Below, in pieces: positions 1 to 64,000 of a stretch of DNA of 64,000 nucleotides; position 1 is the first letter of the stretch, and every line of letters starts with the position of its first letter. The stretch comes from Siphonodentalium dalli (taxonomy: Eukaryota; Mollusca; Scaphopoda; Gadilida; Siphonodentaliidae). The DNA lies in NCBI GenBank assembly GCA_032622095.1, contig CP136067.1:195014052-195078051 (forward strand). The letters run 5' to 3'. The translations under genes were made by a program, and so were the position numbers. The notes beneath the pieces were generated by a model. It searched no databases. It was not told where the DNA came from and saw only the letters and a program-made list of their open reading frames with translations.

Positions 1-30
1 TTCTAAGATTTGTGCTGGGGAATTACTAAA

Positions 31-489
31 TGTGACCCGCCATATCAAATCCAGTCGGAAGTCGGGATTTTTTTACGCTGTGCCAATGCATTCTCTTATA
101 TATGCGAGTCGACCATAGGTCGCCTCGCATATATAAGAGAATGCATTGGCTTAACAATATTTTATAATGATTTTTAAATAAATGTTTCTTACAATTTTTA
201 GGACATAAAATAAAAAAACATCCATTACCCTGCAGGGAGCCCCACACATATATAAAAGCACATAGAAGAGTGTAGTCTGCTCATGTTTGTCTGGGGCTCT
301 GTATGGGTGAAATTATAAAATTGTTAAAGAATACAAGAACAACTTATTAAAATTGTAAAAAATTGTTAGGCCAATGCATTCTCTTATTTATGCGAGGCGA
401 CCTATGGTCGACTCGCATATATAAGAGAATGCATTGGCACAGGGTAAAAAAATCCCGACTTCCAACTGGATTTGATATGGCGGGTCACA
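31..489. mobile_element. MITE with TGTGACCCGCC termini and two hairpins
   Basis: The ends are inverted copies of TGTGACCCGCCATATCAAAT. Inside are two near-perfect palindromes (about 79-148 and 370-438) of the GCCAATGCATTCTCTTATAT type, separated by AT-rich sequence with a smaller internal inverted pair near 235-305. A second copy lies at 29,126-29,586. There is no coding capacity, so it looks non-autonomous. Confidence 0.7.
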
Positions 490-562
490 AATCGAGACTT
501 TTGCCACCTACCGGTACGTAGTGTCCCTAAAATTCTAAATGAGACAGAATTGGGTGAGATTA

Positions 563-1345
563 TTAACCCTTTCTTGATGGGAGCTGTGCTGGTGCAGCAT
601 TAAAGATCCTGTGCCAGTGCATTCTCTTGTATATGCGAGTCTGGTATATATACGGTAAGATGATGCACTGGTTTACAAGGTCAAGGTAAATATTGTTAAA
701 CCAATGTATTCTAGCTCTTATATCAGGTCTGGCAATTCCCAAATATAGCTACAATAGCTATATGTAGCTATTGTAGCTACATTTGACTATCGTAAAACAA
801 TATTTTACCAATTTGCATTGCATGCAAGCATTACCGCGAGCTGTAGCAACTAAGGGTGAGGGGTATTATGTTGTTGCAACTTATGAAACCACTGCCGATG
901 ACATTTCGGTTGCACCAGCTTGCAGAATATCCGAGAAGCAAGCTAAACACAAATGTGTTATGCTATGTGATCTGGGACACGGATCCATCCATATATGATA
1001 TATTCTTTTATTTAGGAACAGTTGTCATGAAAAAGTAACAATGTTGGAACAGTTTGTTAATTATACATGCAAATGGCAAACAACACGAATTTACTACGAG
1101 TATAATCAAACCATGTTCTTGTATATTTAAATGATTGTTTGTTGGATTGGGTTATCTCTCTTCAAACAGCTCCATCTATCATCAATAGCCATATTTTTTA
1201 TGTAGCTACAATAGCTACATATGGCTATTGTAGATATATTTGGGAATTGCCAGACCTGAATATATGTGAGTCTCACTATGGGAAACTAGCATATACAAAG
1301 ATTGATGCTGGGGAGTTTTGTATATTGGCATCATAGGGTTTTCGC
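563..1345. mobile_element. Degraded TTAA-type MITE, interrupted by another element
   Basis: The left end is TTAACCCTTTCTTGATGGGAGC, followed by a diverged CATTCTCTT hairpin. The right part resumes after 1,260 and fades near ...AGGGTTTTCGC. Copies of the same family lie at 43,485-43,726 and 61,371-61,704. An unrelated inverted-repeat element (724-1,259) sits inside it. Confidence 0.5.
724..1259. mobile_element. Inverted-repeat element with AGGTCTGGCAATTCCC ends
   Basis: About 55 bp at the left (AGGTCTGGCAATTCCCAAAT, then repeated TAGCTACAATAGC palindromes) returns inverted at 1,200-1,259. The roughly 430-bp interior has only short ORFs and nothing recognisable. It splits a TTAA MITE, so it arrived later. 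Confidence 0.6.
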
Positions 1346-1539
1346 AGTTATGGTGGATAATCTAAATAATTTACATTTCAAAATTAACCGGTTGTAAAGT
1401 TTAAATGTCAGAAAATTGTTCATATTGAATGAAATATGTCCACTCCTCAAAGATACGTTATGATCCCATATAAAACTAGAGGTTTGACTGTCCAGAAAAA
1501 TGAAAATGTTCTAAGTCAAGAAACCCAATAACTCTGACG

Positions 1540-2115
1540 AACATTAAAATAGCGGTGCACAGGTTCCCATGGTGGTTGATGTCTGTGCAAAGTTTAACAA
1601 AAAAAGATTCATAAACAACTGAGAAAAACTCCGGACAAAACTGTGTCGACGATTGAAAATATTCTAAGTTAAGAAGGCCAATAACTCTGTGAAAATAAGT
1701 CTGACCGACATTATAATCACAGGTGCACAGGTTCCCATGGTGGTTGATGCCTGTGCCAAGTGCAGGTGCAGAGGTTCCCATGGTACTAAATATCTGCGCC
1801 AAGTTTTAAATTTTTTTTAAATTGAAAAATATAAGGAATAAAAGCTCGCACAAAGGTACTAGTATATCCCTGTATTGAACATTTTCTAAGTCGAAAAAGG
1901 GGGATAGCTCCACACAAAAAAGTCGGAAAGACTTCATAATCGCAGGTGCACAGGTTCCCATGATGGTTGATGTGTGTGCCAAGTTTCAAGAAAAATGATT
2001 AAAAAACAACTGAGAAAAACTCCGGACAAATTTGTGTCCATGGACAACAGACGGATGGCTAGATGGCAAAGCTGATTCCAGTATACCCCCCAACTTTGTT
2101 GCGGGGTGTATAATT
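1540..2115. repeat. Interspersed repeat with degenerate ~190-bp tandem units
   Basis: The block GGTGCACAGGTTCCCATGGT recurs near 1,552, 1,731 and 1,945, each time beside CAACTGAGAAAAACTCCGGA or TCTAAGT...AATAACTC blocks. It ends with a hairpin around ATACCCCCCAACTTTGTTGC near 2,085. A related stretch in opposite orientation lies at about 38,810-39,130 in intron 4. No coding signal is seen. Confidence 0.5.
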
Positions 2116-2723
2116 ATACGAGTATGACAATATTCTCAGGTGACACTGGGTGACAGGTAAGAAATTATTCTGTGACAAGTAGATATTTTAGAACCTTTCG
2201 AACCCTGAATTCTGATTGCTTCTCTGATGGACATACGGATGGCAGATTTCTTTGTAAATGATATTGATGGAAAATCATTTGTCATTATTAACATGCCATA
2301 AAAGCATCATCAGGTTCATCTAATCAATATCTTTTTCTCACTATACCGGTAGAAGGGGACATCACCTGCTTACAAATGACCCTACATGTCCACTACGGCT
2401 GCAATAATAGATGTATTTTTGGTGACCAGCTGTGCACCTGAAATCCTAGTCGGGGAAACTAAAACAAGAATTAGTGCTGTCACTTATATGTGATGCCCTA
2501 AATAATTGACTCCTTATCCACAGCAGAATTATGGGTAATTTCAGAAATTGGAGACAATGGATACTTAGAATATGAATTGGAAGCCGATTGGAAGAAAAAG
2601 ACTCAGGCACTTTCTTAGTATTTAAATGGACATGGCTCATTGAAACCCAAAACTTAACTGTTTACATCACTTGGTATCTCAATACATACCAACGTGGATG
2701 ATTTCTGAGCAAACTCATCAATA

Positions 2724-3230
2724 TACAGTAATGCCCTAAATAATCAACTCCTTAACCACGGCAGAATTATGGGTAATTTTTCAGGATTTAGTTGGAAATA
2801 TGGCTTGTTGCCATTCATTGGAAAGCTCTCAGTGAGAGCTTTCCGACGAATGGCAATAAGCCATATTTCCGACTAAATCCTGAAAAGTTACCATAATTCA
2901 ACTGCGGTTAACTCTTTCAGTGCCAGGGGCCAATCTCATCGGCCCTAATTTACGGTCTGTAGAGTGCCAGGGCCGATGAGATAATTTAAAAAAAAAAATT
3001 TGTTTTGGGTTGAATTTATTTTTGGTATGCTTTATATAAGCATGTTATAGCGAATTTAAAAACAAACTGGATAAGTCCTTAGGGGCATGTTATAACTCAA
3101 AACTATCACCAAGTATTCATAGTAATAATTTTGATGCCCATGAAAAATGTAAGATTCCCTGGCACTAAACCTACAAAATAAGCCTGGCACTGAAAGAGTT
3201 AAGGAGTGGATTATTTAGGGCATTACTGTA
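2724..3230. mobile_element. TA-flanked foldback MITE, split by a TTAA MITE
   Basis: It starts TACAGTAATGCCCTAAATAA and ends ...TTTAGGGCATTACTGTA. The arms run through AATTATGGGTAA, TTTCAGGATTTAGT and ATGGCTTGTTGCCATTCAT to a central hairpin near 2,830. The right arm is broken at GGTTAA by a 287-bp element (2,912-3,198) and resumes in GGAGTGGATTATTTAGG. About a dozen members of this family occur in the window. TA ends plus CAGTA termini suggest a Tc1/mariner/pogo-derived MITE (inference). Confidence 0.8.
2912..3198. mobile_element. TTAA-type (piggyBac-like) MITE
   Basis: It is flanked on both sides by TTAA (2,908-2,911 and 3,199-3,202). The termini are inverted copies of CTCTTTCAGTGCCAGG. It sits inside a foldback MITE whose intact copies contain a single GGTTAAGGAG at this point, so the TTAA duplication is demonstrated directly. 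The interior carries GGCCGATGAGAT twice, inverted. It has no hairpin cassette, unlike the relative at 4,672-5,086. Confidence 0.8.
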
Positions 3231-3843
3231 TATTTGAACACTGTCACTGGCACACTCTTTATTGACATTCTGACGCTGGAAATGTTAAATCAAAATTGTA
3301 GGGTGATTTGTTAATGGAAAGTTCTCCCGGCATGTAATTGAATTACGACTCGTTTAAAGAGCTTTGTGTATATTTGAAGCAACACGAGTTTAGTTGAATA
3401 AAGCCTATTATGTGTACTTATCGATCATCAATAGATCGGTTAGAAGGCTGTGGTTATATCCGTAAGATCTCTCACTGGTGACAATAATCGAATACTTCTG
3501 AAAGCATGTCGATAACTAGACTATTCTGTGGACAATAATTGCACTTCATGGGCCCAGTAAACGTGACAAAATCTGATTCCTAGGATGATGTTATCGAAGT
3601 CACAGTATCCTGGTTTCAGTTTTTGCATACCATATAGAAGATTGATGCAGATGTCAGAAACTGGAGACTACGGGTACTTAGAATATGAATTTGAAGAAAT
3701 GGACCAAAACTCAGGAACTTTATTAGTATTAAATGGACATGGCTCATTCAAACCCAAAACTCTTTACTGTACATCACTTGGTATCTCAATACATACCAAC
3801 CAGATGATTTCTGAGTAAACTCATCAGTATATAAATGTACATG
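3231..3843. other. Unassigned intergenic sequence
   Basis: No exon with convincing splice sites is visible. Positions 3,640-3,800 share a stretch (GTATCTCAATACATACCAAC) with 2,545-2,700, so part is a dispersed duplicate. The 77-residue ORF here resembles nothing recognised. Confidence 0.4.
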
Positions 3844-4059
3844 TACAGTAATGCCCTAATTAATTTTCTCCTTAACCACAGAAGAATTATGGTAACTTTT
3901 CAGGATTTTGTCGTAAATATGGCTTGTTGCCATTCATCAGAAAGCTCTCGGGGAGAGCTTTCCGATGAATGGCAACAAGCCATATTTCCAACTAAATCCT
4001 GAAAAGTTACCCATAATTCTGCTGTGGTTAAGAAGTCGATTACTTAGAGCATTACTGTA
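3844..4059. mobile_element. TA-flanked foldback MITE
   Basis: A full-length member of the CAGTAATGCCCTAA family: about 100-bp arms meet at a hairpin around GAGAGCTTTCC near 3,950. TA occurs at both ends. Confidence 0.8.
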
Positions 4060-4560
4060 CCAGTACATGTACATTTTCCGGACCGTCGCGTATTTGTCAG
4101 TTCAGATTCCAGAACTTAAATAAGCTGAACATTGTGTTTGAAGGGGTATTTTTTATGACTTCAATGCGTCTTCCTACAACATACATGTATGTACGTAGAT
4201 ATGTATTTCGATGCTGGGCTATCTAACAACAATCAAGTATTCAGTTTTTCGGCAATTATTTCCCAGAGTGACATCAATTTCATCAATGAGAAAGATAAAA
4301 TAGATAAATTTACACTTCATAATTGCATGAACCCGGTTGAAGTTGTCATTTGGGCAGTGAGCAACTTGATTCGTGCAATGAAGGCTGAATTAATTCATCA
4401 TAGTGACAATGTTTTATCGTGACATCTGTAAACTGCCACAAGGTTGACTGCTCTGGACATCATTAGTGAAGTTTCCACTACCGGAGTCCAAGACAGGGGT
4501 GCCTCTATTGTAGGACAGCGAAACAAGCATCCCCATGCTTATACATGCATATTATGGGCA
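4060..4560. other. Unassigned intergenic sequence
   Basis: AT-rich sequence with no recognised gene or repeat family. The only ORF of note (77 residues at 4,189-4,422) shows no splice or domain support. Confidence 0.35.
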
Positions 4561-4564
4561 TCAC

Positions 4565-4663
4565 AAAACAAGGCTCCCTGTGGGAGACTCACATAATATA
4601 TAAGAGAATGCACTGGCACAGAATCTATAATGCTTCACCAGCGCAGCTCCCATCATGAAAAGG
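4565..4663. mobile_element. 3' remnant of a TTAA-type MITE
   Basis: The hairpin arm TATATAAGAGAATGCACTGG is followed by the terminal sequence CATCATGAAAAGG and TTAA, as at the right ends of the elements at 45,388 and 61,371. It abuts the next element through TTAATTAA (4,664-4,671), so the two share one target region. Confidence 0.5.
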
Positions 4664-4671
4664 TTAATTAA

Positions 4672-5086
4672 CCCTTTCAGTGCCAGGTCTGATTTTTTTA
4701 TCAACCCATATACCCTGTGCCAATGCATTATCTTATATATGCGAGTCGACCATAGGTCGCCTCGCATATATAAGAGAATGCATTGGCCTAACAATTTTTC
4801 ATCATTTGTTATTATTTTTTACAATTTTTTACAATTTTAATAATTTTTTCTTATATTCTTTAACAGACTTATTTTGTAGGTTTAGTGCCAGGGAATCTTA
4901 CGTTTTCATGAGCATCAAAATTATTACTATGAATACTTGGTGATAGTTTTGAGTTATAACATGCCCCTAAGGTTTGTTTTTAAATTCGCTATAGCATGCT
5001 TAAGCAAAAAAATATAGATTTTTTTGGGGCCGATTTTACAGACCGTAAATTAGGGCCGATGAGATCGGCCCCTGGCACTGAAAGGT
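4672..5086. mobile_element. TTAA-type MITE carrying a hairpin cassette
   Basis: TTAA flanks both ends (4,668-4,671 and 5,087-5,090). The termini are inverted CCCTTTCAGTGCCAGG. It contains the 65-bp palindrome of the GCCAATGCATTCTCTTATAT type at about 4,721-4,787. It is the same family as 2,912-3,198, but that copy lacks the palindrome. Confidence 0.8.
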
Positions 5087-5499
5087 TTAAATTTACCATT
5101 ATAGGTGTTATGCACATATGCAATTACATGTATGGTTCCCCAATAAAAAATAATAATGGAACTTAGTGTGGCCTAATCTTCACACCCAACATAATGTGTA
5201 ATTAATTCCCCTGTCTGACTGTGGGAATTCAACCTGCAGTTATACCCAAACTTCCTAAGTAAATATGCTGCAGTGTGAGAAGGCCTTCAGTCTGAGACAC
5301 TAAATGCCCACTGTTCAATAGGAAGTCAATAGGAACTGGCTTTCAGCAAATAAGAAGCTCCCCACTAATTGATGAGACATCAATAGATTCCTGTTGTCCC
5401 TGGTGAAAGTAAATTTCACTAATGGAACATGTATTTATATATTTAACCCTCGGATATAATGCCGGCCAGATTTATTGATCTCTTGGTTGGACACAGAGT

Positions 5500-6032
5500 A
5501 CCCATAATCTTAGATCATGCCATGATTCTCTACTCTGGTTAAACGCCCGTAGAGATTATACTCCACCAGTGCAAAACCTGGGAACATAACGTTGGACAGG
5601 GAACCTTATAAAGATGAAAAAATAACACAGAGAACATACATGTATTTCTTAGTTATTATCTGTTTCTTATAAATGTACTTCACTGTAGGTGAAGGTCCCA
5701 ACTCGAAATGGCATGCTTTTATTTGACATTTGTGAGCCGATATCACAATAAACATTGAATTAATAACCCAATTCTAAGTGACGCAAAGCAAAATCGCTCA
5801 CAAAGTCACATACATCGAAAGTTTGAGTTGGGACCTTCATCTTCAGTGAAGTATATTAATAAGTAACAAATAATAACTAAGAAATATATTCCCCATGTTA
5901 TTTTTTACGACTTTATAATGTTCCCTGTCAAAACTTCGAAAAGTTCCAACGTTTTGTACTGGTGGAATTTGATCTCTACGGGCGTTAGCGAGAGTAGAGA
6001 GATTCAAGGCATAATCTATCATAATCTAAGGT
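5500..6032. mobile_element. Inverted-repeat MITE of the CTCTACTCTGG family
   Basis: The left arm (CATGATTCTCTACTCTGG, CGTAGAGATTATACTCCACC, then GACAGGGAACCTTATAAAGA) is matched by an inverted right arm (TTTGTACTGGTGGAAT, CTCTACGGGCGTTAGC). There is no coding capacity. Longer nested members lie at 6,705-7,925 and 36,320-37,715. Confidence 0.65.
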
Positions 6033-6247
6033 ACTGGTAGCTGCAAATAATTTCATGGGACTGATTGGAGGGCTCAAAATTAGGAAAACAGTATCTGGGG
6101 GACATACCGGCACGTCTATGTATATGTACATGTAATTAGCAGTGTATGTAGCCAGTAGTAAATGTGGTATTACTGGTCTGATGGTTCAATTTTTTTTATA
6201 AAGGAATGAAGTTCACAAAAATGTAAGAACTTTTATTGTGTGACAGC

Positions 6248-6359
6248 TACAGTAATGCCCGAAGTATATGACCCTTTAACCACAGCAGAATTATGGGAAA
6301 TTTTTCAGGATTTAGTTGGAAATATGGCTTGTTGCCATTCATCGGAAAGCTCTCACCGA
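6248..6359. mobile_element. Half of a TA foldback MITE
   Basis: The left arm TACAGTAATGCCCGAAGTAT runs to GAAAGCTCTCACC. The right arm is missing. Confidence 0.65.
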
Positions 6360-6833
6360 GTAAAATTTATATGAAACCTTTTTGAAGACACGTTTGATCA
6401 GTATTTCCAAAAACACACCAGGAAACATCTTTTGTCACATGCACACATCATTTAAAATTGTTATAAAAGATAAATTTTCAATCATATAATACTGTAATGT
6501 TCTAAAAATAGTAACGATTCCAGTACAAGTTATTACACAAATGTAGTTGAAAATATTTAGGAAAAAAAATTAGTTCTTCGTGGCAGAAGCTTCTGTTGAC
6601 CATCAATTTGACCAGCCTCTCGGACTCAAAATTATCTGCATCAATACAGAAATTTCAGGGAATAGATAGTATGTGCATCTTTAAATATGAGGCAAATATC
6701 TTGTCATATAGATGATGCCATGAAACTCTACTCTGGCTAACACCGGTAGAGATCATATTCCACCAGTACAAAACCTGAGAACTTTTTGATGTTCTGACCC
6801 CTGCTGACAGGGAACTTTAATAATAACATTGAA

Positions 6834-7086
6834 CAAGCCTTGAAATAGGGTGTCTGTCATTTGCAGAATGAGGTCCCCAGAGGGTGAATTTAGTGATGCT
6901 ACCCCGCATAGCGGGCTAGCATCACCAAATTCACCCTCTGGGGACCTCATTATGCTTACACCTCAGCAGAATGAGGTTCCCAGAGGGTGAATTTGGTATG
7001 CTAGCCCGCTATGTGGGGTAGCATCACTAAATTCACCCTCTGGGGACCTCATTCTGCAAATGACAGACACTCTCTTTCAAGGCTTG
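6834..7086. mobile_element. Double-palindrome element (AAGCCTTGAAATAG family)
   Basis: The ends are AAGCCTTGAAATAGGGTGTC and its inverse. Inside are two tandem palindromes built from GAGGTCCCCAGAGGGTGAAT with GATGCTACCCCGCATAGC at the hinge. About ten copies occur in the window. No ORF belongs to it. Confidence 0.75.
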
Positions 7087-7108
7087 CAGGGAATCTATAT
7101 CTTTGTTT

Positions 7109-7448
7109 AGGCCAAATAAAATGTCTGGTTTGGGTTACAAGCCGAGAAAAAATAGGGTCGGTAGGTAGGCTTGATATTTAATTTTTTTAATTATTTGTTT
7201 TTATTTTGACATATTCTTATTACTTTCATGTGCAAAATAGACATAAAACTACTTTGATTATTTTTGTATAAATTTTAATATTACAGAATACTTTTACTTA
7301 GAAATCAACCTATTCTGAGATGCTGAAATGTGTTTTTGTGTTTTATGAAATTTTTTGAGAAAAAATTCAATAGATTTTCTTGAAAACCATGAAAAAAAAC
7401 TTTAGGGTAGGGTGTTTAAAAATAGGGTAGATAGTTTTTTCTTTGGCC
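7109..7448. mobile_element. Possible Harbinger-like non-autonomous element
   Basis: It opens TTTAGGCCAAATAAA and closes TTTCTTTGGCCTTA, with AAAAATAGGGT motifs near both ends in the same general layout as 10,591-11,032 and 27,947-28,975. The termini are weaker here, so the call is tentative. Confidence 0.4.
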
Positions 7449-7519
7449 TTATATTTGTTACTCGATAATCTACTTCAATGTATGGGGTGGTCCCAACTTT
7501 TTAGTGACTTTAGTGAGCC

Positions 7520-7662
7520 CACAGTAACACCCTAAATAATCGACTCCTTAACCACAGCAGAATTATGGGTAATTTTTCAAGATTTAATTAGTCGGAAATA
7601 TGGCTTGTTGCCATTCATCGGAAAGCTCTCAGTGGGAGTTGATTATTTAGGACATTACTGTA
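7520..7662. mobile_element. TA foldback MITE with shortened right arm
   Basis: The left arm is nearly complete. The right arm consists of GATTATTTAGGACATTACTG only, so an internal deletion removed most of it. Confidence 0.7.
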
Positions 7663-7925
7663 TATCCCGAAAATACATTTAATTAATCACCCTGGCTAAA
7701 TCTATGACTGTAAGTAGCACAAAGCAAAATCGCCCACAAAGTCCCTTAAATAATGTAATTTTTTAGCTAGGACTTTCACCTACTGATGAATAAACTATTA
7801 AGCAACAGTTATTAACTATTCCCCATGTTATCTTTTCGACTCTTAATGTCTTTCTAACATTCCCTGTCAAAACTTCAAAAAGTTCCCCAGGTTTTGTACT
7901 GATGGAATATGATCTCTACTTGGCA

Positions 7926-8302
7926 GCAGACCTGTTACTTCTCCCAGATTCGCTGTGAGTCTCCAGCTTTCACCATGCAATTCTCACAGTGTCACGGCGA
8001 CACCTCCTAATCTCACGGTTTGAAAAATCTTCTCAAACAAAAAAATAATTAAAAGTTACTTTCGTTTTCGTTACCATAGATGAACGCGGTATGCGAGAAT
8101 ATGTGAGACTATACCTGAGTGCGATTGTTTAGCGTCCGGTGCAGACACTGCTGTTACGCGATAGCTTGGAGTAGCTGCCAATGTGCCGCCGGTAATTAGT
8201 CTGGCCATAAATGGTTTGTCACCCACATGTTTTTACAAACAAAGGAGGAATGAGATGAGCAACCTCAAGTTGGCAGGCCTCAAAATATTTTGCTAAACAA
8301 TA
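7926..8302. other. Unassigned sequence
   Basis: No gene, array or recognised transposon end is seen. There is a short GC-richer patch around 8,100-8,210. Confidence 0.35.
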
Positions 8303-8796
8303 GCAGAATGAAGTCCCCAGAGGGTGAATTTATTGATGCTCCACTGTATAGTGGGCTAGCATCACCTTAGTCATCCTCTGGGGACCTCATTTTGTATGGC
8401 ATCATCTGCTATGGGAGACCTAGACACAGATTTAAGTTGATGTGCACCCATTGAGCACCTCGATTATGCATTGTGTCATCTGCCAATTTGGGGATACAGA
8501 GAAACTAAACTAAATGAGAGACAGATTACAATCGGCAGATGTTTAACCCATCCCTTGGCATTAGTATTGCTATGATCGAAATCATAATTAAGAGTTTTGA
8601 TGTGGAATTATAGAGTATGCTTTATGTACTAATGTAGTAAACACAAATTAGGTTCAGATCAGATAAAAATGCTATCGCACCATGCGTAAGGTATCTATGG
8701 ACGGATGGACAGACAGACAAAAGATGAGGCCTAAGCAGAATGAGGTTCCCAGAGGGTGAATTTAGTGATGCTCACTGGCAGGGTACATCATTCTGC
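8303..8796. mobile_element. Long member of the GAGGTCCCCAGAGGG family
   Basis: Palindromic terminal blocks at 8,303-8,394 and 8,730-8,796 enclose an interior (CTGCTATGGGAGACCT, CACCTCGATTATGCA) shared with 63,322-63,760 and, inverted, with 44,694-45,125. The right palindrome is truncated. Confidence 0.6.
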
Positions 8797-8850
8797 AAAT
8801 TCTCGGCACCATATATTGAGGCCAGTGCATGCACCAGCTGCTCTCAACAG

Positions 8851-9133
8851 AAATAATTTTATTTTTCAGTACCAAGAAGAACCTCAGATTGGGTTATCCA
8901 AACTAATTTTGATTAGGATTTTGAAAGTTTCATTTAAAAAAAACAGGAATTTCAGTGAAGAATCTGTCATTGAATGCATTTCAATGCAACTGGATTCTGT
9001 TGGTTTCTGTTCAAGTTGGCAATTGAGGATGGAATTGCAGCTTGGTAACCCAATATGTGCAAATATCATGTTGTTTCCCACCAGTAACATTGAGACCGTT
9101 TTGAGTACATGTGTTGGTATATCAATCACAGCC
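8851..9133 (+). repeat. First copy of a local segmental duplication
   Basis: This stretch, from CAACAGAAATAATTTTATTT through CAATCACAGC, recurs almost identically at 9,268-9,477 and continues at 10,514-10,560. The two copies are separated by a palindromic element at 9,134-9,256. Short ORFs in it are carried by the duplication and show no coding support. Confidence 0.7.
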
Positions 9134-9256
9134 AAGCCTTGAAATAGCGTGTCTGTCATTTGCAGAATGAGGTCCCCAGAGGGTGAATTTAGTGATGCTA
9201 CCCCGCATAGCGGGCTAGCATCACCAAATTCACCCTCTGGGGACCTCATTCTGCTT
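9134..9256. mobile_element. Single-palindrome AAGCCTTGAAATAG element
   Basis: It begins AAGCCTTGAAATAGCGTGTC and forms one GAGGTCCCCAGAGGG palindrome. It lies exactly between the two copies of the duplicated segment. Confidence 0.7.
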
Positions 9257-9489
9257 ACACCAGCTGCTCTCAACAGAAATAATTTTATTTTTCAGTACCA
9301 AGAAGATGAAAGTTTCATTTAAAAAAACAAAAACAGGAATTTCAGTGAAGAATCTGTCATTGAATGCATTTCAATGCAACTGGATTCTGTTGGTTTCTGT
9401 TCAAGTTGGCAATTGAGGATGGAATTGCAGCTTGGTAACCCAATATGTGCAAATATCATGTTGTTTCCCACCAGTAGCTTGTGCTTGTG

Positions 9490-9610
9490 TTCTGTGGGGT
9501 GCAGTGGCTCAGTTGGTAAGATTCATGGCACATTAGGCCAACATAAGCTGTCCAGCGATTCTGAAGCTGGTTCGAATCCTATTAAGTGCGGATGTGTGAT
9601 CGAATACAGT
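9490..9610 (+). mobile_element. tRNA-derived SINE head
   Basis: An internal Pol III promoter pair is visible: box A TGGCTCAGTTGG at 9,505-9,516 and box B GGTTCGAATCC at 9,569-9,579. The surrounding sequence does not fold as a plausible tRNA cloverleaf, and the box spacing is wide, so a SINE head is more likely than a tRNA gene. Its tail is cut by a TA MITE at 9,605. Confidence 0.6.
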
Positions 9611-9750
9611 AATGCCCTAAATAATCGACTCCTTAACCACAGCAGAATTATGGGTAACTTTTCAGGATTTAGTCGGAATTTCCGACTAAATCCTGAAAAG
9701 TTACCCGTAATACTGCTGTTGTTAAGGAGTTGAATATTTAGGGCATTACT
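9605..9750. mobile_element. Short TA foldback MITE
   Basis: TACAGTAATGCCCTAAATAA arms meet directly at GTCGGAATTTCCGAC, with the central ATGGCTTGTTGCC segment deleted. Confidence 0.75.
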
Positions 9751-10060
9751 TTAACAGATACCATTTAATGTGGGAAAACATCTGAACATCTAACAAATCT
9801 GTTAATTATGGCCCACATTCCCAGCACATGTAATGTACAGGTGTCTTTAATATACACTTACATGTATTACTGAAATTACTATACTGGTTGAGGCAGATTC
9901 ATGGGGACAGCCGAGTACTGGTAATTAATACATATCAATCTAATTGGTGCGCTCAGATGATTATGGATTAAGGATCGGATATAAAGCTTCTTACTTTTCC
10001 TATCATCATGGGTCATGTATACTAGTAAGATCATTCTGAATCAATACTTGACCTGATAAC

Positions 10061-10216
10061 TACAGTAATCGACCTCTTAACCACAGCAGAATTATGGGTA
10101 ACTTTTCAGGATTTAGTCGGAAATATGGCTCGTTGCCATTCATCGGAAAGCTCTCGCCTAGTAAAGTTACCCATAATTCTGCTGTGGTTAAGGAGTCGAA
10201 TATTTAGGGCATTATA
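10061..10216. mobile_element. TA foldback MITE, partly deleted
   Basis: The left arm starts TACAGTAATCGACCTC, lacking the GCCCTAAATAAT segment. The right arm ends TATTTAGGGCATTATACTTT. Confidence 0.7.
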
Positions 10217-10590
10217 CTTTAACAGGTACCATTTAATGTGGGAAAACATCTGAACATCTAACAAATCTGATATGGCCCACATTCCCAGCACATGTAATGT
10301 ACAGGTGTCTTTAATATACACTAACATGTATTACTGAAATTACTATACTGGTTGAGGCAGATTCATGGGGACAGCCGAGTACTGGTAATTAATACATATC
10401 AATCTAATTGGTGCGCTCAGATGATTATGGATTAAGGATCGGATATAAAGCTTGTTACTTTTCCTCATGGGTCATGTATAGATAATTCTGAATCAATACT
10501 TGACCTGATAACTAACATTGAGACCGTTTTGAGTACATGTGTTGGTATATCAATCACAGCAGGAGAGTCTGCATGGATCAATGGGTTTAA

Positions 10591-11032
10591 GGCCAAAAAA
10601 AGTTATACCTGTGTTTCTGGTGATATGCAAGAAAAAAATAGGGGCTTATCATTTTATTTAAATTTTTTCATATTATTTTCAACTTTGCTCAAAATAAAAA
10701 TGAATACCCACCCCCTATACAATAATAAAATTAAGTACATAATATTAGAATATAGTGTAATTTATTGTTTTATTGAATAAAACATGAAAAAAATAAACTT
10801 GATTCGGCCTAAGTTTGATTCGGCTGTGACCTAATTGAAGTGTGGTATACATTGTAATTTCCGGTTTAACAGTACACATGAAGTGTCCACTTTTATACGG
10901 AAATGAATCAGCTCACACAGAAAATAAATCGGATGTGTAATAATTTTGCAAAATCAATAAAATGAAATTGTCGGGGGCACTGGAATAGGGGCGGGCGGGT
11001 CACCGGAAACACAGGTCTTTTTTATTTTGACC
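10591..11032. mobile_element. Harbinger-like MITE with TAA target duplication
   Basis: TAA flanks both ends (10,588-10,590 and 11,033-11,035). The left terminus GGCCAAAAAAAGTTATACCT matches the inverse of ...AAGACCTGTGTTTCCGG at the right end. 3-bp TWA duplications are usual for PIF/Harbinger elements. No transposase is present. Confidence 0.55.
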
Positions 11033-11038
11033 TAACGA

Positions 11039-11220
11039 TTAACCCTTTATTTAGTAAATGGATTCTCCCATTCAGTCATAAAAGCATACATTGGAATGAT
11101 CTATTATTCATTTGGAAGGTTTCCGGAAAAAATGAGCAAATAGACGAAAAGATAATACAAGTGTGGAAGAATTCCTGTTAATTGGTAGGAAATGTTGAGA
11201 TAATAAGTTCAACAAACAGC
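11039..11220. mobile_element. TTAA MITE, TACTAAATGGATTC family
   Basis: It begins TTAACCCTTTATTTAGTAAA and contains GGAAATGTTGAGATAATAAG, which forms hairpins in the relatives at 28,445-28,690 and 52,960-53,190. The right terminus is not visible before the next MITE at 11,227. Confidence 0.5.
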
Positions 11221-11226
11221 ATATGG

Positions 11227-11426
11227 TACAGTAATGCCCTAAGTAATCGACTCCTTAAACACAGCAGAATTATGGGTAACTTTTCAGGATTTAGTCGGAA
11301 ATATGGCTTGTTGCCATTCATCGGAAAGCTCTCCCATGGCAACAAGCCATATTTCCGACTAAATCCTGAAAAGTTACCCATAATTCTGCTGTGTTTAAGG
11401 AGTCGATTACTGAGGGCATTACTGTA
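11227..11426. mobile_element. TA foldback MITE
   Basis: A nearly perfect palindrome about 200 bp long, with TA at both ends. The loop is at GAAAGCTCTCCCATGG. This is one of the best preserved copies. Confidence 0.85.
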
Positions 11427-11429
11427 TGA

Positions 11430-12590
11430 GTATTTAAGTTATTTTTTAACGGTCACAAAATTGCTAAAAATAGATAAACTAAAGACTGCAACTCAGATAA
11501 AAAAAAATGGACAAACCTGATGTCAAAGATCCATATACCAAATATGAATGAAATTGGTTCACGTTTTTTCAAGTTATCACGCTAACAGACATAAATATTT
11601 ATAAAATTGCTAAAAATAGACAAACTAAGGGTCGTAACTAAGGCAAAAAGGATCGGACTAAAATTGTCTTATTACTTTTTTGTTTTATCACAAATATATT
11701 TCTCTATCATTTCACGCATGGCCAGACCGCCGTTTCATGCATTTCTATATATCGATGATTACAAAGACTTATACTGGTATCGGTATATATAGGACAGGGT
11801 AATAAATGAGACAGACAGAACAATGAGACAATGAATATTGAATATTCAAATAGAGCTCTGATTGGTGATGCTCGATTAGTAACAAGATTTAATTTCAGAA
11901 AGATTACAGACATGCAACATCATCTGCCGACAAGTTTCTATCTTCTAATGAGATTGACAACGACATTTGAATGTGACAAGAGACCGCACGCATGCATGAT
12001 ACCAGCTACAGTACGCCTGACATGACTTCATTAACTTCATGTGATCACTTTCACATTAGAAGCTTATGATCCTAGCTACAGTATTTATAATTGTTTTATG
12101 TCCATCAGGAGAAAGTATCCAATAACACATGTAAATGTAATTGATTTGTCGTTGGACCAAAATTAATTTGCCTTGCACCAAGGAACCAGGTTCAGGGTTC
12201 GCGTTGCCAATTGCCAATGGCAAAAATAATTCACATTTGGCAAAAAATATTTTCATTTGGCAAAAGTTTTGGAAGTCTCTTTTTAATTCCTCAAGAAATT
12301 TGAAAAATATTGGTCAATCATTACCATTTATTTCAGGAAACTCTTACAACATAATTATATTAGTGGTGTTTTATAAGGTTTAGGAAAAGTTATCACCACT
12401 TCGCAACCCTTCTACCATTGTATTGTTCGGTGATTGGCTTATTGTTGTGCTAGTATGATAAACCACAATAGAGATGCGAGTATAATTAATTATTAACAAA
12501 TTGCTTTTCTATCGATGTCAAAAGAGTTCAACCCGTGAGAGTCGAAACATAATAATTAACGTTGCAGAAAATGATACCATCAGGGATAGC
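11430..12590. other. Unassigned sequence; small duplications only
   Basis: TTGCTAAAAATAGATAAACT at about 11,461 recurs slightly changed at about 11,608. The phrase ATTTTCATTTGGCAAAAG near 12,250 recurs at 12,628 beside the start of the large array. No gene is supported. Confidence 0.45.
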
Positions 12591-12654
12591 ATTTGGCAAA
12601 TGCTAATATAATTTGGCAAAAAATATTTTCATTTGGCAAAAGTAAATTTCGGTC

Positions 12655-15600
12655 CAGCGCGGACCCTGACCAGGTGGCTGTAATGATAAGTCCCAGCGTG
12701 GACCCTGACCAGGTGGCTGTAATGATAAGTCACAGCACGGACCCTGACCAGGTGGCTGTAATGATAAGTCCCAGCGTGGACCCTGACCAGGTGGCTGTAA
12801 TGATAAGTCCCAGTATGAACCCTGACCAGGTGGCTGTAATGATAAGTCCCAGTATGAACCCTGACCAGGTTGCTGTAATGATAAGTCCCAGCACGGAGCC
12901 TGACCAGGTGGTTGTAATGATAAGTCCCAGTATGAACCCTGACCAGGTGGCTGTAATGATAAGTCCCAGCGTGGACCCTGACCAGGTGGCTGTAATGATA
13001 AGTCCCAGCACGGACCCTGACCAGGTGGCTGTAATGATAAGTCCCAGCACGGACCCTGACCAGGTGGCTGTAATGATAAGTCCCAGCACGGACCCTGACC
13101 AGGTGGCTGTAATGATAAGTCCCAGCGTGGACCCTGACCAGGTGGCTGTAATGATAAGTCCCAGCGTGGACCCTGACCAGGTGGTTGTAATGATAAGTCC
13201 CAGCACGGACCCTGACCAGGTGGCTGTAATGATAAGTCCCAGCGTGGACACTGACCAGGTGGCTGTAATGATAAGTCCCAGCGTGGACCCTGACCAGGTG
13301 GTTGTAATGATAAGTCCCAGCATGAACCCTGACCAGGTGGCTGTAATGATAAGTCCCAGCGTGGACCCTGACCAGGTGGCTGTAATGATAAGTCCCAGCA
13401 TGGAGCCTGACCAGGTGGCTGTAATGATAAGTCCCAGCGTAGACCCTGACCAGGTGGCTGTAATGATAAGTCCCAGCTCGGACCCTGACCAGGTGGCTGT
13501 AATGATAAGTCCCAGCGTGGACCCTGACCAGGTGGCTGTAATGATAAGTCCCAGCGTGGACCCTGACCAGGTGGCTGTAATGATAAGTCCCAGCGCGGAC
13601 CCTGACCAGGTGGCTGTAATGATAAGTCCCAGCGTGGACCCTGACCAGGTGGCTGTAATGATAAGTCCCAGCATGGACACTGACCAGGTGGATGTAATGA
13701 TAAGTCCCAGCGTGGACCCTGACCAGGTGGTTGTAATGATAAGTCCCAGCGCGGACCCTGACCAGGTGGCTGTAATGATAAGTCCCAGCATGGACCCTGA
13801 CCAGGTGGCTGTAATGATAAGTCCCAGCACGGACCCTGACCAGGTGGCTGTAATGATAAGTCCCAGCATGGACCCTGACCAGGTGGTTGTAATGATAAGT
13901 CCCAGCGCGGACCCTGACCAGGTGGCTGTAATGATAAGTCCCAGCACGGACCCTGACCAGGTGGCTGTAATGATAAGTCCCAGCATGGACCCTGACCAGG
14001 TGGTTGTAATGATAAGTCCCAGCGCGGACCCTGACCAGGTGGCTGTAATGATAAGTCCCAGCATGGACCCTGACCAGGTGGTTGTAATGATAAGTCCCAG
14101 TGTGAACCCTGACCAGGTGGCTGTAATGATAAGTCCCAGCATGGACCCTGACCAGGTGGTTGTAATGATAAGTCCCAGCACGGACCCTGACCAGGTGGCT
14201 GTAATGATAAGTCCCAGCACGGACCCTGACCAGGTGGTTGTAATGATAAGTCCCAGCATGAACCCTGACCAGGTGGCTGTAATGATAAGTCCCAGCTCGG
14301 ACCCTGACCAGGTGGCTGTAATGATAAGTCCCAGCTCGGACCCTGACCAGGTGGCTGTAATGATAAGTCCCAGCACGGACCCTGACCAGGTGGCTGTAAT
14401 GATAAGTCCCAGCATGGACCCTGACCAGGTGGTTGTAATGATAAGTCCCAGCGCGGACCCTGACCAGGTGGCTGTAATGATAAGTCCCAGCATGGACCCT
14501 GACCAGGTGGTTGTAATGATAAGTCCCAGTGTGAACCCTGACCAGGTGGCTGTAATGATAAGTCCCAGCATGGACCCTGACCAGGTGGTTGTAATGATAA
14601 GTCCCAGCACGGACCCTGACCAGGTGGCTGTAATGATAAGTCCCAGCACGGACCCTGACCAGGTGGCTGTAATGATAAGTCCCAGCATGGACCCTGACCA
14701 GGTGGCTGTAATGATAAGTCCCAGTGCGGACCCTGACCAGGTGGCTGTATTGATAAGTCCCAGCGTGGACCCTGACCAGGTGGTTGTAATGATAAGTCCC
14801 AGCGCGGACCCTGACCAGGTGGTTGTAATGATAAGTCCCAGCACGGACCCTGACCAGGTGGCTGTAATGATAAGTCCCAGTGCGGACCCTGACCAGGTGG
14901 CTGTAATGATAAGTCCCAGCATGGACCCTGACCAGGTGGTTGTAATGATAAGTCCCAGCACGGACCCTGACCAGGTGGCTGTAATGATAAGTCCCAGCGT
15001 GGACCCTGACCAGGTGGCTGTAATGATAAGTCCCAGCGCGGACCCTGACCAGGTGGCTGTAATGATAAGTCCCAGCGTGGACCCTGACCAGGTGGCTGTA
15101 ATGATAAGTCCCAGTGCGGACCCTGACCAGGTGGCTGTAATGATAAGTCCCAGCGTGGACCCTGACCAGGTGGTTGTAATGATAAGTCCCAGCGCGGACC
15201 CTGACCAGGTGGCTGTAATGATAAGTCCCAGCGCGGAGCCTGACCAGGTGGCTGTAATGATAAGTCCCAGCGCGGAGCCTGACCAGGTGGCTGTAATGAT
15301 AAGTCCCAGCGCGGACCCTGACCAGGTGGCTGTAATGATAAGTCCCAGTGTGAACCCTGACCAGGTGGCTGTAATGATAAGTCCCAGCGTGGACCCTGAC
15401 CAGGTTGCTGTAATGATAAGTCCCAGCATGGACCCTGACCAGGTGGCTGTAATGATAAGTCCCAGCGTGGACCCTGACCAGGTGGTTGTAATGATAAGTC
15501 CCAGCATGGACACTGACAAGGTGGCTGTAATGATAAGTCCCAGCACGGACCCTGACCAGGTTGCTGAAATGATAAGTCCCAGCGTGGACCCTGGCCAGGT

Positions 15601-15685
15601 GGCTGTAATGATAAGTCCCAGCACGGACCCTGACCAGGTTGCTGTAATGATAAGTCCCAGCACGGACCCTGACCAGGTGGCTGTA
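12655..15685. repeat. 39-bp minisatellite, 78 copies
   Basis: Unit GACCCTGACCAGGTGGCTGT plus AATGATAAGTCCCAGCGTG occurs 77 full times plus a partial copy, with no length change through the array. Because 39 is divisible by 3 and the unit lacks stops in several frames, one plus and three minus frames stay open for about 1,000 codons; the plus frame reads DPDQVAVMISPSV repeatedly. Differences between copies cluster at CGCG (also CGTG, CACG, CATG, TGCG, TGTG), as expected from CpG decay rather than protein selection. I annotate it as non-coding. Confidence 0.9.
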
Positions 15686-16836
15686 CATGTACATGTACAT
15701 ATAAGTTAACTTCCCTGACGGCTGTCATACATGTACATATAAGTTAACTACCGTACATGTATCTATGGCTCTCACAAATGAAGTTAGCCCCATATGAAGA
15801 TGGTCCCACGTGAAGTCGGCCCCATCTAGAACAGAATACCATTGTTTAAAATCATTCTTTATTTATATTTTATGATATGAAATATGAAACTGATAATAAT
15901 GACGATATAATAATTCCATAGGTTAAATATTTGCCCCCTGCACATGTGTGGTTTGGCTCCTTTGAAATCTATGCAGCTTCTTCTCCCTCACTTATTAAGC
16001 TGGAGGGGAATTAACTTTGCCCCGGATTGCAGAAGTGGCACCAGCACATACATGTACATGTAGAATGATATTAAGTTTGCACCGCCGATTTTTCTGTTTA
16101 GTCTATGATGCACCCTTCTGTGTCGTACGTTGTTTGTCCTGATCAACATCATGAATGTGCACCATGATGCTGGACCCCATGGCTTGAGGCAAAAGTTGTT
16201 GATACTAAGGTCTTTAGAAAATATTGAAAATTAATGAAAGTTCACATGCAAGCTTGAGAAAAAATGGAAAGTTGCGGACTTCACAATAGCCTACACAAAC
16301 ACTACACTAAATCAATCAAATTAAGTTGGGGACCTCACAATTAGCCAACATACCGACTTCTCCAGATACCGCTCTCACAGATACTCCAATAATATCTTTT
16401 TCTCTATCTGCAACCACTTTTTATTCCTGCTCATTTATTCAATTGCTATATTTTGTTTTCATAATGCTACATGTACCGGTACATGCTGTATATATGATAT
16501 TTTATCATCTGTACATGTATGGTATATATACATTATATATATGCAGTTAGCTACTATATACGCAGCCCTCTTAATTCAGATTGTTTGGCTTCGGCAATCC
16601 GCTACGGCAATAATATGCCATGGCCCAGTTTGCTTCAGCAAATTGCTTCGGCAATGCTGATTGCCGTAGCCAATTATGAAGGCTGTATACGTTACTAGTA
16701 CCGGTATGTATATATTCCATCAAATAAAATCTAATCTAAGTTTGTAACAGTATTAAAGGAACAATCTCGTCCAGATTTGAATGTATCTGCATTCAGATGA
16801 AAAAAAAGTTATTCGGGTTCTTGCCATGCAGGCCTC
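15686..16836. other. Unassigned sequence with CATGTACATGTA microsatellites
   Basis: CATGTACATATAAGTTAACT occurs twice at 15,687-15,750. A small inverted pair (GGCTTCGGCAATCCG and its partner near 16,660) forms a foldback at 16,565-16,690. No gene is supported. Confidence 0.4.
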
Positions 16837-16848
16837 GACTGATCCACA

Positions 16849-16995
16849 GTTACTGGACATAAAGTCCCAAAAATAAGGTTTCAATCAAATTTGTAAATCG
16901 GTATACTAATATAAGTAACTCCTTATATTAGTACACCAATTTATAAATTTGATTAAAACCTTATTTTTGTGACTTTATGTCCAGTAACTGTGACT
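16849..16995. repeat. Large imperfect palindrome (foldback element)
   Basis: CACAGTTACTGGACATAAAG and the following AATAAGGTTT block return inverted after a short centre at TAAGTAACTCCTTATA. Arms are about 70 bp. It is probably a small foldback MITE. Confidence 0.65.
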
Positions 16996-17039
16996 GATCC
17001 CACAGAGATGCAGGCCTCATTTCCTGACCCTACTTACAC

Positions 17040-17800
17040 ATACCGGTACTAGTACATGTATAAGTACAACTGCATGTACATGATATAGTATCAGTAAAGC
17101 ACATGTACATGTACCGGTACATGTATGTGTCGCAGGGATTTCTTTCTCTCAGGGAAATCGTTGTATGCACATATGTGAATATATGGTATATACACTGTAC
17201 CCTTGTTCATGTGTATATACGGAAGTCAAATTTAAGTTGTATGAGTCCGAGAACATGTGTATCTAATTTCTTTCGTCGCCATGAGGGTTGGAGGTGAATA
17301 AATTGGAAAGGTCTCACCTTAAAATATCTTTATATATATTGATGATATCAGAATTTAGGTATACAGTGCTGTACATATCGTCGGTTACAGGTATACATCA
17401 TGTGCTTTGCTAAATGTGAATTTAAAGGTCCTACATTAATTCTGCCACATATTACGTGCAACATTCACTCTACCACATATGTTTTTCAGAGCCAGAGATA
17501 ACTAACTACAAGCATACATGTAATATGATGTATACCGTATGAAAGCAAAAAAAAAGGGAATTCCGAATTTTGGACTGAAACAAAATGTCTGTAAGGTTTG
17601 CGATTCATTGCGGGAGCAAGAAGAGTCCAAATTTCTTAGCCATTGCTAGTACTTAAATCAGTGCCCAGCATACAATCTAAAAAAAATAGTAAGCAGTTTA
17701 TCTCACCTCTGTTTTTCGACCAGCAAAATTAGGTGACATACCGTATTAAAAACCGCTATTTCAGGAAGATGCAAATAAATATGAACAAATGGAGAATAGA
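17040..17800. other. Unassigned AT-rich sequence
   Basis: Contains ACATGTACATGTACCGGTAC microsatellite tracts. No exon or transposon end is recognised. Confidence 0.35.
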
Positions 17801-17924
17801 ATAAACATTGTGATTTAACAAGTATCATAATGAATCTATGGGAAGCCAAATTGACATTTAATAAATAATATTGAGCTTATATAAACGCAATAAGGAATCT
17901 CTAATTGCACTTACTAGTAAGTAC

Positions 17925-18568
17925 GTGACACTCCACAGTTTCTGCAGGGATTGGTGCAAAAATAAGGGGGCACCAATTCAATGAAAAATAACTGAAATGT
18001 GATCCCACAACACATATACAATGTATACATACCTGGGTTGAGCACATACTAGGCTTAAAGATTTTGGTACAGAATTGTCATTTTAATGGGGGTAGCAAGA
18101 GTTATGCCCCTTGATTGTGGGCCTGAAAAATGAAATTTTGATGCAAAAATGGCCAAAATAAGCGATTTTCAGGCCCATGGGACACAAAAACCAGACAATC
18201 TAAGGTATAGCCGCCTATGTTGTCTGGAAGAACACTGTTTCCTCACAAAAATATCAAAAAATTTCAAACTTCTCACCACTGTAATTTTGTTTTAAATATT
18301 TTTCATGCAGATGACAAATTTTAGGTGCTAAAAAGTCACGCTGGTGTCTGGAGCCACTGTTTCGCAGAAATCGCTACTACTTCATACTGGTGGGGTCAAG
18401 GTCACCTGAAACAATATTTTTCAAAACTCAAAGACATCCTCTAAAAATCCACAAATTCATAACTAACCTTCTCTCAATAAACATACCACACCCATGGTGA
18501 CAGAAAACACTGGTACTCTATTCTAAGAAATTTACCCCTACTGATCATTCGAAACTGTGGAGTGTCAC
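17925..18568 (+). mobile_element. 644-bp non-autonomous DNA element, copy 1
   Basis: The termini are inverted GTGACACTCCACAGTTTC. No transposase ORF. A second copy of the same length, differing at only a few sites, lies at 20,490-21,133 in the same orientation. I could not define a target duplication. Confidence 0.75.
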
Positions 18569-19062
18569 CTTAAGGGAAATGCAATTTTATTAATCTTTAA
18601 CAGGGACCACACCTCCATATTCTCTGCATTATACCGCTTAAAATGATATATTACACCCCATGCGTTATTGCAATCACAGGCAGCAAGATTGGGTGGGGAT
18701 TTACATGCACCCCCATGATTTCACCCCTTTTGGGTCTTTCAGAGCACAATGACGTTATGCTTGACGTAGTGACAAAATGGATATAGTCAACCATCATCTA
18801 TGGCTTGAAAAAGGTCTGAAATGCTAAAATGTTGTATAAAATATATTATGAGATGCATATTTTCCTCAGATATCAAAATAAAACATAATATTTCATACAA
18901 CAACTATCTTTAATACTCTCCCAAATCTATGGGTTAAAAAATTCCAAGTCTTATTTAGCATTAAGGGAAAGCTTTACAAGGTTATGACATCACATGAACA
19001 TTATGTTGTCAAGTGAAATATGACCAAGGAAACCTGAATTATTATATTTCACACTTGTGAAT
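18569..19062. other. Unassigned sequence
   Basis: AT-rich, no supported gene. It is the flank into which the LINE fragment inserted. Confidence 0.35.
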
Positions 19063-20175
19063 AGAATAGAATAGAATAGAGTTTATTTACCAATAAAGGC
19101 CCTCAGTGGGTAAGTTACAAAGTGTTATAAGCATAACAAACATATAGTATAGGGTGTAACAGCTAGATATAATCAGATACAAACATATAAAGTGACCATG
19201 ACTGCATAACTAGTAAGAACTTTATGCCCTTGCTTTGAAGTAAGATAATGGTTGTTAGCGAGTAATGTGAATAAAACAAATGTTTTTGTTTTTTTGTTTT
19301 GTTTTGTTTTTTTAAACCAAAAGATTTAAATATGTAGCATTTGAGACTGGAGTTAGCTTTTGTGTTTGTATAAAAAGCTAATCTAGTAGCTATATAGGCC
19401 TTGGCTAGGCGTGACGTTGTCCGAGTAGTCGGCAGTCATGGTACAGCATGGGTTAAGTGATAAATAAGTAAAGTAAGTGACTAGATTCTTGAAACATACT
19501 AAATAATGAGAATAAAAGAGATAAGTAATACAGTGTGACAATAAGAAAGGTTAAGGTAATTCCATATTGAAAGTTATGGGTATTTAATGTACAGCCCTGG
19601 ATTATTGGGATAAAGCAGTTTGTCTAAGTATAAAGCTTTCCTTAATGAAATTGCTAATAATCTTAAGTGAGTGAATGTTTTCAGTTGACATGAGCAAATG
19701 AAATTTTTGCTGGTTACTCAGGTTTGAGAAATGTGTACACTGATAACCTATTTCTTTATATAATTGTTTTCTTGAATTCTGATATCTTGAGCATTCTGTC
19801 AAAAAATGATATTCATTTTCAATTTTATTCTCATTGCATACTTTACATAATCGTAAGGACCGGGGTGGTTTTTTGTTTTTTGGTTTATGTCTGTCCATCT
19901 CTATCCTCAGGTTATGAGCACTAATTCTGAGTTGACACATAGCTTTTCTTGACTCATAGTTATCTAGATTTAAATATTCTTCTTTTTTAAATGTGTTTTT
20001 GTAAGTGAAATATGAGTCCAGTTTGCCCTCCCCATTTGTAAGATATGAGTCACGAATAGAGTGCCATTCTTTCTTGAACATTTTATACATTTGTTTATCA
20101 GTAATTCTCAGAACTTGCTCGAGTGGGAGATTTAGAAAGACTGAATATCTAATTTTGTTATATACTGTGTAATGT
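19063..20175 (-). mobile_element. 5'-truncated LINE (non-LTR retrotransposon)
   Basis: On the minus strand, the C-terminal part of a reverse-transcriptase ORF is followed by a ~540-bp 3' UTR with AATAAA near 19,085 and a short ATTCT-repeat tail at 19,063. It is cut off upstream near 20,175, as expected from incomplete reverse transcription. No clear target duplication is visible. Confidence 0.7.
19602..20168 (-). pseudogene. LINE ORF2 C-terminal fragment (RT zinc-binding region)
   Basis: The reading frame is open from the truncation near 20,168 to a stop at 19,602; an internal ATG is at 20,090. The central part reads RISAHNLRIEMDRH, then LCKVCNENKIENEYHFLTEC, matching the C-x2-C...H-x4-C zinc-binding tail that follows reverse transcriptase in many non-LTR elements. 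The endonuclease and polymerase domains are missing, so it cannot act alone. The 162-residue frame is intact, which suggests a fairly recent insertion. Confidence 0.7.
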
Positions 20176-20280
20176 CACAATATCAGCCATTTCAGCTAAG
20201 ATTCAAGGAGCATATGATGTTATGAAGAAGTACCCATCATCTGAAAAATCACCAATAACCATATACATGAACCACCACCA

Positions 20281-20299
20281 CCCCCCCCCCCCCCCCCCA
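20281..20299. repeat. Poly-C tract
   Basis: An uninterrupted run of about 18 C follows CACCACCACC. Its length may be unreliable in the assembly. Confidence 0.8.
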
Positions 20300-20489
20300 C
20301 TGCTCCAAGACTCCATATCCCCACCAATTTATATGACTAAAGACAACCTGTATTGGAATATCCATAGAAGAATGGTGTATCTACCATAAAATGTTCCTTC
20401 TAACTGAACAGATTTGCTAAAAAAGGATTTTCAGTAACAATATCTGTCAAGTTGACAGATGAAAATGGAGCTATTTGCTGGTCTTGAAG

Positions 20490-21133
20490 GTGACACTCCA
20501 CAGTTTCTGCAGGGATTGGTGCAAAAATAAGGGGGCACCAATTCAATGAAAAATAACTGAAATGTGATCCCACAACACATATACAATGTATACATACCTG
20601 GGTTGAGCACATACTAGGCTTAAAGATTTTGGTACAGAATTGTCATTTTAATGGGGGTAGCAAGAGTTATGCCCCTTGATTGTGTGCCTGAAAAATGAAA
20701 TTTTGATGCAAAAATGACCAAAATAAGCGATATTCAGGCCCATGGGACACAAAAACCAGACAATCTATGGTATAGCCGCCTATGTTGTCTGGAAGAACAC
20801 TGTTTCCTCACAAAAATATCAAAAAATTTCAAACTTCTCACCACTGTAATTTAAAAAAAAATATTTTTCATGCAGATGACAAATTTTAGGTGCTAAAAAG
20901 TCACGCTGGTGTCTGGAGCCACTGTTTCGCAGAAATCGCTACTACTTCATACTGGTGGGGTCAAGGTCACCTGAAACAATATTTTTCAAAACTCAAAGAC
21001 ATCCTCTAAAAATCCACAAATTCATAACTAACCTTCTCTCAATAAACATACCACACCCATGGTGACAGAAAACACTGGTACTCTATTCTAAGAAATTTAC
21101 CCCTACTGATCAATCGAAACTGTGGAGTGTCAC
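20490..21133 (+). mobile_element. 644-bp non-autonomous DNA element, copy 2
   Basis: Same ends (GTGACACTCCACAGTTTC inverted) and same length as 17,925-18,568. Differences are few, for example GATTGTGTGCC for GATTGTGGGCC. Confidence 0.75.
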
Positions 21134-21134
21134 C

Positions 21135-21365
21135 TAAGCACAATAAGAATATTTCTTAATATTGTGCTCAAGCACAATTAGAGATTCCTTATTGTGCTTT
21201 TAAAAGCAAAATAAGAAATTTCTTATTGCGCTTTTAAAAGTGCAATAGGATATTCCTTATTGCACTTAAGCGCAATTAGATATTTCCTTATTCAATAGTT
21301 ATTGCACTTAAGTTAAGCACAATTAGAGAATCTTATTCAGTTATTGCGCTTAAGCTCAAATATTT
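21135..21365. repeat. Cluster of imperfect palindromes with AAGCACAATTAG
   Basis: Repeated AAGCACAAT, TTATTGCGCTT and TCCTTATTGCACTTAAG blocks in both orientations form several hairpins inside the right arm of the composite block. Confidence 0.55.
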
Positions 21366-21712
21366 ATTAAATGTCAATTTGGCTTTCCAATCCCATAGTC
21401 TCATTATGATAGTTGATACTTGTTAAATCACAATGTTTATACTATTGTAAACTAACTTTATACCAGGATTATGACTATATATGACAAATAACTGTTTTCA
21501 ACTAATTCTATTTACTTTTCTTTTGTAAGTATTCTTATTCTCCATTCCTAAATGTCAATTTAGCTTCCCATATGATGATATGATATTATGAATGAAGACA
21601 AAAGACAATAGGCTAGCCTAGTTAGCTAGTATATTGCAATTAATTACTATATAGTATACTGGTACATCACTTCATGTATGATACACATGTATGTACCGGT
21701 ATATGCACTCAC

Positions 21713-21884
21713 CAAAAATGAAGATGACCTTTGGGAAACCTGTAGCAACTTTAATCCCGTTCCCCTGTGTAATGCTGACCCTGTGTTTTCGTATCGAAGA
21801 CCATCTTCGTATGGAAGAACTGGACTTGCGGCGATCTCCATTTCCCAAGCTAGGATTGCTGTCCGAAGAGCTACCACAGCCCAT
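21713..21884 (-). CDS. First coding exon of an adenylate kinase 1-like protein (partial)
   Basis: The exon starts at ATG 21,884 (minus) and ends at a GTGAGT donor after 57 codons plus one base. The N-terminus is MGCGSSSDSN, a good N-myristoylation signal (Gly2, Ser6) with Cys3 available for palmitoylation, followed by a Ser/Arg-rich linker. The exon closes with FPKVIFIF and a split glycine codon. Adenylate kinase 1 has a K-[IV]-I-F-x-x strand just before its P-loop GGPGSGKGTQC, and vertebrate AK1 has a myristoylated isoform. The P-loop exon would come next on the minus strand, but I could not find it between here and position 1. Alternatives are another nucleoside monophosphate kinase or an unrelated P-loop protein. 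Such enzymes interconvert ATP, ADP and AMP; myristoylation would place it at a membrane. Confidence 0.55.
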
Positions 21885-22254
21885 ATTCACAATTATTTAG
21901 TTTTCACCAACGCCAAAATGGCTTGGCGAAAAAGATAAAAATGAAACAAGGCTCTGACTTCAGTCTGAAGTGAAGAGAATCAAAACAAAAAATCTGCAGT
22001 CAATCAGTGAATCGCTGAATCAGAATGCTAATCCGATATGTCAATCTCTAAAAGTAAAACTTTAGGCAAATATAAATTATAACTTGTCCAAATCATGAAT
22101 GAGGTAAAGTTGTTACTATAATGCCAAATCGACATCTAGTCCATATCACTGACGAAATCGTATCTGGCGCCAGTAAGATAAATTTTGACATTCACATTGG
22201 CTCATGCAAGATTTGCCAAGCGTGAAGGCACCGCACACTGTGAGGTCAGGGTGG

Positions 22255-22353
22255 AAAATGGCGACTTGTAGTCATGACGACAAAATTATAGCGTCACGTG
22301 ATTTAAACTTAACCGGAAGTAGGAAGTATGTCATCACGTGATTAACAAGATGG
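22255..22353. promoter_or_regulatory. TATA-less promoter-like cluster (YY1, E-box, ETS motifs)
   Basis: Within 100 bp lie AAAATGGCG (22,255), GTCACGTGAT (22,293), ACCGGAAGT (22,312), ATCACGTGAT (22,333) and AAGATGG (22,347). Such combinations are common at housekeeping promoters. It is about 370-470 bp upstream of the minus-strand adenylate kinase-like start, so it most likely serves that gene; a divergent partner on the plus strand is possible but none was recognised. Confidence 0.45.
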
Positions 22354-22908
22354 TCGTCGAATGTCAAAATTTTCAATTTTGAAACATTTGTGTGAAGATA
22401 GCACTCACGGAATAACATACTGAACTTAAAGGTTAATTCTCAAAGATAAACGATTTAATATTGTATCGGTTGCATTGGTTATCGGACTGTATTGATGTCA
22501 ATGTGCTTTAAATTATAGTCAATCATATTGTAAATGATTCATCAATTTCATCAAATTCATCATTAATTTCATGTTGTTGTTGAATTTGCACACATCACAG
22601 GTCACGGAAATCACAAAATTTAGTTAGTAACCTCGAGTTTTAGGTACTGACTACTGTTTACTTTAGTTCCTCCAATTCAGAATTCCTCTGACATGTCTTT
22701 TTTGTTTGTCCGGCCAATGAACACCTTATCGCTTGTCAACTGGCCCTTCAAGTTCAATATGGCTTCATCATCAAGTTCAACTTCATGGGCCAAAATAGGC
22801 CTAGCTGTCGAGTGTCGTGTCACTGTCAGGCTCCCACAATTCACAGATGTCCCGCCAAATAAATTATCACAACCCAACTATCCGATCTATCTCCTGACAA
22901 CCCTTTGG
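22354..22908. other. Sequence between promoter cluster and MULE
   Basis: Overlapping ORFs on both strands at 22,677-22,917 lack splice or domain support. No repeat family is recognised. Confidence 0.35.
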
Positions 22909-22925
22909 CTTAGAGAGGGGTACAG

Positions 22926-23070
22926 GACGTTTCGTACCATGGTCGTTTCGTACTTGGTCGTTTCGTACCATCTGGTCGTTTCGTACCATATTTCTTGGTC
23001 GTTTCGTACCGCATTGTTTGGTCGTTTCGTACCATGTAGAAAATCAATTGGTCGTTTCGTACCATGTGTT
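22926..23070 (+). repeat. MULE left terminal inverted repeat
   Basis: It opens GGACGTTTCGTACC and then repeats GGTCGTTTCGTACC at irregular 3-20 bp spacing. The spacers (CATTTG..., AGAAAATCAATT) are also conserved in the right end, so the whole arm is an inverted duplicate. The 14-mers are likely transposase-binding sites (inference). Confidence 0.85.
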
Positions 23071-23416
23071 GGAAATGGGGAAAACACGGTATTTTATATA
23101 TATATTTATATTATGTATGTATAATTATTCATGTTCTGGAATGCGGCGAAAGATCTTATGAGATTTGCTTACATCGAATGTGAATAACAATCACGCTGAC
23201 AATAGTATTCATCTGATTGACTGCGGGAAAGATCTTATGAGATGTTTTTACAACAAGTGTTAATACTAATCACGCTGTATAAACAAGAGGTGCGCTCTTA
23301 CTGATTACCACTAATTACCACCTGGCTTCTTGATCACACCTTTTCGTGAGTTGTTTTTGTTGGAATCCTATAAGTAACATGAGATCCCCCATCATTTCAT
23401 CATTCATCTCACAATC

Positions 23417-23498
23417 ATGTCTGACTTTCTCTCCGACGTTAATTGTATAGACTGTTCCAGAGAGGTTCGTCCGCGTCAACACGGTCTTCAATGTGAAG
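23417..23498 (+). CDS. MULE transposase exon 1
   Basis: Starts at ATG in CAATCATGTCTGAC. Holds the first Cys pair and CEG of the PHD-like finger. Ends in a GTTAGT donor after one base of a glycine codon, completed by GT of exon 2. Confidence 0.75.
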
Positions 23499-25832
23499 GT
23501 TAGTACTCGTATATATTATACAATTTTATTTTGAACATCAACTTAACTTAATATTTAAAAACAATCTGTAAAATGTATATATATTATACATTTTTATTTT
23601 AAACATCAACTTAACTAAATAATTAAAAACAAATCTATATACCAGTTTGTTATAACACTGAATTGTCTTTCCAGGTTGCCACAGATGGCAGCACCGTACA
23701 TGCAGCACCGGCGTTAGTCTAGAAGTTTACCGATATGCCATAAAGACAGCGACGGCAATAGATTGGGTCTGCACCGCATGCCGCCAAACCACGACAGTCG
23801 AGCAGACGGTAGAAGACATTGAAATGACAACGACGACTCCACCTCCAACGATCGCAAACTTCGACATTGAAATGACAACGACGACTCCACCTCCAACCAG
23901 AATCGACCATTCGACCTTCGACATCGACGAAACCTTCAACCGGCCACACGACCACGATGAATCATCAATACTGCTCCCAGAAACACAGCTGATGGAAACC
24001 GACGATTCACCATCGACTTTCAGACGGATCGACAACGGAACGAAAAGAGGCAAGCCAAAGCTAGTGTCCAGTGACGGATTCAGCTTTACCGTGAAAAGAC
24101 AGACCAGCAAGGCGACACATTGGTGGTGTTCTCATCGCCAAAAGACTGGAGCCTGCCCAGCTACCATCACAGAGAAAGATGATGTCTTCACCGCAGGCCC
24201 AAAACTCCATAACCATCAACCTGAATCGAGATTTCAGCGCGTCTGCGACAATTGGCCGTCAGAAAGGAACAGATTTTCGTCCCTGCGTCAACTCTGGCTG
24301 AAGATTTAATGCGGGATGAGTTCGACAAGAACCCCAGCGCCGACCTGCCAAAGCCAGATAATTTGATCCGCCAAGCTAATCGAAGCCGACAGAAGGTGAA
24401 GCCGAAACCACCACGCGACAACAACTTCATCACCGACACTGGATTTCTGCCACAAGACTTCCTTCAAGACGACATCCATTTCGACGGCCAAAGGCATCAG
24501 ATTTTTGCAACATCCGCCCAGCTTGAAATTCTATCCAGGTCAAAGAATTGGTACATCGATGGAACATTTAGCATAGTGCGTCAGCCATTCCATCAACTGA
24601 TGACCATCCACGCCTTCGTCAGAAAAGGCGAACACTTAAAACAGATTCCGCTGATATATGTTCTGATGAGTCGTCGAAAGGCAAAAGATTATGATACGGT
24701 ACGCATCATTTATACATTATGAGTTTTCAAGATAATAGTTTCAAATATAATTTCTACAATTAACTTAATTCAGGTAACTAAATAAAATGAGTTTGTTCAC
24801 AAATAATTTGGAAATATTACAATATGACATTTAATTATAACATGATATTTATTTCATTTAAATATTACAACATGATATTTTGTCATTTCAGGTCTTCGAA
24901 TCACTGCTAAAACTACTGCCAGATCAACTTGCGGTGAAGACAGTGACAATGGATTTTGAAAAGGCAACATGGAAGTCCATAAAAAAGCTACTACCAGAGG
25001 TGGAAAGACGTGGTTGCTATTTCCACTGGACACAGGCCGTGAACAGGCAGATTCAAAAGAAAGGCCTGATCGAACTATACAACAAAAAAGGAGACGAACA
25101 CAGGTAAATATTTGTTCTCATAGAATAGAATTGTATGAATAAAATAATAGAATTGTATGATTAAATGATTTTTTTCAAAATATAACTTATATGATTTTAT
25201 TTTTATTTCAATTATATAAGTAGAATAATGCTATTATTTCAATTAGCAGAAATAAGGGTATAATTAGAATAATATATAACAAACTGAAATTTTTCTTATT
25301 TATGTTTATATCTTCTTTTCATTTTTGTAGGCAAATGCGAAAGCTTTATGCTTTGCCACTTCTGCCAGCCGAACACATCCGACCAGCATTTGCCAGGATG
25401 CGAGATCACCCGACAGCCAAAATCGGCAACATGCCGTTGATATACGAATATGTGCAATCGCAGTGGCTGGACTCTCGATGTCTACCGATGGAATCGTGGT
25501 GCGTCTACGGGCGCTCCATCCGAACGAACAATGATACCGAGGGATGGCACAGACGCATCCAATACAAAAACAAGGCAACAAACGTCCCGTACTATATCCT
25601 GGTTCCAATGCTCAAGAAGGAATCGGCAACGACAGACATGACTGTAAAGTTGGTTGGGGAAAAAAAGATGAAAAGATACCAAAGACTCCGGTATCGGGAG
25701 AACCAGGCGCAACTATTCTGCTTGTGGAGCAACTACGAAAACGGCGGCATCTCCACCAGTGGTCTGTTGAAGGCATGTTCGAAACTGTTTGCGCCAAAAG
25801 TTGTTGACAATGTCGAGTCGGCTGATTGTTAA
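23417..25832 (+). CDS. MULE transposase with PHD-like and FLYWCH zinc fingers
   Basis: Four exons (23,417-23,498; 23,675-24,698; 24,892-25,103; 25,331-25,832), all GT/AG, predict about 606 residues. The N-terminus has a PHD-like finger, CIDC then CEGCHRWQHRTC then WVCTAC, spanning exons 1-2. A Thr/Pro-rich duplicated linker (TTTTPPPT twice) follows, then a FLYWCH-type finger (HWWCSHRQKTGACPA...HNHQPE). The transposase core has YIDGTF (first Asp), MDFEKATW (second Asp) with CYFHWTQAV, and NNDTEGWHRR (Glu), so the DDE triad is complete. One base appears to be lost, or two gained, between 24,225 and 24,305, shifting frame just after FLYWCH. It may be a real lesion or a sequencing error. The protein would cut and paste the element in the nucleus. 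Confidence 0.8.
23675..24698 (+). CDS. MULE transposase exon 2, with frameshift
   Basis: Acceptor TCTTTCCAG. It encodes the rest of the PHD-like finger, the linker, FLYWCH, and the transposase core up to LMSRRKAKDYDT. The upstream frame stops at 24,309 and the downstream frame opens after a TGA at 24,222, so the break lies between these points. Ends at a GTACGC donor in phase 0. Confidence 0.75.
24892..25103 (+). CDS. MULE transposase exon 3
   Basis: Acceptor TTTCAG; carries the second catalytic Asp (MDFEKATW) and the GCYFHWTQAV motif. Ends AG before GTAAAT, completed to Arg by the next exon. Confidence 0.8.
25331..25832 (+). CDS. MULE transposase exon 4
   Basis: Acceptor TTTGTAG; carries the catalytic Glu in NNDTEGWHRR and runs 167 codons to a TAA at 25,830-25,832. 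Confidence 0.8.
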
Positions 25833-25944
25833 TATCAAATATCATGTTCGTTGTGTAAAATAATGTTGTTAATGTTAATATGTTATTGTTATTTTAAAAT
25901 AAAGAATAAAGTATGAAATTAATACTGTTTTCCCCCATTCCCAA

Positions 25945-26128
25945 CATGGTACAACACATGGTACGAAACGACCAATTGATTTTTCTACATGGTACGAAAC
26001 GACCAATTGATTTTCTACATGGTACGAAACGACCAAACAATGCGGTACGAAACGACCAAGAAATATGGTACGAAACGACCAGATGGTACGAAACGTCCAG
26101 GTACGAAACGACCATGGTACGAAACGTC
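25945..26128 (-). repeat. MULE right terminal inverted repeat
   Basis: Inverted copy of the left end: repeats of GGTACGAAACGACC with the same spacers. It has one additional ACAT-GGTACGAAACGACC-AATTGATTTT unit, so the iterated arm has changed copy number since the two ends were made alike. Confidence 0.85.
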
Positions 26129-26144
26129 TAGAATCCTTAGAGAG

Positions 26145-27943
26145 AGAAAGCAAGCAAAAAGAAAAACAACTTTTATTTCAAATAATCACTTGGGCCGAGT
26201 CAGCCCGGGGCGAGCCGGCTCGGGACGAGCTAGCCCAGGTCGACTGGACCGAGTTGGCCCTGGGACGAGCTGGCCCGTTTCCGCCTATAGTAACAGGTAC
26301 ATGGTGTAAGTATCACGAAAATCACTCATATCATATAATATTGGGGTAAACATCAGCGTTGAATACTATAGAGAGACTTCAAAACAGTTGGATGCAACAA
26401 GCTTCCTAACTTCTGGCACATGCGCAGCCTATTTTTTGCCCAATAATATAACAACTAACATTTTACGCAATGTTTAGCGAGCTATTCCGCTATACCATGT
26501 AAACGTTTGTCTACTTTAGGGGTGTGTGGATATATGACAATGAGTCAATGACTTGATTAGAAATCTGACTGATATTTTTGCTTAATCCAGCACAATATAA
26601 ACATAATTTTATACCAGCGCCCAGTCAGGAGTGAAGTGAACATGTCAGAATTAGTTTGATCTTGTATCAGTCACTGCGTTGTCAAAACAACATATCTATT
26701 GCAATGTCGGACGTACCTGTAGAATATCGTTGATCAAAGGTACTATAACAGGTCGCTATCCCTCACATGTTGACTGAATATCTAGATCAGATTTTTTTTT
26801 TTATTATACCGTAACTGCGACCAGACTGTTGTATTTTGGGTTCCATCGCAATCGTTTGTGCTTTATACATACGGACGATGATAAATATGGAAGTATACTG
26901 CATGCATCAATGGTTGCTACCAATAAAATGTTTATACCTTTCTGGAAAATATGGCCGATTAGTCGACTATGAGATTGCTAATCGTTTATCGCCATAATTC
27001 TAGTCGATGTCGACTAATCGTTTCAACACTAGCTGTGTGAATAATCGGGAATCGATTCAATGTCGATATTGCCGGGTCTCTGATTCAAATATTTGCATTA
27101 TCCACTGATATCCATGCAATTTTCCCCCATCATTAACACTACTAGTACATTAGACATTTTGCTTACAGTGTTTATGAATAATTAGTGTGACGCATGCGCA
27201 ATATTTGTCATAATACGTTTATTTCATAATATTAGAGGTTGGTTCACTTAGTTATACCATCGAAATTATCATATAAGGGACAAATTGTTCAAAAGAGTTA
27301 GCATTTTATGATTGGTTAATTATATTATCGGGATGGCTATAGATCTTTATGTGGCCAATTTTCGCAAACTGCATTCTAGCTCTATGTCTTCAAATACAGT
27401 ACATATAAAATACATGTATACATGTATCACCAGTTAGTATCACGTTATGCCACATATCTTCCATAGGGTTAAAATCGGACCCTACGCCTGTGCAGTTTGA
27501 CTTCGTTGGACTCGCCGTAACTTCTTTTTCCGGACTAATTACTGTTACAGGGGGGGGGGGTGTCAAATTGGCTTTGGAATAGAGTGGCAGAACTCTTTGA
27601 TGGGGTGCAGGACTTGTAGTACATGTACTAGTATGCTGTCATATGAGTTGGCTTCCTTCACTAAGCATAAATCAAAGTACAGCTGTCATTGTAGACAAAT
27701 ATATGTATCATTGTTTTTATAACTGAGCTGCAGTCGGACTGCCTATAGTTTATAAGTGATGTTCATTGTGTTGTTATAGCAAAGAAAACATTGAATGGTA
27801 CATCAATCAATTAACAGACCACAATTAACTGACATAAACATTATATACGGTATCTTTTTTTCTTAGACAGCAGTACTTATCTAATGGTTATTGTCAATCT
27901 AATTAAGGTTTCATTCTATTCACATCTACAGTGTAATACATAC
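26145..27943. other. Unassigned intergenic sequence
   Basis: A GC-rich patch at 26,190-26,280 repeats GACGAGCT and GGCCCG blocks. A G-run of about 10 occurs at 27,551. No exon, array or transposon end is supported. Confidence 0.4.
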
Positions 27944-27946
27944 TAA

Positions 27947-28975
27947 GGCCAAACTTTTTTATTTTACTGCTTTACGGATCCGCCGACCCTGTTTTCTGTG
28001 GCCCGACAAGGAAATAAAAATCAAATATAATTTTTATTTTTATTTTCACAGCGGACAGCTGTTTCTGCTTATCAGTAACAAATTATCTAACCACATTTCA
28101 CTGATTAAAGATGCCTAGGACACACCAACTTTAGATATCTGTGGCTTTAATTACTTTTAACTACATCCAGAAGGAAAACTGAGAAGTCAGCTAGAGTTTA
28201 TATGTGTCAGCCACCAAGATACCTGTATGCTTTCTATAAATCTTGACATCTCTTTAAAACTTTAAATGGCCTTTAGAATACATTTTGTATTCCTGGGAAT
28301 TTATGGTGATCTTTATGACTGAAGACCAATATTAACAATCCACAAGGTTTCTTAGATAGGAATGACAAACTAATGAGTATGTGGGTTTGCTCAAGTTACA
28401 CATTCACTTTTTATCACTACCACTAATCTCACCATTCCCATGTGTGTATTAACCCTCTCTATACTAAATACTCATTGACCAGACAAGTAGATTCCTTAGG
28501 AAATGTTCAGATAATAAGTTCAACAAGTTCTAAACTTATTATCTGAACATTTCCCACCAACTAATAGGAATCCTTCTGCAAATATATTATTTGTCGGCTA
28601 CTTATTTTTCCATGACATCCATCCAGATGAATAATGAACATTTTCAATGTATACATTATAACTGAATGGGGGAGTCCATTTATTCACTAATGTTGAACAA
28701 AACCAAACTCTTTATTTCTGGATTTTTTCAATATTATTCAATAATCTGAGCTATGTTTCAAATAATAGTGCTGGATTTGAATTTTGTGATATACATCCAA
28801 AAAGTGTTCTCTATAAATGACTGACAGAGAATTATAAAGACACAGTTACCACCTTAGCGAATGTCCAAAAAAAAAAAAATGATTCAAGCATTTTTATTTT
28901 TATTTTTTTTCCGACCGACCCTACCAAAACAAGGTTAAAAAAATCCGTAAAGCAGAAAAATAAAAAAGTTTGGCC
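27947..28975. mobile_element. Harbinger-like element with TAA duplication
   Basis: TAA flanks both ends (27,944-27,946 and 28,976-28,978). The termini are inverted GGCCAAACTTTTTTATTTT with CTGCTTTACGGAT extending inward. Both subterminal regions carry CCGACCCT. No transposase is seen. A TTAA-family MITE (28,445-28,690) is nested inside. Confidence 0.6.
28445..28690. mobile_element. TTAA MITE, TACTAAATGGATTC family
   Basis: It begins ATTAACCCTCTCTATACTAA and carries an internal palindrome GGAAATGTTCAGATAATAAG with its inverse. It ends near GGGGGAGTCCATTTATTCAC. Confidence 0.55.
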
Positions 28976-29125
28976 TAATTCATCAGCCATGCTACTAGTA
29001 TCTTCACATTCATGAGGTTGCAAATGAAAGATGAAAAATATGAAAAATTATTTCTGAATTAAATTTTAATCTTTTTGTTATGAAAAGTGCTATCTGTGAT
29101 CTGTTGGTTTATATGTGTAGATATA

Positions 29126-29586
29126 TGTGACTTGCCATATCATATCCAGTCGTAAGTCGGGATTTTTTTACCCTGTGCCAATGCATTCTCTTATATATGC
29201 GAGTCGACCATAGGTCGCCTCGCATATATATGAGAATGCATTGGCCTAACAATTTTTTACAATTTTAACAATTTGTTCTTGTATTCTTTAACAATTTTAT
29301 AATTTCACCCATACAGAGCCCCAGACAAACATGAGCAGACGACACTCTTCTATATGCTTCTATATATGTGTGGGGCTCCCTGCAGGGTAATGGATGTTTT
29401 TTATTTTATGTCCTAAAATTTGTAAGAAGCATTTATTTAAAAGAAATGACAAAAAATTGTTAGGCCAATGCATTCTCTTATATATGCGAGGCGACCTATG
29501 GTCGACTCGCATATATAAGAGAATGCATTGGCACAGGGTAAAGAAATCCCGACTTACAACTGGATTTGATATGGCGGGTCATATAT
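29126..29586. mobile_element. MITE with TGTGACCCGCC-type ends, second copy
   Basis: Closely resembles 31-489: two hairpins (about 29,176-29,246 and 29,463-29,532) and the same internal GGGGCTC block in inverse orientation. Confidence 0.7.
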
Positions 29587-29589
29587 TAT

Positions 29590-30180
29590 CAGCCAATACT
29601 TAATTGTTTGATAACTTCGTATAGTATTTATAAATTAGTAATTTGATAATACTTGAGGTGTTGAACTGTACTGTTTACATGTAGTCTGCCATTCCAGTTT
29701 GAGAAGCTTCAACCTTGTGATTTTACAGTCTTTTGACAGATAAATTTGGTTGCAGCGAGCTGAGTTAGGTCAGTGGAGTGCCTTACAAGCCCCTGTGTAA
29801 AGATAAAAAATCCCTCCCAAATTTTGTTTTCAATTTCCATGTTGTACAGTAAAAAGACAAGTTAGAAAAGCTACATATTTCAATTGGTATCACATAGGTC
29901 AGTGGAGTGCATTACAAGCCCCTGTGTAATGACCAAAAATTCCTACCAAATTTAGTTTTCTATTTCATATTATACAGTAAAAAGACAAGTTAGGAAAGCT
30001 ACCTATTTTCAAATGGTATCACTTCAAACACCTCATTGATCGCCATAAAATATCCTTTTTGTGACAAAAACCCCTCATAGTCAGCTGTTTTAGTTGTATC
30101 TGTATCTGTAGATATTACAGTGCAGGAACCAATTCTGGTTGTAGATGCACTGGTCCAGGTGCTACCATGGCCGAGTAACT
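29590..30180. other. Sequence upstream of the V-ATPase C gene
   Basis: Positions 29,765-29,870 and 29,893-30,005 are two related copies (GTCAGTGGAGTGC...AAAAAGACAAGTTAG). A 5' UTR exon may lie here, but none could be defined. No TATA box or GC-rich promoter is obvious. Confidence 0.35.
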
Positions 30181-30184
30181 TTAT

Positions 30185-30505
30185 AACCCTGTGGTGACTC
30201 CAGTAGCGTTCTTTAATGTGCACACACCGATGAGTGTACACGGGTCAGCCATTAATGTCCGCGCCCGATCGGACAGCGTACTGCACCCACGACAACATAC
30301 CTGGACAAGTGTTGTAATGGGGGGAAGTCAGCATTTTGCATTCAGATCTTTTTCAGTGATCTCGAATGAGACTTTTCAGCCTGACAAACTTGGTATCTGA
30401 CCGAGTTCTGATTTTTGTCAGAATACCCTGACCGGTTGTGATCCCAGGTCCGCTAGCACGAGAGACCAGTACGCTACATCTCGGCTACCGACTTCCCCTG
30501 TAAAA
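30185..30505 (-). mobile_element. Probable tRNA-derived SINE
   Basis: Read on the minus strand, the stretch near 30,500-30,430 has a tRNA-like order: GTAGCCGAGATG (box A-like), TCGTGCTAGCGG, GGACCTGGGATCACAACC (box B-like, degraded), followed by a body extending to about 30,190. It ends roughly 130 bp upstream of the first V-ATPase C coding exon. Confidence 0.45.
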
Positions 30506-30637
30506 AGTATTTTAATTTAGCAAAAGTAATTTTTGGACCATCTTGGACCATGACTGATATTTGAATATACATTCACAACTTTCTCATTTATGTACAAGTA
30601 TGGTACATGAATATTTATTAACCATTTATTTTTACAG

Positions 30638-30777
30638 ATCGGAACAAAATGACAGAATTTTGGTTGATATCAGCTCCAGGCCAGAAGACATGCCAGGAAA
30701 CATGGGAGGCCCTGAATGGCGTCACATCATCACAGAATTTATCCCAAAATTTCAAATTTAACCTTCCAGATTTAAGG
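30638..30777 (+). CDS. ATP6V1C: ATP6V1C exon 1 (first coding)
   Basis: TTTACAG acceptor, an 11-base 5' UTR piece, then ATG at 30,649. 43 codons from [11 protein letters not shown] to NLPDLR; donor GTCAGT. The acceptor shows that at least one upstream non-coding exon exists. Confidence 0.92.
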
Positions 30778-33700
30778 GTCAGTTATTATCTTCGATTTCC
30801 ATAATTAGTACATGTACACGAAGTATATTTTTGTGAAAGTTTAAAGGTACTCAATCCGTAAAGAGGGTCCCCATCTCAACAGATTCCAACAATAACAATC
30901 CGATCAGAGGGTCCTATATTACTATTTCTTTGGCTTTGGGGGTACAAAATATTTGATTCGAGTCGAGGAACCCATCAAACAAAGCTCAGAGTTATTAGAT
31001 ATTGATTTTTGAAATTTGTTATGTTCTCGAGATGAGTACTAATAACTGCCGTAATCTGCTCTGGATGTGTACTCCAAATCTATTCAAACAGACAAGGATG
31101 GATAACTCTAAAATCAAGTGGTAATTTTAACGCAATTTTGACTGAGTTCTGGACCAGATAGTATTCCCGATAATGAAAAATAATAGATTTCTAAAATCGA
31201 TATCTAAAAAATCTGAGCTTTGATGGGTGACTTCCTCGACTCGAATCAAATATTTTTGACCCCCAAAGCCATTGAAATAGTAATTGAGAGGAGTTTTATC
31301 GGATTGAGTACCTTTAAGTTTCATAGATTTAGTACTGCGTATAATTCAAATGTGTAAATGTAAAAGTGATTAGGTTATATCAGGAAGAAAAATAATGGTG
31401 ATACAGTAATGCCCTAAATAATCGACTCCTTAACCACAGCAGAATTATGGATAACTTTTCAGGATTTAGTCGGAAATATGGCTTGTTGCCATTCATCGGA
31501 AAGCTCTCAGTGATTCTCCATAATTCTGCTGTGGTTAAGGAGTCGATCGTTTAGGCCATTACTGTATTTCCAATGACACACCGTCCCTACTAGCCTACTC
31601 CAGACCTCCTCCACCTTAACTATTTTTATCGACCCCCTAAAAAATTAAACTCAAACAAAATGATCAGCTAAATTATTCGATAAATAAAACCCGTTCTTAA
31701 GAGATTAGATTCATGTAGTTCATTGTTATATGGGTGTGTTTAGTAACTGTCCTGTACTTTGGATGATGAGCATTTGCACATACAGTGTAATAAAATCATA
31801 TTAGTAGATCAAACTTAGTGAATGTGAATGAGTTTAATGCGAAAAGCCACAAATTAATGTGGAACATACATAATAACATATATACACTATATACATTGGT
31901 ATGAATAACATTGTCATTAGAATTTCATGTTCATACATAATAATTTGTATGTAATACTTATATAAATATATCATACGTATACTGTATACATATATTTGCA
32001 CATGAGCATATATATATGTTTACAGAAATATGTGTATATAAATCCACATGCATATATATACATGTATGTACACAGAAATATGTGTATATAAATCCACATG
32101 CATATATATATGTATACAGAAATATGTGTATGTATACAGGTTCATGGATATATCAGTGTACTATCTTAGTTGTATTCTTTAAAAACATGTTTCAAATAAA
32201 TGCTAACGTTCTTCAATATTGATATATTTTCAATCGCAAGGAGGCCATATAACTTTTCTAGTGAAGGATTTAACCAGTAATAGTCAGGAATGTATTTTCT
32301 CCTGAGTGTGACCAAATTATCGCAGATCAAGAGAATATAATACTCATCACATGTTTCCGAAACCGCACATTTTGCACAGTAAACTGTCGTGTTTTCGCCA
32401 TCTTGAAAGCTCGTTTGGCAGTCTATGGTTTGCTGTCCTAAATTTCACCAATGCTGGTATGAGATGTTGTGGTAGATAAATAAGGTAACGACTAATACTG
32501 GAATGACGCTTTATATTACTATATAAAGTTCCCCATGATGATTTAGATTCCTTCAGGTCACGAAAACATTTTAATTTACATGTACAATGTACAGTAATGC
32601 CCTAAGTAATCGACTCCTTGACCACAGCAGAATTATGGGTAACTTTTCAGGATTTAGTCGGAAATTTGGCTTGTTGCCATTCATTGGAAAGCTCTCGTTC
32701 GTGAGAGGGGAAAATGCGGTCAGTGTTTTCAATGTCGTGGAAACACTAGGGGACATACTTTTGTTGTATCGGCCAATAGAAGAATCAGAGAGTAGATTTG
32801 CTGATCGTTTTGCATCCATTTTCTACCCAAGTTACTATGCTATCAACCGCAATAAATTTAAAACCTAGAAAATTTATTAGATAAAAATTAATTGCCAGAT
32901 TATAGATCACCGGTCGTGAAGGCCTTGCGTTGTTCCCAGTATACGGAAATGCGCCCGTTGAAGTTAAATGACTCACTATTCAAGACTTGGCAGATAGTTC
33001 GGATACATAACGTGCCAGAATATAACACTCAGCAGATAGACGATTAGCAGGTTGGAAGCAATGAAGGAATAGAATAAAGGCGCAATGTGTTAGTTCTAAA
33101 TATCAAGCTAAATTATAATAAACATAGATAAAATGGAGTGATATATATATTTTACGACATGAAGATAGAATCAGTGGGTATGATTAAATTATCGGCGGTC
33201 ATTTTTTGTAACCAAACCGCAGCAACATAACCAGCGGACTCCAAAGCATGTGTTCTAGCGATGTTCTATCAGAATTATGGGTAACTTTTCAGGATTTAGT
33301 CGGAAATATGGCTTGTTGCCATTCATCGGAAAGCTCTCAGTGAGAGCAAGAAACCATATTTCCTGAAAAGTTATCAATAATTCTGCTGTGGTTAAGGAGT
33401 CGATTATTTAGGGCATTACTGTATGAGTGAAGTACATTTATTACACAATCACTGTTGTATTCTTAGTTCAAGCTTTTATGTTGTAAAATCGACAGTTTAC
33501 TCGAGGGTGATCCTGGGTTTCTCCTGGAGATGCATGACATATTTACATTGCTAAAGGCAACATAAAGTGCACCCCTCAAAATTAGGAAAAATGTCCCACT
33601 GCAAATTTAATGCTGTGGCATTATAGATTCCACATGTTGCCACAGCATTTCCCACGGCATTGCTTATTGCCATGGTCAATTTCAAGGACTGCAAAGTGAA

Positions 33701-36700
33701 TTAAATAAGTGACAACAAAATCATTGCAAAGCAACACATTTCAATTAGAAAAGCTCAGTATAATATCACTTTTATTTGTGTTTGGGATATGTTACATATA
33801 TAGAGCCACACTCGTGTTTTTTTTGGTTAAAGATTACCTCACAGAACCCTAAACAACACAGTGTTGCTCTATACATGTATGTACTGGTATATATTCCTAT
33901 TTTGACCCCTTGATCAAAATTAAATCATAAATAAGTCTTAAAACTGCCAAAAGGCTTACAATAAGTTACCATGATTATGATTAGTTTTTATTTATTTTTT
34001 TCTCATAGGTTGGTACTTTGGACCAGTTGGTTGGTTTGTCCGATGACCTGGGTAAGCTGGATGTTTACTGTGAAGGGTAGGTACCTCATCGAGTTGGGAG
34101 TTTTATCCTTCTGTTTACTGTGAAGGGTAGACTGTACCCCATAGAGTTGTGAGTTTTGTCTTCTTGTATTGTCATAATTTAGCATGATATTACATGTATA
34201 TTAATGGGTACCTTACCTGAACATAGAAATATGAAAGATATGTTCTTTCAAAATCATTACAGTACTACTCACAACAAGTGTCTCCTTTTTCACTGGCCGT
34301 AATAAATTAATAATGCATTGATTATCTGGTATTTGCCATTGTGTTGAAGATAGCATACTAGTTTGTCTTCTTAACAAGTTTGATTTAGTATCCAGAAGCG
34401 CTTCTATCAATTAATATTGATTTTATTTGACTTATTCTGGTATAATACATACAACCCTTCGGGAAAGTTTTAGTGGCTATTTTTAGAACATAAATTTACA
34501 GAAATGCTCAGATCACAGCAAGAGGGAGAACTCTATCTTGTTTGCACTCTCCATCAAGGGGGAGAACTCTATCTTGTTTGCACTCTCCATCAAGGGGGAG
34601 AACTCTATCTTGTTTGCACTCTCCATCAACGCAAAATGTTATTTCCATTAAGAAATTTAGCTTTTTGACATCAGGAATAATTTAAACCTTGTGCCTTTAT
34701 TGACGAATCATGTACCCAACTTCAGTTTTGTCTGCTTTATTCACAGAAAATTTTATTTTTCGTCTTAAACTTGGGTTTTACAAAAGATTATGTTGTTGTT
34801 GTAACACAGTCCCAGTTTTAATGCACCGGTACATTAATGTGATGATATTTTGATTATTAATGACAAATTACACATCAGATGGTATCAAGTTATACATGTC
34901 ATATATAATTATAGATTTCATGTAAACAGTTTTATAGTAAAAAGCCTACAAATTTATATTATTTAGAAACAACAAGAATATATTTGGTAACCAACAAATA
35001 TAAGTTTTAATTTCAAGTGACATGTGGAGGGAGATAGGGGAGGAGCCATAGAACACAAAATGGGTTTTTGTCTTACTGCAAAATATGCAATTGCGTGTTT
35101 AAACTCGCGGAAACAAATGGATCCTTTAAAACCAGACAGAACATTTCAGAGAAATTCAGAATTCCTCGCTTAGGCCAGGCATCATCTACTTCAATTAGGC
35201 CCGTTTTATACGTCGCGCCAAACACGGGTCGCGCTATCTTCCCCTGGCTCGACATTGGCCCGTCTCTGGCTCGTGTTACGTTTGTTTGATTTATACGTCG
35301 AGCCAGCTGGCACGTGCTGTAATTGTATATTTCGAACAATTTTAGCATTTCTGATACAAAATTCCGTCTGCTATAATCATTTCCGCGATAGTGTCCTCTG
35401 ACAATGCACTATAAACTGGCCGGCTATACAGTGCATGAATCTCATAATTTATGCTTTCGTTGGTTTCAAAATCGGGATCTTGTCATTCATTTCCCTCAAA
35501 TATATATCTCTGCAATATATTTATTCCCAACTTTCGCGAAACGTCCTTTGCCAGTCGATACATGCATGTCCCCGTAGTAGACAATTGCCTTCAATGTATA
35601 TTTACAACGGCCAAGAGTTAGCGCTGTGCTGTCTGTGGCCCGACGCTGTTTTATACGACATGCCAGACACAGGTCGCGCTAGGATGACTTAAGAGATAAC
35701 GTAATGACGCCAAAAACTTCAAATTGCACATGCTCTCTGCCAAATGGGGAACGGTTTTCCCTGAATCATGTTAGCGCGACCCGTGTTTAGCACGTCGTAT
35801 AAAACAGCGTCGAGCCCCAGACGTGTAGCACGTCGGTACCAGACGTGTAGCACGTCGGGTGACGTGTAGCACGTCGGGTCGTGCCAGAGAAATTCTGACG
35901 CGCCAGTTGGTTTTATACGTCGTGCTCCAGTTGCGCTATCTTGGACTTTGTCATTTTCACACTAATTAGGCTGGCGCGACCCGTGTCTGGCTCGACGTAT
36001 AAAATGGGCCTTAGTGTGACCATTCACATACACATCTCGAATACCGCATTTGTTCGTTCTAAAATCCAATCCAGAATTAGACCAAAGCCAATGCCTATGC
36101 AAACACAAAGAAAAGACATGGATTTTACACTACAAATCATCCAACCATGGGGCCTGAACAGGAAGAACATTTTCTTATATTTTAATTGCGTTTTTTATCT
36201 TACTCTTGATCTTTCCTTATTCAGCGTTACAAAGAAAATTGCCCTGTACTTGGGCGAAGTTTTAGAAGATCAAAAAGATAAACTTCAGGAAAATCTATTA
36301 GCCAATCAAGGTAAGCTAACTGTAGATCATGAATCACTACTCTGGCTAGTCCTGTACAGATCATATTCCGCCCATTCAAAAAATCTGCGAACATTTTGAT
36401 GTTCTGACTGGGAACTTTATAACATTGAATGAACAATGTAGGGAATATATATCTTAATTAATAATTTAATACCTGTTTCGTAACAATGTATTGCACTGTA
36501 GGAGATGATGACTTGTGTGTGTATCAATTGCGCAATAAGCATTGAATTCATTATCTTTGGAAATTCCATGATTGTAAGCTGCACAGCAAATTTTATTCAC
36601 AAAATTTGCCTAAATCATGCAATCTCAAGTTAGGATCTTCACTTACTGTGAAACAAATTATTAACCCTTTCAGTGCCAAGTCCGATTTTTGTATCAACCC

Positions 36701-39700
36701 ATATACCCTGTGCCAATGCATTCTCTTATATATGCGAGTCGACCATAGGTCGCCTCGCATATATAAGAGAATGCATTGGCCTAACAATTTTTCATCATTT
36801 GTTATTATTTTTTACAATTTTTTACAATTTTAATAATTTTTTCTTATATTCTTTAACAGACTTATTTTGTAGGTTTAGTGCCAGGGAATCTTACGTTTTT
36901 CATGGGCATCAAAATTATTACTATGAATACTTTTGAGTTATAACATGGCCCTAAGGTTTTATCTAGTTTGTTTTTAAATTCGCTATAGCATACTTAAAGG
37001 GGTACTGTACGCCATTTTCAATAAATTTCCGGTGATAACAACGATCTATTATCGATAATATATAGAAACATAAGTAATTTGAGTCGAAGATGTATTCTGT
37101 AAACGCTCAGGTTAATAGGCTATCTTAAAATTTAATAATTTAAAAGTTAATAATTTAATATAAATTGAATTTATGGCTGGAGCCATAAAATGGCGTAAAT
37201 TAAAATACGAATTTCCTTGTACAAGACGTAATCAAATTATAATTGAGGGATACTGGATTAGTAAACCCATTGCACACACGATCGTTTGAAACAATATGCT
37301 TGAGAAAACTCAAGCCACTCACTGACTAGTGACGATACAATAACATAAATCAGTTCATGGGACAAAAATTACTCGACAACAACAATTTGTATTTTTGCAT
37401 TCCGGTAAATTTGCCATCCGTAACACTACTTCGTACTCAACAGACTTTCAAATAATGGAAAAATTGTTACCTTATTCTCCGACTCAGAGACTATAGAAAC
37501 CAACAACAACATTTGGGTACAGTATCCCTTTAAGCATACCCAAAAAAAATTCAAGAGTTAAGGGCACATGTATTAACTAAAAAAAATATATTACCTGAAT
37601 TGTCTTTTGAATGTTATAAATTTCCCCGTCACGACATCAAAAAGTTGCCAGTTTTTGAGCCAGTGGAGTATAATCTCTTCTTACATAACCAGAGTAGAGA
37701 TTCATGGCATGAACTAGGTTATAAACTGTTACACGAATGTTGAGTTAGGCCGAGTGAAATTCCAACTGAAGAGTAAATATGTACCTTTTATTATACGTTC
37801 ACCAATGAATTATAGAAAAAATTGCTGTTAGATAAAATATTTTTATCACCCACAAGGGGTTATAGAAATTTTCACTTTCCTACTAGCTCGTGCATGAGCG
37901 ACTGATCCACTTACGTGTACCAATACAATGCAGGATTATTTCAAAACCCTCGTGAATTGGTAGACTTGACGTTACCTTTATTATTATATAAACTTGTTTT
38001 GTGTTGAGGAAATCAGTGGATTAATATGGGAACTACGGCCAATGAAGAAAGACTGAATAAGTGGCCAGGGATCAGTTGTCCACTTTGGTGCTTCTATTGA
38101 AGGTTATTATGAGAACATTTATTGTCGTAAATGGTGAATTTCTATGTAACGCATATAATAATAAGAAAATCTAGTGTTTTTGAGTGAACACCAAAAATTA
38201 TCTCATTCCGGAAAGAGACAAATACTTATTTTTTAACTGTTTTTGTAGTTGATTTGAATCTTCATGCATACTAAACCAGTACATTATTTGTTTATCTCAT
38301 TGTTTTTTTTAGTTGAGTTGAAAACCTATTTAACAAGATTCCAGTGGGATTTAGCCAAGTATCCAATTAAACAGAGTTTACGAAACCTGTCTGAGATAAT
38401 CAGCAAGGTGAGTCGTCATAATTAAAGGACTATAGTAAGGGTTCGTGCAGCCGCTTTTCCCAAATTTCGACACAAAAAATAATTCATTCTTGGCACAAAT
38501 TATTTTCATCTGACAAAAGATTTGGCAAGTGAGTTCAATGAAGTAGAAACTATTTATTAAGTGGTCAAACCATTCATGTCTGTCACAAAAGCCCGATGTT
38601 ACAGTTTTGTTATTGCGGCATTGAGAAAGTTCACGCCACTATGAACTAGTAGTTAGTTTGATTACATATGAGACAGGTAGCGATATTATGCATGATTATG
38701 ATGTTTACACGACTCATTACATATGAGACAGGTAGGGATATTATGCATGATTATGATGTTTACACGACTCATTCTCTTTCTTTATAGAGGTGCCCTCAGG
38801 TAATTTTTTATATGCCCCCCCCTTAACAAGTTAAGTTGGGGTATGTATGTAGGAATCAGCTTGCCGTCGGTCTATCTGTCCATTCATCTGTCCATAGATC
38901 TTGATCTGCTATTTCTTTTAAACTTGGTACAGATATTTAGTACCATGGGAACCTGTGCACCTGCAATTATGAGGTCCATGCGACAGTTTTTGTGGAGTTA
39001 ACCCCCTTTTTGAAACACTCAAATCAATATGTCAGTCTGTCTGTGTGTGCATATGATTTACTTTTCCAGAGTATAACTTGAGTGCATAAAACATTTCCGA
39101 CACTGGCTCATGGGGGATCCTTAGTCCCATTGGGACAGCCCACCTCTAGTTTATTTGTTTTATTACGGATTCTGTTTCCCCAAAAAATCACTGGAGTAGA
39201 AAACAAATAAAATTTGTAATCAGCACTTAATATTATTTCCTCTGAGTTTTGCTAACTAGTTTTATTCAGGTCTCATTCTACACATTTATCTAAGATCTCT
39301 ATGTTTATCGTTGTTGATCTTGCATTTGATCTGTTATTGGATTATGCTTTTTACACAGTAAGATCTTTTTTGTCTCTTCCATTTCGCAGCAAGTTTCCCA
39401 GATAGAAGCTGATCTCAGAACAAAAGCTTCTGCTTTTAATAGTCTGAAGGGAAACTTACAGACTCTCGAAAGGAAGGCAACGTAAGTTAAGTTTAATAAT
39501 CTGAAGGGCAACTTACAGACTCTCGAAAGGAAGGCAACGTTAGTTTCGTGGTTTTAGACTTACTTTTAATAATCTGAAGGGCAACTTACAGACTCTCGAA
39601 AGGAAGGCAACGTTAGTTTCGTGGTTTTAGACTTACTTTTAATAATCTGAAGGGCAACTTACAGACTCTCGAAAGGAAGGCAACGTAAGTTACATGGTTT

Positions 39701-42700
39701 TAGACTTACTTCACAAAGTCAAGAAAGAGATGTCATGATACAGCATCCATTTGTCAGCGTGTGAACACTGATACAGTGAAACCTCTCCAATGCGGGCCCT
39801 CTACAATCCGAATCCCTCTCCATTCCGAACGAATTGTTCTGTCCCGAATTTACCCAAGTGCATTGTCACTAATGATTACCTCTGTAATCTTATACCTCTG
39901 TACTCCGAATACCAGACAGCTTTATTAGTCCATAAGTGAACAAATAGACTAATGTTTACCTCCAAAATCCGAACACTGAAAGTGATGGAAGAGACCGAAC
40001 GCAATCAGTTAAATGGTAATGATGTGAACGTTTCCGTTTTTGAGTTGACCTATGTGTGACCCCGATCAGCATCACAGTTAGTTACAAACGGATGAAGCGT
40101 TCCTGGTAAATTAATCAAATTTAATTACAAATTAAAATGAATATAATGCCTGATAATAAAAAGATATGGCTGTATTTATATTTAATCTTATTCTAAATAA
40201 ATTCCGAAAGGGATACCAGGCAAATGCGCGTGCACACAGGTAATGTACTTTCGTTCTATTGAATAAGCATACCAATTTAATTAGCGGTCTTTTTTCTCGG
40301 CGAAGCTTTGAAACCGTGTCTAATTGGATACGCCTAAACGAAAAAAAATTACTGCACCACCTTCAGATACACATAGATATATGTTTGCTTATTTCACAAA
40401 TTGATTCTACAATGGTGACATCACAGATAATTAGAGCAGCGACACGTTGTTTTTACATAAGTTATTGCGCTGGAAGGGACTCTTTGTTTGTACAACAATT
40501 GTCCAAACTAAACACTAATTAGCTAAAAGTACATGATGGTGGTTTATTGTCACCATCACAGTTTTAATCAACTTATCACAATTAATGAGCCGTCGGGAAA
40601 ACGACAGCTCAGAGTTGAAATCTACCAACAACAACATTTTCCAAAACCGCGAATCACCGTAAAATGTATTGTTTCCAGGTTTCCAGGTTTATCTGTACAT
40701 ATATTTATGTCTTATTATAACATTTTTATCTATTGCAATTTATTTTTTGTTGTATTTTGTAGTTTATTGAATAAAGTTTAATTAATCACTACGGCGGTGT
40801 TCGGGTCTCGATAACTCTTACCGACAGCGGCAATATATTCTGATGGTTTTGCGATTTTCTGTAAACCGAACACCTCTCTAAACCGAACAGAAGGCCGGTC
40901 CAAAGGGTGTTCGGTTTGTAGAGGTTTTACTGTACACTGTATTCCTAATGTAATTATCATGATGTCATTAATTTACTGAAAGTTGATACAAAGACATGTG
41001 TTGGCCAAATACTGAAAAAATGCTTTGGCCATTTGTTTGCCATTTGCGAAAACCTTGTTCATACAGAAAATATAGGAACTTGCAGCAAAACTTGTGCGAA
41101 AAACTGTTTTTTTTAAATAAAAGAAAGAAAAATGAATAATTGCGTTAAATTCTCAATATCTACAATAAAATTATCTTATAAAAACAGGAATTGGGGAAAT
41201 TTTGGAGAATGTTTAACAGTGAGAGTCAGTCCTAAATACCGTATAATTATATTGTATAGTAAAAATAAGTATTGCACCAGTTCAAATGGGGACTTTTGAT
41301 GACAAGACATCAAGTAATAAATAATTAGTAAGAAACAACATACCAGTAGAAATAGCAGTTTTATCTTTCATAATTTTTATAAACAATAAATTTTTATAAA
41401 CGCAGAAATAGCAGTTATCTTTCATAATTTTTATAAACAATAAATTTTTATAAACGCAAGTTGCAACGTTAGCAGGAAGTGTTGTTGTTTCTACTCTATT
41501 GTTATGGTAACATGCACCTATGAGCAACTGTTGATTCAGGTTTGCAGTTAGTATGGCTCAGCATCTGTAGAACAGCCTCAATCCCCTTGCAATCTATCTT
41601 AAAATATCTGGCTGCAACGAGAGTGGGTGGTTAAACATAACACTGGTCAAAAAGCACATCGATTCAGCATTATGTTACCTGTACAGCATAACCCTTTGAA
41701 ATAAAAGCACCAAAACTACAACGTAATGTTTGGTGTGCCGCCCCGTCACATTATGTGCCTTATACAGCCTCATTTATTTTACCCTGGTGGAAACCGTGGC
41801 TGATTACAGTAAAGTTTCAAAAAGATTTGTTGGTAGTCTATTAATTGTGAGTCCTTTCCCTGTGCTATTTTAGATTTTTATTTGATTTCTTGGACATTCC
41901 ATTACACATTTGAAATGGGAATCATTGGCTAGCCTTGAAACATTCTGTTTAGTTCTTTTTGAAAAAAAATGCATGATATTTAAAAAAAATATAATATGTG
42001 TGCTATAAATAAGAACTTGAAACCTATGTGTGTCCATTTGTAAGCTTTCTAATTCCAGAAATTATTGAATATTTGATGTTACATTTACACTGTGCGATTT
42101 GTCTAACATTCTAATACATCTTCATTCCAGTGGGAGTTTGTTGTGCGATTTGTCTAACATTCTAACATATCTTCATTCCAGTGGGAGTTTGTTGTGCGAT
42201 TTGTCTAACATTCTAACATATCTTCATTCCAGTGGGAGTTTGTTGTGCGATTTGTCTAACATTCTAATATATCTTCATTCCAGTTGGAGTTTGTTGTGCG
42301 ATTTGTCTAACATTCTAATATATCTTCATTCCAGTGGGAGTTTGTTGTGCGATTTGTCTAACATTCTAACATATCTTCATTCCAGTGGGAGTTTGTTGTG
42401 CGATTTGTCTAACATTCTAATATATCTTCATTCCAGTGGGAGTTTGTTGTGCGATTTGTCTAACATTCTAATATATCTTCATTCCAGTGGGAGTTTGTTG
42501 TGCGATTTGTCTAACATTCTAATATATCTTCATTCCAGTGGGGAGTTTGTTGTGCGATTTGTCTAACATTCTAACATATCTTCATTCCAGTGGGAGTTTG
42601 TTGTGCGATTGGTCTAACATTCTAATATATCTTCATTCCAGTGGGAGTTTGTTGTGCGATTTGTCTAACATTCTAATATATCTTCATTCCAGTGGGAGTT

Positions 42701-45700
42701 TGTTGTGCGATTTGTCTAACATTCTAACATATCTTCATTCCAGTGGGAGTTTGTTGTGCGATTTGTCTAACATTCTAATATATCTTCATTCCAGTGGGAG
42801 TTTGTTGTGCGATTTGTCTAACATTCTAACATATCTTCATTCCAGTGGGAGTTTGTTGTGTGATTTGTCTAACATTCTAATATATCTTCATTCCAGTGGG
42901 AGTTTGTTGTGCGATTTGTCTAACATTTTAATATATCTTCATTCCAGTGGGAGTTTGTTGTGCGATTTGTCTAACATTCTAATACATCTTCATTCCAGTG
43001 GGAGTTTGTTGTGCGATTTGTCTAACATTCTAACATATCTTCATTCCAGTGGGAGTTTGTTGTGCGATTTGTCTAACATTCTAACATATCTTCATTCCAG
43101 TGGGAGTTTGTTGTGCGATTTGTCTAACATTCTAATATATCTTCATTCCAGTGGGAGTTTGTTGTGCGATTTGTCTAACATTCTAACATATCTTCATTCC
43201 AGTGGGAGTTTGTTGTGCGATTTGTCTAACATTCTAATATATCTTCATTCCAGTGGGAGTTTGTTGTGCGATTTGTCTAACATTCTAATATATCTTCATT
43301 CCAGTGGGAGCTTGTTGTGCGATTTGTCTAACATTCCAATATATCTTCATTCCAGTGGGAGTTTGTTGACTCGGAACCTGGGTGACATCGTGTCAAAAGA
43401 AGACTTCGTTTTGCACTCTGAGTATCTTGTCACAGTATTAGTGGTTATTCCAAAGTAAGTCATTATTTGTAAACAAAGCATTAACCCTTTAATAACGGGA
43501 GCTACGCTGGTGCAGCATTAAAGATCTTGTGTCAGTGCATTCTCTTATATATGTGAGTATTCGCATATATAAGAGAATGCACTGGCTTACCAGGTCGAGG
43601 TAAATATTGTTAGGCCAATGTATTCTCTTATATATGCAAGGCTTTCTATGGGAGACTCGCCTATATAAGTGAATGCATTGGCACAGGGTTTTCGCAAAAT
43701 TTCAGGAAGCTCCAGTCATGGAAGGGTTAAATAGCTTTAATTATTCTGTTGCAAGCAGTCAAAAATATGTTTTCGAGTATCACATCCCATTCGTTTTAAC
43801 TGTAATTATGTCATCATCATCACGGTATACTTTAAAGTATGTGTGACGTCACAAGTACATACTCCTGTCTGTTACCTATACACAACCCGAGCTCAGTGCT
43901 GTGCACTGAGTTGGGTCATTATAATTTAGAGTTTATTTATTTCTCACATTCTTTTTTGTAAATACAAAATGTAAGTGACACTGTGTCTCCTTAATGGAGG
44001 TAGTAAACTAATAATAGTTTGATAAGAGAAGTTGTTCATAACGATTGGTTGATATAGGCTTAACCCTTTACCCAACAAACTGGCCAAAAACGCCCAAATA
44101 AAGCTTCAACAGCCTAAAATATCTTGGGTCTGTCTCAATAACACCATACAAATATGGATATCATTGGAACCGGTTCATTGACCACATTGTGATGGTTACA
44201 GTTATGCCCTGTGCCAATGCATTCTCTTATATATGCGAGTCGACCATAGGTCACCTCGCATATATAAGAGAATGCATTGGCCTAAAAAAAAAAAAATTTA
44301 ACACTTTTTACCATTTTTTCTTACATTCTTTAACAATTTTATAATTTTTTAACATTTTTTATAATATTTTTCTACATTTTTTGACAATTTTATCATTTTT
44401 AATATGTGTTAAGCCAATGCATTCTCTTATATATGCGGGGCGACCTATGGTCGACTCGCATATATAAGAGAATGCATTGGCACAGGGCCGTTCCGTTGGG
44501 TAAAGGCTTAATGTTTAGATATATTCGTATGTTTACAGAGCAGCCGTACATGACTGGAACCTCAGATATGAGAAGCTTACTGATATGATTGTGCCAAGGT
44601 CAAGCAAGTTAGTATAGGACTTTATTTCTTCTAAATTTGTCTGAATCATTATAATCATTCAATTCAATTCTACCTCAGTAACCTGTCATTAGCAAGCCTG
44701 CAAATAGTGTGTCTGTCATTTGCAGAATGAGGTCCCCAAAGGGTGAATTTAGTGATGCTATCCCGCACAGTGGGTTAGCATCACAAATTCACGCTCTGGG
44801 GATCTCATTCTGCTTAGGCCTCATCTTCTGGGAAGTATCTCTACTATATAGTCTCAAATTAACATTGTTTTAGTTACTTTTTCCCTTCTGTTTAGTTTCT
44901 ATATCCCCTAATTTGCAGAAGAAAAAATGCAAATCGAGGTGACTAATGGGTGAACATCACCAACTTCAACTGGGGAACTTCAATTTGATTCTAGGTCTCC
45001 CATAGCAGTTGAGGCTAAAGCAGAATGAGGTTCCCAGAGGGTGAATATGGTGATGCTAACCCACTCTGCGGGATAGCGTCATTAATTCACCCTCTGGGTT
45101 CTCACTCTGTCATTAGCAGGTTTCCAAATCATTCTAAGTTCTTTTTTAGCTTAGAGTTCACTTAAGATTACTTAATAGAAAGAGTTATTAAAATCACATA
45201 AATTAGAAAAGTCGGGTCCCAATTTTTTCTTCAGCATTCAAAAATAGAGTGTTTTTGTATTTCTGATATGGCATAATGAATGTCTCATTTCTGTTTGAAA
45301 AATTTAAAACAGCTTGAAAATTGTTGTGACTTTTGCAAGTTTTTTTCAGATTACATAAAGCATGTAGATAGATATCTTATGTATTAAACCATTCCATGAT
45401 TGGAGCTTCCTGAAATTTTGCGAAAACCCTGTGCCAATGCATTCTCCTATATATACGAGTCCTCATATGGAACCTCACTTATATAAGAGAATTCATTGGC
45501 CTAACAATATTTACCTTGACCTTGTAAGCCAGTGCATACTTTTATATATGCGAGGCTCCCTATGGGAGACTCAGATAGATAAGAGAATGCACTGGCACAG
45601 AATCTTTAATGCCAGCACAGCTCCCACCATGAAAAGGTTACCACTTATCTTATCCCTCCTACTTCCAAATGACGTATACATAAGTTGGAGGTTGAAATGA

Positions 45701-48700
45701 TCTTTGTCTGTGTAAATTTTTATTTTATTTATCTTGTCTACGCAATGAATGTTAGTTAAGGAATGAAATGTTATGGGGAGGATATTTTGAGCAAGTTGGA
45801 GAGATCATTGGAAAAAAATTTACAATTCTTATTTATGGCCTTACAATGTCAAGTCTTTCTATGCTTTTCAGGATACTGTATGAAGATGGAGAGAATTGTT
45901 TGGTGACTGCCACATTGTTTAGACGAGTCGTCGATGAATTTAAACACCACTGTAGAGAAAACAAGTAAGTGTTGACGATATTTCAGGAACATTTGGCCAA
46001 ATTGGCCCCCTGACTTTTATCGACCGAATGAAAAGACCAATGACTACACGTATCATGACAGCATTGGACAAGAATATAGTAGCAGGTTGGACAGTAGTTG
46101 ATTACAAGCCTTGAAATAGCGCGTCTGTCATTTGCAGAATGAGGTCCCCAGAGGGTGAATTTAGTGATGCTACCCCGCATAGTGGGCTAGCATCACCAAA
46201 TTCACCCTCTGGGAACCTCATTCTGCTGAGGTGTAAGCAGAATGAGGTCCCCAGAGGGTGAATTTGGTGATGCTAGCCCACTATGCGGGGTAGCATCACT
46301 AAATTCACCCTCTGGGGACCTCATTCTGCAAATGACAGACGCGCTATTTCAAGGCTTGGTTGATTATAAAATAGTTCATTAAAAAGTGGCATGTTCAATG
46401 ATGTTCTCCAGTTATGACAGAAATATATATGTTCACTAGTTGAGCCAATAGCTGGCATAAACCTTTTTATACTAAATGGATTCTCCCAACCAATCATAAA
46501 GTATACATTGGAATGGTTTATTATTTATCTGAAGGGTTTTTAGAAAAAATAAGCAGACAACAGATAATAGTACAGAAGGAGTCCTATTTATTGGAGAATT
46601 TTCAATATTTGAGGTTTCTGGGTGATAACTTTAGTTTTATTTATTTTATCGGAACAAAATTTGGTATGTTCGTTTTCCAGACCAAAATACAGGTCAAGTT
46701 CGATTATGGGTTAGGTCCAAATATTTTTTTCTCACTTATGACTCTTTTCAAATTAGAATTTTCTATATTTGAGGTTTCCGGATGATAACTTTAGTTTGGG
46801 TCATTTTATCGGAACCAAATTTGGTATTCGAGTTTTCCAGACCAAAATACTGGTCATGTTTGAGGGTTCGGCCCAAATATTTTTACTGACTCGATGGCTC
46901 TTTTCGACCAATGCTACCATTTAGTGTCACTGCCATTGTTTGTTTGTGTACAGTTCATAAAAGCACACCAGGCGTATTTTGCCACGCCCAGCACAGCTCT
47001 TGTTTTAGAAGGGATTATGTTTTGACGTAACAAGGTATGTTAATCAGCAGGAACATTACGTATGGGCCAAAAATTCTGCATCAGCTAAAAATGCTTAGAA
47101 ATTGCATGGTGACACACTCTACATATATAAACTTGATTTAACATTGGCCCATTTTCTTGGCATACTATGTGGATTAAAATCAACAATTTTCATTGTAGTT
47201 CTCCTTCTCTAATCCTTGTAACTGTTAGGCATTCAATATATAGAGGATCTACAATGAGGCCCCAGTTTATAACAGAATTTACAAAACAAGTCCAGTAAAT
47301 TAGGTCTGGACCGAGCCTTTGAGGACGTCCAGTAAATTAGGTCTGGACCGAGCCTTTGAGGACGTCCAGTAAATTAGGTCTGGACCGAGCCTTTGAGGAC
47401 GTCCAGTAAATTAGGTCTGGACCGAGCCTTTGAGGACGTCCAGTAAATTAGGTCTGGACCGAGCCTTTGAGGACGTCCAGTAAATTAGGTCTGGACCGAG
47501 CCTTTGAGGACGTCCAGTAAATTAGGTCTGGACCGAGCCTTTGAGGACGTCCAGTAAATTAGGTCTGGACCGAGCCTTTGAGGACGTCCAGTAAATTAGG
47601 TCTGGACCGAGCCTTTGAGGACGTCCAGTAAATTAGGTCTGGACCGAGCCTTTGAGGACGTCCAGTAAATTAGGTCTGGACCGAGCCTTTGAGGACGTCC
47701 AGTAAATTAGGTCTGGACCGAGCCTTTGAGGACGTCCAGTAAATTAGGTCTGGACCGAGCCTTTGAGGACGTCCAGTAAATTAGGTCTGGACCGAGCCTT
47801 TGAGGACGTCCAGTAAATTAGGTCTGGACCGAGCCTTTGAGGACGTCCAGTAAATTAGGTCTGGACCGAGCCTTTGAGGACGTCCAGTAAATTAGGTCTG
47901 GACCGAGCCTTTGAGGACGTCCAGTAAATTAGGTCTGGACCGAGCCTTTGAGGACGTCCAGTAAATTAGGTCTGGACCGAGCCTTTGAGGACGTCCAGTA
48001 AATTAGGTCTGGACCGAGCCTTTGAGGACGTCCAGTAAATTAGGTCTGGACCGAGCCTTTGAGGACGTCCAGTAAATTAGGTCTGGACCGAGCCTTTGAG
48101 GACGTCCAGTAAATTAGGTCTGGACCGAGCCTTTGAGGACGTCCAGACCTAATTTACTGCTTATAATTTACAAGTTGTAGATTCCATTTATTACATGATC
48201 CAAAACCTCGACAAAACATACAACAAATAGGACGCTAAAGTAACATCGGCTTCTATAAGGCATGTGATGACGTTTCACTTAACTATGTGTTGTTTGTCCG
48301 CGTAAAGAAATAGTCCCAGATAAATATGACTCTTTGGCATATTTAATAGCCTATATTTAATGACATAACTTTTCAAACTCTTCATTCATTATAGTTTGTT
48401 GGAAAAATATTGGAAGCCATAGTATTTACAGAATGTAACAGATGACAAACCGGAAGTCAGGCACTATTTCCTGTTATTAAACGAATGTTTAATATTACAA
48501 TTTATAGAATGGGTTTATTGAATGGATTAAGGGTAGGATCATGTAATAAAGTTAAAATCCATATATCTTTCTCAAGACTTTCCATGACACAAATCTATTA
48601 CAATGATCACAACAATTTGGTTCAGTTTTGCACATACAGTAAAACCTCTCCAAACTGGACCCTATATAATCTGGATCCCTCTCTAAAACGAACAAATTTG

Positions 48701-51700
48701 TCGGTCCCGGATTAAGCCAAGTGCACTGTCACTAATAATTACCTCTGTAATCTGGAACCTCTGTATTCTGAACACCGGACACCATTTTAGTCCGAAATAA
48801 CCATACACATGATATTTTACTGCCAGCATCCAAACGCAGGTTCCAATCAGTGACACATGTTTTCATACAGTTGTCTTTCGTACCGATCTTATCAGTGAAA
48901 TTTTGTTGAGTGAATGCACTGAACTTGATAGCAATAGCAGGTGGGTGATTAGATATCCCAGTGTTTTTTCACACATTGAGTGATTAACTGAGACTTCATT
49001 GGAGATTTACTTGTTGGCAGTTAGTTTTGATACCAGTTTAGCTGCTAAGTTGAACTATCATGTGTTCACAAACACTGTACAAAACAAACACTTTAGTTTT
49101 CCATAAATACATGTTACATTTGGCAATCATTAAAATAGATTTTTATTCCCTCTTACTTCATTTCATTTGGGTTTCAAATTGTCTATTTTCGAGGTAGTTC
49201 GCGATGTCAATGGTCCTTACTTTAGCACCATTCTGATAGAGTTACATGGACAATTGTTAGTAGTTTATTAATAATTTTAGGTGGACAATTTATTATTCAA
49301 CGAACAGACTACATTAAATGATAATAGTATTTGAAATTTTCAGCTTGGAATTGAATTAATCAGGTTGATTTATATCCAAATTTTAGCTTGCAAGTTTTTG
49401 TGATCCAAATTTAGTTTATCGGCGGGCTCATAGTTCACTTGGTGTCGTCTGAAGTTTCATCTATTAAACATGCTGTGTTATCTAATATATATTTTGGGAC
49501 TTCTGTCTGTCTGTCTGTCTGTGTGTGTGTTAGCTATGGCCGGGAAAACTGCAAGACGGAAAAACTGCCAGACGGATTTTGACGAAATTTGATACCTAGG
49601 GGTAATTTTGTCCAGCGAGTGTTTTGGACGGGTCAAATCGTGACCCCGACCTGACCTTGACCTTCAAAATGGTCAATTCAACGTCAAATTTGGTAAAATG
49701 GACGGATTTCGATGAAATTTGATACCTATGGGTACTTTTGTCTGGGGAGTGTTTTGGACGGGTCAAATCGTGACTCCGACCTGATCTTGACCTTCAAAAT
49801 GGTCAATTCAAGGTCAAAGCCCGGACGAAGTCGGGTCACCTGCTAGTATAATATATATGTCTTTATAATGGGGACATTCTGATCCGATCATAATTTCTAT
49901 AAACCAAACAATTCACTATACTGGACAAAATGGTCGGCAAACTTGAAAGATGTATCTGCTTTTCAGAATTGATTTAGTTTTTACGATAATATAAACTGAG
50001 ATTGTTATGTTTATTGTTATTTTCAGATTCAATGTCCGTGATTTTACATACAGCGAAGAAGAAATCAATGCTGGAAAGAATCAAATAATAAAATTGGAGG
50101 CAGATAAAAAGAAACAGTTTGTTAGTATCAACACAATTACTCAGCTATCTACTGATAAGTCAATATTGTTAAATGACATAATATGAAACACCATTTTACC
50201 TGCAAAATATCTCTAAAATCTTCCGTTTTCCCGTACTTGGGATGATTGGGACAAAATTTTGCTTAAATTGTAAAAGTCAGTAGTGGGAACAGTCCAAGGA
50301 GAAATACACTAATGCCCTAAATAATCGACTCCTTAACCACAGAAGAATTATGGGTAACTTTTCAGGATTTAGTCGGAAATATGGCTTGTTGCCATTCATC
50401 GGAAAGCTCTGACTAAATCCTGAAAAGTTACCCATAATTCTTCTGTGGTTAAGGAGTCGATTATTTAGGGCATTAACTGTAGGTAGAAAATATATAGAAA
50501 ATAATTGAGAATCATCTTCTGTTCTAGATGACACTTTGTAAGGAGCATTAGTTGTGCCATGGCATTCTAAATTGTGCAGGACACTTATTATGCTTAACAC
50601 ATTCACTGCTGACTACAAGTTATCTCATACTTTTTACGTATAATTAAATGGGCATCAGCAGTGAATGTGTTAAATTATTTGAAGTCACAACATAATGATC
50701 ATATTTTAATAGTGAAGCATGTATAAATGTGTATATTTTTAATCATTTATGATAATTGAACTCACTATGTTAATTGTCTTTTTCACATTTAGTCACATAA
50801 TCTGTCTTCCTCCATTTTCCTGCCACCTCATCAAGTTTCTAGCACTCAATGTAGAGTTCTCTGTCTTTGAATATGCAGTTTGTAGATAAAGATACTTCAT
50901 AGATATGATTTATCCCATCAATTTACTTTTATAATGCATATCCTTTGTCTCATGTTTTCTCTTAAACTCTTCTATGATGTGCGAAGTATGAAGTATATAA
51001 CAATTCGTTCAGTGTCCAAGATACTTATTAGGAGATACATATTTCGGGAAAGAAATTATTATATTTTAATGCTGAAGCATGTATAAATGTGTAAATTTTT
51101 AATCATTTACTTTGATATTGCATATCCTGTCTGGGACTTACAAAAATTTATTTCTCTTAATTTCAGGGTCCCCTAGTCAAATGGTTGAAAGTAAATTTCA
51201 GTGAGAGCTTCACCGCCTGGATCCATGTCAAAGCATTGAGAGTATTTGTTGAATCAGTTCTACGGTAGGTTTTAATTCTTCCTTCACGCCTGGATCCATG
51301 TCAAAGCATTGAGAGTATTTGTTGAATCAGTTCTATGGTAGGTTTTAATTCTTTCTTGGGTGAGTGGGGATAAAAACATGCATAGTAGTTTAATCATTTT
51401 ATTTAACCAAAATCTTGTACAGTAAATCCTCTCTAAACCGAACACCCTTCGGACCGGCCCTTCTGTTCGGTTTAGAGAGGTGTTCGGTTTACAGAAAATC
51501 GCAAAACCATCGGAATATATTGCCGCCGTCGCCGAACACCTCATTACTGATTACTTAAACTTTATTCAATAAACTACAAAATAAAACATAAATTGCAATA
51601 GATAAACATGCTATAATAAGAAATAAATATATGTATAGAGAAACCAGGAAACATGGAAACGATACATTTTACAGTGATTCGCGGTTTTTGAAAATGTTGT

Positions 51701-54700
51701 TGAGCTATCGTTTTCCCCGACGGCTCATTAATTGTGATAAGTTGATTTAATAAAACTGTGATGGTAACAATAAACCACTGTCCTGTACTTTTAGCGAATT
51801 AGTGTTTAGTTTGGACAATTGTTGTAAAAACAAAGAGTCCATTCCAGCACAATAGCTGATGTAAAAACAACGTGTCACTGCTATAATTACCTGTGAAGTC
51901 ACCACTGTTCAATCAGTTTGTGATATAAGCGAACATGTATCTATTTGCATCTGCATGTGGTGCAATGCAGTAACCAATTATGGTTTAGGCGCATCTAATT
52001 AAACACCTGTTGTTTAATCCGTTTCAAAGCTTTACCGATACAAAAGACCGCTAATTAAATTGGTACGCTTATTCAATAGTACGAAAGTACATTACCTGTG
52101 TGCACGCGCATTCGTCTGGTATCGCTTTCAGAATTTATTTAGAATAAGATTAAATATAAATACGGCAGTATCTTTTTATTCTCAGGCATTATATTCGTTT
52201 TAATTTGTAAATAAATTTGATTAATGTACCAAGAACACTTCGTCCGTTTGTAACTAACTGTTGTCACTGACGGTGATCGAGGTCACACACAAGTCAACTC
52301 AAAAGCGGAAACGTTCACATCATTACCTTTTAACTGACTGCGTTCGGTCTCTTCCGTCGCTTTAAGCGTTCGGATTTTTGAGGTAAACATTAGTGTATTT
52401 GTTCACTTATGGACTAATAAAGCTGTCTGGTATTCGGAGTACAGAGGTTTCGGATTACAGAGGTAATCATTAGTGACAACGCACTTGGGTAAATTCGGGA
52501 CCGAACAATTCGTTCGGAATGGAGAGGGGTTCGAATTGTAGAGGGTCTGGTTTGGAGAGGTTTCACTGTACAATGTTTCGCGGTATGATGACGGAATGTA
52601 TCAATGGTGTTATTTATCAACATGTTGTTCAATGAAATGTGGCCGTATTATCATTTGAGTATCACAAAATTTGGCCATATTACCACTTAATTTTAGAGTT
52701 TTCCATCTTCATCCGCAATTTTGTCTGAGACTGTCGATTTGACGACTCTTTTCTTGATCACAAATAATTACAAATTTCGAGAAATAAAAAATTTCAAAAA
52801 ATTGATATCTGATCACTCTGAGCTTTGATGGGTGGGTTCCTTGACTCGAATCAAATATTTTTTACCTCGAAGCCAAAGAAATATTACTTTGGGGGCGTTA
52901 TTTCTGATTATGTATCTGTAAGTTTCTGATGAAGCAACATCTTGCAGGGAAGCAGAATCATGATTAGCCCTTTCTATACTAAAGACGCATTGATGAGTAG
53001 TTATCCAGTAGGAAATGTTCAGATAATAAAGTCAACTAGGTCATTTGTTGAACTTATTATCTGAACATTTCCCTAAATAAATAGAGCTCCTTCTGCACAT
53101 TATGATCTGTTGTCTGCTTATATCACCTGTACCATTCTGATGTACACTTTTTTAACTTGGTGGGGGAATCCATTTAGAAAAGAAGGGGTTAGAATGTCTA
53201 TTCTACGATATTTTATTGTATAATTTATCCATTGTTTGTACCTCCTCTATAACTTTATATCATGTTGACTCTTGCAAAGATGAATGGGTTGGTGCTCTGA
53301 TTTTGTTCTGTAGAAAGTTTTTCTCATATTTACTTTTTCACCTATCAGGTATGATCTACCAGTGAACTTATTAACTTTTTCACCTATCAGGTATGGTCTA
53401 CCAGTGAACTTCCAGGCCATGCTTGTACAGCCAGCGAAGCGAGCATCGCGGAGACTGAGGGAGGTACTAAACCAGCACTACTTTAGTCTCGATAACACGG
53501 CGCTAATGGGATCTGAAGTAAGTATACTCAAAGGTTCCACGTTCAATAACACGGCGCTAATGGGATCTGAAGTAAGTATACTCAAAGGTTCCGCATTCAA
53601 TAACACGGCGCTAACGGGATCTGAAGTAAGTATACTCAAAGGTTCCGCGTTCAATAACACGGCGCTAATGGAATCTGAAGTAAGTATACTCAAAGGTTTC
53701 GCATTCAATAACACGGCGCTAATGGGATCTGAAGTAAGTATACTCAAAGGTTCCGCATTCAATAACACGGCGCTAATGTGATCTGCTGTAAGTATACTCA
53801 AAGTTCCTTGTTCAATACTTTCCAAGATAAAAACACAAGAAAAAATATTTTACAGTAACATAATCATTAGTTAGTTTTCCGCAGTCATTGAGGGGTTCCC
53901 AGTCACACTCACTAGTAATTATGTTGGAAAATACCTGAAAAGAAGACAATACAAAGCAGAAGTGACAAGAGAAAATTGGAGTACCCAGAAATTTAAAATT
54001 GCAGATGCGAGTTCATTTACATTCATCTGCTTCTATACTGTTCATGTCATAGTCTATATGCCAAGGTTGTTTGACATTTTCGGTTGAGACTATATGATTT
54101 TGGTGTGTATCAATGCACTGTCATGGGAAGACTCTGCACTATTTATGTTAACAATTCACAATGCATCATTACCGGTATGCATGTCTTTTCGTCTGCTGTG
54201 GTTTGCAGATGTGCATTTTTAATAATCTTGAAAATATATTATTATTTTCATAAAATTGATATCCCAATTGATGTCACACCAAATTATTTCAGGGTTTCCG
54301 CTAAAACGGACCCAGTTTTGGTGCCGAAAAAAAACTTAGATAAAAAAATGAGAAATGGATGGTGTATGGATCAATGAAATCAGAGTTGTTTTCCGTGGCT
54401 CCGGTTGTCTTTGATCTTCCAATCACCACCTGCAATGATGCCAAAAATAGACAACTTCAAAGGTTTATACCAATTTTGTGTATTCAATAATTGGTCTGTC
54501 GGCAAAACATCACACCTCAGAAAACAACTGACTTCCATAGGCGCTGGTACTGCTCAATGTAATTGTAACATCGACTGCTTCGATTTCGCTCAGAATAAAT
54601 TCAAAAACACCCCCCACACGCACACACACACACGCACATGCCTCTCCCCAAGTCCCACGATTCTGGTGCTAGCAATAATTAATTTTAATAGAACAGAACA

Positions 54701-55799
54701 TGATTGTCTGACAACTTCAATAAGTCCCAACGTGATTCATAGCACCCAGAAACTAGAAAGGTAATCAGCTGATACTTTGGTCGAATCAGCCGATAAAAAA
54801 AAAAACATTTGCTGAAATAAGGAGTATATTTAGGGAATATATTGATGAATACGATCTTTAACTTCAAAATTCAAAGTATTCTTACCGGTAGTTTATTTCT
54901 TAAGATGAATTCTGAGAAAGACATGTCGTCGAAACCAAAACCACCCGGTTGTGTTCCAGGAGTGATAACTCTATAGTTTGTTGATCGATTCTTCTTACAT
55001 CTTACATCATCTTTGTCTTTCTGGCCAGCATTGGCCAACCTCGAGAGTAATATCAAGTAAAAAGTCGCCTAACTTTATATGGTGTTATATACAGGATTTT
55101 TTTCTGAAATTACAAAGCTGTATATGATACCACATAAAATTAGGCGACTTTTTACTCAATATTAATCTCGAGGTTGCCCAATGCTGGCCGGTAAGACAAA
55201 GAAGTTGTAAGATGACTTTGGGAATTTCGGGAGGTGAAGGTCGCAACTCATATTACGCTCGCTGTTGATAACTTTATACATATAAGCAATGCTGGCATAT
55301 CTTACAGGATTCAATTATTTAAATTTGTTAATATCAAACTCCAGTGAATATACTTCTCTAGAAACTTATTTGGATCTACTCAGGTGAAAGGAAATGGGGG
55401 GTTTTCGGATAAAAAAATTCAAAATTCGCATACGATGGCCGAACCATGGTTGGCATGGCCGAGCCATGGTCGGCCCATCCTATCCTAGGTGCTACGGACC
55501 CTACATTTAGACCCTAGCGGAAACCCTGATTATTTACATTTTTTTTATGTTCAGATGCTGTGATTTCTAAACTGGTACATGCAATGAATAAGCAGTCAAT
55601 ATGTCTCGATATATTACCTATGATCTGGCTAATAATCTCATTCTGCATCAATCAGATAAAAACTGAAACTTCTAAAATAATGCTAAATTATTTATTTTCG
55701 TTTCAGCAAATGGATATTCCTGGAATCAGTGGAGTTGGGCTGGAATATTATCCTTATGTTTACTACAAATTAGATATACAGATGGTGGAACAGAAGTGA
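30638..55799 (+). CDS. ATP6V1C: V-type proton ATPase subunit C (complete coding region, 12 exons)
   Basis: Subunit C belongs to the cytosolic V1 sector; it ties the E-G peripheral stalks to the membrane sector and takes part in reversible V1-Vo assembly, so it controls acidification of endosomes, lysosomes and secretory granules. Twelve exons join with every GT/AG border and phase consistent, giving 1,143 bases including stop, 380 residues; the human protein is 382. Recognisable blocks in order: [108 protein letters not shown] and [14 protein letters not shown] 30,649 starts at the family's normal N-terminus. Introns span 25 kb and are packed with mobile elements. Several exon borders are tandemly duplicated. 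Promoter and 5' UTR exons were not found. Confidence 0.95.
30845..31313. mobile_element. TTAA MITE, AGGTACTCAATCCG family
   Basis: TTAA on both sides (30,841-30,844 and 31,314-31,317); inverted termini AGGTACTCAATCCG. Internal inverted segments include ATATTTGATTCGAGTCGAGG. It lies in intron 1, starting 67 bp after the donor. Related copies: 62,897-63,318 and part of 52,690-52,925. Confidence 0.7.
31402..31566. mobile_element. TA foldback MITE with deleted right arm centre
   Basis: TACAGTAATGCCCTAAATAA left arm complete to GAAAGCTCTC. The right arm starts at CATAATTCTGCTG. Intron 1. Confidence 0.75.
31880..32145. repeat. AT-rich tract with local duplication
   Basis: CAGAAATATGTGTATATAAA occurs at 32,023 and 32,081 with TCCACATGCATATATATA after each; TATATA microsatellites surround it. 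Intron 1. Confidence 0.6.
32150..32589. other. Intron 1, unassigned
   Basis: No repeat family or exon recognised. Confidence 0.35.
32590..32698. mobile_element. Half of a TA foldback MITE
   Basis: Left arm only, TACAGTAATGCCCTAAGTAA to GAAAGCTCTC. Intron 1. Confidence 0.7.
32700..33268. other. Intron 1, unassigned
   Basis: No repeat family or exon recognised. Confidence 0.35.
33270..33423. mobile_element. TA foldback MITE lacking its left terminus
   Basis: Starts inside the arm at CAGAATTATGGGTAAC and ends ATTTAGGGCATTACTGTA. Intron 1. Confidence 0.7.
33424..34008. other. 3' part of intron 1
   Basis: A short inverted pair (GCTGTGGCATTATAG / CCACAGCATTTCCC) near 33,610-33,690 resembles the foldback at 16,565-16,690. 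The tract before exon 2 is T-rich. Confidence 0.4.
34009..34076 (+). CDS. ATP6V1C: ATP6V1C exon 2
   Basis: TTTCTCATAG acceptor; encodes [22 protein letters not shown] plus two bases of Gly; donor GTAGGT. The exon's last 15 bases and the donor are copied 50 bp downstream. Confidence 0.92.
34062..34165 (+). repeat. Two-copy 50-bp repeat spanning the exon 2 donor
   Basis: TGTTTACTGTGAAGGGTAG occurs at the true exon 2/intron 2 junction (34,062) and again at 34,112. The trailing sequence (TACCTCATCGAGTTGGGAGT versus TACCCCATAGAGTTGTGAGT) is also repeated. It creates a second donor at 34,127 that is not in frame. Confidence 0.8.
34519..34628 (+). repeat. 36-bp tandem repeat, three copies
   Basis: GGGGGAGAACTCTATCTTGT with TTGCACTCTCCATCAA repeats three times in intron 2. 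Confidence 0.85.
34629..35194. other. Intron 2, unassigned
   Basis: AT-rich; no repeat family or exon recognised. Confidence 0.35.
35198..36010. mobile_element. Harbinger-like MITE with TTA duplication, GC-rich
   Basis: TTA flanks both ends (35,195-35,197 and 36,011-36,013). The termini are inverted GGCCCGTTTTATACGTCG. Subterminal CACGGGTCGCGCT pairs with GCGCGACCCGTG. Internal TATACGTCG and GTGTAGCACGTCG motifs repeat in both orientations. It is clearly richer in CpG than the surrounding intron. No transposase. Intron 2. Confidence 0.7.
36225..36310 (+). CDS. ATP6V1C: ATP6V1C exon 3
   Basis: TTATTCAG acceptor; one base completes Gly, then [16 protein letters not shown] to QENLLANQ plus one base; donor GTAAGC. 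Confidence 0.93.
36665..36993. mobile_element. TTAA-type MITE (CCCTTTCAGTGCC end), left part
   Basis: TTAACCCTTTCAGTGCCAAG at 36,661, then the hairpin cassette at about 36,713-36,780, closely matching 4,672-5,000. The element is interrupted at 36,994, and its right terminus has decayed near 37,530-37,590. Confidence 0.65.
36998..37529. mobile_element. TTAA element with AGGGGTACTGTACG ends
   Basis: TTAA on both sides (36,994-36,997 and 37,530-37,533). Inverted termini AGGGGTACTGTAC. The host element reads GCATGCTTAAGC at its undisturbed copy (4,995), which confirms TTAA as the target. No transposase. Confidence 0.7.
37716..38312. other. 3' part of intron 3
   Basis: No repeat family recognised. 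A T-rich tract precedes the exon 4 acceptor. Confidence 0.4.
38313..38407 (+). CDS. ATP6V1C: ATP6V1C exon 4
   Basis: Acceptor TTTTTTTTAG; VELKTY then [16 protein letters not shown] to SEIISK; donor GTGAGT. The TRFQWD[10 protein letters not shown] block is among the most conserved in the family. Confidence 0.95.
38662..38771 (+). repeat. 55-bp tandem duplication in intron 4
   Basis: TTACATATGAGACAGGTAGC to TTTACACGACTCA occurs twice, nearly identical. Confidence 0.8.
38808..39130. repeat. Interspersed repeat related to 1,540-2,115 (inverted)
   Basis: Shares ACCATGGGAACCTGTGCACC and the AAGTTGGGGTATG end with the repeat at 1,540-2,115, in opposite orientation. Intron 4. Confidence 0.5.
39390..39481 (+). 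CDS. ATP6V1C: ATP6V1C exon 5
   Basis: Acceptor [26 protein letters not shown] then [12 protein letters not shown] plus two bases of Thr; donor GTAAGT. The second half of the exon and its donor are repeated downstream. Confidence 0.94.
39437..39695 (+). repeat. Four copies of the exon 5 3' end and donor
   Basis: AATAATCTGAAGGGCAACTT with ACAGACTCTCGAAAGGAAGG and CAACGT occurs at the true junction (donor 39,482) and three times more (donors 39,539, 39,612 and 39,685; spacing 57, 73 and 73 bp). The true frame meets TAA right after the first donor, so longer isoforms would end. Two copies have GTTAGT and the last has GTAAGT. Confidence 0.9.
39774..40932. mobile_element. pogo/Tigger-like non-autonomous element, copy 1
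   Basis: TA on both sides. The left end CAGTGAAACCTCTCCAATGC and right end ...GTAGAGGTTTTACTG are inverted. Subterminal TCCGAAT, CCGAAC and GAACAGAAGG motifs repeat. The 1.16-kb body has no transposase. Copy 2 (51,420-52,568) is in opposite orientation. TA duplication and CAGT ends indicate the Tc1/mariner-pogo superfamily. Intron 5. Confidence 0.75.
40935..42086. other. Intron 5, mostly unassigned, with a small tandem duplication
   Basis: GAAATAGCAGTT...ATCTTTCATAATTTTTATAA is tandemly duplicated at 41,346-41,460. No exon is supported. Confidence 0.45.
42092..43355 (+). repeat. 51-bp array: 25 copies of the exon 6 acceptor
   Basis: Each unit is GTGCGATTTGTCTAACATTC, TAATATATCTTCATTCCAG and TGGGAGTTTGTT: a pyrimidine-containing intron end, an AG, and the first 12 bases of exon 6. 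AGs lie at 42,130 and every 51 bp after that to 43,355, except for one extra G after the ninth (near 42,541). The last copy joins the real exon (TTGACTCGGAAC). The unit has 17 codons and no stop in the V-ATPase frame, reading SLLCDLSNI(L)(I/T)YLHSSG. Copies after the extra G (16) are in frame with exon 6; the first nine are not. Confidence 0.95.
43356..43454 (+). CDS. ATP6V1C: ATP6V1C exon 6
   Basis: Begins TGGGAGTTTGTTGACTCGG; T completes Thr, then [17 protein letters not shown] to [10 protein letters not shown] plus AA; donor GTAAGT. I chose the last AG because family proteins run directly from ERK(A/N)-x to GSLLTR with no insert. Confidence 0.93.
43485..43726. mobile_element. TTAA MITE 30 bp after exon 6
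   Basis: TTAA at 43,481-43,484 and 43,727-43,730. Two hairpins of the CATTCTCTTATATATG type. The left end is CCCTTTAATAACGGGAGC and the right end TCCAGTCATGGAAGGG. Confidence 0.7.
43731..44059. other. Intron 6, unassigned
   Basis: No repeat family or exon recognised. Confidence 0.35.
44064..44507. mobile_element. TTAA MITE (CCCTTTACCCAAC ends) just before exon 7
   Basis: TTAA at 44,060-44,063 and 44,508-44,511. Termini CCCTTTACCCAACA and TGTTGGGTAAAGG type. Two hairpins. Right end 31 bp before exon 7, so it must overlap or closely adjoin the branch-point region. Confidence 0.75.
44539..44607 (+). CDS. ATP6V1C: ATP6V1C exon 7
   Basis: Acceptor TTTACAG; completes Lys, then [22 protein letters not shown] plus AA; donor GTTAGT. 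HDW and VPRSS match the family. Confidence 0.9.
44694..45125. mobile_element. Long member of the GAGGTCCCCAGAGGG family
   Basis: Terminal palindromes at 44,694-44,815 and about 45,020-45,120 around an interior shared with 63,322-63,760 (inverted). Intron 7. Confidence 0.65.
45388..45637. mobile_element. TTAA-type MITE, decayed ends
   Basis: TTAAACCATTCCATGATTGG at the left and CACCATGAAAAGGTTAC at the right, with two diverged hairpins. Intron 7. Confidence 0.6.
45872..45964 (+). CDS. ATP6V1C: ATP6V1C exon 8
   Basis: Acceptor TTTTCAG; completes Lys, then [18 protein letters not shown] to FKHHCREN plus AA; donor GTAAGT. Confidence 0.93.
46105..46357. mobile_element. Double-palindrome AAGCCTTGAAATAG element
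   Basis: An almost perfect 253-bp inverted repeat with CTGCTGAGGTGTAAGCAG at its centre. Each half is itself a palindrome (GATGCTACCCCGCATAG hinge). Intron 8. Confidence 0.8.
46458..46915. repeat. TTAA-family remnant with a ~165-bp tandem duplication
   Basis: It opens like the TACTAAATGGATTC family. Then TTTTCTATATTTGAGGTTTC...TTCCAGACCAAAATAC repeats once (about 46,600 and 46,758). Intron 8. Confidence 0.5.
47290..48159 (+). repeat. 37-bp satellite, 23 identical copies, inverted end
   Basis: GTCCAGTAAATTAGGTCTGG plus ACCGAGCCTTTGAGGAC repeats 23 times from 47,290 to 48,140 with no difference that I can see. Immediately after comes GTCCAGACCTAATTTACTG, the inverse of the start of the unit. 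Unlike its intron (8), the unit is about half GC. Confidence 0.93.
48160..48634. other. Intron 8, unassigned
   Basis: No repeat family or exon recognised. Confidence 0.35.
48636..48800. mobile_element. pogo-like element, left-end fragment
   Basis: CAGTAAAACCTCTCCAAACT and the CCTCTGTAATCTGGAACCTC block follow copy 1 at 39,774. The right end is missing. Intron 8. Confidence 0.65.
48801..49480. other. Intron 8, unassigned
   Basis: No repeat family or exon recognised. Confidence 0.35.
49481..49846 (+). mobile_element. Non-autonomous Helitron-like element
   Basis: It begins TCTAATATATATTTTGGGAC after an A and ends CTAG before a T, as Helitrons do. A hairpin CCCGGACGAAGTCGGG lies 8 bp before the CTAG end. 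A ~130-bp internal segment (GACGGATTT...TGACCTTCAAAATGG) is repeated once. There is no Rep/helicase. Intron 8. Confidence 0.65.
50027..50120 (+). CDS. ATP6V1C: ATP6V1C exon 9
   Basis: Acceptor TTATTTTCAG; completes Lys, then [16 protein letters not shown] to LEADKKKQF; donor GTTAGT. Confidence 0.94.
50305..50481. mobile_element. TA foldback MITE
   Basis: TACACTAATGCCCTAAATAA arm and inverse; central ATGGCTTGTTGCC present in the left arm only. Intron 9. Confidence 0.8.
50598..50669. mobile_element. 72-bp TTAA micro-MITE
   Basis: TTAA at 50,594-50,597 and 50,670-50,673; inverted termini CACATTCACTGCTGA. One of the smallest complete elements here. Intron 9. Confidence 0.65.
50674..51166. other. 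3' part of intron 9
   Basis: GAAGCATGTATAAATGTGTA...TTTTTAATCATTTA occurs at about 50,714 and 51,073, and GCATATCCT follows at 50,935 and 51,121, so parts of this intron are locally duplicated. Confidence 0.45.
51167..51264 (+). CDS. ATP6V1C: ATP6V1C exon 10
   Basis: Acceptor [26 protein letters not shown] then [14 protein letters not shown] plus CG; donor GTAGGT. This is the most conserved block of the protein. Its 3' half is copied in the intron. Confidence 0.95.
51206..51352 (+). repeat. Two-copy 73-bp repeat spanning the exon 10 donor
   Basis: GCCTGGATCCATGTCAAAGC through GTAGGTTTTAATTCTT occurs at the true junction (donor 51,265) and again 73 bp on (donor 51,338). 73 is not a multiple of 3, so use of the second donor would shift frame. 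Confidence 0.9.
51420..52568. mobile_element. pogo/Tigger-like non-autonomous element, copy 2 (inverted)
   Basis: TA on both sides; CAGTAAATCCTCTCTAAACC left, GAGAGGTTTCACTG right. Over its length it is the reverse complement of 39,774-40,932 with scattered differences. Intron 10. Confidence 0.75.
52690..52925. mobile_element. Partial AGGTACTCAATCCG-family element
   Basis: Shares GAGCTTTGATGGGTGGGTTC and GAATCAAATATTTTTTACC with 30,845 and 62,897 elements; termini not preserved. Intron 10. Confidence 0.5.
52960..53190. mobile_element. TACTAAATGGATTC-family MITE
   Basis: TTAGCCCTTTCTATACTAAA at the left, AATCCATTTAGAAAAGAAGGGG at the right, palindrome GGAAATGTTCAGATAATAAA inside. Intron 10. 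Confidence 0.6.
53329..53413 (+). repeat. Two-copy 42-bp repeat spanning the exon 11 acceptor
   Basis: CTTTTTCACCTATCAG followed by GTATGATCTACCAGTGAACTT occurs twice, with AGs at 53,348 and 53,390. The spacing is 14 codons and the interval is open in the gene's frame ([14 protein letters not shown]), so the upstream acceptor would give an in-frame insertion. Confidence 0.88.
53391..53517 (+). CDS. ATP6V1C: ATP6V1C exon 11
   Basis: The second acceptor matches the family exactly: completes Arg, then [37 protein letters not shown] and GSE; donor GTAAGT in phase 0. Exon has repeated junctions on both sides. Confidence 0.92.
53493..53815 (+). repeat. 54-bp array: six copies of the exon 11 donor
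   Basis: The unit AACACGGCGCTAATGGGATC, TGAAGTAAGTATACTCAAAG and GTTCCGCGTTCAAT includes the last 25 bases of exon 11 and its donor. GTAAGT sites lie at 53,518, 53,572, 53,626, 53,680, 53,734 and 53,788. The unit is 18 codons and open (VSILKGS(A)[10 protein letters not shown]), until the sixth copy, where ATGTGA puts a stop just before the donor. Four downstream donors could therefore add 18, 36, 54 or 72 residues in frame. Confidence 0.93.
53816..54289. other. Intron 11, unassigned
   Basis: No repeat family or exon recognised. Confidence 0.35.
54290..55528. mobile_element. hAT-like non-autonomous element
   Basis: Inverted termini CAGGGTTTCCGCTA. ATTATTT occurs immediately outside both ends, consistent with the ~8-bp duplication of hAT elements (one position ambiguous). 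Subterminal GGACCC / GGGTCCG blocks pair too. An internal inverted pair (AAAAAGTCGCCTAA, GGCCAGCATTGGCCAACCTC) lies at about 54,985-55,215. No transposase. Intron 11. Confidence 0.65.
55707..55799 (+). CDS. ATP6V1C: ATP6V1C exon 12 (terminal)
   Basis: Acceptor [20 protein letters not shown], then [18 protein letters not shown] and TGA at 55,797-55,799. MDIPG and YYPYVYYK are the family's C-terminal signature. A polyadenylation signal could not be assigned with confidence; AATAAA-like sites lie near 56,314 and 56,530. Confidence 0.95.
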   Translation, partial: QMDIPGISGVGLEYYPYVYYKLDIQMVEQK

Positions 55800-56392
55800 G
55801 AGGTCAGATGTCAACGTCTAGTCTCATCAGCAATATATAGTTCATCAATTTAAATGTCATCTTTAGAAATAGTGATGAGCTGATAATCAAAATCTCCATC
55901 AGCCATCAACTGATATCTGCCCTTTTATTGACATGGTTGACCATGGTTGAAATTCGGATTGTGAATGTTGTAAAAGATGTATCTGTTCTCTGGGCATTAA
56001 CTCGTTGAGTGCCGGCTCCAACTCAATAACATGCAAAAAGTACGGGATAACTTGTAGTTGGCACTCAACATGCAAGATTAATTAAATGTATAATTTTAAG
56101 TAGGAACGCTGAATGTAGAACAGTTGTAACTGTGTGGAATGAGGTTTTATTAGACTGTTACTGAAAAAAGCCTCAGACCTTGTCATAATTATTAAGCTTC
56201 TAAATATATCGAATGGAACGATGTTGACATCAAACGATGCAAATGAAGTTGACGTCAGCTTATGAAACCAGAATTCAAAGCCATCACCAATATAACAAGA
56301 TAAAAAAATACCATGAATAAAATCCATTGATTTATGTATCAGTTAAGTGATGTCGGGTTTGTAATAAACCGCCGTCAGTTCATGGCATGAGT
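55800..56392. other. Sequence 3' of ATP6V1C
   Basis: Probably includes the 3' UTR. A small TTAA-like inverted element (TTAACTCGTTGAGTGCCGGC ... GTTGGCACTCAAC) lies at about 55,997-56,080. Confidence 0.4.
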
Positions 56393-57567
56393 TAGTCCAA
56401 GTCTTCTCGTACTAAAACTAGCTAAGATTTTGGAATGGAGAGATGCTAGTGTTTAGTCCGAGATCGCGCGCATAGCCTTCTTATGACACGAGTTAAGCGT
56501 TAATGACCCGCTCAAATAAAACCACAATTATATGAAATAAAATATCACAATTGCGACAATAAAAGATATTTTCCGCAGAAGACATGCTATTTGATCTGAA
56601 CCCCACATCAGTTGTGAATTGAAAGCGGTAATTTAATGCGAAAAGAGACATTTACCGCAATGTTTACAAATACATTAAATAAATTACGGGGAATTACAAC
56701 CCTCTCAAAGTTTAAAACAGTGTAAACACAACGAGCATTAGAATAAATAATATGGTGCTACATTGCCCACATTTGGTGGACTTCAGCGAAATTAAGATAT
56801 ATACTAAGCGAACAGAGCAATATACTGCTCTTGTTAAGCACACAAAAAATCAAACAAAATTTGTATAAATTTTTAACCTTAAGTTTGAAAAGTCCCACTA
56901 AAACGGAAGAACTATATTTCGAAACTGTGTTATTCGGTTCTCCGATTATTTTATCAACACAAAAGTCAAAATGCACATGGATGAAAATCACACGCATGGC
57001 AAGTCAGACACAAGAGTTCTAATTTGCTCCAATTTTGACAAGTTGCTTGCGAAAATTGTCAACAAAACTACCTTTCTGATCCTCCATAAAGTTTTTAGTG
57101 CGGGAATTGTTCTCAAAGCACATTGGAAACTGGACTTTGCGGCGATCGGTTTTCGCCATTTTGTTCGGAAAACCCCGCGCTATATATAGAAACGGAAACT
57201 AGAATACTCAGAACAAACACCGGACAATGCCGAAGTTCTTCGGAACTTGAGTTCGGCTTTCAGTTAAGTAAACAAACAGAAAAAACAACGATGTTTGTGG
57301 CAATCAACCGGAATATTCTATGTGTAATTTAACATTAAAGTTAGATTATTATACACCATTCTGACCATAAGATGTCACTCTTTCCGACGTATATAGCATC
57401 ATGTATTGCTTTGTTAGGTAAATTGAGTAAAATACACCATAGATTCCCGCCACAGATCCTGGGCGTAACTCGTGTCATAAGAAGGCTATGCGCGCGATCT
57501 CGGACTAAACACTAGCATCTCTCCATCCCAAAATCTTAGCTAGTTTTAGTACGAGAAGACTTGGACT
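56393..57567. mobile_element. 1.2-kb element with ~110-bp terminal inverted repeats
   Basis: TAGTCCAAGTCTTCTCGTAC through GCCTTCTTATGACACGAGTT at 56,393-56,503 returns inverted at 57,460-57,567, nearly identical. The interior (1 kb) has several short ORFs on both strands with no recognised domain, and CGCGCTATATATAG near 57,178. No target duplication could be set. Confidence 0.65.
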
Positions 57568-57690
57568 AGGCATGAGTGTGATCTCATAAAGATGGGAAGA
57601 GGCCGAATACACCAAACATGTAATGCATCTTTCTGTGATCACAAGTTCTGTGTATATATTTATTGGTCTTATTATAAGCCCTGAGCTGGC

Positions 57691-57936
57691 AAGCCTTGAA
57701 ATAGGGTGTCTGTCATTTGCAGAATGAGGTCCCCAGAGGGTGAATTTAGTTATGCTACCCCGCATAGCGGGCTAGCATCACCAAATTCACCCTCTGGGAA
57801 TTTGCTGAGGTGTAAGCAGAATGAGGTCCCCAGAGGGTGAATTTGGTGATGCTAGCCCACTATGCGGGGTAGCATCACTAAATTCACCCTCTGGGGACCT
57901 CATTCTGCATATGACAGACACCCTATTTCAAGGCTT
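57691..57936. mobile_element. Double-palindrome AAGCCTTGAAATAG element
   Basis: Same layout as 46,105-46,357, with CTGAGGTGTAAGCAG at the centre and a small deletion in the left half. Confidence 0.78.
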
Positions 57937-58037
57937 GTGATCTGGTCATGGTATGAGCTAAAGCAAGCATTAAGCATAATGCTAGAAACTTGATGTCTTG
58001 TCTTGGAAATTGAGTCAAAGGACTGAAATGGGAGGGA

Positions 58038-58548
58038 GTTCAGTGAACTATGGGAGACCAAATTCACATTTATTAATAATTGCACTGATGACAATTCAAT
58101 TGCGCTTCAGCGCAATCAATTTTGTGCTGAAATTCAATTATTTACACATGTACTGGCTAACTCCTTCCAAGTTTATTGAAATAACCCAAATGACTAAGCG
58201 AATAGCCCACCGATAGTTTGGTCTTACAATACAAAATGGCTTCCACAGAGGTCACTACTGGTCATCTGGCAGGGGTGTGTGATAGCAATAATAATTGTAC
58301 ATCAGTGAAATTAAATTGGACTAAAGCGCAATTGATTTACACTGCAGCACATTCAAGCCTTGAAATAGGGTGTCTGTCATTTGCAGAATGAGGTCCCCAG
58401 AGGGTGAATTTAGTGATGCTACCCCACATAGCGGGCTAGCATCACCAAATTCACCCTCTGGGGACCTCATTCTGCTTCAGTGAATTGTGCTTTAAAACAA
58501 TTGGATTGCACTTAATAAATGTGAATTTGGCCTCCCATAGTGAATGCA
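58038..58548. mobile_element. Inverted-repeat element with nested palindrome
   Basis: Left arm ACTATGGGAGACCAAATTCA...TTGCACT and inverted right arm AGTGCAATCC-type to GGCCTCCCATAGTGAA; CAATTGCGCTTCAGCGCAAT hairpin inside. Another element (58,355-58,476) is inserted in it. The arms resemble those of the composite block at 17,803-21,445. Confidence 0.6.
58355..58476. mobile_element. Single-palindrome AAGCCTTGAAATAG element
   Basis: AAGCCTTGAAATAGGGTGTC start, one GAGGTCCCCAGAGGG palindrome, inserted in the element at 58,038-58,548. Confidence 0.72.
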
Positions 58549-59004
58549 GTTTAGTATCTACGCAATCAACATTCCGTAATTCACTGATTTTTCATGCTCA
58601 TCACTATTTGCTAGAAACAATATTCCATGTACAGTGTTCCATTAGCATTCTTCATGGGTTCACGACATCCATGTGTTTGTTATAAGATTTGGGTAACAGT
58701 GCTATCTAACTAATCATGATTCATATTTCTTCAATCCACTTCCATCTCTCATATTACCATATCGAAAATAATTTATTCGTACTTGCCAAATTGATTTAAG
58801 ATATAAACAAAGGTTGGAGGTGACCTTGTTTACCACTGTCATCGCATTTTTTATACTGCCGATTTCACAAAATATATTGATTTTGATTACATTGCAGTCT
58901 TGATAACTCCAGACTCTCACTACAGGAAATTGGGTAATAAAGAGAATAATAAATTTTTGATTGATGATTACATGACATAATTCACGAGGGGAGTCATTCT
59001 ACTG
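58549..59004. other. Unassigned sequence
   Basis: No repeat family or exon recognised. Confidence 0.35.
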
Positions 59005-59008
59005 TTAA

Positions 59009-59400
59009 CCCTTTACCCAACAGAACGGCCCTGTGCCAATGCATTCTCTTATATATGCGAGTCGACCATAGGTCGCCTCGCATATATAAGAGAATGCATT
59101 GGCTTAACACATTAAAAATTATAAAATTGTTAAAGAATGTAAGAAAAAATGGTAAAAAGTGTTAAAAAAAGATTTTTTTTAGGCCAATGCATTCTCTTAT
59201 ATATGCGAGGCGACCTATGGTCGACTCGCATATATAAGAGAATGCATTGGCACAGGGTATAACTGTAACTATCACAATGTGGTCAAGGAGCCGGTTCCAA
59301 TGATATCCATATTTGTATGGTTCTATTGAGACAGACCGAAGATATTTTAGGCTGTTGAAGCTTTATTTGGCCGGTTTTGGCCGGTTTGTTGGGTAAAGGG
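59009..59400. mobile_element. TTAA MITE (CCCTTTACCCAACA ends), intact
   Basis: TTAA at 59,005-59,008 and 59,401-59,404; inverted termini CCCTTTACCCAAC. Two hairpin cassettes in opposite orientation around an AT-rich spacer. The best reference copy with 62,135-62,509. Confidence 0.85.
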
Positions 59401-59524
59401 TTAATACCTCATTTGCTTTACGAGGCCCGACTCCTGTCATGAATTATGTCACATAATTATCAAAACCAATTGATTATTTAGTAAAGATATGGAATTGGCC
59501 TGTGTCAGATACAGGAGCAGTACA

Positions 59525-59805
59525 CATTGCAGCCTGTGTTAATTGTCGAAAGACCATTTTGTATGTTTAGTTACAGTAATGCCCTAAATAATTGACTCCT
59601 TAACCACAGCAGAATTATGGGTAATTTTTCAGGATTTAGTCGTAAATGAGAGCTTTCCGATGAATGACAACAAGCCATATTTCCGACTAATTCCTGAAAA
59701 ATTACCCATAATTCTGCTGTGGTTAAGGAGTTAATTATTTAGGGCATTACTGTAACTAAACATACAAAATGGTCTTTCGACAATGAACACAGGCTGCAAT
59801 GGCAG
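59525..59805. repeat. Extended palindrome centred on a TA foldback MITE
   Basis: The MITE (59,572-59,754) is itself flanked by inverted sequence: GCAGCCTGTGTT and TGTCGAAAGACCATTTTGTA on the left return inverted on the right. Either the MITE entered the centre of a larger palindrome, or its flank was copied in inverse. Confidence 0.75.
59572..59754. mobile_element. TA foldback MITE
   Basis: TACAGTAATGCCCTAAATAA and inverse; left half of the ATGGCTTGTTGCC hairpin deleted. Confidence 0.8.
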
Positions 59806-60614
59806 ATACTTAATAATCAACACTCGAACAACCCCAAAAATGTGTACTGCTCCCACAGGAACAGGAAATATGAGTCAGACATGTAGCAGGTCTTATGTCT
59901 GACTGAAATTTCTTGCTCAGAGATATAATTAAGAATAATAATAGCCACAGGAAATTATACTGTGGTGAGCACATTGCATTGTCAGGGCATGAAGATAACT
60001 TCTAAAAATAAATTAGTAATTTTCTTGCTGACATTTCTTAATATTTCTTCAATTTAATACTGGTTTTGTGGGATGCACTTTAGTGCATCGGCAGTTATGT
60101 TCACCAGCCACGACTATAGTATAGTCTGGGTGGTGTATACCGAGTGAGACTTACCAACTATATAGTACCTATAGTCATGACTTGCGTTAAGAAAAGCTAA
60201 GCTTATGCCGTGATTTAATAATACCGGCAGTCATGCGGTTCGTAACACCGCCAGTGAGTACAAAAGATGTTTACCCACTGATTTGTAATATGACTGCAGG
60301 TGTCAATGAAAATTCTGCCATATTGTATCAAATGTTGATATAGCTAAATTTTATAGGTGTCATATACAATATATACATCACAAACCCTTTGTGTAAACAC
60401 TAAAGGTAGTGAGTGCATAAATTCCAGTTATGTATTAGACGTCTTTTTTCATGTCTAGTAAAGTACATGTAGAATGTTTAGTATATATTCGCGAGGCTTT
60501 GTTATAAAAGGATAAATGTATGTGCTATATGTATATGTTATATTAATTTAATCAAGATTTTAAATGAATGAAAAGATATATGCAGGAATAAAACTGATTA
60601 TGTTCAAACTGACT
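59806..60614. other. Unassigned sequence
   Basis: AT-rich; no gene or repeat family recognised. Confidence 0.35.
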
Positions 60615-60950
60615 TTTTAAATAACCCCTTGTAACATAGTTTCTTGGTTGAGATGACTTTCTTGGTTGATATGACTTTTTAAGTACCCCTGGTAAACATA
60701 GTTTCTTGGCTGAGATGACTTTTTAAGTAACCCCTGGTAACATAGTTTCTTGGCTGAGATGACTTTTTAAGTACCCCTGGTAAACATAGTTTCTTGGCTG
60801 AGATGACTTTTTAAGTAACCCCTGGTAACATAGTTTCTTGGCTGAGATGACTTTTTAAGTACCCCTGGTAAACATAGTTTCTTGGCTGAGATGACTTTCT
60901 TGGTTGATATGACTTTTTAAGTAACCCCTGGTAACAAAGTTTCTTGGTTG
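60615..60950 (+). repeat. ~44-bp tandem repeat in alternating dimers
   Basis: Seven copies of GTTTCTTGGCTGAGATGACT plus TTTTAAGTA-CCCCTGGTAA. Two variants alternate: AAGTACCCCTGGTAAACATA and AAGTAACCCCTGGTAACATA. Copies 1 and 6 also contain an extra CTTTCTTGGTTGATATGA segment. Confidence 0.85.
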
Positions 60951-61224
60951 ATAATATCGAGAAATTAACCAGGTTTAGATTTGAAAACTTCTGACTTCAA
61001 ACATCTGCCATAACAATATATATGGATCTGTCAATTCATTTTGCTGCAACAGAATCTATGGTACATAACACTCATTACCATGACAACCCACTGACACACC
61101 ATGTTGTACAATCTTTGCACATAAAGAGCAGGTTGTTCCTATGATCACAATTGGTCGCATTTTCAATAAAATATGTTTGCATGATTGGAGTTGAACATCG
61201 TATGGAACCAATATCATGATAATG

Positions 61225-61290
61225 GCCAGGAAACCCTTGGAAACTTCCAGAACCCTCGGAAACTTCCAGAACCCTCGGAAACTTGGCACT
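61225..61290 (+). repeat. Short 22-bp tandem repeat
   Basis: GAAACTTCCAGAACCCTCG recurs about three times. Confidence 0.75.
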
Positions 61291-61370
61291 GGATGAGATA
61301 ATCATTGATATTCTCCCAAGAACTGAGAAAAACTTCCCGAACTCTATTCCCAACGACCAGAATCAATTAA

Positions 61371-61704
61371 CCCTTCCATGACTGGAACTTCCTGAAATTT
61401 TGTGAAAACCCTGTGCCAATGCATTCTCTTATATATACGAGTCTCCCATAGGGAGCCTCACATATATAAGAGAATACACTGGCTTACAATGTAAAGATAA
61501 ATATTGTTAGGCCAATGCATTCTCTTGTATATGCGAGTCTCCCATGGCATAGGGAGCCTCGCATATAAAAGAGAATACATTGGCCTACCAATATTTACCT
61601 TGACCTTGTAAGCCAGTGAATTATCTCTAATATAGCATATATAAGAGAATGCACTGACACAGGATCTTTATTGCTTCACCAGTGTAGCTCTCATCATGAA
61701 AGGG
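61371..61704. mobile_element. TTAA MITE (CCCTTCCATGACTGG end)
   Basis: TTAA at 61,367-61,370; the right end AAAGGGTTGAAT has a mutated TTAA. Three diverged hairpin arms of the CATTCTCTTATATATG type. Confidence 0.65.
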
Positions 61705-62130
61705 TTGAATTATCCGAATCTGTTCTGTCTCTGAATTATACAATGATATGAGTTCCTGATATGCTGGGGAGGGATCAGTAGTCATTAAAATCAATAATTT
61801 ATTCATTTAAAGTGACAAATTATCTGTGATAATGTGTACAAGTAACAAGTGATTTGACAATTGCTGCATGGAGCCAAGGCTGCATTTCTTTGTGATCAAC
61901 AAACTTGATTCATATTTTTATATTACAAATTTGATAACTTGAGTTTCAATTAATTTCGAAAAGTTTATACTGGAAACTACATGTAGATGCAAACCTGTGT
62001 AGTCAAATTGATTTCTATACTTATGAACTTGATGCATTGACATGAGTTCATTAGAGACATATATGATGATATGATATGAAACATGGCAAACATAGAGACA
62101 GATAAACGCTCAATGCCAAGTGATTTGTCA
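61705..62130. other. Unassigned sequence
   Basis: No repeat family or exon recognised. Confidence 0.35.
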
Positions 62131-62134
62131 TTAA

Positions 62135-62509
62135 CCCTTTACCCAACAAACCGGCCAAAACCGGCCAAAAAATATCTTCGGTCTGTCTCAATAGAACCAT
62201 ACAAATATGGATATCATTGGAATCGGCTCATTGACCACATTGTGATAGTTACAGTTATGCCCTGTGCCAATGCATTCTCTTATATATGCGAGTCGACCAT
62301 AGGTCGCCTCGCATATATAAGAGAATGCATTGGCCTAAAAAAAATCTTTTTTTAACACTTTTTACCATTTTTTTCTTACATTCTTTAACAATTTTATAAT
62401 TTTTAATGTGTTAAGCCAATGCATTCTCTTATATATGCGAGGCGACCTATGGTCGACTCGCATATATAAGAGAATGCATTGGCACAGGGCCCTTCTGTTG
62501 GGTAAAGGG
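62135..62509. mobile_element. TTAA MITE (CCCTTTACCCAACA ends), intact
   Basis: TTAA at 62,131-62,134 and 62,510-62,513. Reverse orientation relative to 59,009-59,400, with which it is nearly identical, including both hairpins. Confidence 0.85.
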
Positions 62510-62621
62510 TTAAGAAAGGCACAAATTCATGAAGGTAAATGAGCCATCCCTCCACATGCATCACATGGGATTTAAATGGAGTTCCTTCACTCAGGGCTGT
62601 GACAGGTTTCCCACTTTACTT

Positions 62622-62777
62622 TCAGTCCACCATATCTTCATGAATATCCTTCGCCTGCTCTTTGTGACTTTTCTCTTCGAGTGAGATATCCTCAATCAGA
62701 AGACCGTCGCTTTCAGTTTTCATTTCTGGCACATCGTCGGGTTCATCCTCCAAGATCTCTATCCTCGGTCTGAAAAC
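62622..62777 (-). CDS. Last coding exon of an unrecognised acidic protein
   Basis: On the minus strand, GCAG at 62,781-62,778 is followed by 51 open codons and TGA (62,624-62,622). The sequence starts VFRPRIEILEDEPDDVPEMK and ends KEQAKDIHEDMVD. It is rich in Asp, Glu and Lys, with no hydrophobic core, so probably a disordered C-terminal tail. Codon use and composition differ sharply from the AT-rich flanks. The rest of the gene would lie at higher coordinates; no other exon was identified up to 64,000. I do not recognise the family. Confidence 0.5.
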   Translation of the reverse strand, partial: VFRPRIEILEDEPDDVPEMKTESDGLLIEDISLEEKSHKEQAKDIHEDMVD

Positions 62778-62896
62778 CTGCAATTTTCATATTTATTTAG
62801 TTAAAATGGAAATTTGGCCATATGGTCATAAAAATATCCTAATAATACCAGAATTCTATTAAGCATTTTATTCTGCAAAATGTGGACATGCATTAA

Positions 62897-63318
62897 AGGT
62901 ACTCAATCCGATTAAACACCCCCTAACTACTATTTCTTTGGCTTCGGGGGTAAAAAATATTTGATTCGAATTTAGGAACCCACCCATCAAAGCTCAAGAG
63001 TGATCACATATCAATTTTTGGAGTTTGTTATTTCAATTGTTTGTGGCCCAGAAACACCGTCAAAAGGATGGTCTCGGTCAAAATTGCGGATGAAGATGGA
63101 TAACTCTATAAACATGAATACTTGTAAATACTCAAATGATATTTTGTTGAACAAAAAGTTGATAAATAACACGTTTTTTGGAAATTTGATAACATAGTTG
63201 ACAGCGGTTAGCATTATTTTGTTGCAATTAATCGATTCTGATAACTAAAGCGTATTTTGAAGAAATGTTGTTGTAGTAACTTGGTGATATGGGCACCCTC
63301 TGATCGGATTGAATAACT
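62897..63318. mobile_element. TTAA MITE, AGGTACTCAATCCG family
   Basis: TTAA at 62,893-62,896 and 63,319-63,322; AGGTACTCAATCCGAT left terminus and a slightly diverged right terminus (ATCGGATTGAATAACT). It is directly abutted by the next element. Confidence 0.65.
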
Positions 63319-63321
63319 TTA

Positions 63322-63760
63322 AAGCCTGCAAATAGTGTGTCTGTCATTTGCAGAATAAGGTCCCCAGAGGGTGAATTTAGTGATGCTATCATGCACGGTG
63401 GGCTAGCATCACCAAATTCACTCTCTGGGAACCTCATTCTGCTTTGTCCTCAACTGCTATGGGAGACCTGGGATCAGATTGAAGTTCCCCAGTTGAAGTT
63501 GGTGATGTTCACCCATTAGTCACCTCGATTATGCACTTTATCTTCTGCAAATTAGGGCATATAGAAACTTCACAGAAAGGAAAAACTAACTAAAAACAAT
63601 GTCAATTTGAGACTAGATACTTCTCAGAAGATGAAGCCTACGCAGAATGAGGTCACCAGAGGGTGAATTTTGTGATGCTAGCCCACTGTGTGGGGTAGAA
63701 TCACAAAATTTATCCTCTGGGGACCTCATTCTGCAAATGACAGGCACACTATTCCGCACT
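63322..63760. mobile_element. Long member of the GAGGTCCCCAGAGGG family
   Basis: AAGCCTGCAAATAGTGTGTC at the left, inverse at the right; a palindrome at each end; middle (CTATGGGAGACCTGGG, CACCTCGATTATGCAC) shared with 8,303-8,796 and 44,694-45,125. Confidence 0.72.
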
Positions 63761-64000
63761 TCAAAATAACCTTATAATACCGGTACCAGAATTTTATTAA
63801 GCATTTTATTCTGCAATATGTGAACATGCATTGCATTTACTCATATGAAAGTCTTATGTCATGTACAGAGGTGGAGTTGTCTTCTTTCCCCTTCAGTTTA
63901 TTAACTGCGCTTCAACACAAGACATAAATAGAATGGAAAATTGCAAACAACATCATTGGACCCTCTTTTAAAAGCACTCATGATTGTCAATCTTCATAAA

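Follow-up and report, generated by a model that had tools for sequence, protein, structure and literature searches.

The window analyzed here, a stretch of 64,000 nucleotides, comes from contig 7 of an animal genome of 2.23 Gb represented by 9 contigs, and it contains the gene ATP6V1C on the forward strand at 30649..55799. The gene model, together with alignment of its product to V-ATPase subunit C1, gives 12 coding exons, with exons 1–4 at 30649-30777, 34009-34076, 36225-36310, and 38313-38407, exons 5–8 at 39390-39481, 43356-43454, 44539-44607, and 45872-45964, and exons 9–12 at 50027-50120, 51167-51264, 53391-53517, and 55707-55799. The introns are canonical GT-AG and ~1 to 4 kb long, and the model has 22 internal borders, the same number as in the initial annotation.

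Tandem repeats span the ends of exons 2, 5, 10, and 11 and the starts of exons 6 and 11, and in all six the splice site is present in the copies, as the initial annotation had described. Five of these arrays are reported by TRF at a score of 50, all on the forward strand: 57/73 bp × ~4 at the exon 5 donor (39435..39711, with GGCAAC/gtaagt at the border), 51 bp × 25 at the exon 6 acceptor (42091..43368), 73 bp × 2 at the exon 10 donor (51208..51357), 42 bp × 2 at the exon 11 acceptor (53327..53411), and 54 bp × 5.9 at the exon 11 donor (53492..53807). The sixth, at the end of exon 2 and its donor (approximately 34068..34169, forward strand), is an old and diverged pair of ~50 bp units that is absent from the TRF output at this score and was recognized by eye; its two copies share an 18-bp exact core, GTTTACTGTGAAGGGTAG. 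The donor copies at exons 5, 10, and 11 are of the gtaagt type, and the acceptor copies at exons 6 and 11 have a pyrimidine-rich stretch with CAG.

The largest of the border arrays is that of exon 6, where each 51-bp unit contains a branch-point-like CTAAC and a pyrimidine tract, together with CAG and the first bases of the exon, and only the last copy is joined to the exon. Point changes at seven positions distinguish the 25 copies, copy 9 has a 1-bp insertion in addition, and these scattered differences argue against a simple assembly stutter. The array has no match elsewhere in the 2.23-Gb genome, which rules out the 51-bp unit as a dispersed satellite and supports a local origin; the view that the borders were duplicated separately, rather than by a single spreading satellite, is upheld.

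The window contains other repeats in addition to those at the borders. A 37-bp unit is present in 23 copies with 100% identity at 47290-48146, within an ATP6V1C intron and away from the borders. Outside the gene, a 39-bp minisatellite of ~78 copies at 12654-15685 has four frames open for ~1,000 codons; we considered it as a further border duplication and rejected it, as no flanking exon was recognized. A near-identical palindromic element of ~100 bp (GCAGAATGAGGTCCCC...GGGGACCTCATTCTGC), which looks like a small inverted-repeat transposon, is present in tandem pairs at 6863-7057, 46134-46329, and 57719-57895.

The coding sequence of ATP6V1C is intact provided that the body-proximal splice site, the first of the donor copies or the last of the acceptor copies, is used at every exon. 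The product is then 380 residues long, its residues 1–379 form a full-length alignment with subunit C1 of the human V-ATPase (E ~1e-164), and relative to subunit C1 there is no insert at the duplicated borders. The remaining splice-site copies would be intronic decoys, and the intact coding sequence indirectly supports regular splicing of the gene. Selection of the decoys would have different consequences at different borders: read-through to the later donors of exons 2, 5, and 10 meets a stop, whereas the upstream acceptor of exon 11 adds 14 codons in frame, and the 54-bp units at the exon 11 donor are in frame and open up to the last copy. At exon 6, the acceptors that lie 3′ of the 1-bp insertion preserve an open frame, and those upstream of it, among the ones listed, lead to a stop.

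Tandem duplications of exon-intron boundaries have been described in amphioxus, where they were named 'mirages', and the view that the phenomenon is undescribed is not supported (PMC3087553, PMC3902484). Their occurrence in cephalochordates reflects where they have been reported and is no part of their structural definition. The amphioxus examples are in Adh3, the globins BflGb6 and BflGb9, troponin C, and PGBD5, with units of 10–160 bp at both 5′ and 3′ borders and splice signals in many of the copies, and they show regular splicing and copy numbers that differ between haplotypes (PMC3087553, PMC3902484); for the globin and Adh3 mirages it is reported specifically that regular splicing is not disturbed (PMC3087553). 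The ATP6V1C repeats are likewise minisatellite-like duplications at 5′ and 3′ borders, with units that contain the exon-intron boundary and with AG or GT signals in the copies of both border types; they differ from the amphioxus mirages in that six borders are involved in one gene, with up to 25 copies. The copy numbers given here are those of a single haplotype. In human segmental duplications, too, exon-intron boundaries are reported to contain internal tandem repeats, occasionally with new splicing patterns (PMC2812944), and these are likewise minisatellites across exon borders, but they lie in recent paralogues with altered exon structure, whereas here a conserved gene retains its conserved full-length protein. 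The tandem genomic duplication (TGD) model of intron gain resembles the case of ATP6V1C in that new copies acquire their splice signals through a short tandem duplication (PMC4974935); in ATP6V1C, however, existing borders have been copied into existing introns, the repeats lying at existing intron edges, and no new intron appears to have formed within a former exon.

Published lancelet genomes are ~0.5 Gb with 19–20 chromosomes, and the 2.23-Gb genome here, in 9 contigs, is probably that of a mirage host outside the lancelets. Searches for a GFP-family member and for mollusc haemocyanin gave no match; these results are not decisive, and the missing GFP hit, although it agrees with a host other than a lancelet, is no proof that the family is absent. 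Our search of the accessible literature for reports outside amphioxus found only the human segmental-duplication cases, and it found no report of six mirages in one gene. The present analysis adds the density within a single gene, the 25-copy acceptor array, and a first estimate of prevalence, at ~4% of borders in a genome sample.

This estimate comes from exons recovered with their flanks from the same genome, from the conserved CCT, myosin, ATP-synthase alpha/beta, SNF2, adaptin, and kinesin families. After merging of close paralogues the sample had 123 exons, to which we added an SNF2 exon (L159) whose rank qualified it for the list but which had drawn attention through three tandem partial hits and was retrieved on its own for that reason, giving 124 exons and 248 borders. 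Mirages are present at 10 of these borders (4%), so that the initial annotation's picture of ATP6V1C as a special case is not supported. Eight were identified by TRF and border overlap (L025 and L029 in CCT genes, L041 in a myosin, L074 in an ATP-synthase alpha/beta-family gene, L101 in an SNF2 gene, L113 and L122 in adaptins, and L158 in a kinesin), and two were added by eye: a 31-bp donor duplication in a second kinesin (L139), missed by the automatic test, and the 127 bp × 4.1 array of L159. We have read nine of the ten in full, and their anatomy is the same; unit lengths in the arrays measured are 31–143 bp. With L139 placed at its donor, no array lies wholly within an exon among the exons sampled. 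Candidates for in-frame mirages were also considered where the exon searches gave long 'open frame' values, and mostly proved not to be mirages of this kind.

Paralogues provide information on the age of these structures. Among 23 fetched paralogues of one myosin exon, the mirage, at the end of the exon, is present in L041 and L043 only, which indicates a recent origin. Members of this series (L041–L063) lie mostly on contig 4, and one contig contains over a dozen closely related muscle-type myosin genes. The ATP-synthase alpha/beta-family pair L074 and L075 has a border mirage common to both genes, and of the CCT paralogues L007 and L008 only L007 has a 61-bp intronic array; arrays are thus datable on recent duplicates such as these two pairs.

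Assessment of whether borders are struck more often than chance depends on the exposure assigned to each border. We use the unit length, because an array contains the border only if its unit does; a null based on array length overstates chance overlap for high-copy arrays and was replaced. For ATP6V1C, with 13 arrays and 22 borders, ~0.8 overlaps are expected, and the five TRF-grade overlaps have P ~0.001, a value uncorrected for the choice of this gene as one that looked extreme. For the sample, the intronic baseline was taken from 44 loci with 1.5-kb flanks and arrays of period 25–160, and the 16 intronic arrays in 132 kb predict ~2.3 border overlaps per 248. The 10 observed correspond to a ratio of 4.4 (conditional P 0.0007), and the enrichment survives masking of repeats detectable by self-comparison (ratio 4.5, P 0.001); without the two additions by eye there are 8 in 246 borders against 1.9 expected. 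One of the intronic arrays, at 1736-2042 in L029, lies just past the mirage and repeats its unit, and since it was counted as intronic the enrichment is conservative if anything. The refuting condition named in the initial annotation, an overlap of repeats with borders no more frequent than with other intron positions, was thus tried on this sample and did not refute its view. The excess at borders is probably real, with a size that is uncertain, as it is derived from 10 arrays at borders and 16 in introns. Part of it may be due to slower decay of the exonic copy, as allowing for a 1.67-fold extension of detection on this basis changes the conditional P to 0.017. At 4% per border, and assuming equal border numbers (22 per gene) and independence, ~30 of 20,000 genes are expected to have five or more mirages, and ATP6V1C is thus an expected extreme from the tail of this distribution.

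We favor the explanation, and think it probable, that the ATP6V1C repeats are mirages in the sense of random local duplications that straddle an exon edge, are close to neutral, and expand as minisatellites do. Short tandem duplications would arise everywhere, and by chance some would straddle an exon-intron border. The exon would then remain complete and keep a splice site of its own, the surplus copies would fall in the intron as decoy sites, and the change should be nearly neutral. A duplication wholly inside an exon would usually be purged by selection, and one within an intron would decay, whereas a straddling duplication could persist with one of its copies held by selection. Exon definition, the mode expected with long introns, selects the body-proximal site, and the long introns of ATP6V1C suggest that it applies here, in which case splicing would choose the first of several donor copies and the last of several acceptor copies. 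The ~4-fold border excess is most likely a combination of slower decay of the exonic copy with a higher duplication rate or visibility of exon-type sequence, the more frequent duplication of such sequence being an assumption on our part.

A different reading, in line with the break process at splice sites proposed in the initial annotation, is that mutation linked to splicing or transcription (through R-loops, breaks, or template switching) makes duplications specifically at splice sites. Both the finding of borders in duplicated units 4.4 times more often than intron positions and the five or six duplicated borders within ATP6V1C agree with it, but the position of the border within the unit is not constant, being scattered from 6 to 119 exonic bp (mean exonic fraction of the unit 0.65; KS versus uniform, P 0.06). 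Arrays near exons are also no denser than those farther away, with 7 in 65 kb within 400 bp of exons and 10 in 97 kb deeper in the introns, and minisatellites of an ordinary kind, with comparable units, occur commonly within the introns of these loci. We therefore consider such a process unlikely, and the same judgment applies to the broader proposition that exon borders are preferred duplication sites by way of it, so that redundant splice sites would number in the thousands across the genome.

It could also be supposed that selection keeps the duplicates, because spare sites buffer splicing errors or permit variable protein inserts. The 51-, 54-, and 42-bp units preserve the frame and most of their copies are open, and multiples of three are mildly over-represented among mirage units (9 of 16, compared with 4 of 17 for intronic arrays; Fisher P 0.08). 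This weakly suggests occasional use of decoys, with purging of those that are out of frame, in which case the copies would not be fully neutral. Against this, the 73-bp and 57-bp donors run into stops, as do the listed exon 6 acceptors upstream of the insertion in copy 9, and any variable inserts would land in conserved parts of subunit C; the buffering suggested in the initial annotation is not required, as the genuine splice sites have been preserved, and we regard retention by selection as quite improbable. An assembly artefact arising from sequencing slippage or mis-joined reads could be invoked for those arrays in the window with 100% identity, such as the one in the ATP6V1C intron, but the scattered point variants among copies, the similar structures in many genes, and the two paralogue pairs that each share one make this highly improbable as an account of the border repeats.

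Interpretation of the repeats as near-neutral mirages probably extends the phenomenon past the amphioxus genes in which it was first described, and supplies a first rate for it. If ~4% of borders are duplicated in genes with normal proteins, they would constitute a natural experiment on how splicing chooses among identical sites, and duplicated borders, if they are so common, would be a source from which alternative exons and new introns could arise.

Follow-up and report, generated by a model that had tools for sequence, protein, structure and literature searches.

Twenty-five near-identical 3' splice sites in a probably passively tolerated minisatellite before exon 6 of a V-ATPase C gene

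In a window of 64,000 nucleotides, the whole stretch of DNA analysed here, we found 25 near-identical 51-bp units in tandem immediately upstream of exon 6 of a V-ATPase subunit C gene, each carrying TCTAAC, a run of pyrimidines and CAG/T. We consider it probable, at roughly 80%, that the array is a minisatellite of the type called "mirages" in amphioxus and a passively tolerated expansion, in which the exon-proximal acceptor is mainly used and the 24 upstream copies are spliced out.

The features on which this reading depends are as follows.
30638..55799, + strand: V-ATPase subunit C gene, 12 coding exons, 380 residues plus stop (gene model, PF03223)
39390..39481, + strand: exon 5, ending in phase 2 with a GTAAGT donor (gene model)
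42091..43368, + strand: tandem array, 51 bp x 25, of the intron-5 end and exon-6 start (Tandem Repeats Finder, direct scan)
42539..42544, + strand: extra G in copy 9, TGGGGAG (direct scan, frame analysis)
43356..43454, + strand: exon 6 after the last (25th, exon-proximal) acceptor (gene model, continuous V-ATPase C homology)

All 12 exons lie on the + strand with AG/GT junctions and together encode a complete 380-residue protein followed by a stop. The predicted protein matches PF03223 at 6e-147 and its homology is continuous across exon 6, which bears out the identification of the gene as V-ATPase C in the original prediction. A search for homologues found 3349; among the best 120, the first row is a chiton protein at 74% identity, bivalves make up the remaining named rows at 74%, a nemertean stands at 72% and insects at about 70%. 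Ranked by E-value, a horse protein at 54% identity comes second, and the highest identity in this list, 75%, belongs to an unnamed entry. This protein comparison points to a probable mollusc or close relative as the host, not a lancelet.

Tandem Repeats Finder reported the array with a period of 51, 25.0 copies, 97% matches, 0% indels and a score of 2428, far above chance expectation. By direct scan, CATTCCAG is present 25 times between 42123 and 43348, with a step of 51 nt in 23 of 24 intervals and of 52 nt in one, from copy 9 to copy 10, which is caused by an extra G near 42,541. The unit comprises 40 nt of the intron-5 end (TGTGCGATTTGTCTAACATTCTAATATATCTTCATTCCAG) and 11 nt of the exon-6 start (TGGGAGTTTGT), and holds genuine exon sequence (GSLL) as well as the exon's own acceptor. 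TCTAAC, which is compatible with the usual branch-point consensus, and CAGT are each present in 25 of the 25 units. Thus, 25 consecutive acceptors before one exon, a unit made of an intron end and the start of exon 6, and a single extra G that splits the array were all found as originally described. A search with the unit across the whole genome (2.23 Gb) returned at least 11 matches, every one within this array. By eye, the string of unit types in copies 1-9 (XCCBBCBBB) resembles that in copies 18-25 (XCCBCBBB) and suggested a block duplication within the array, which would bear on the copy-number instability between alleles that belongs to the mirage type; in this one assembly, a shuffle test gave P=0.15 and we do not adopt the idea. 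A misassembly of all or part of the array would have a precedent in one amphioxus mirage, for which a draft genome contained an aberrant assembly (PMC3087553). We regard this explanation as very improbable here: individual copies have variants of their own, one indel is present, and independent junction duplications of differing periods are found in this and other genes.

Amphioxus mirages are described as minisatellite-like tandem duplications over an intron-exon boundary, 5' or 3', many with copied splice signals (PMC3087553, PMC3902484). They are known in Adh3, troponin C and the globins BflGb6 and BflGb9 (PMC3087553), to which PMC3902484, citing TnC, adds PGBD5; both sources report that the duplications do not disturb normal splicing. 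Like mirages, the V-ATPase C array is head-to-tail and minisatellite-like (51 bp x 25.0, 97% matches), and its unit straddles an intron-exon junction in a genuine gene, with an exon 6 start that is supported by homology. Unlike them, it lies in a gene whose nearest named hits are molluscs (74% identity, best 120 of 3349), has 25 copies of one acceptor in an in-frame unit, belongs to a gene with six junction duplications (one diverged) and is described here at the DNA level. On these sequence grounds the array is classed as a mirage, with two structural features shared and a lineage that is new; we keep the class despite the apparently non-cephalochordate host because taxon is not a mechanistic feature. 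In our searches of open-licence papers, no report of boundary-duplicating minisatellites outside lancelets came up.

Three other systems resemble the array less closely. NAGNAG-type tandem acceptors likewise place more than one acceptor before one exon; however, these and other close tandem splice sites lie 2-12 nt apart (PMC2878309), whereas here 51 nt separate successive acceptors, each of which sits in a module of its own. Intron gain by tandem duplication, described for potato RdRp (PMC4974935) and related to the AG/GT proto-splice-site idea recounted in PMC3087553, likewise involves duplication within a gene together with splice signals. By contrast with a gain unit, which has an acceptor and a donor, this one has acceptors only: GTRAGT has 0 matches within 42091-43368, and the array alone accordingly yields no new intron. 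Ordinary intronic minisatellites also consist of near-identical tandem units, but this array sits over an exon start, where each copy is a potential acceptor.

The 51-bp array is no lone oddity, as similar duplications are present at other junctions of this gene and of other genes. Five further duplications in the V-ATPase C gene span splice junctions, at exon 2 (diverged), exon 5, exon 10 and both sides of exon 11.
34060..34165, + strand: exon-2 donor region, diverged duplication, 50 bp apart (by eye; unflagged in repeat scans)
39435..39711, + strand: exon-5 end plus donor, tandem copies with steps of 57, 73 and 73 bp, four donors (Tandem Repeats Finder)
51208..51357, + strand: exon-10 end plus donor, 73 bp x 2 (Tandem Repeats Finder)
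53327..53411, + strand: exon-11 acceptor plus exon start, 42 bp x 2 (Tandem Repeats Finder)
53492..53807, + strand: exon-11 end plus donor array, 54 bp x 6 (Tandem Repeats Finder)

Read-through of the exon-5 and exon-10 duplications reaches a stop at once. The upstream exon-11 acceptor is in frame and open and would add 14 amino acids, and all six exon-11 donors are in frame, with read-through open up to the fifth and a TGA in the sixth copy. In a founder test, 5 of this gene's 13 arrays lie over a junction compared to 1.15 expected (P=0.004), a post hoc comparison because the gene was picked for its array. A position-based junction test in the same window was not significant (P=0.13-0.19). 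The excess leaves room for gene- or junction-specific causes.

Such a cause could be one linked to splicing or transcription, such as R-loops or breaks at proto-splice sites, that duplicates junctions preferentially and makes them hot spots, and the amphioxus reports also concern junctions (PMC3087553, PMC3902484). The broader evidence comes from a sample of other exons in the same genome, drawn from chaperonins (PF00118, 50 of 53 matches) and myosins (PF00063, 30 of 85 matches). The resulting 80 loci (L009-L088) were reduced to 55 by a BLAST rule that removed 25 near-identical ones, and to 53 by manual removal of two long, intronless loci (L009 and L010). Strands were labelled manually, with orientation warnings at 11 loci; the edge count is independent of strand. 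Tandem duplications were present at 9 of the 106 edges of the 53 exons, where edges are Pfam match ends +/-15 nt rather than splice sites as such and positive loci were checked by eye, compared to 11.8% of 2438 intronic control windows from the same loci, which are not all independent since some kept loci overlap on the genome. Simulated edges gave a mean of 12.5 hits, and 90% of simulations reached 9. Similarly, with each array counted at its founder size, 4 of 35 reached an edge compared to 4.4 expected. Because edges carry tandem duplications no more often than introns do, there is no sign of junctions being targeted, and together with the position test and the choice of the gene for its array these data make preferential duplication at junctions an improbable explanation. 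The idea of targeting, favored by the founder test in the one gene, was set aside on the strength of the position test and the 53 other exons. In this genome, junction duplications appear to be a side effect of frequent short tandem duplication overall.

The duplicated edges are spread over 9 of the 53 sampled exons. Junction duplication is therefore not confined to the V-ATPase C gene and is tolerated at junctions. At the positive loci we observed copies of an exon end with its donor, or of an acceptor with or without the exon start; at L047 the second copy lacks the donor, and at L030 the duplication ends at AG. Upstream acceptors that would lead to stops if used persist at L015 and L030. 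Within exons, 9 of 244 windows were flagged, all nine in loci also flagged for a junction duplication. Boundary-duplicating minisatellites are thus frequent in this genome and occur at about the background rate, which suggests that spliceosomes handle redundant sites routinely.

We next consider what use of the upstream acceptors would do to the protein. Exon 5 ends in phase 2 (GCA AC, then the junction), and the third base of the split codon comes from exon 6. The acceptors of copies 10-25, sixteen with the exon's own, are in frame with exon 6 and stop-free, and the 17-residue stop-free peptide (SLLCDLSNI...HSSG) anticipated in the original prediction holds for these copies. The acceptors of copies 1-9, nine of the 24 upstream, are out of frame due to the extra G, after which stops follow; this is the division into nine out-of-frame and sixteen in-frame acceptors that had been foreseen. 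If used, the nine would destroy the protein. Since the gene is conserved and presumably essential, the acceptors that are transcribed first can hardly dominate. In a matrix built from the 11 other acceptors of the gene, a small sample, copy 25 scored 1.9 and copies 1-24 scored 4.6-6.7, indicating that by this local measure the exon-proximal acceptor is not the strongest.

The passive reading would account for these observations as follows. A 51-bp stretch across the intron-5/exon-6 junction would first have undergone tandem duplication and later grown to 25 copies, presumably by slippage or unequal exchange. A duplication across the junction would leave the exon-proximal acceptor intact, and the spliceosome would mainly pick this last acceptor through exon definition of the 99-nt exon, so that the 24 upstream copies would normally leave as intron; the gene would work because the last acceptor is the one mainly used. 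Exon definition works in favor of whichever acceptor lies closest to the donor of the exon, and should do so here, since introns in this gene measure 1-4 kb and exons 68-140 nt. As upstream acceptors that give stops persist at the two sampled loci and nine copies of this array are out of frame, the 5'-most acceptors are hardly the main ones. By analogy, the amphioxus precedents, in which splicing is reported to be undisturbed, would lend further support to the passive reading. Because the upstream copies outscore copy 25, leaky use is possible: copies close to the exon may be used at a low level, which would add 17 or 34 residues.

The array offers a readout of how position, in terms of distance to the exon's donor and order of transcription, sets acceptor choice among near-identical modules before one exon, and the extra G flags which choices break the frame. 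We judge its proposed value as a natural test of acceptor choice to be fair.

The same prediction had envisaged a length-variable V-ATPase C. If the array were a working cassette of alternative acceptors, choice among copies 10-25 would yield the protein plus n x 17 residues. All sixteen acceptors are in frame, lack stops and retain an intact TCTAAC and CAG, the upstream copies outscore the real acceptor in the small matrix, and at exon 11 the acceptor pair (42 bp) and, as far as the fifth donor, the 54-bp donor array are likewise in frame and open. Among 15 junction duplications, six in this gene and nine in the sample, 8 have steps divisible by 3 compared to 5 expected (binomial P=0.09), a faint lean towards frame preservation; however, for acceptor duplications only, the count is 2 of 5 (P=0.54). 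Open frames are also cheap. Random 51-mers from the gene's introns, tandemly repeated, were open in a given frame in 36% of cases, units built to resemble the eleven internal 3' splice sites of the gene were open 63% of the time on average (0 to 100% by exon), and another array in the window (39-bp, 12654-15685) has four overlapping open frames of 977-1041 codons. For these reasons the openness of the 51-bp array carries little weight, and we set aside openness and a period of 3n as evidence of coding.

Comparison with other V-ATPase C proteins likewise argues against the cassette. Neither an insertion nor a deletion was found at residues 150-165 in any of the 120 best-listed of the 3349 homologues. 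The insertion point lies about 10 residues into a stretch that aligns with a crystallised 130-residue piece of subunit C (4dl0_I, query 147-261), which we take to be the head domain. In addition, nine of the copies are out of frame, and junction duplications that would give stops if used persist in the same genome (L015, L030 and those of exons 5 and 10). Accordingly, we think it unlikely that the array is a working cassette. We are equally doubtful of its broader form, in which exon 6 would use a range of the in-frame acceptors and the exon-11 acceptor pair and donor array would contribute as well, so that the lengths of V-ATPase C would be set by array genotype and spliceosome choice. Thus, the anatomy, the frames, the gene and the test of acceptor choice stand as first proposed; the length variants are without positive support, given the cheapness of open frames, the 0 of 120 indels, the persistence of stop-giving duplications and the undisturbed splicing reported in amphioxus.

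Two smaller observations concern length change elsewhere. The site between exons 11 and 12, where the donor array would insert, varies in length by a few residues among homologues. Seven near-duplicate pairs of sampled loci, compared for allele-like differences in copy number, have ungapped identities of 0.74-0.93, and the indels between them are mostly non-tandem.

The exon-11 donor of the V-ATPase subunit C gene is present in six copies, all in frame, at 53492-53807 of the window. Homologues differ in length by a few residues at the corresponding protein position, and this donor array is perhaps a better site than exon 6 at which to seek tolerated length variants. The V-ATPase subunit C gene is not alone in having such an array: in a chaperonin exon locus sampled elsewhere in the genome (L033, 1584-1880), the exon end and donor recur in several repeats with a period of about 39 bp, the first copies of which keep the reading frame.

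Segments of chaperonin genes are found as pairs, the two members separated by tens to hundreds of kb, on contigs C1 (54.10/54.27 Mb and 68.37/68.54 Mb), C7 (133.43/133.49 Mb) and C8 (26.61/26.65 Mb) of this genome (G000). Ungapped identity between members of seven locus pairs was 74-93%. The paired chaperonin segments represent either uncollapsed haplotypes or recent tandem gene duplications.

Other repeats and open reading frames in the window

12654-15685: 39-bp tandem array, 77.7 copies (TRF)
23824-25832: ORFs (ORF scan)
36716-36780, 44217-44280, 44415-44480 and further sites: inverted-repeat elements that recur, CCAATGCATTCTCTTATATATGCG... (by eye)
47290-48146: 37-bp tandem array, 23.2 copies, intron 8 (TRF, 100% matches)

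The 39-bp array, contained in four open reading frames of >970 codons each, served only as a control for stop-free frames as evidence of coding. The intron 8 array, which has a palindromic core (GTCCAG...CTGGAC) and whose end carries a part-copy in inverted orientation, probably expanded very recently. By eye, the recurrent inverted-repeat elements appear MITE-like, and a second family begins with GCAGAATGAGGTCCCC; variants of the latter lie near exons in two of the sampled chaperonin or myosin loci (L041 and L047). The ORFs at 23824-25832 resemble a gene of transposase type whose start seems FLYWCH-like.
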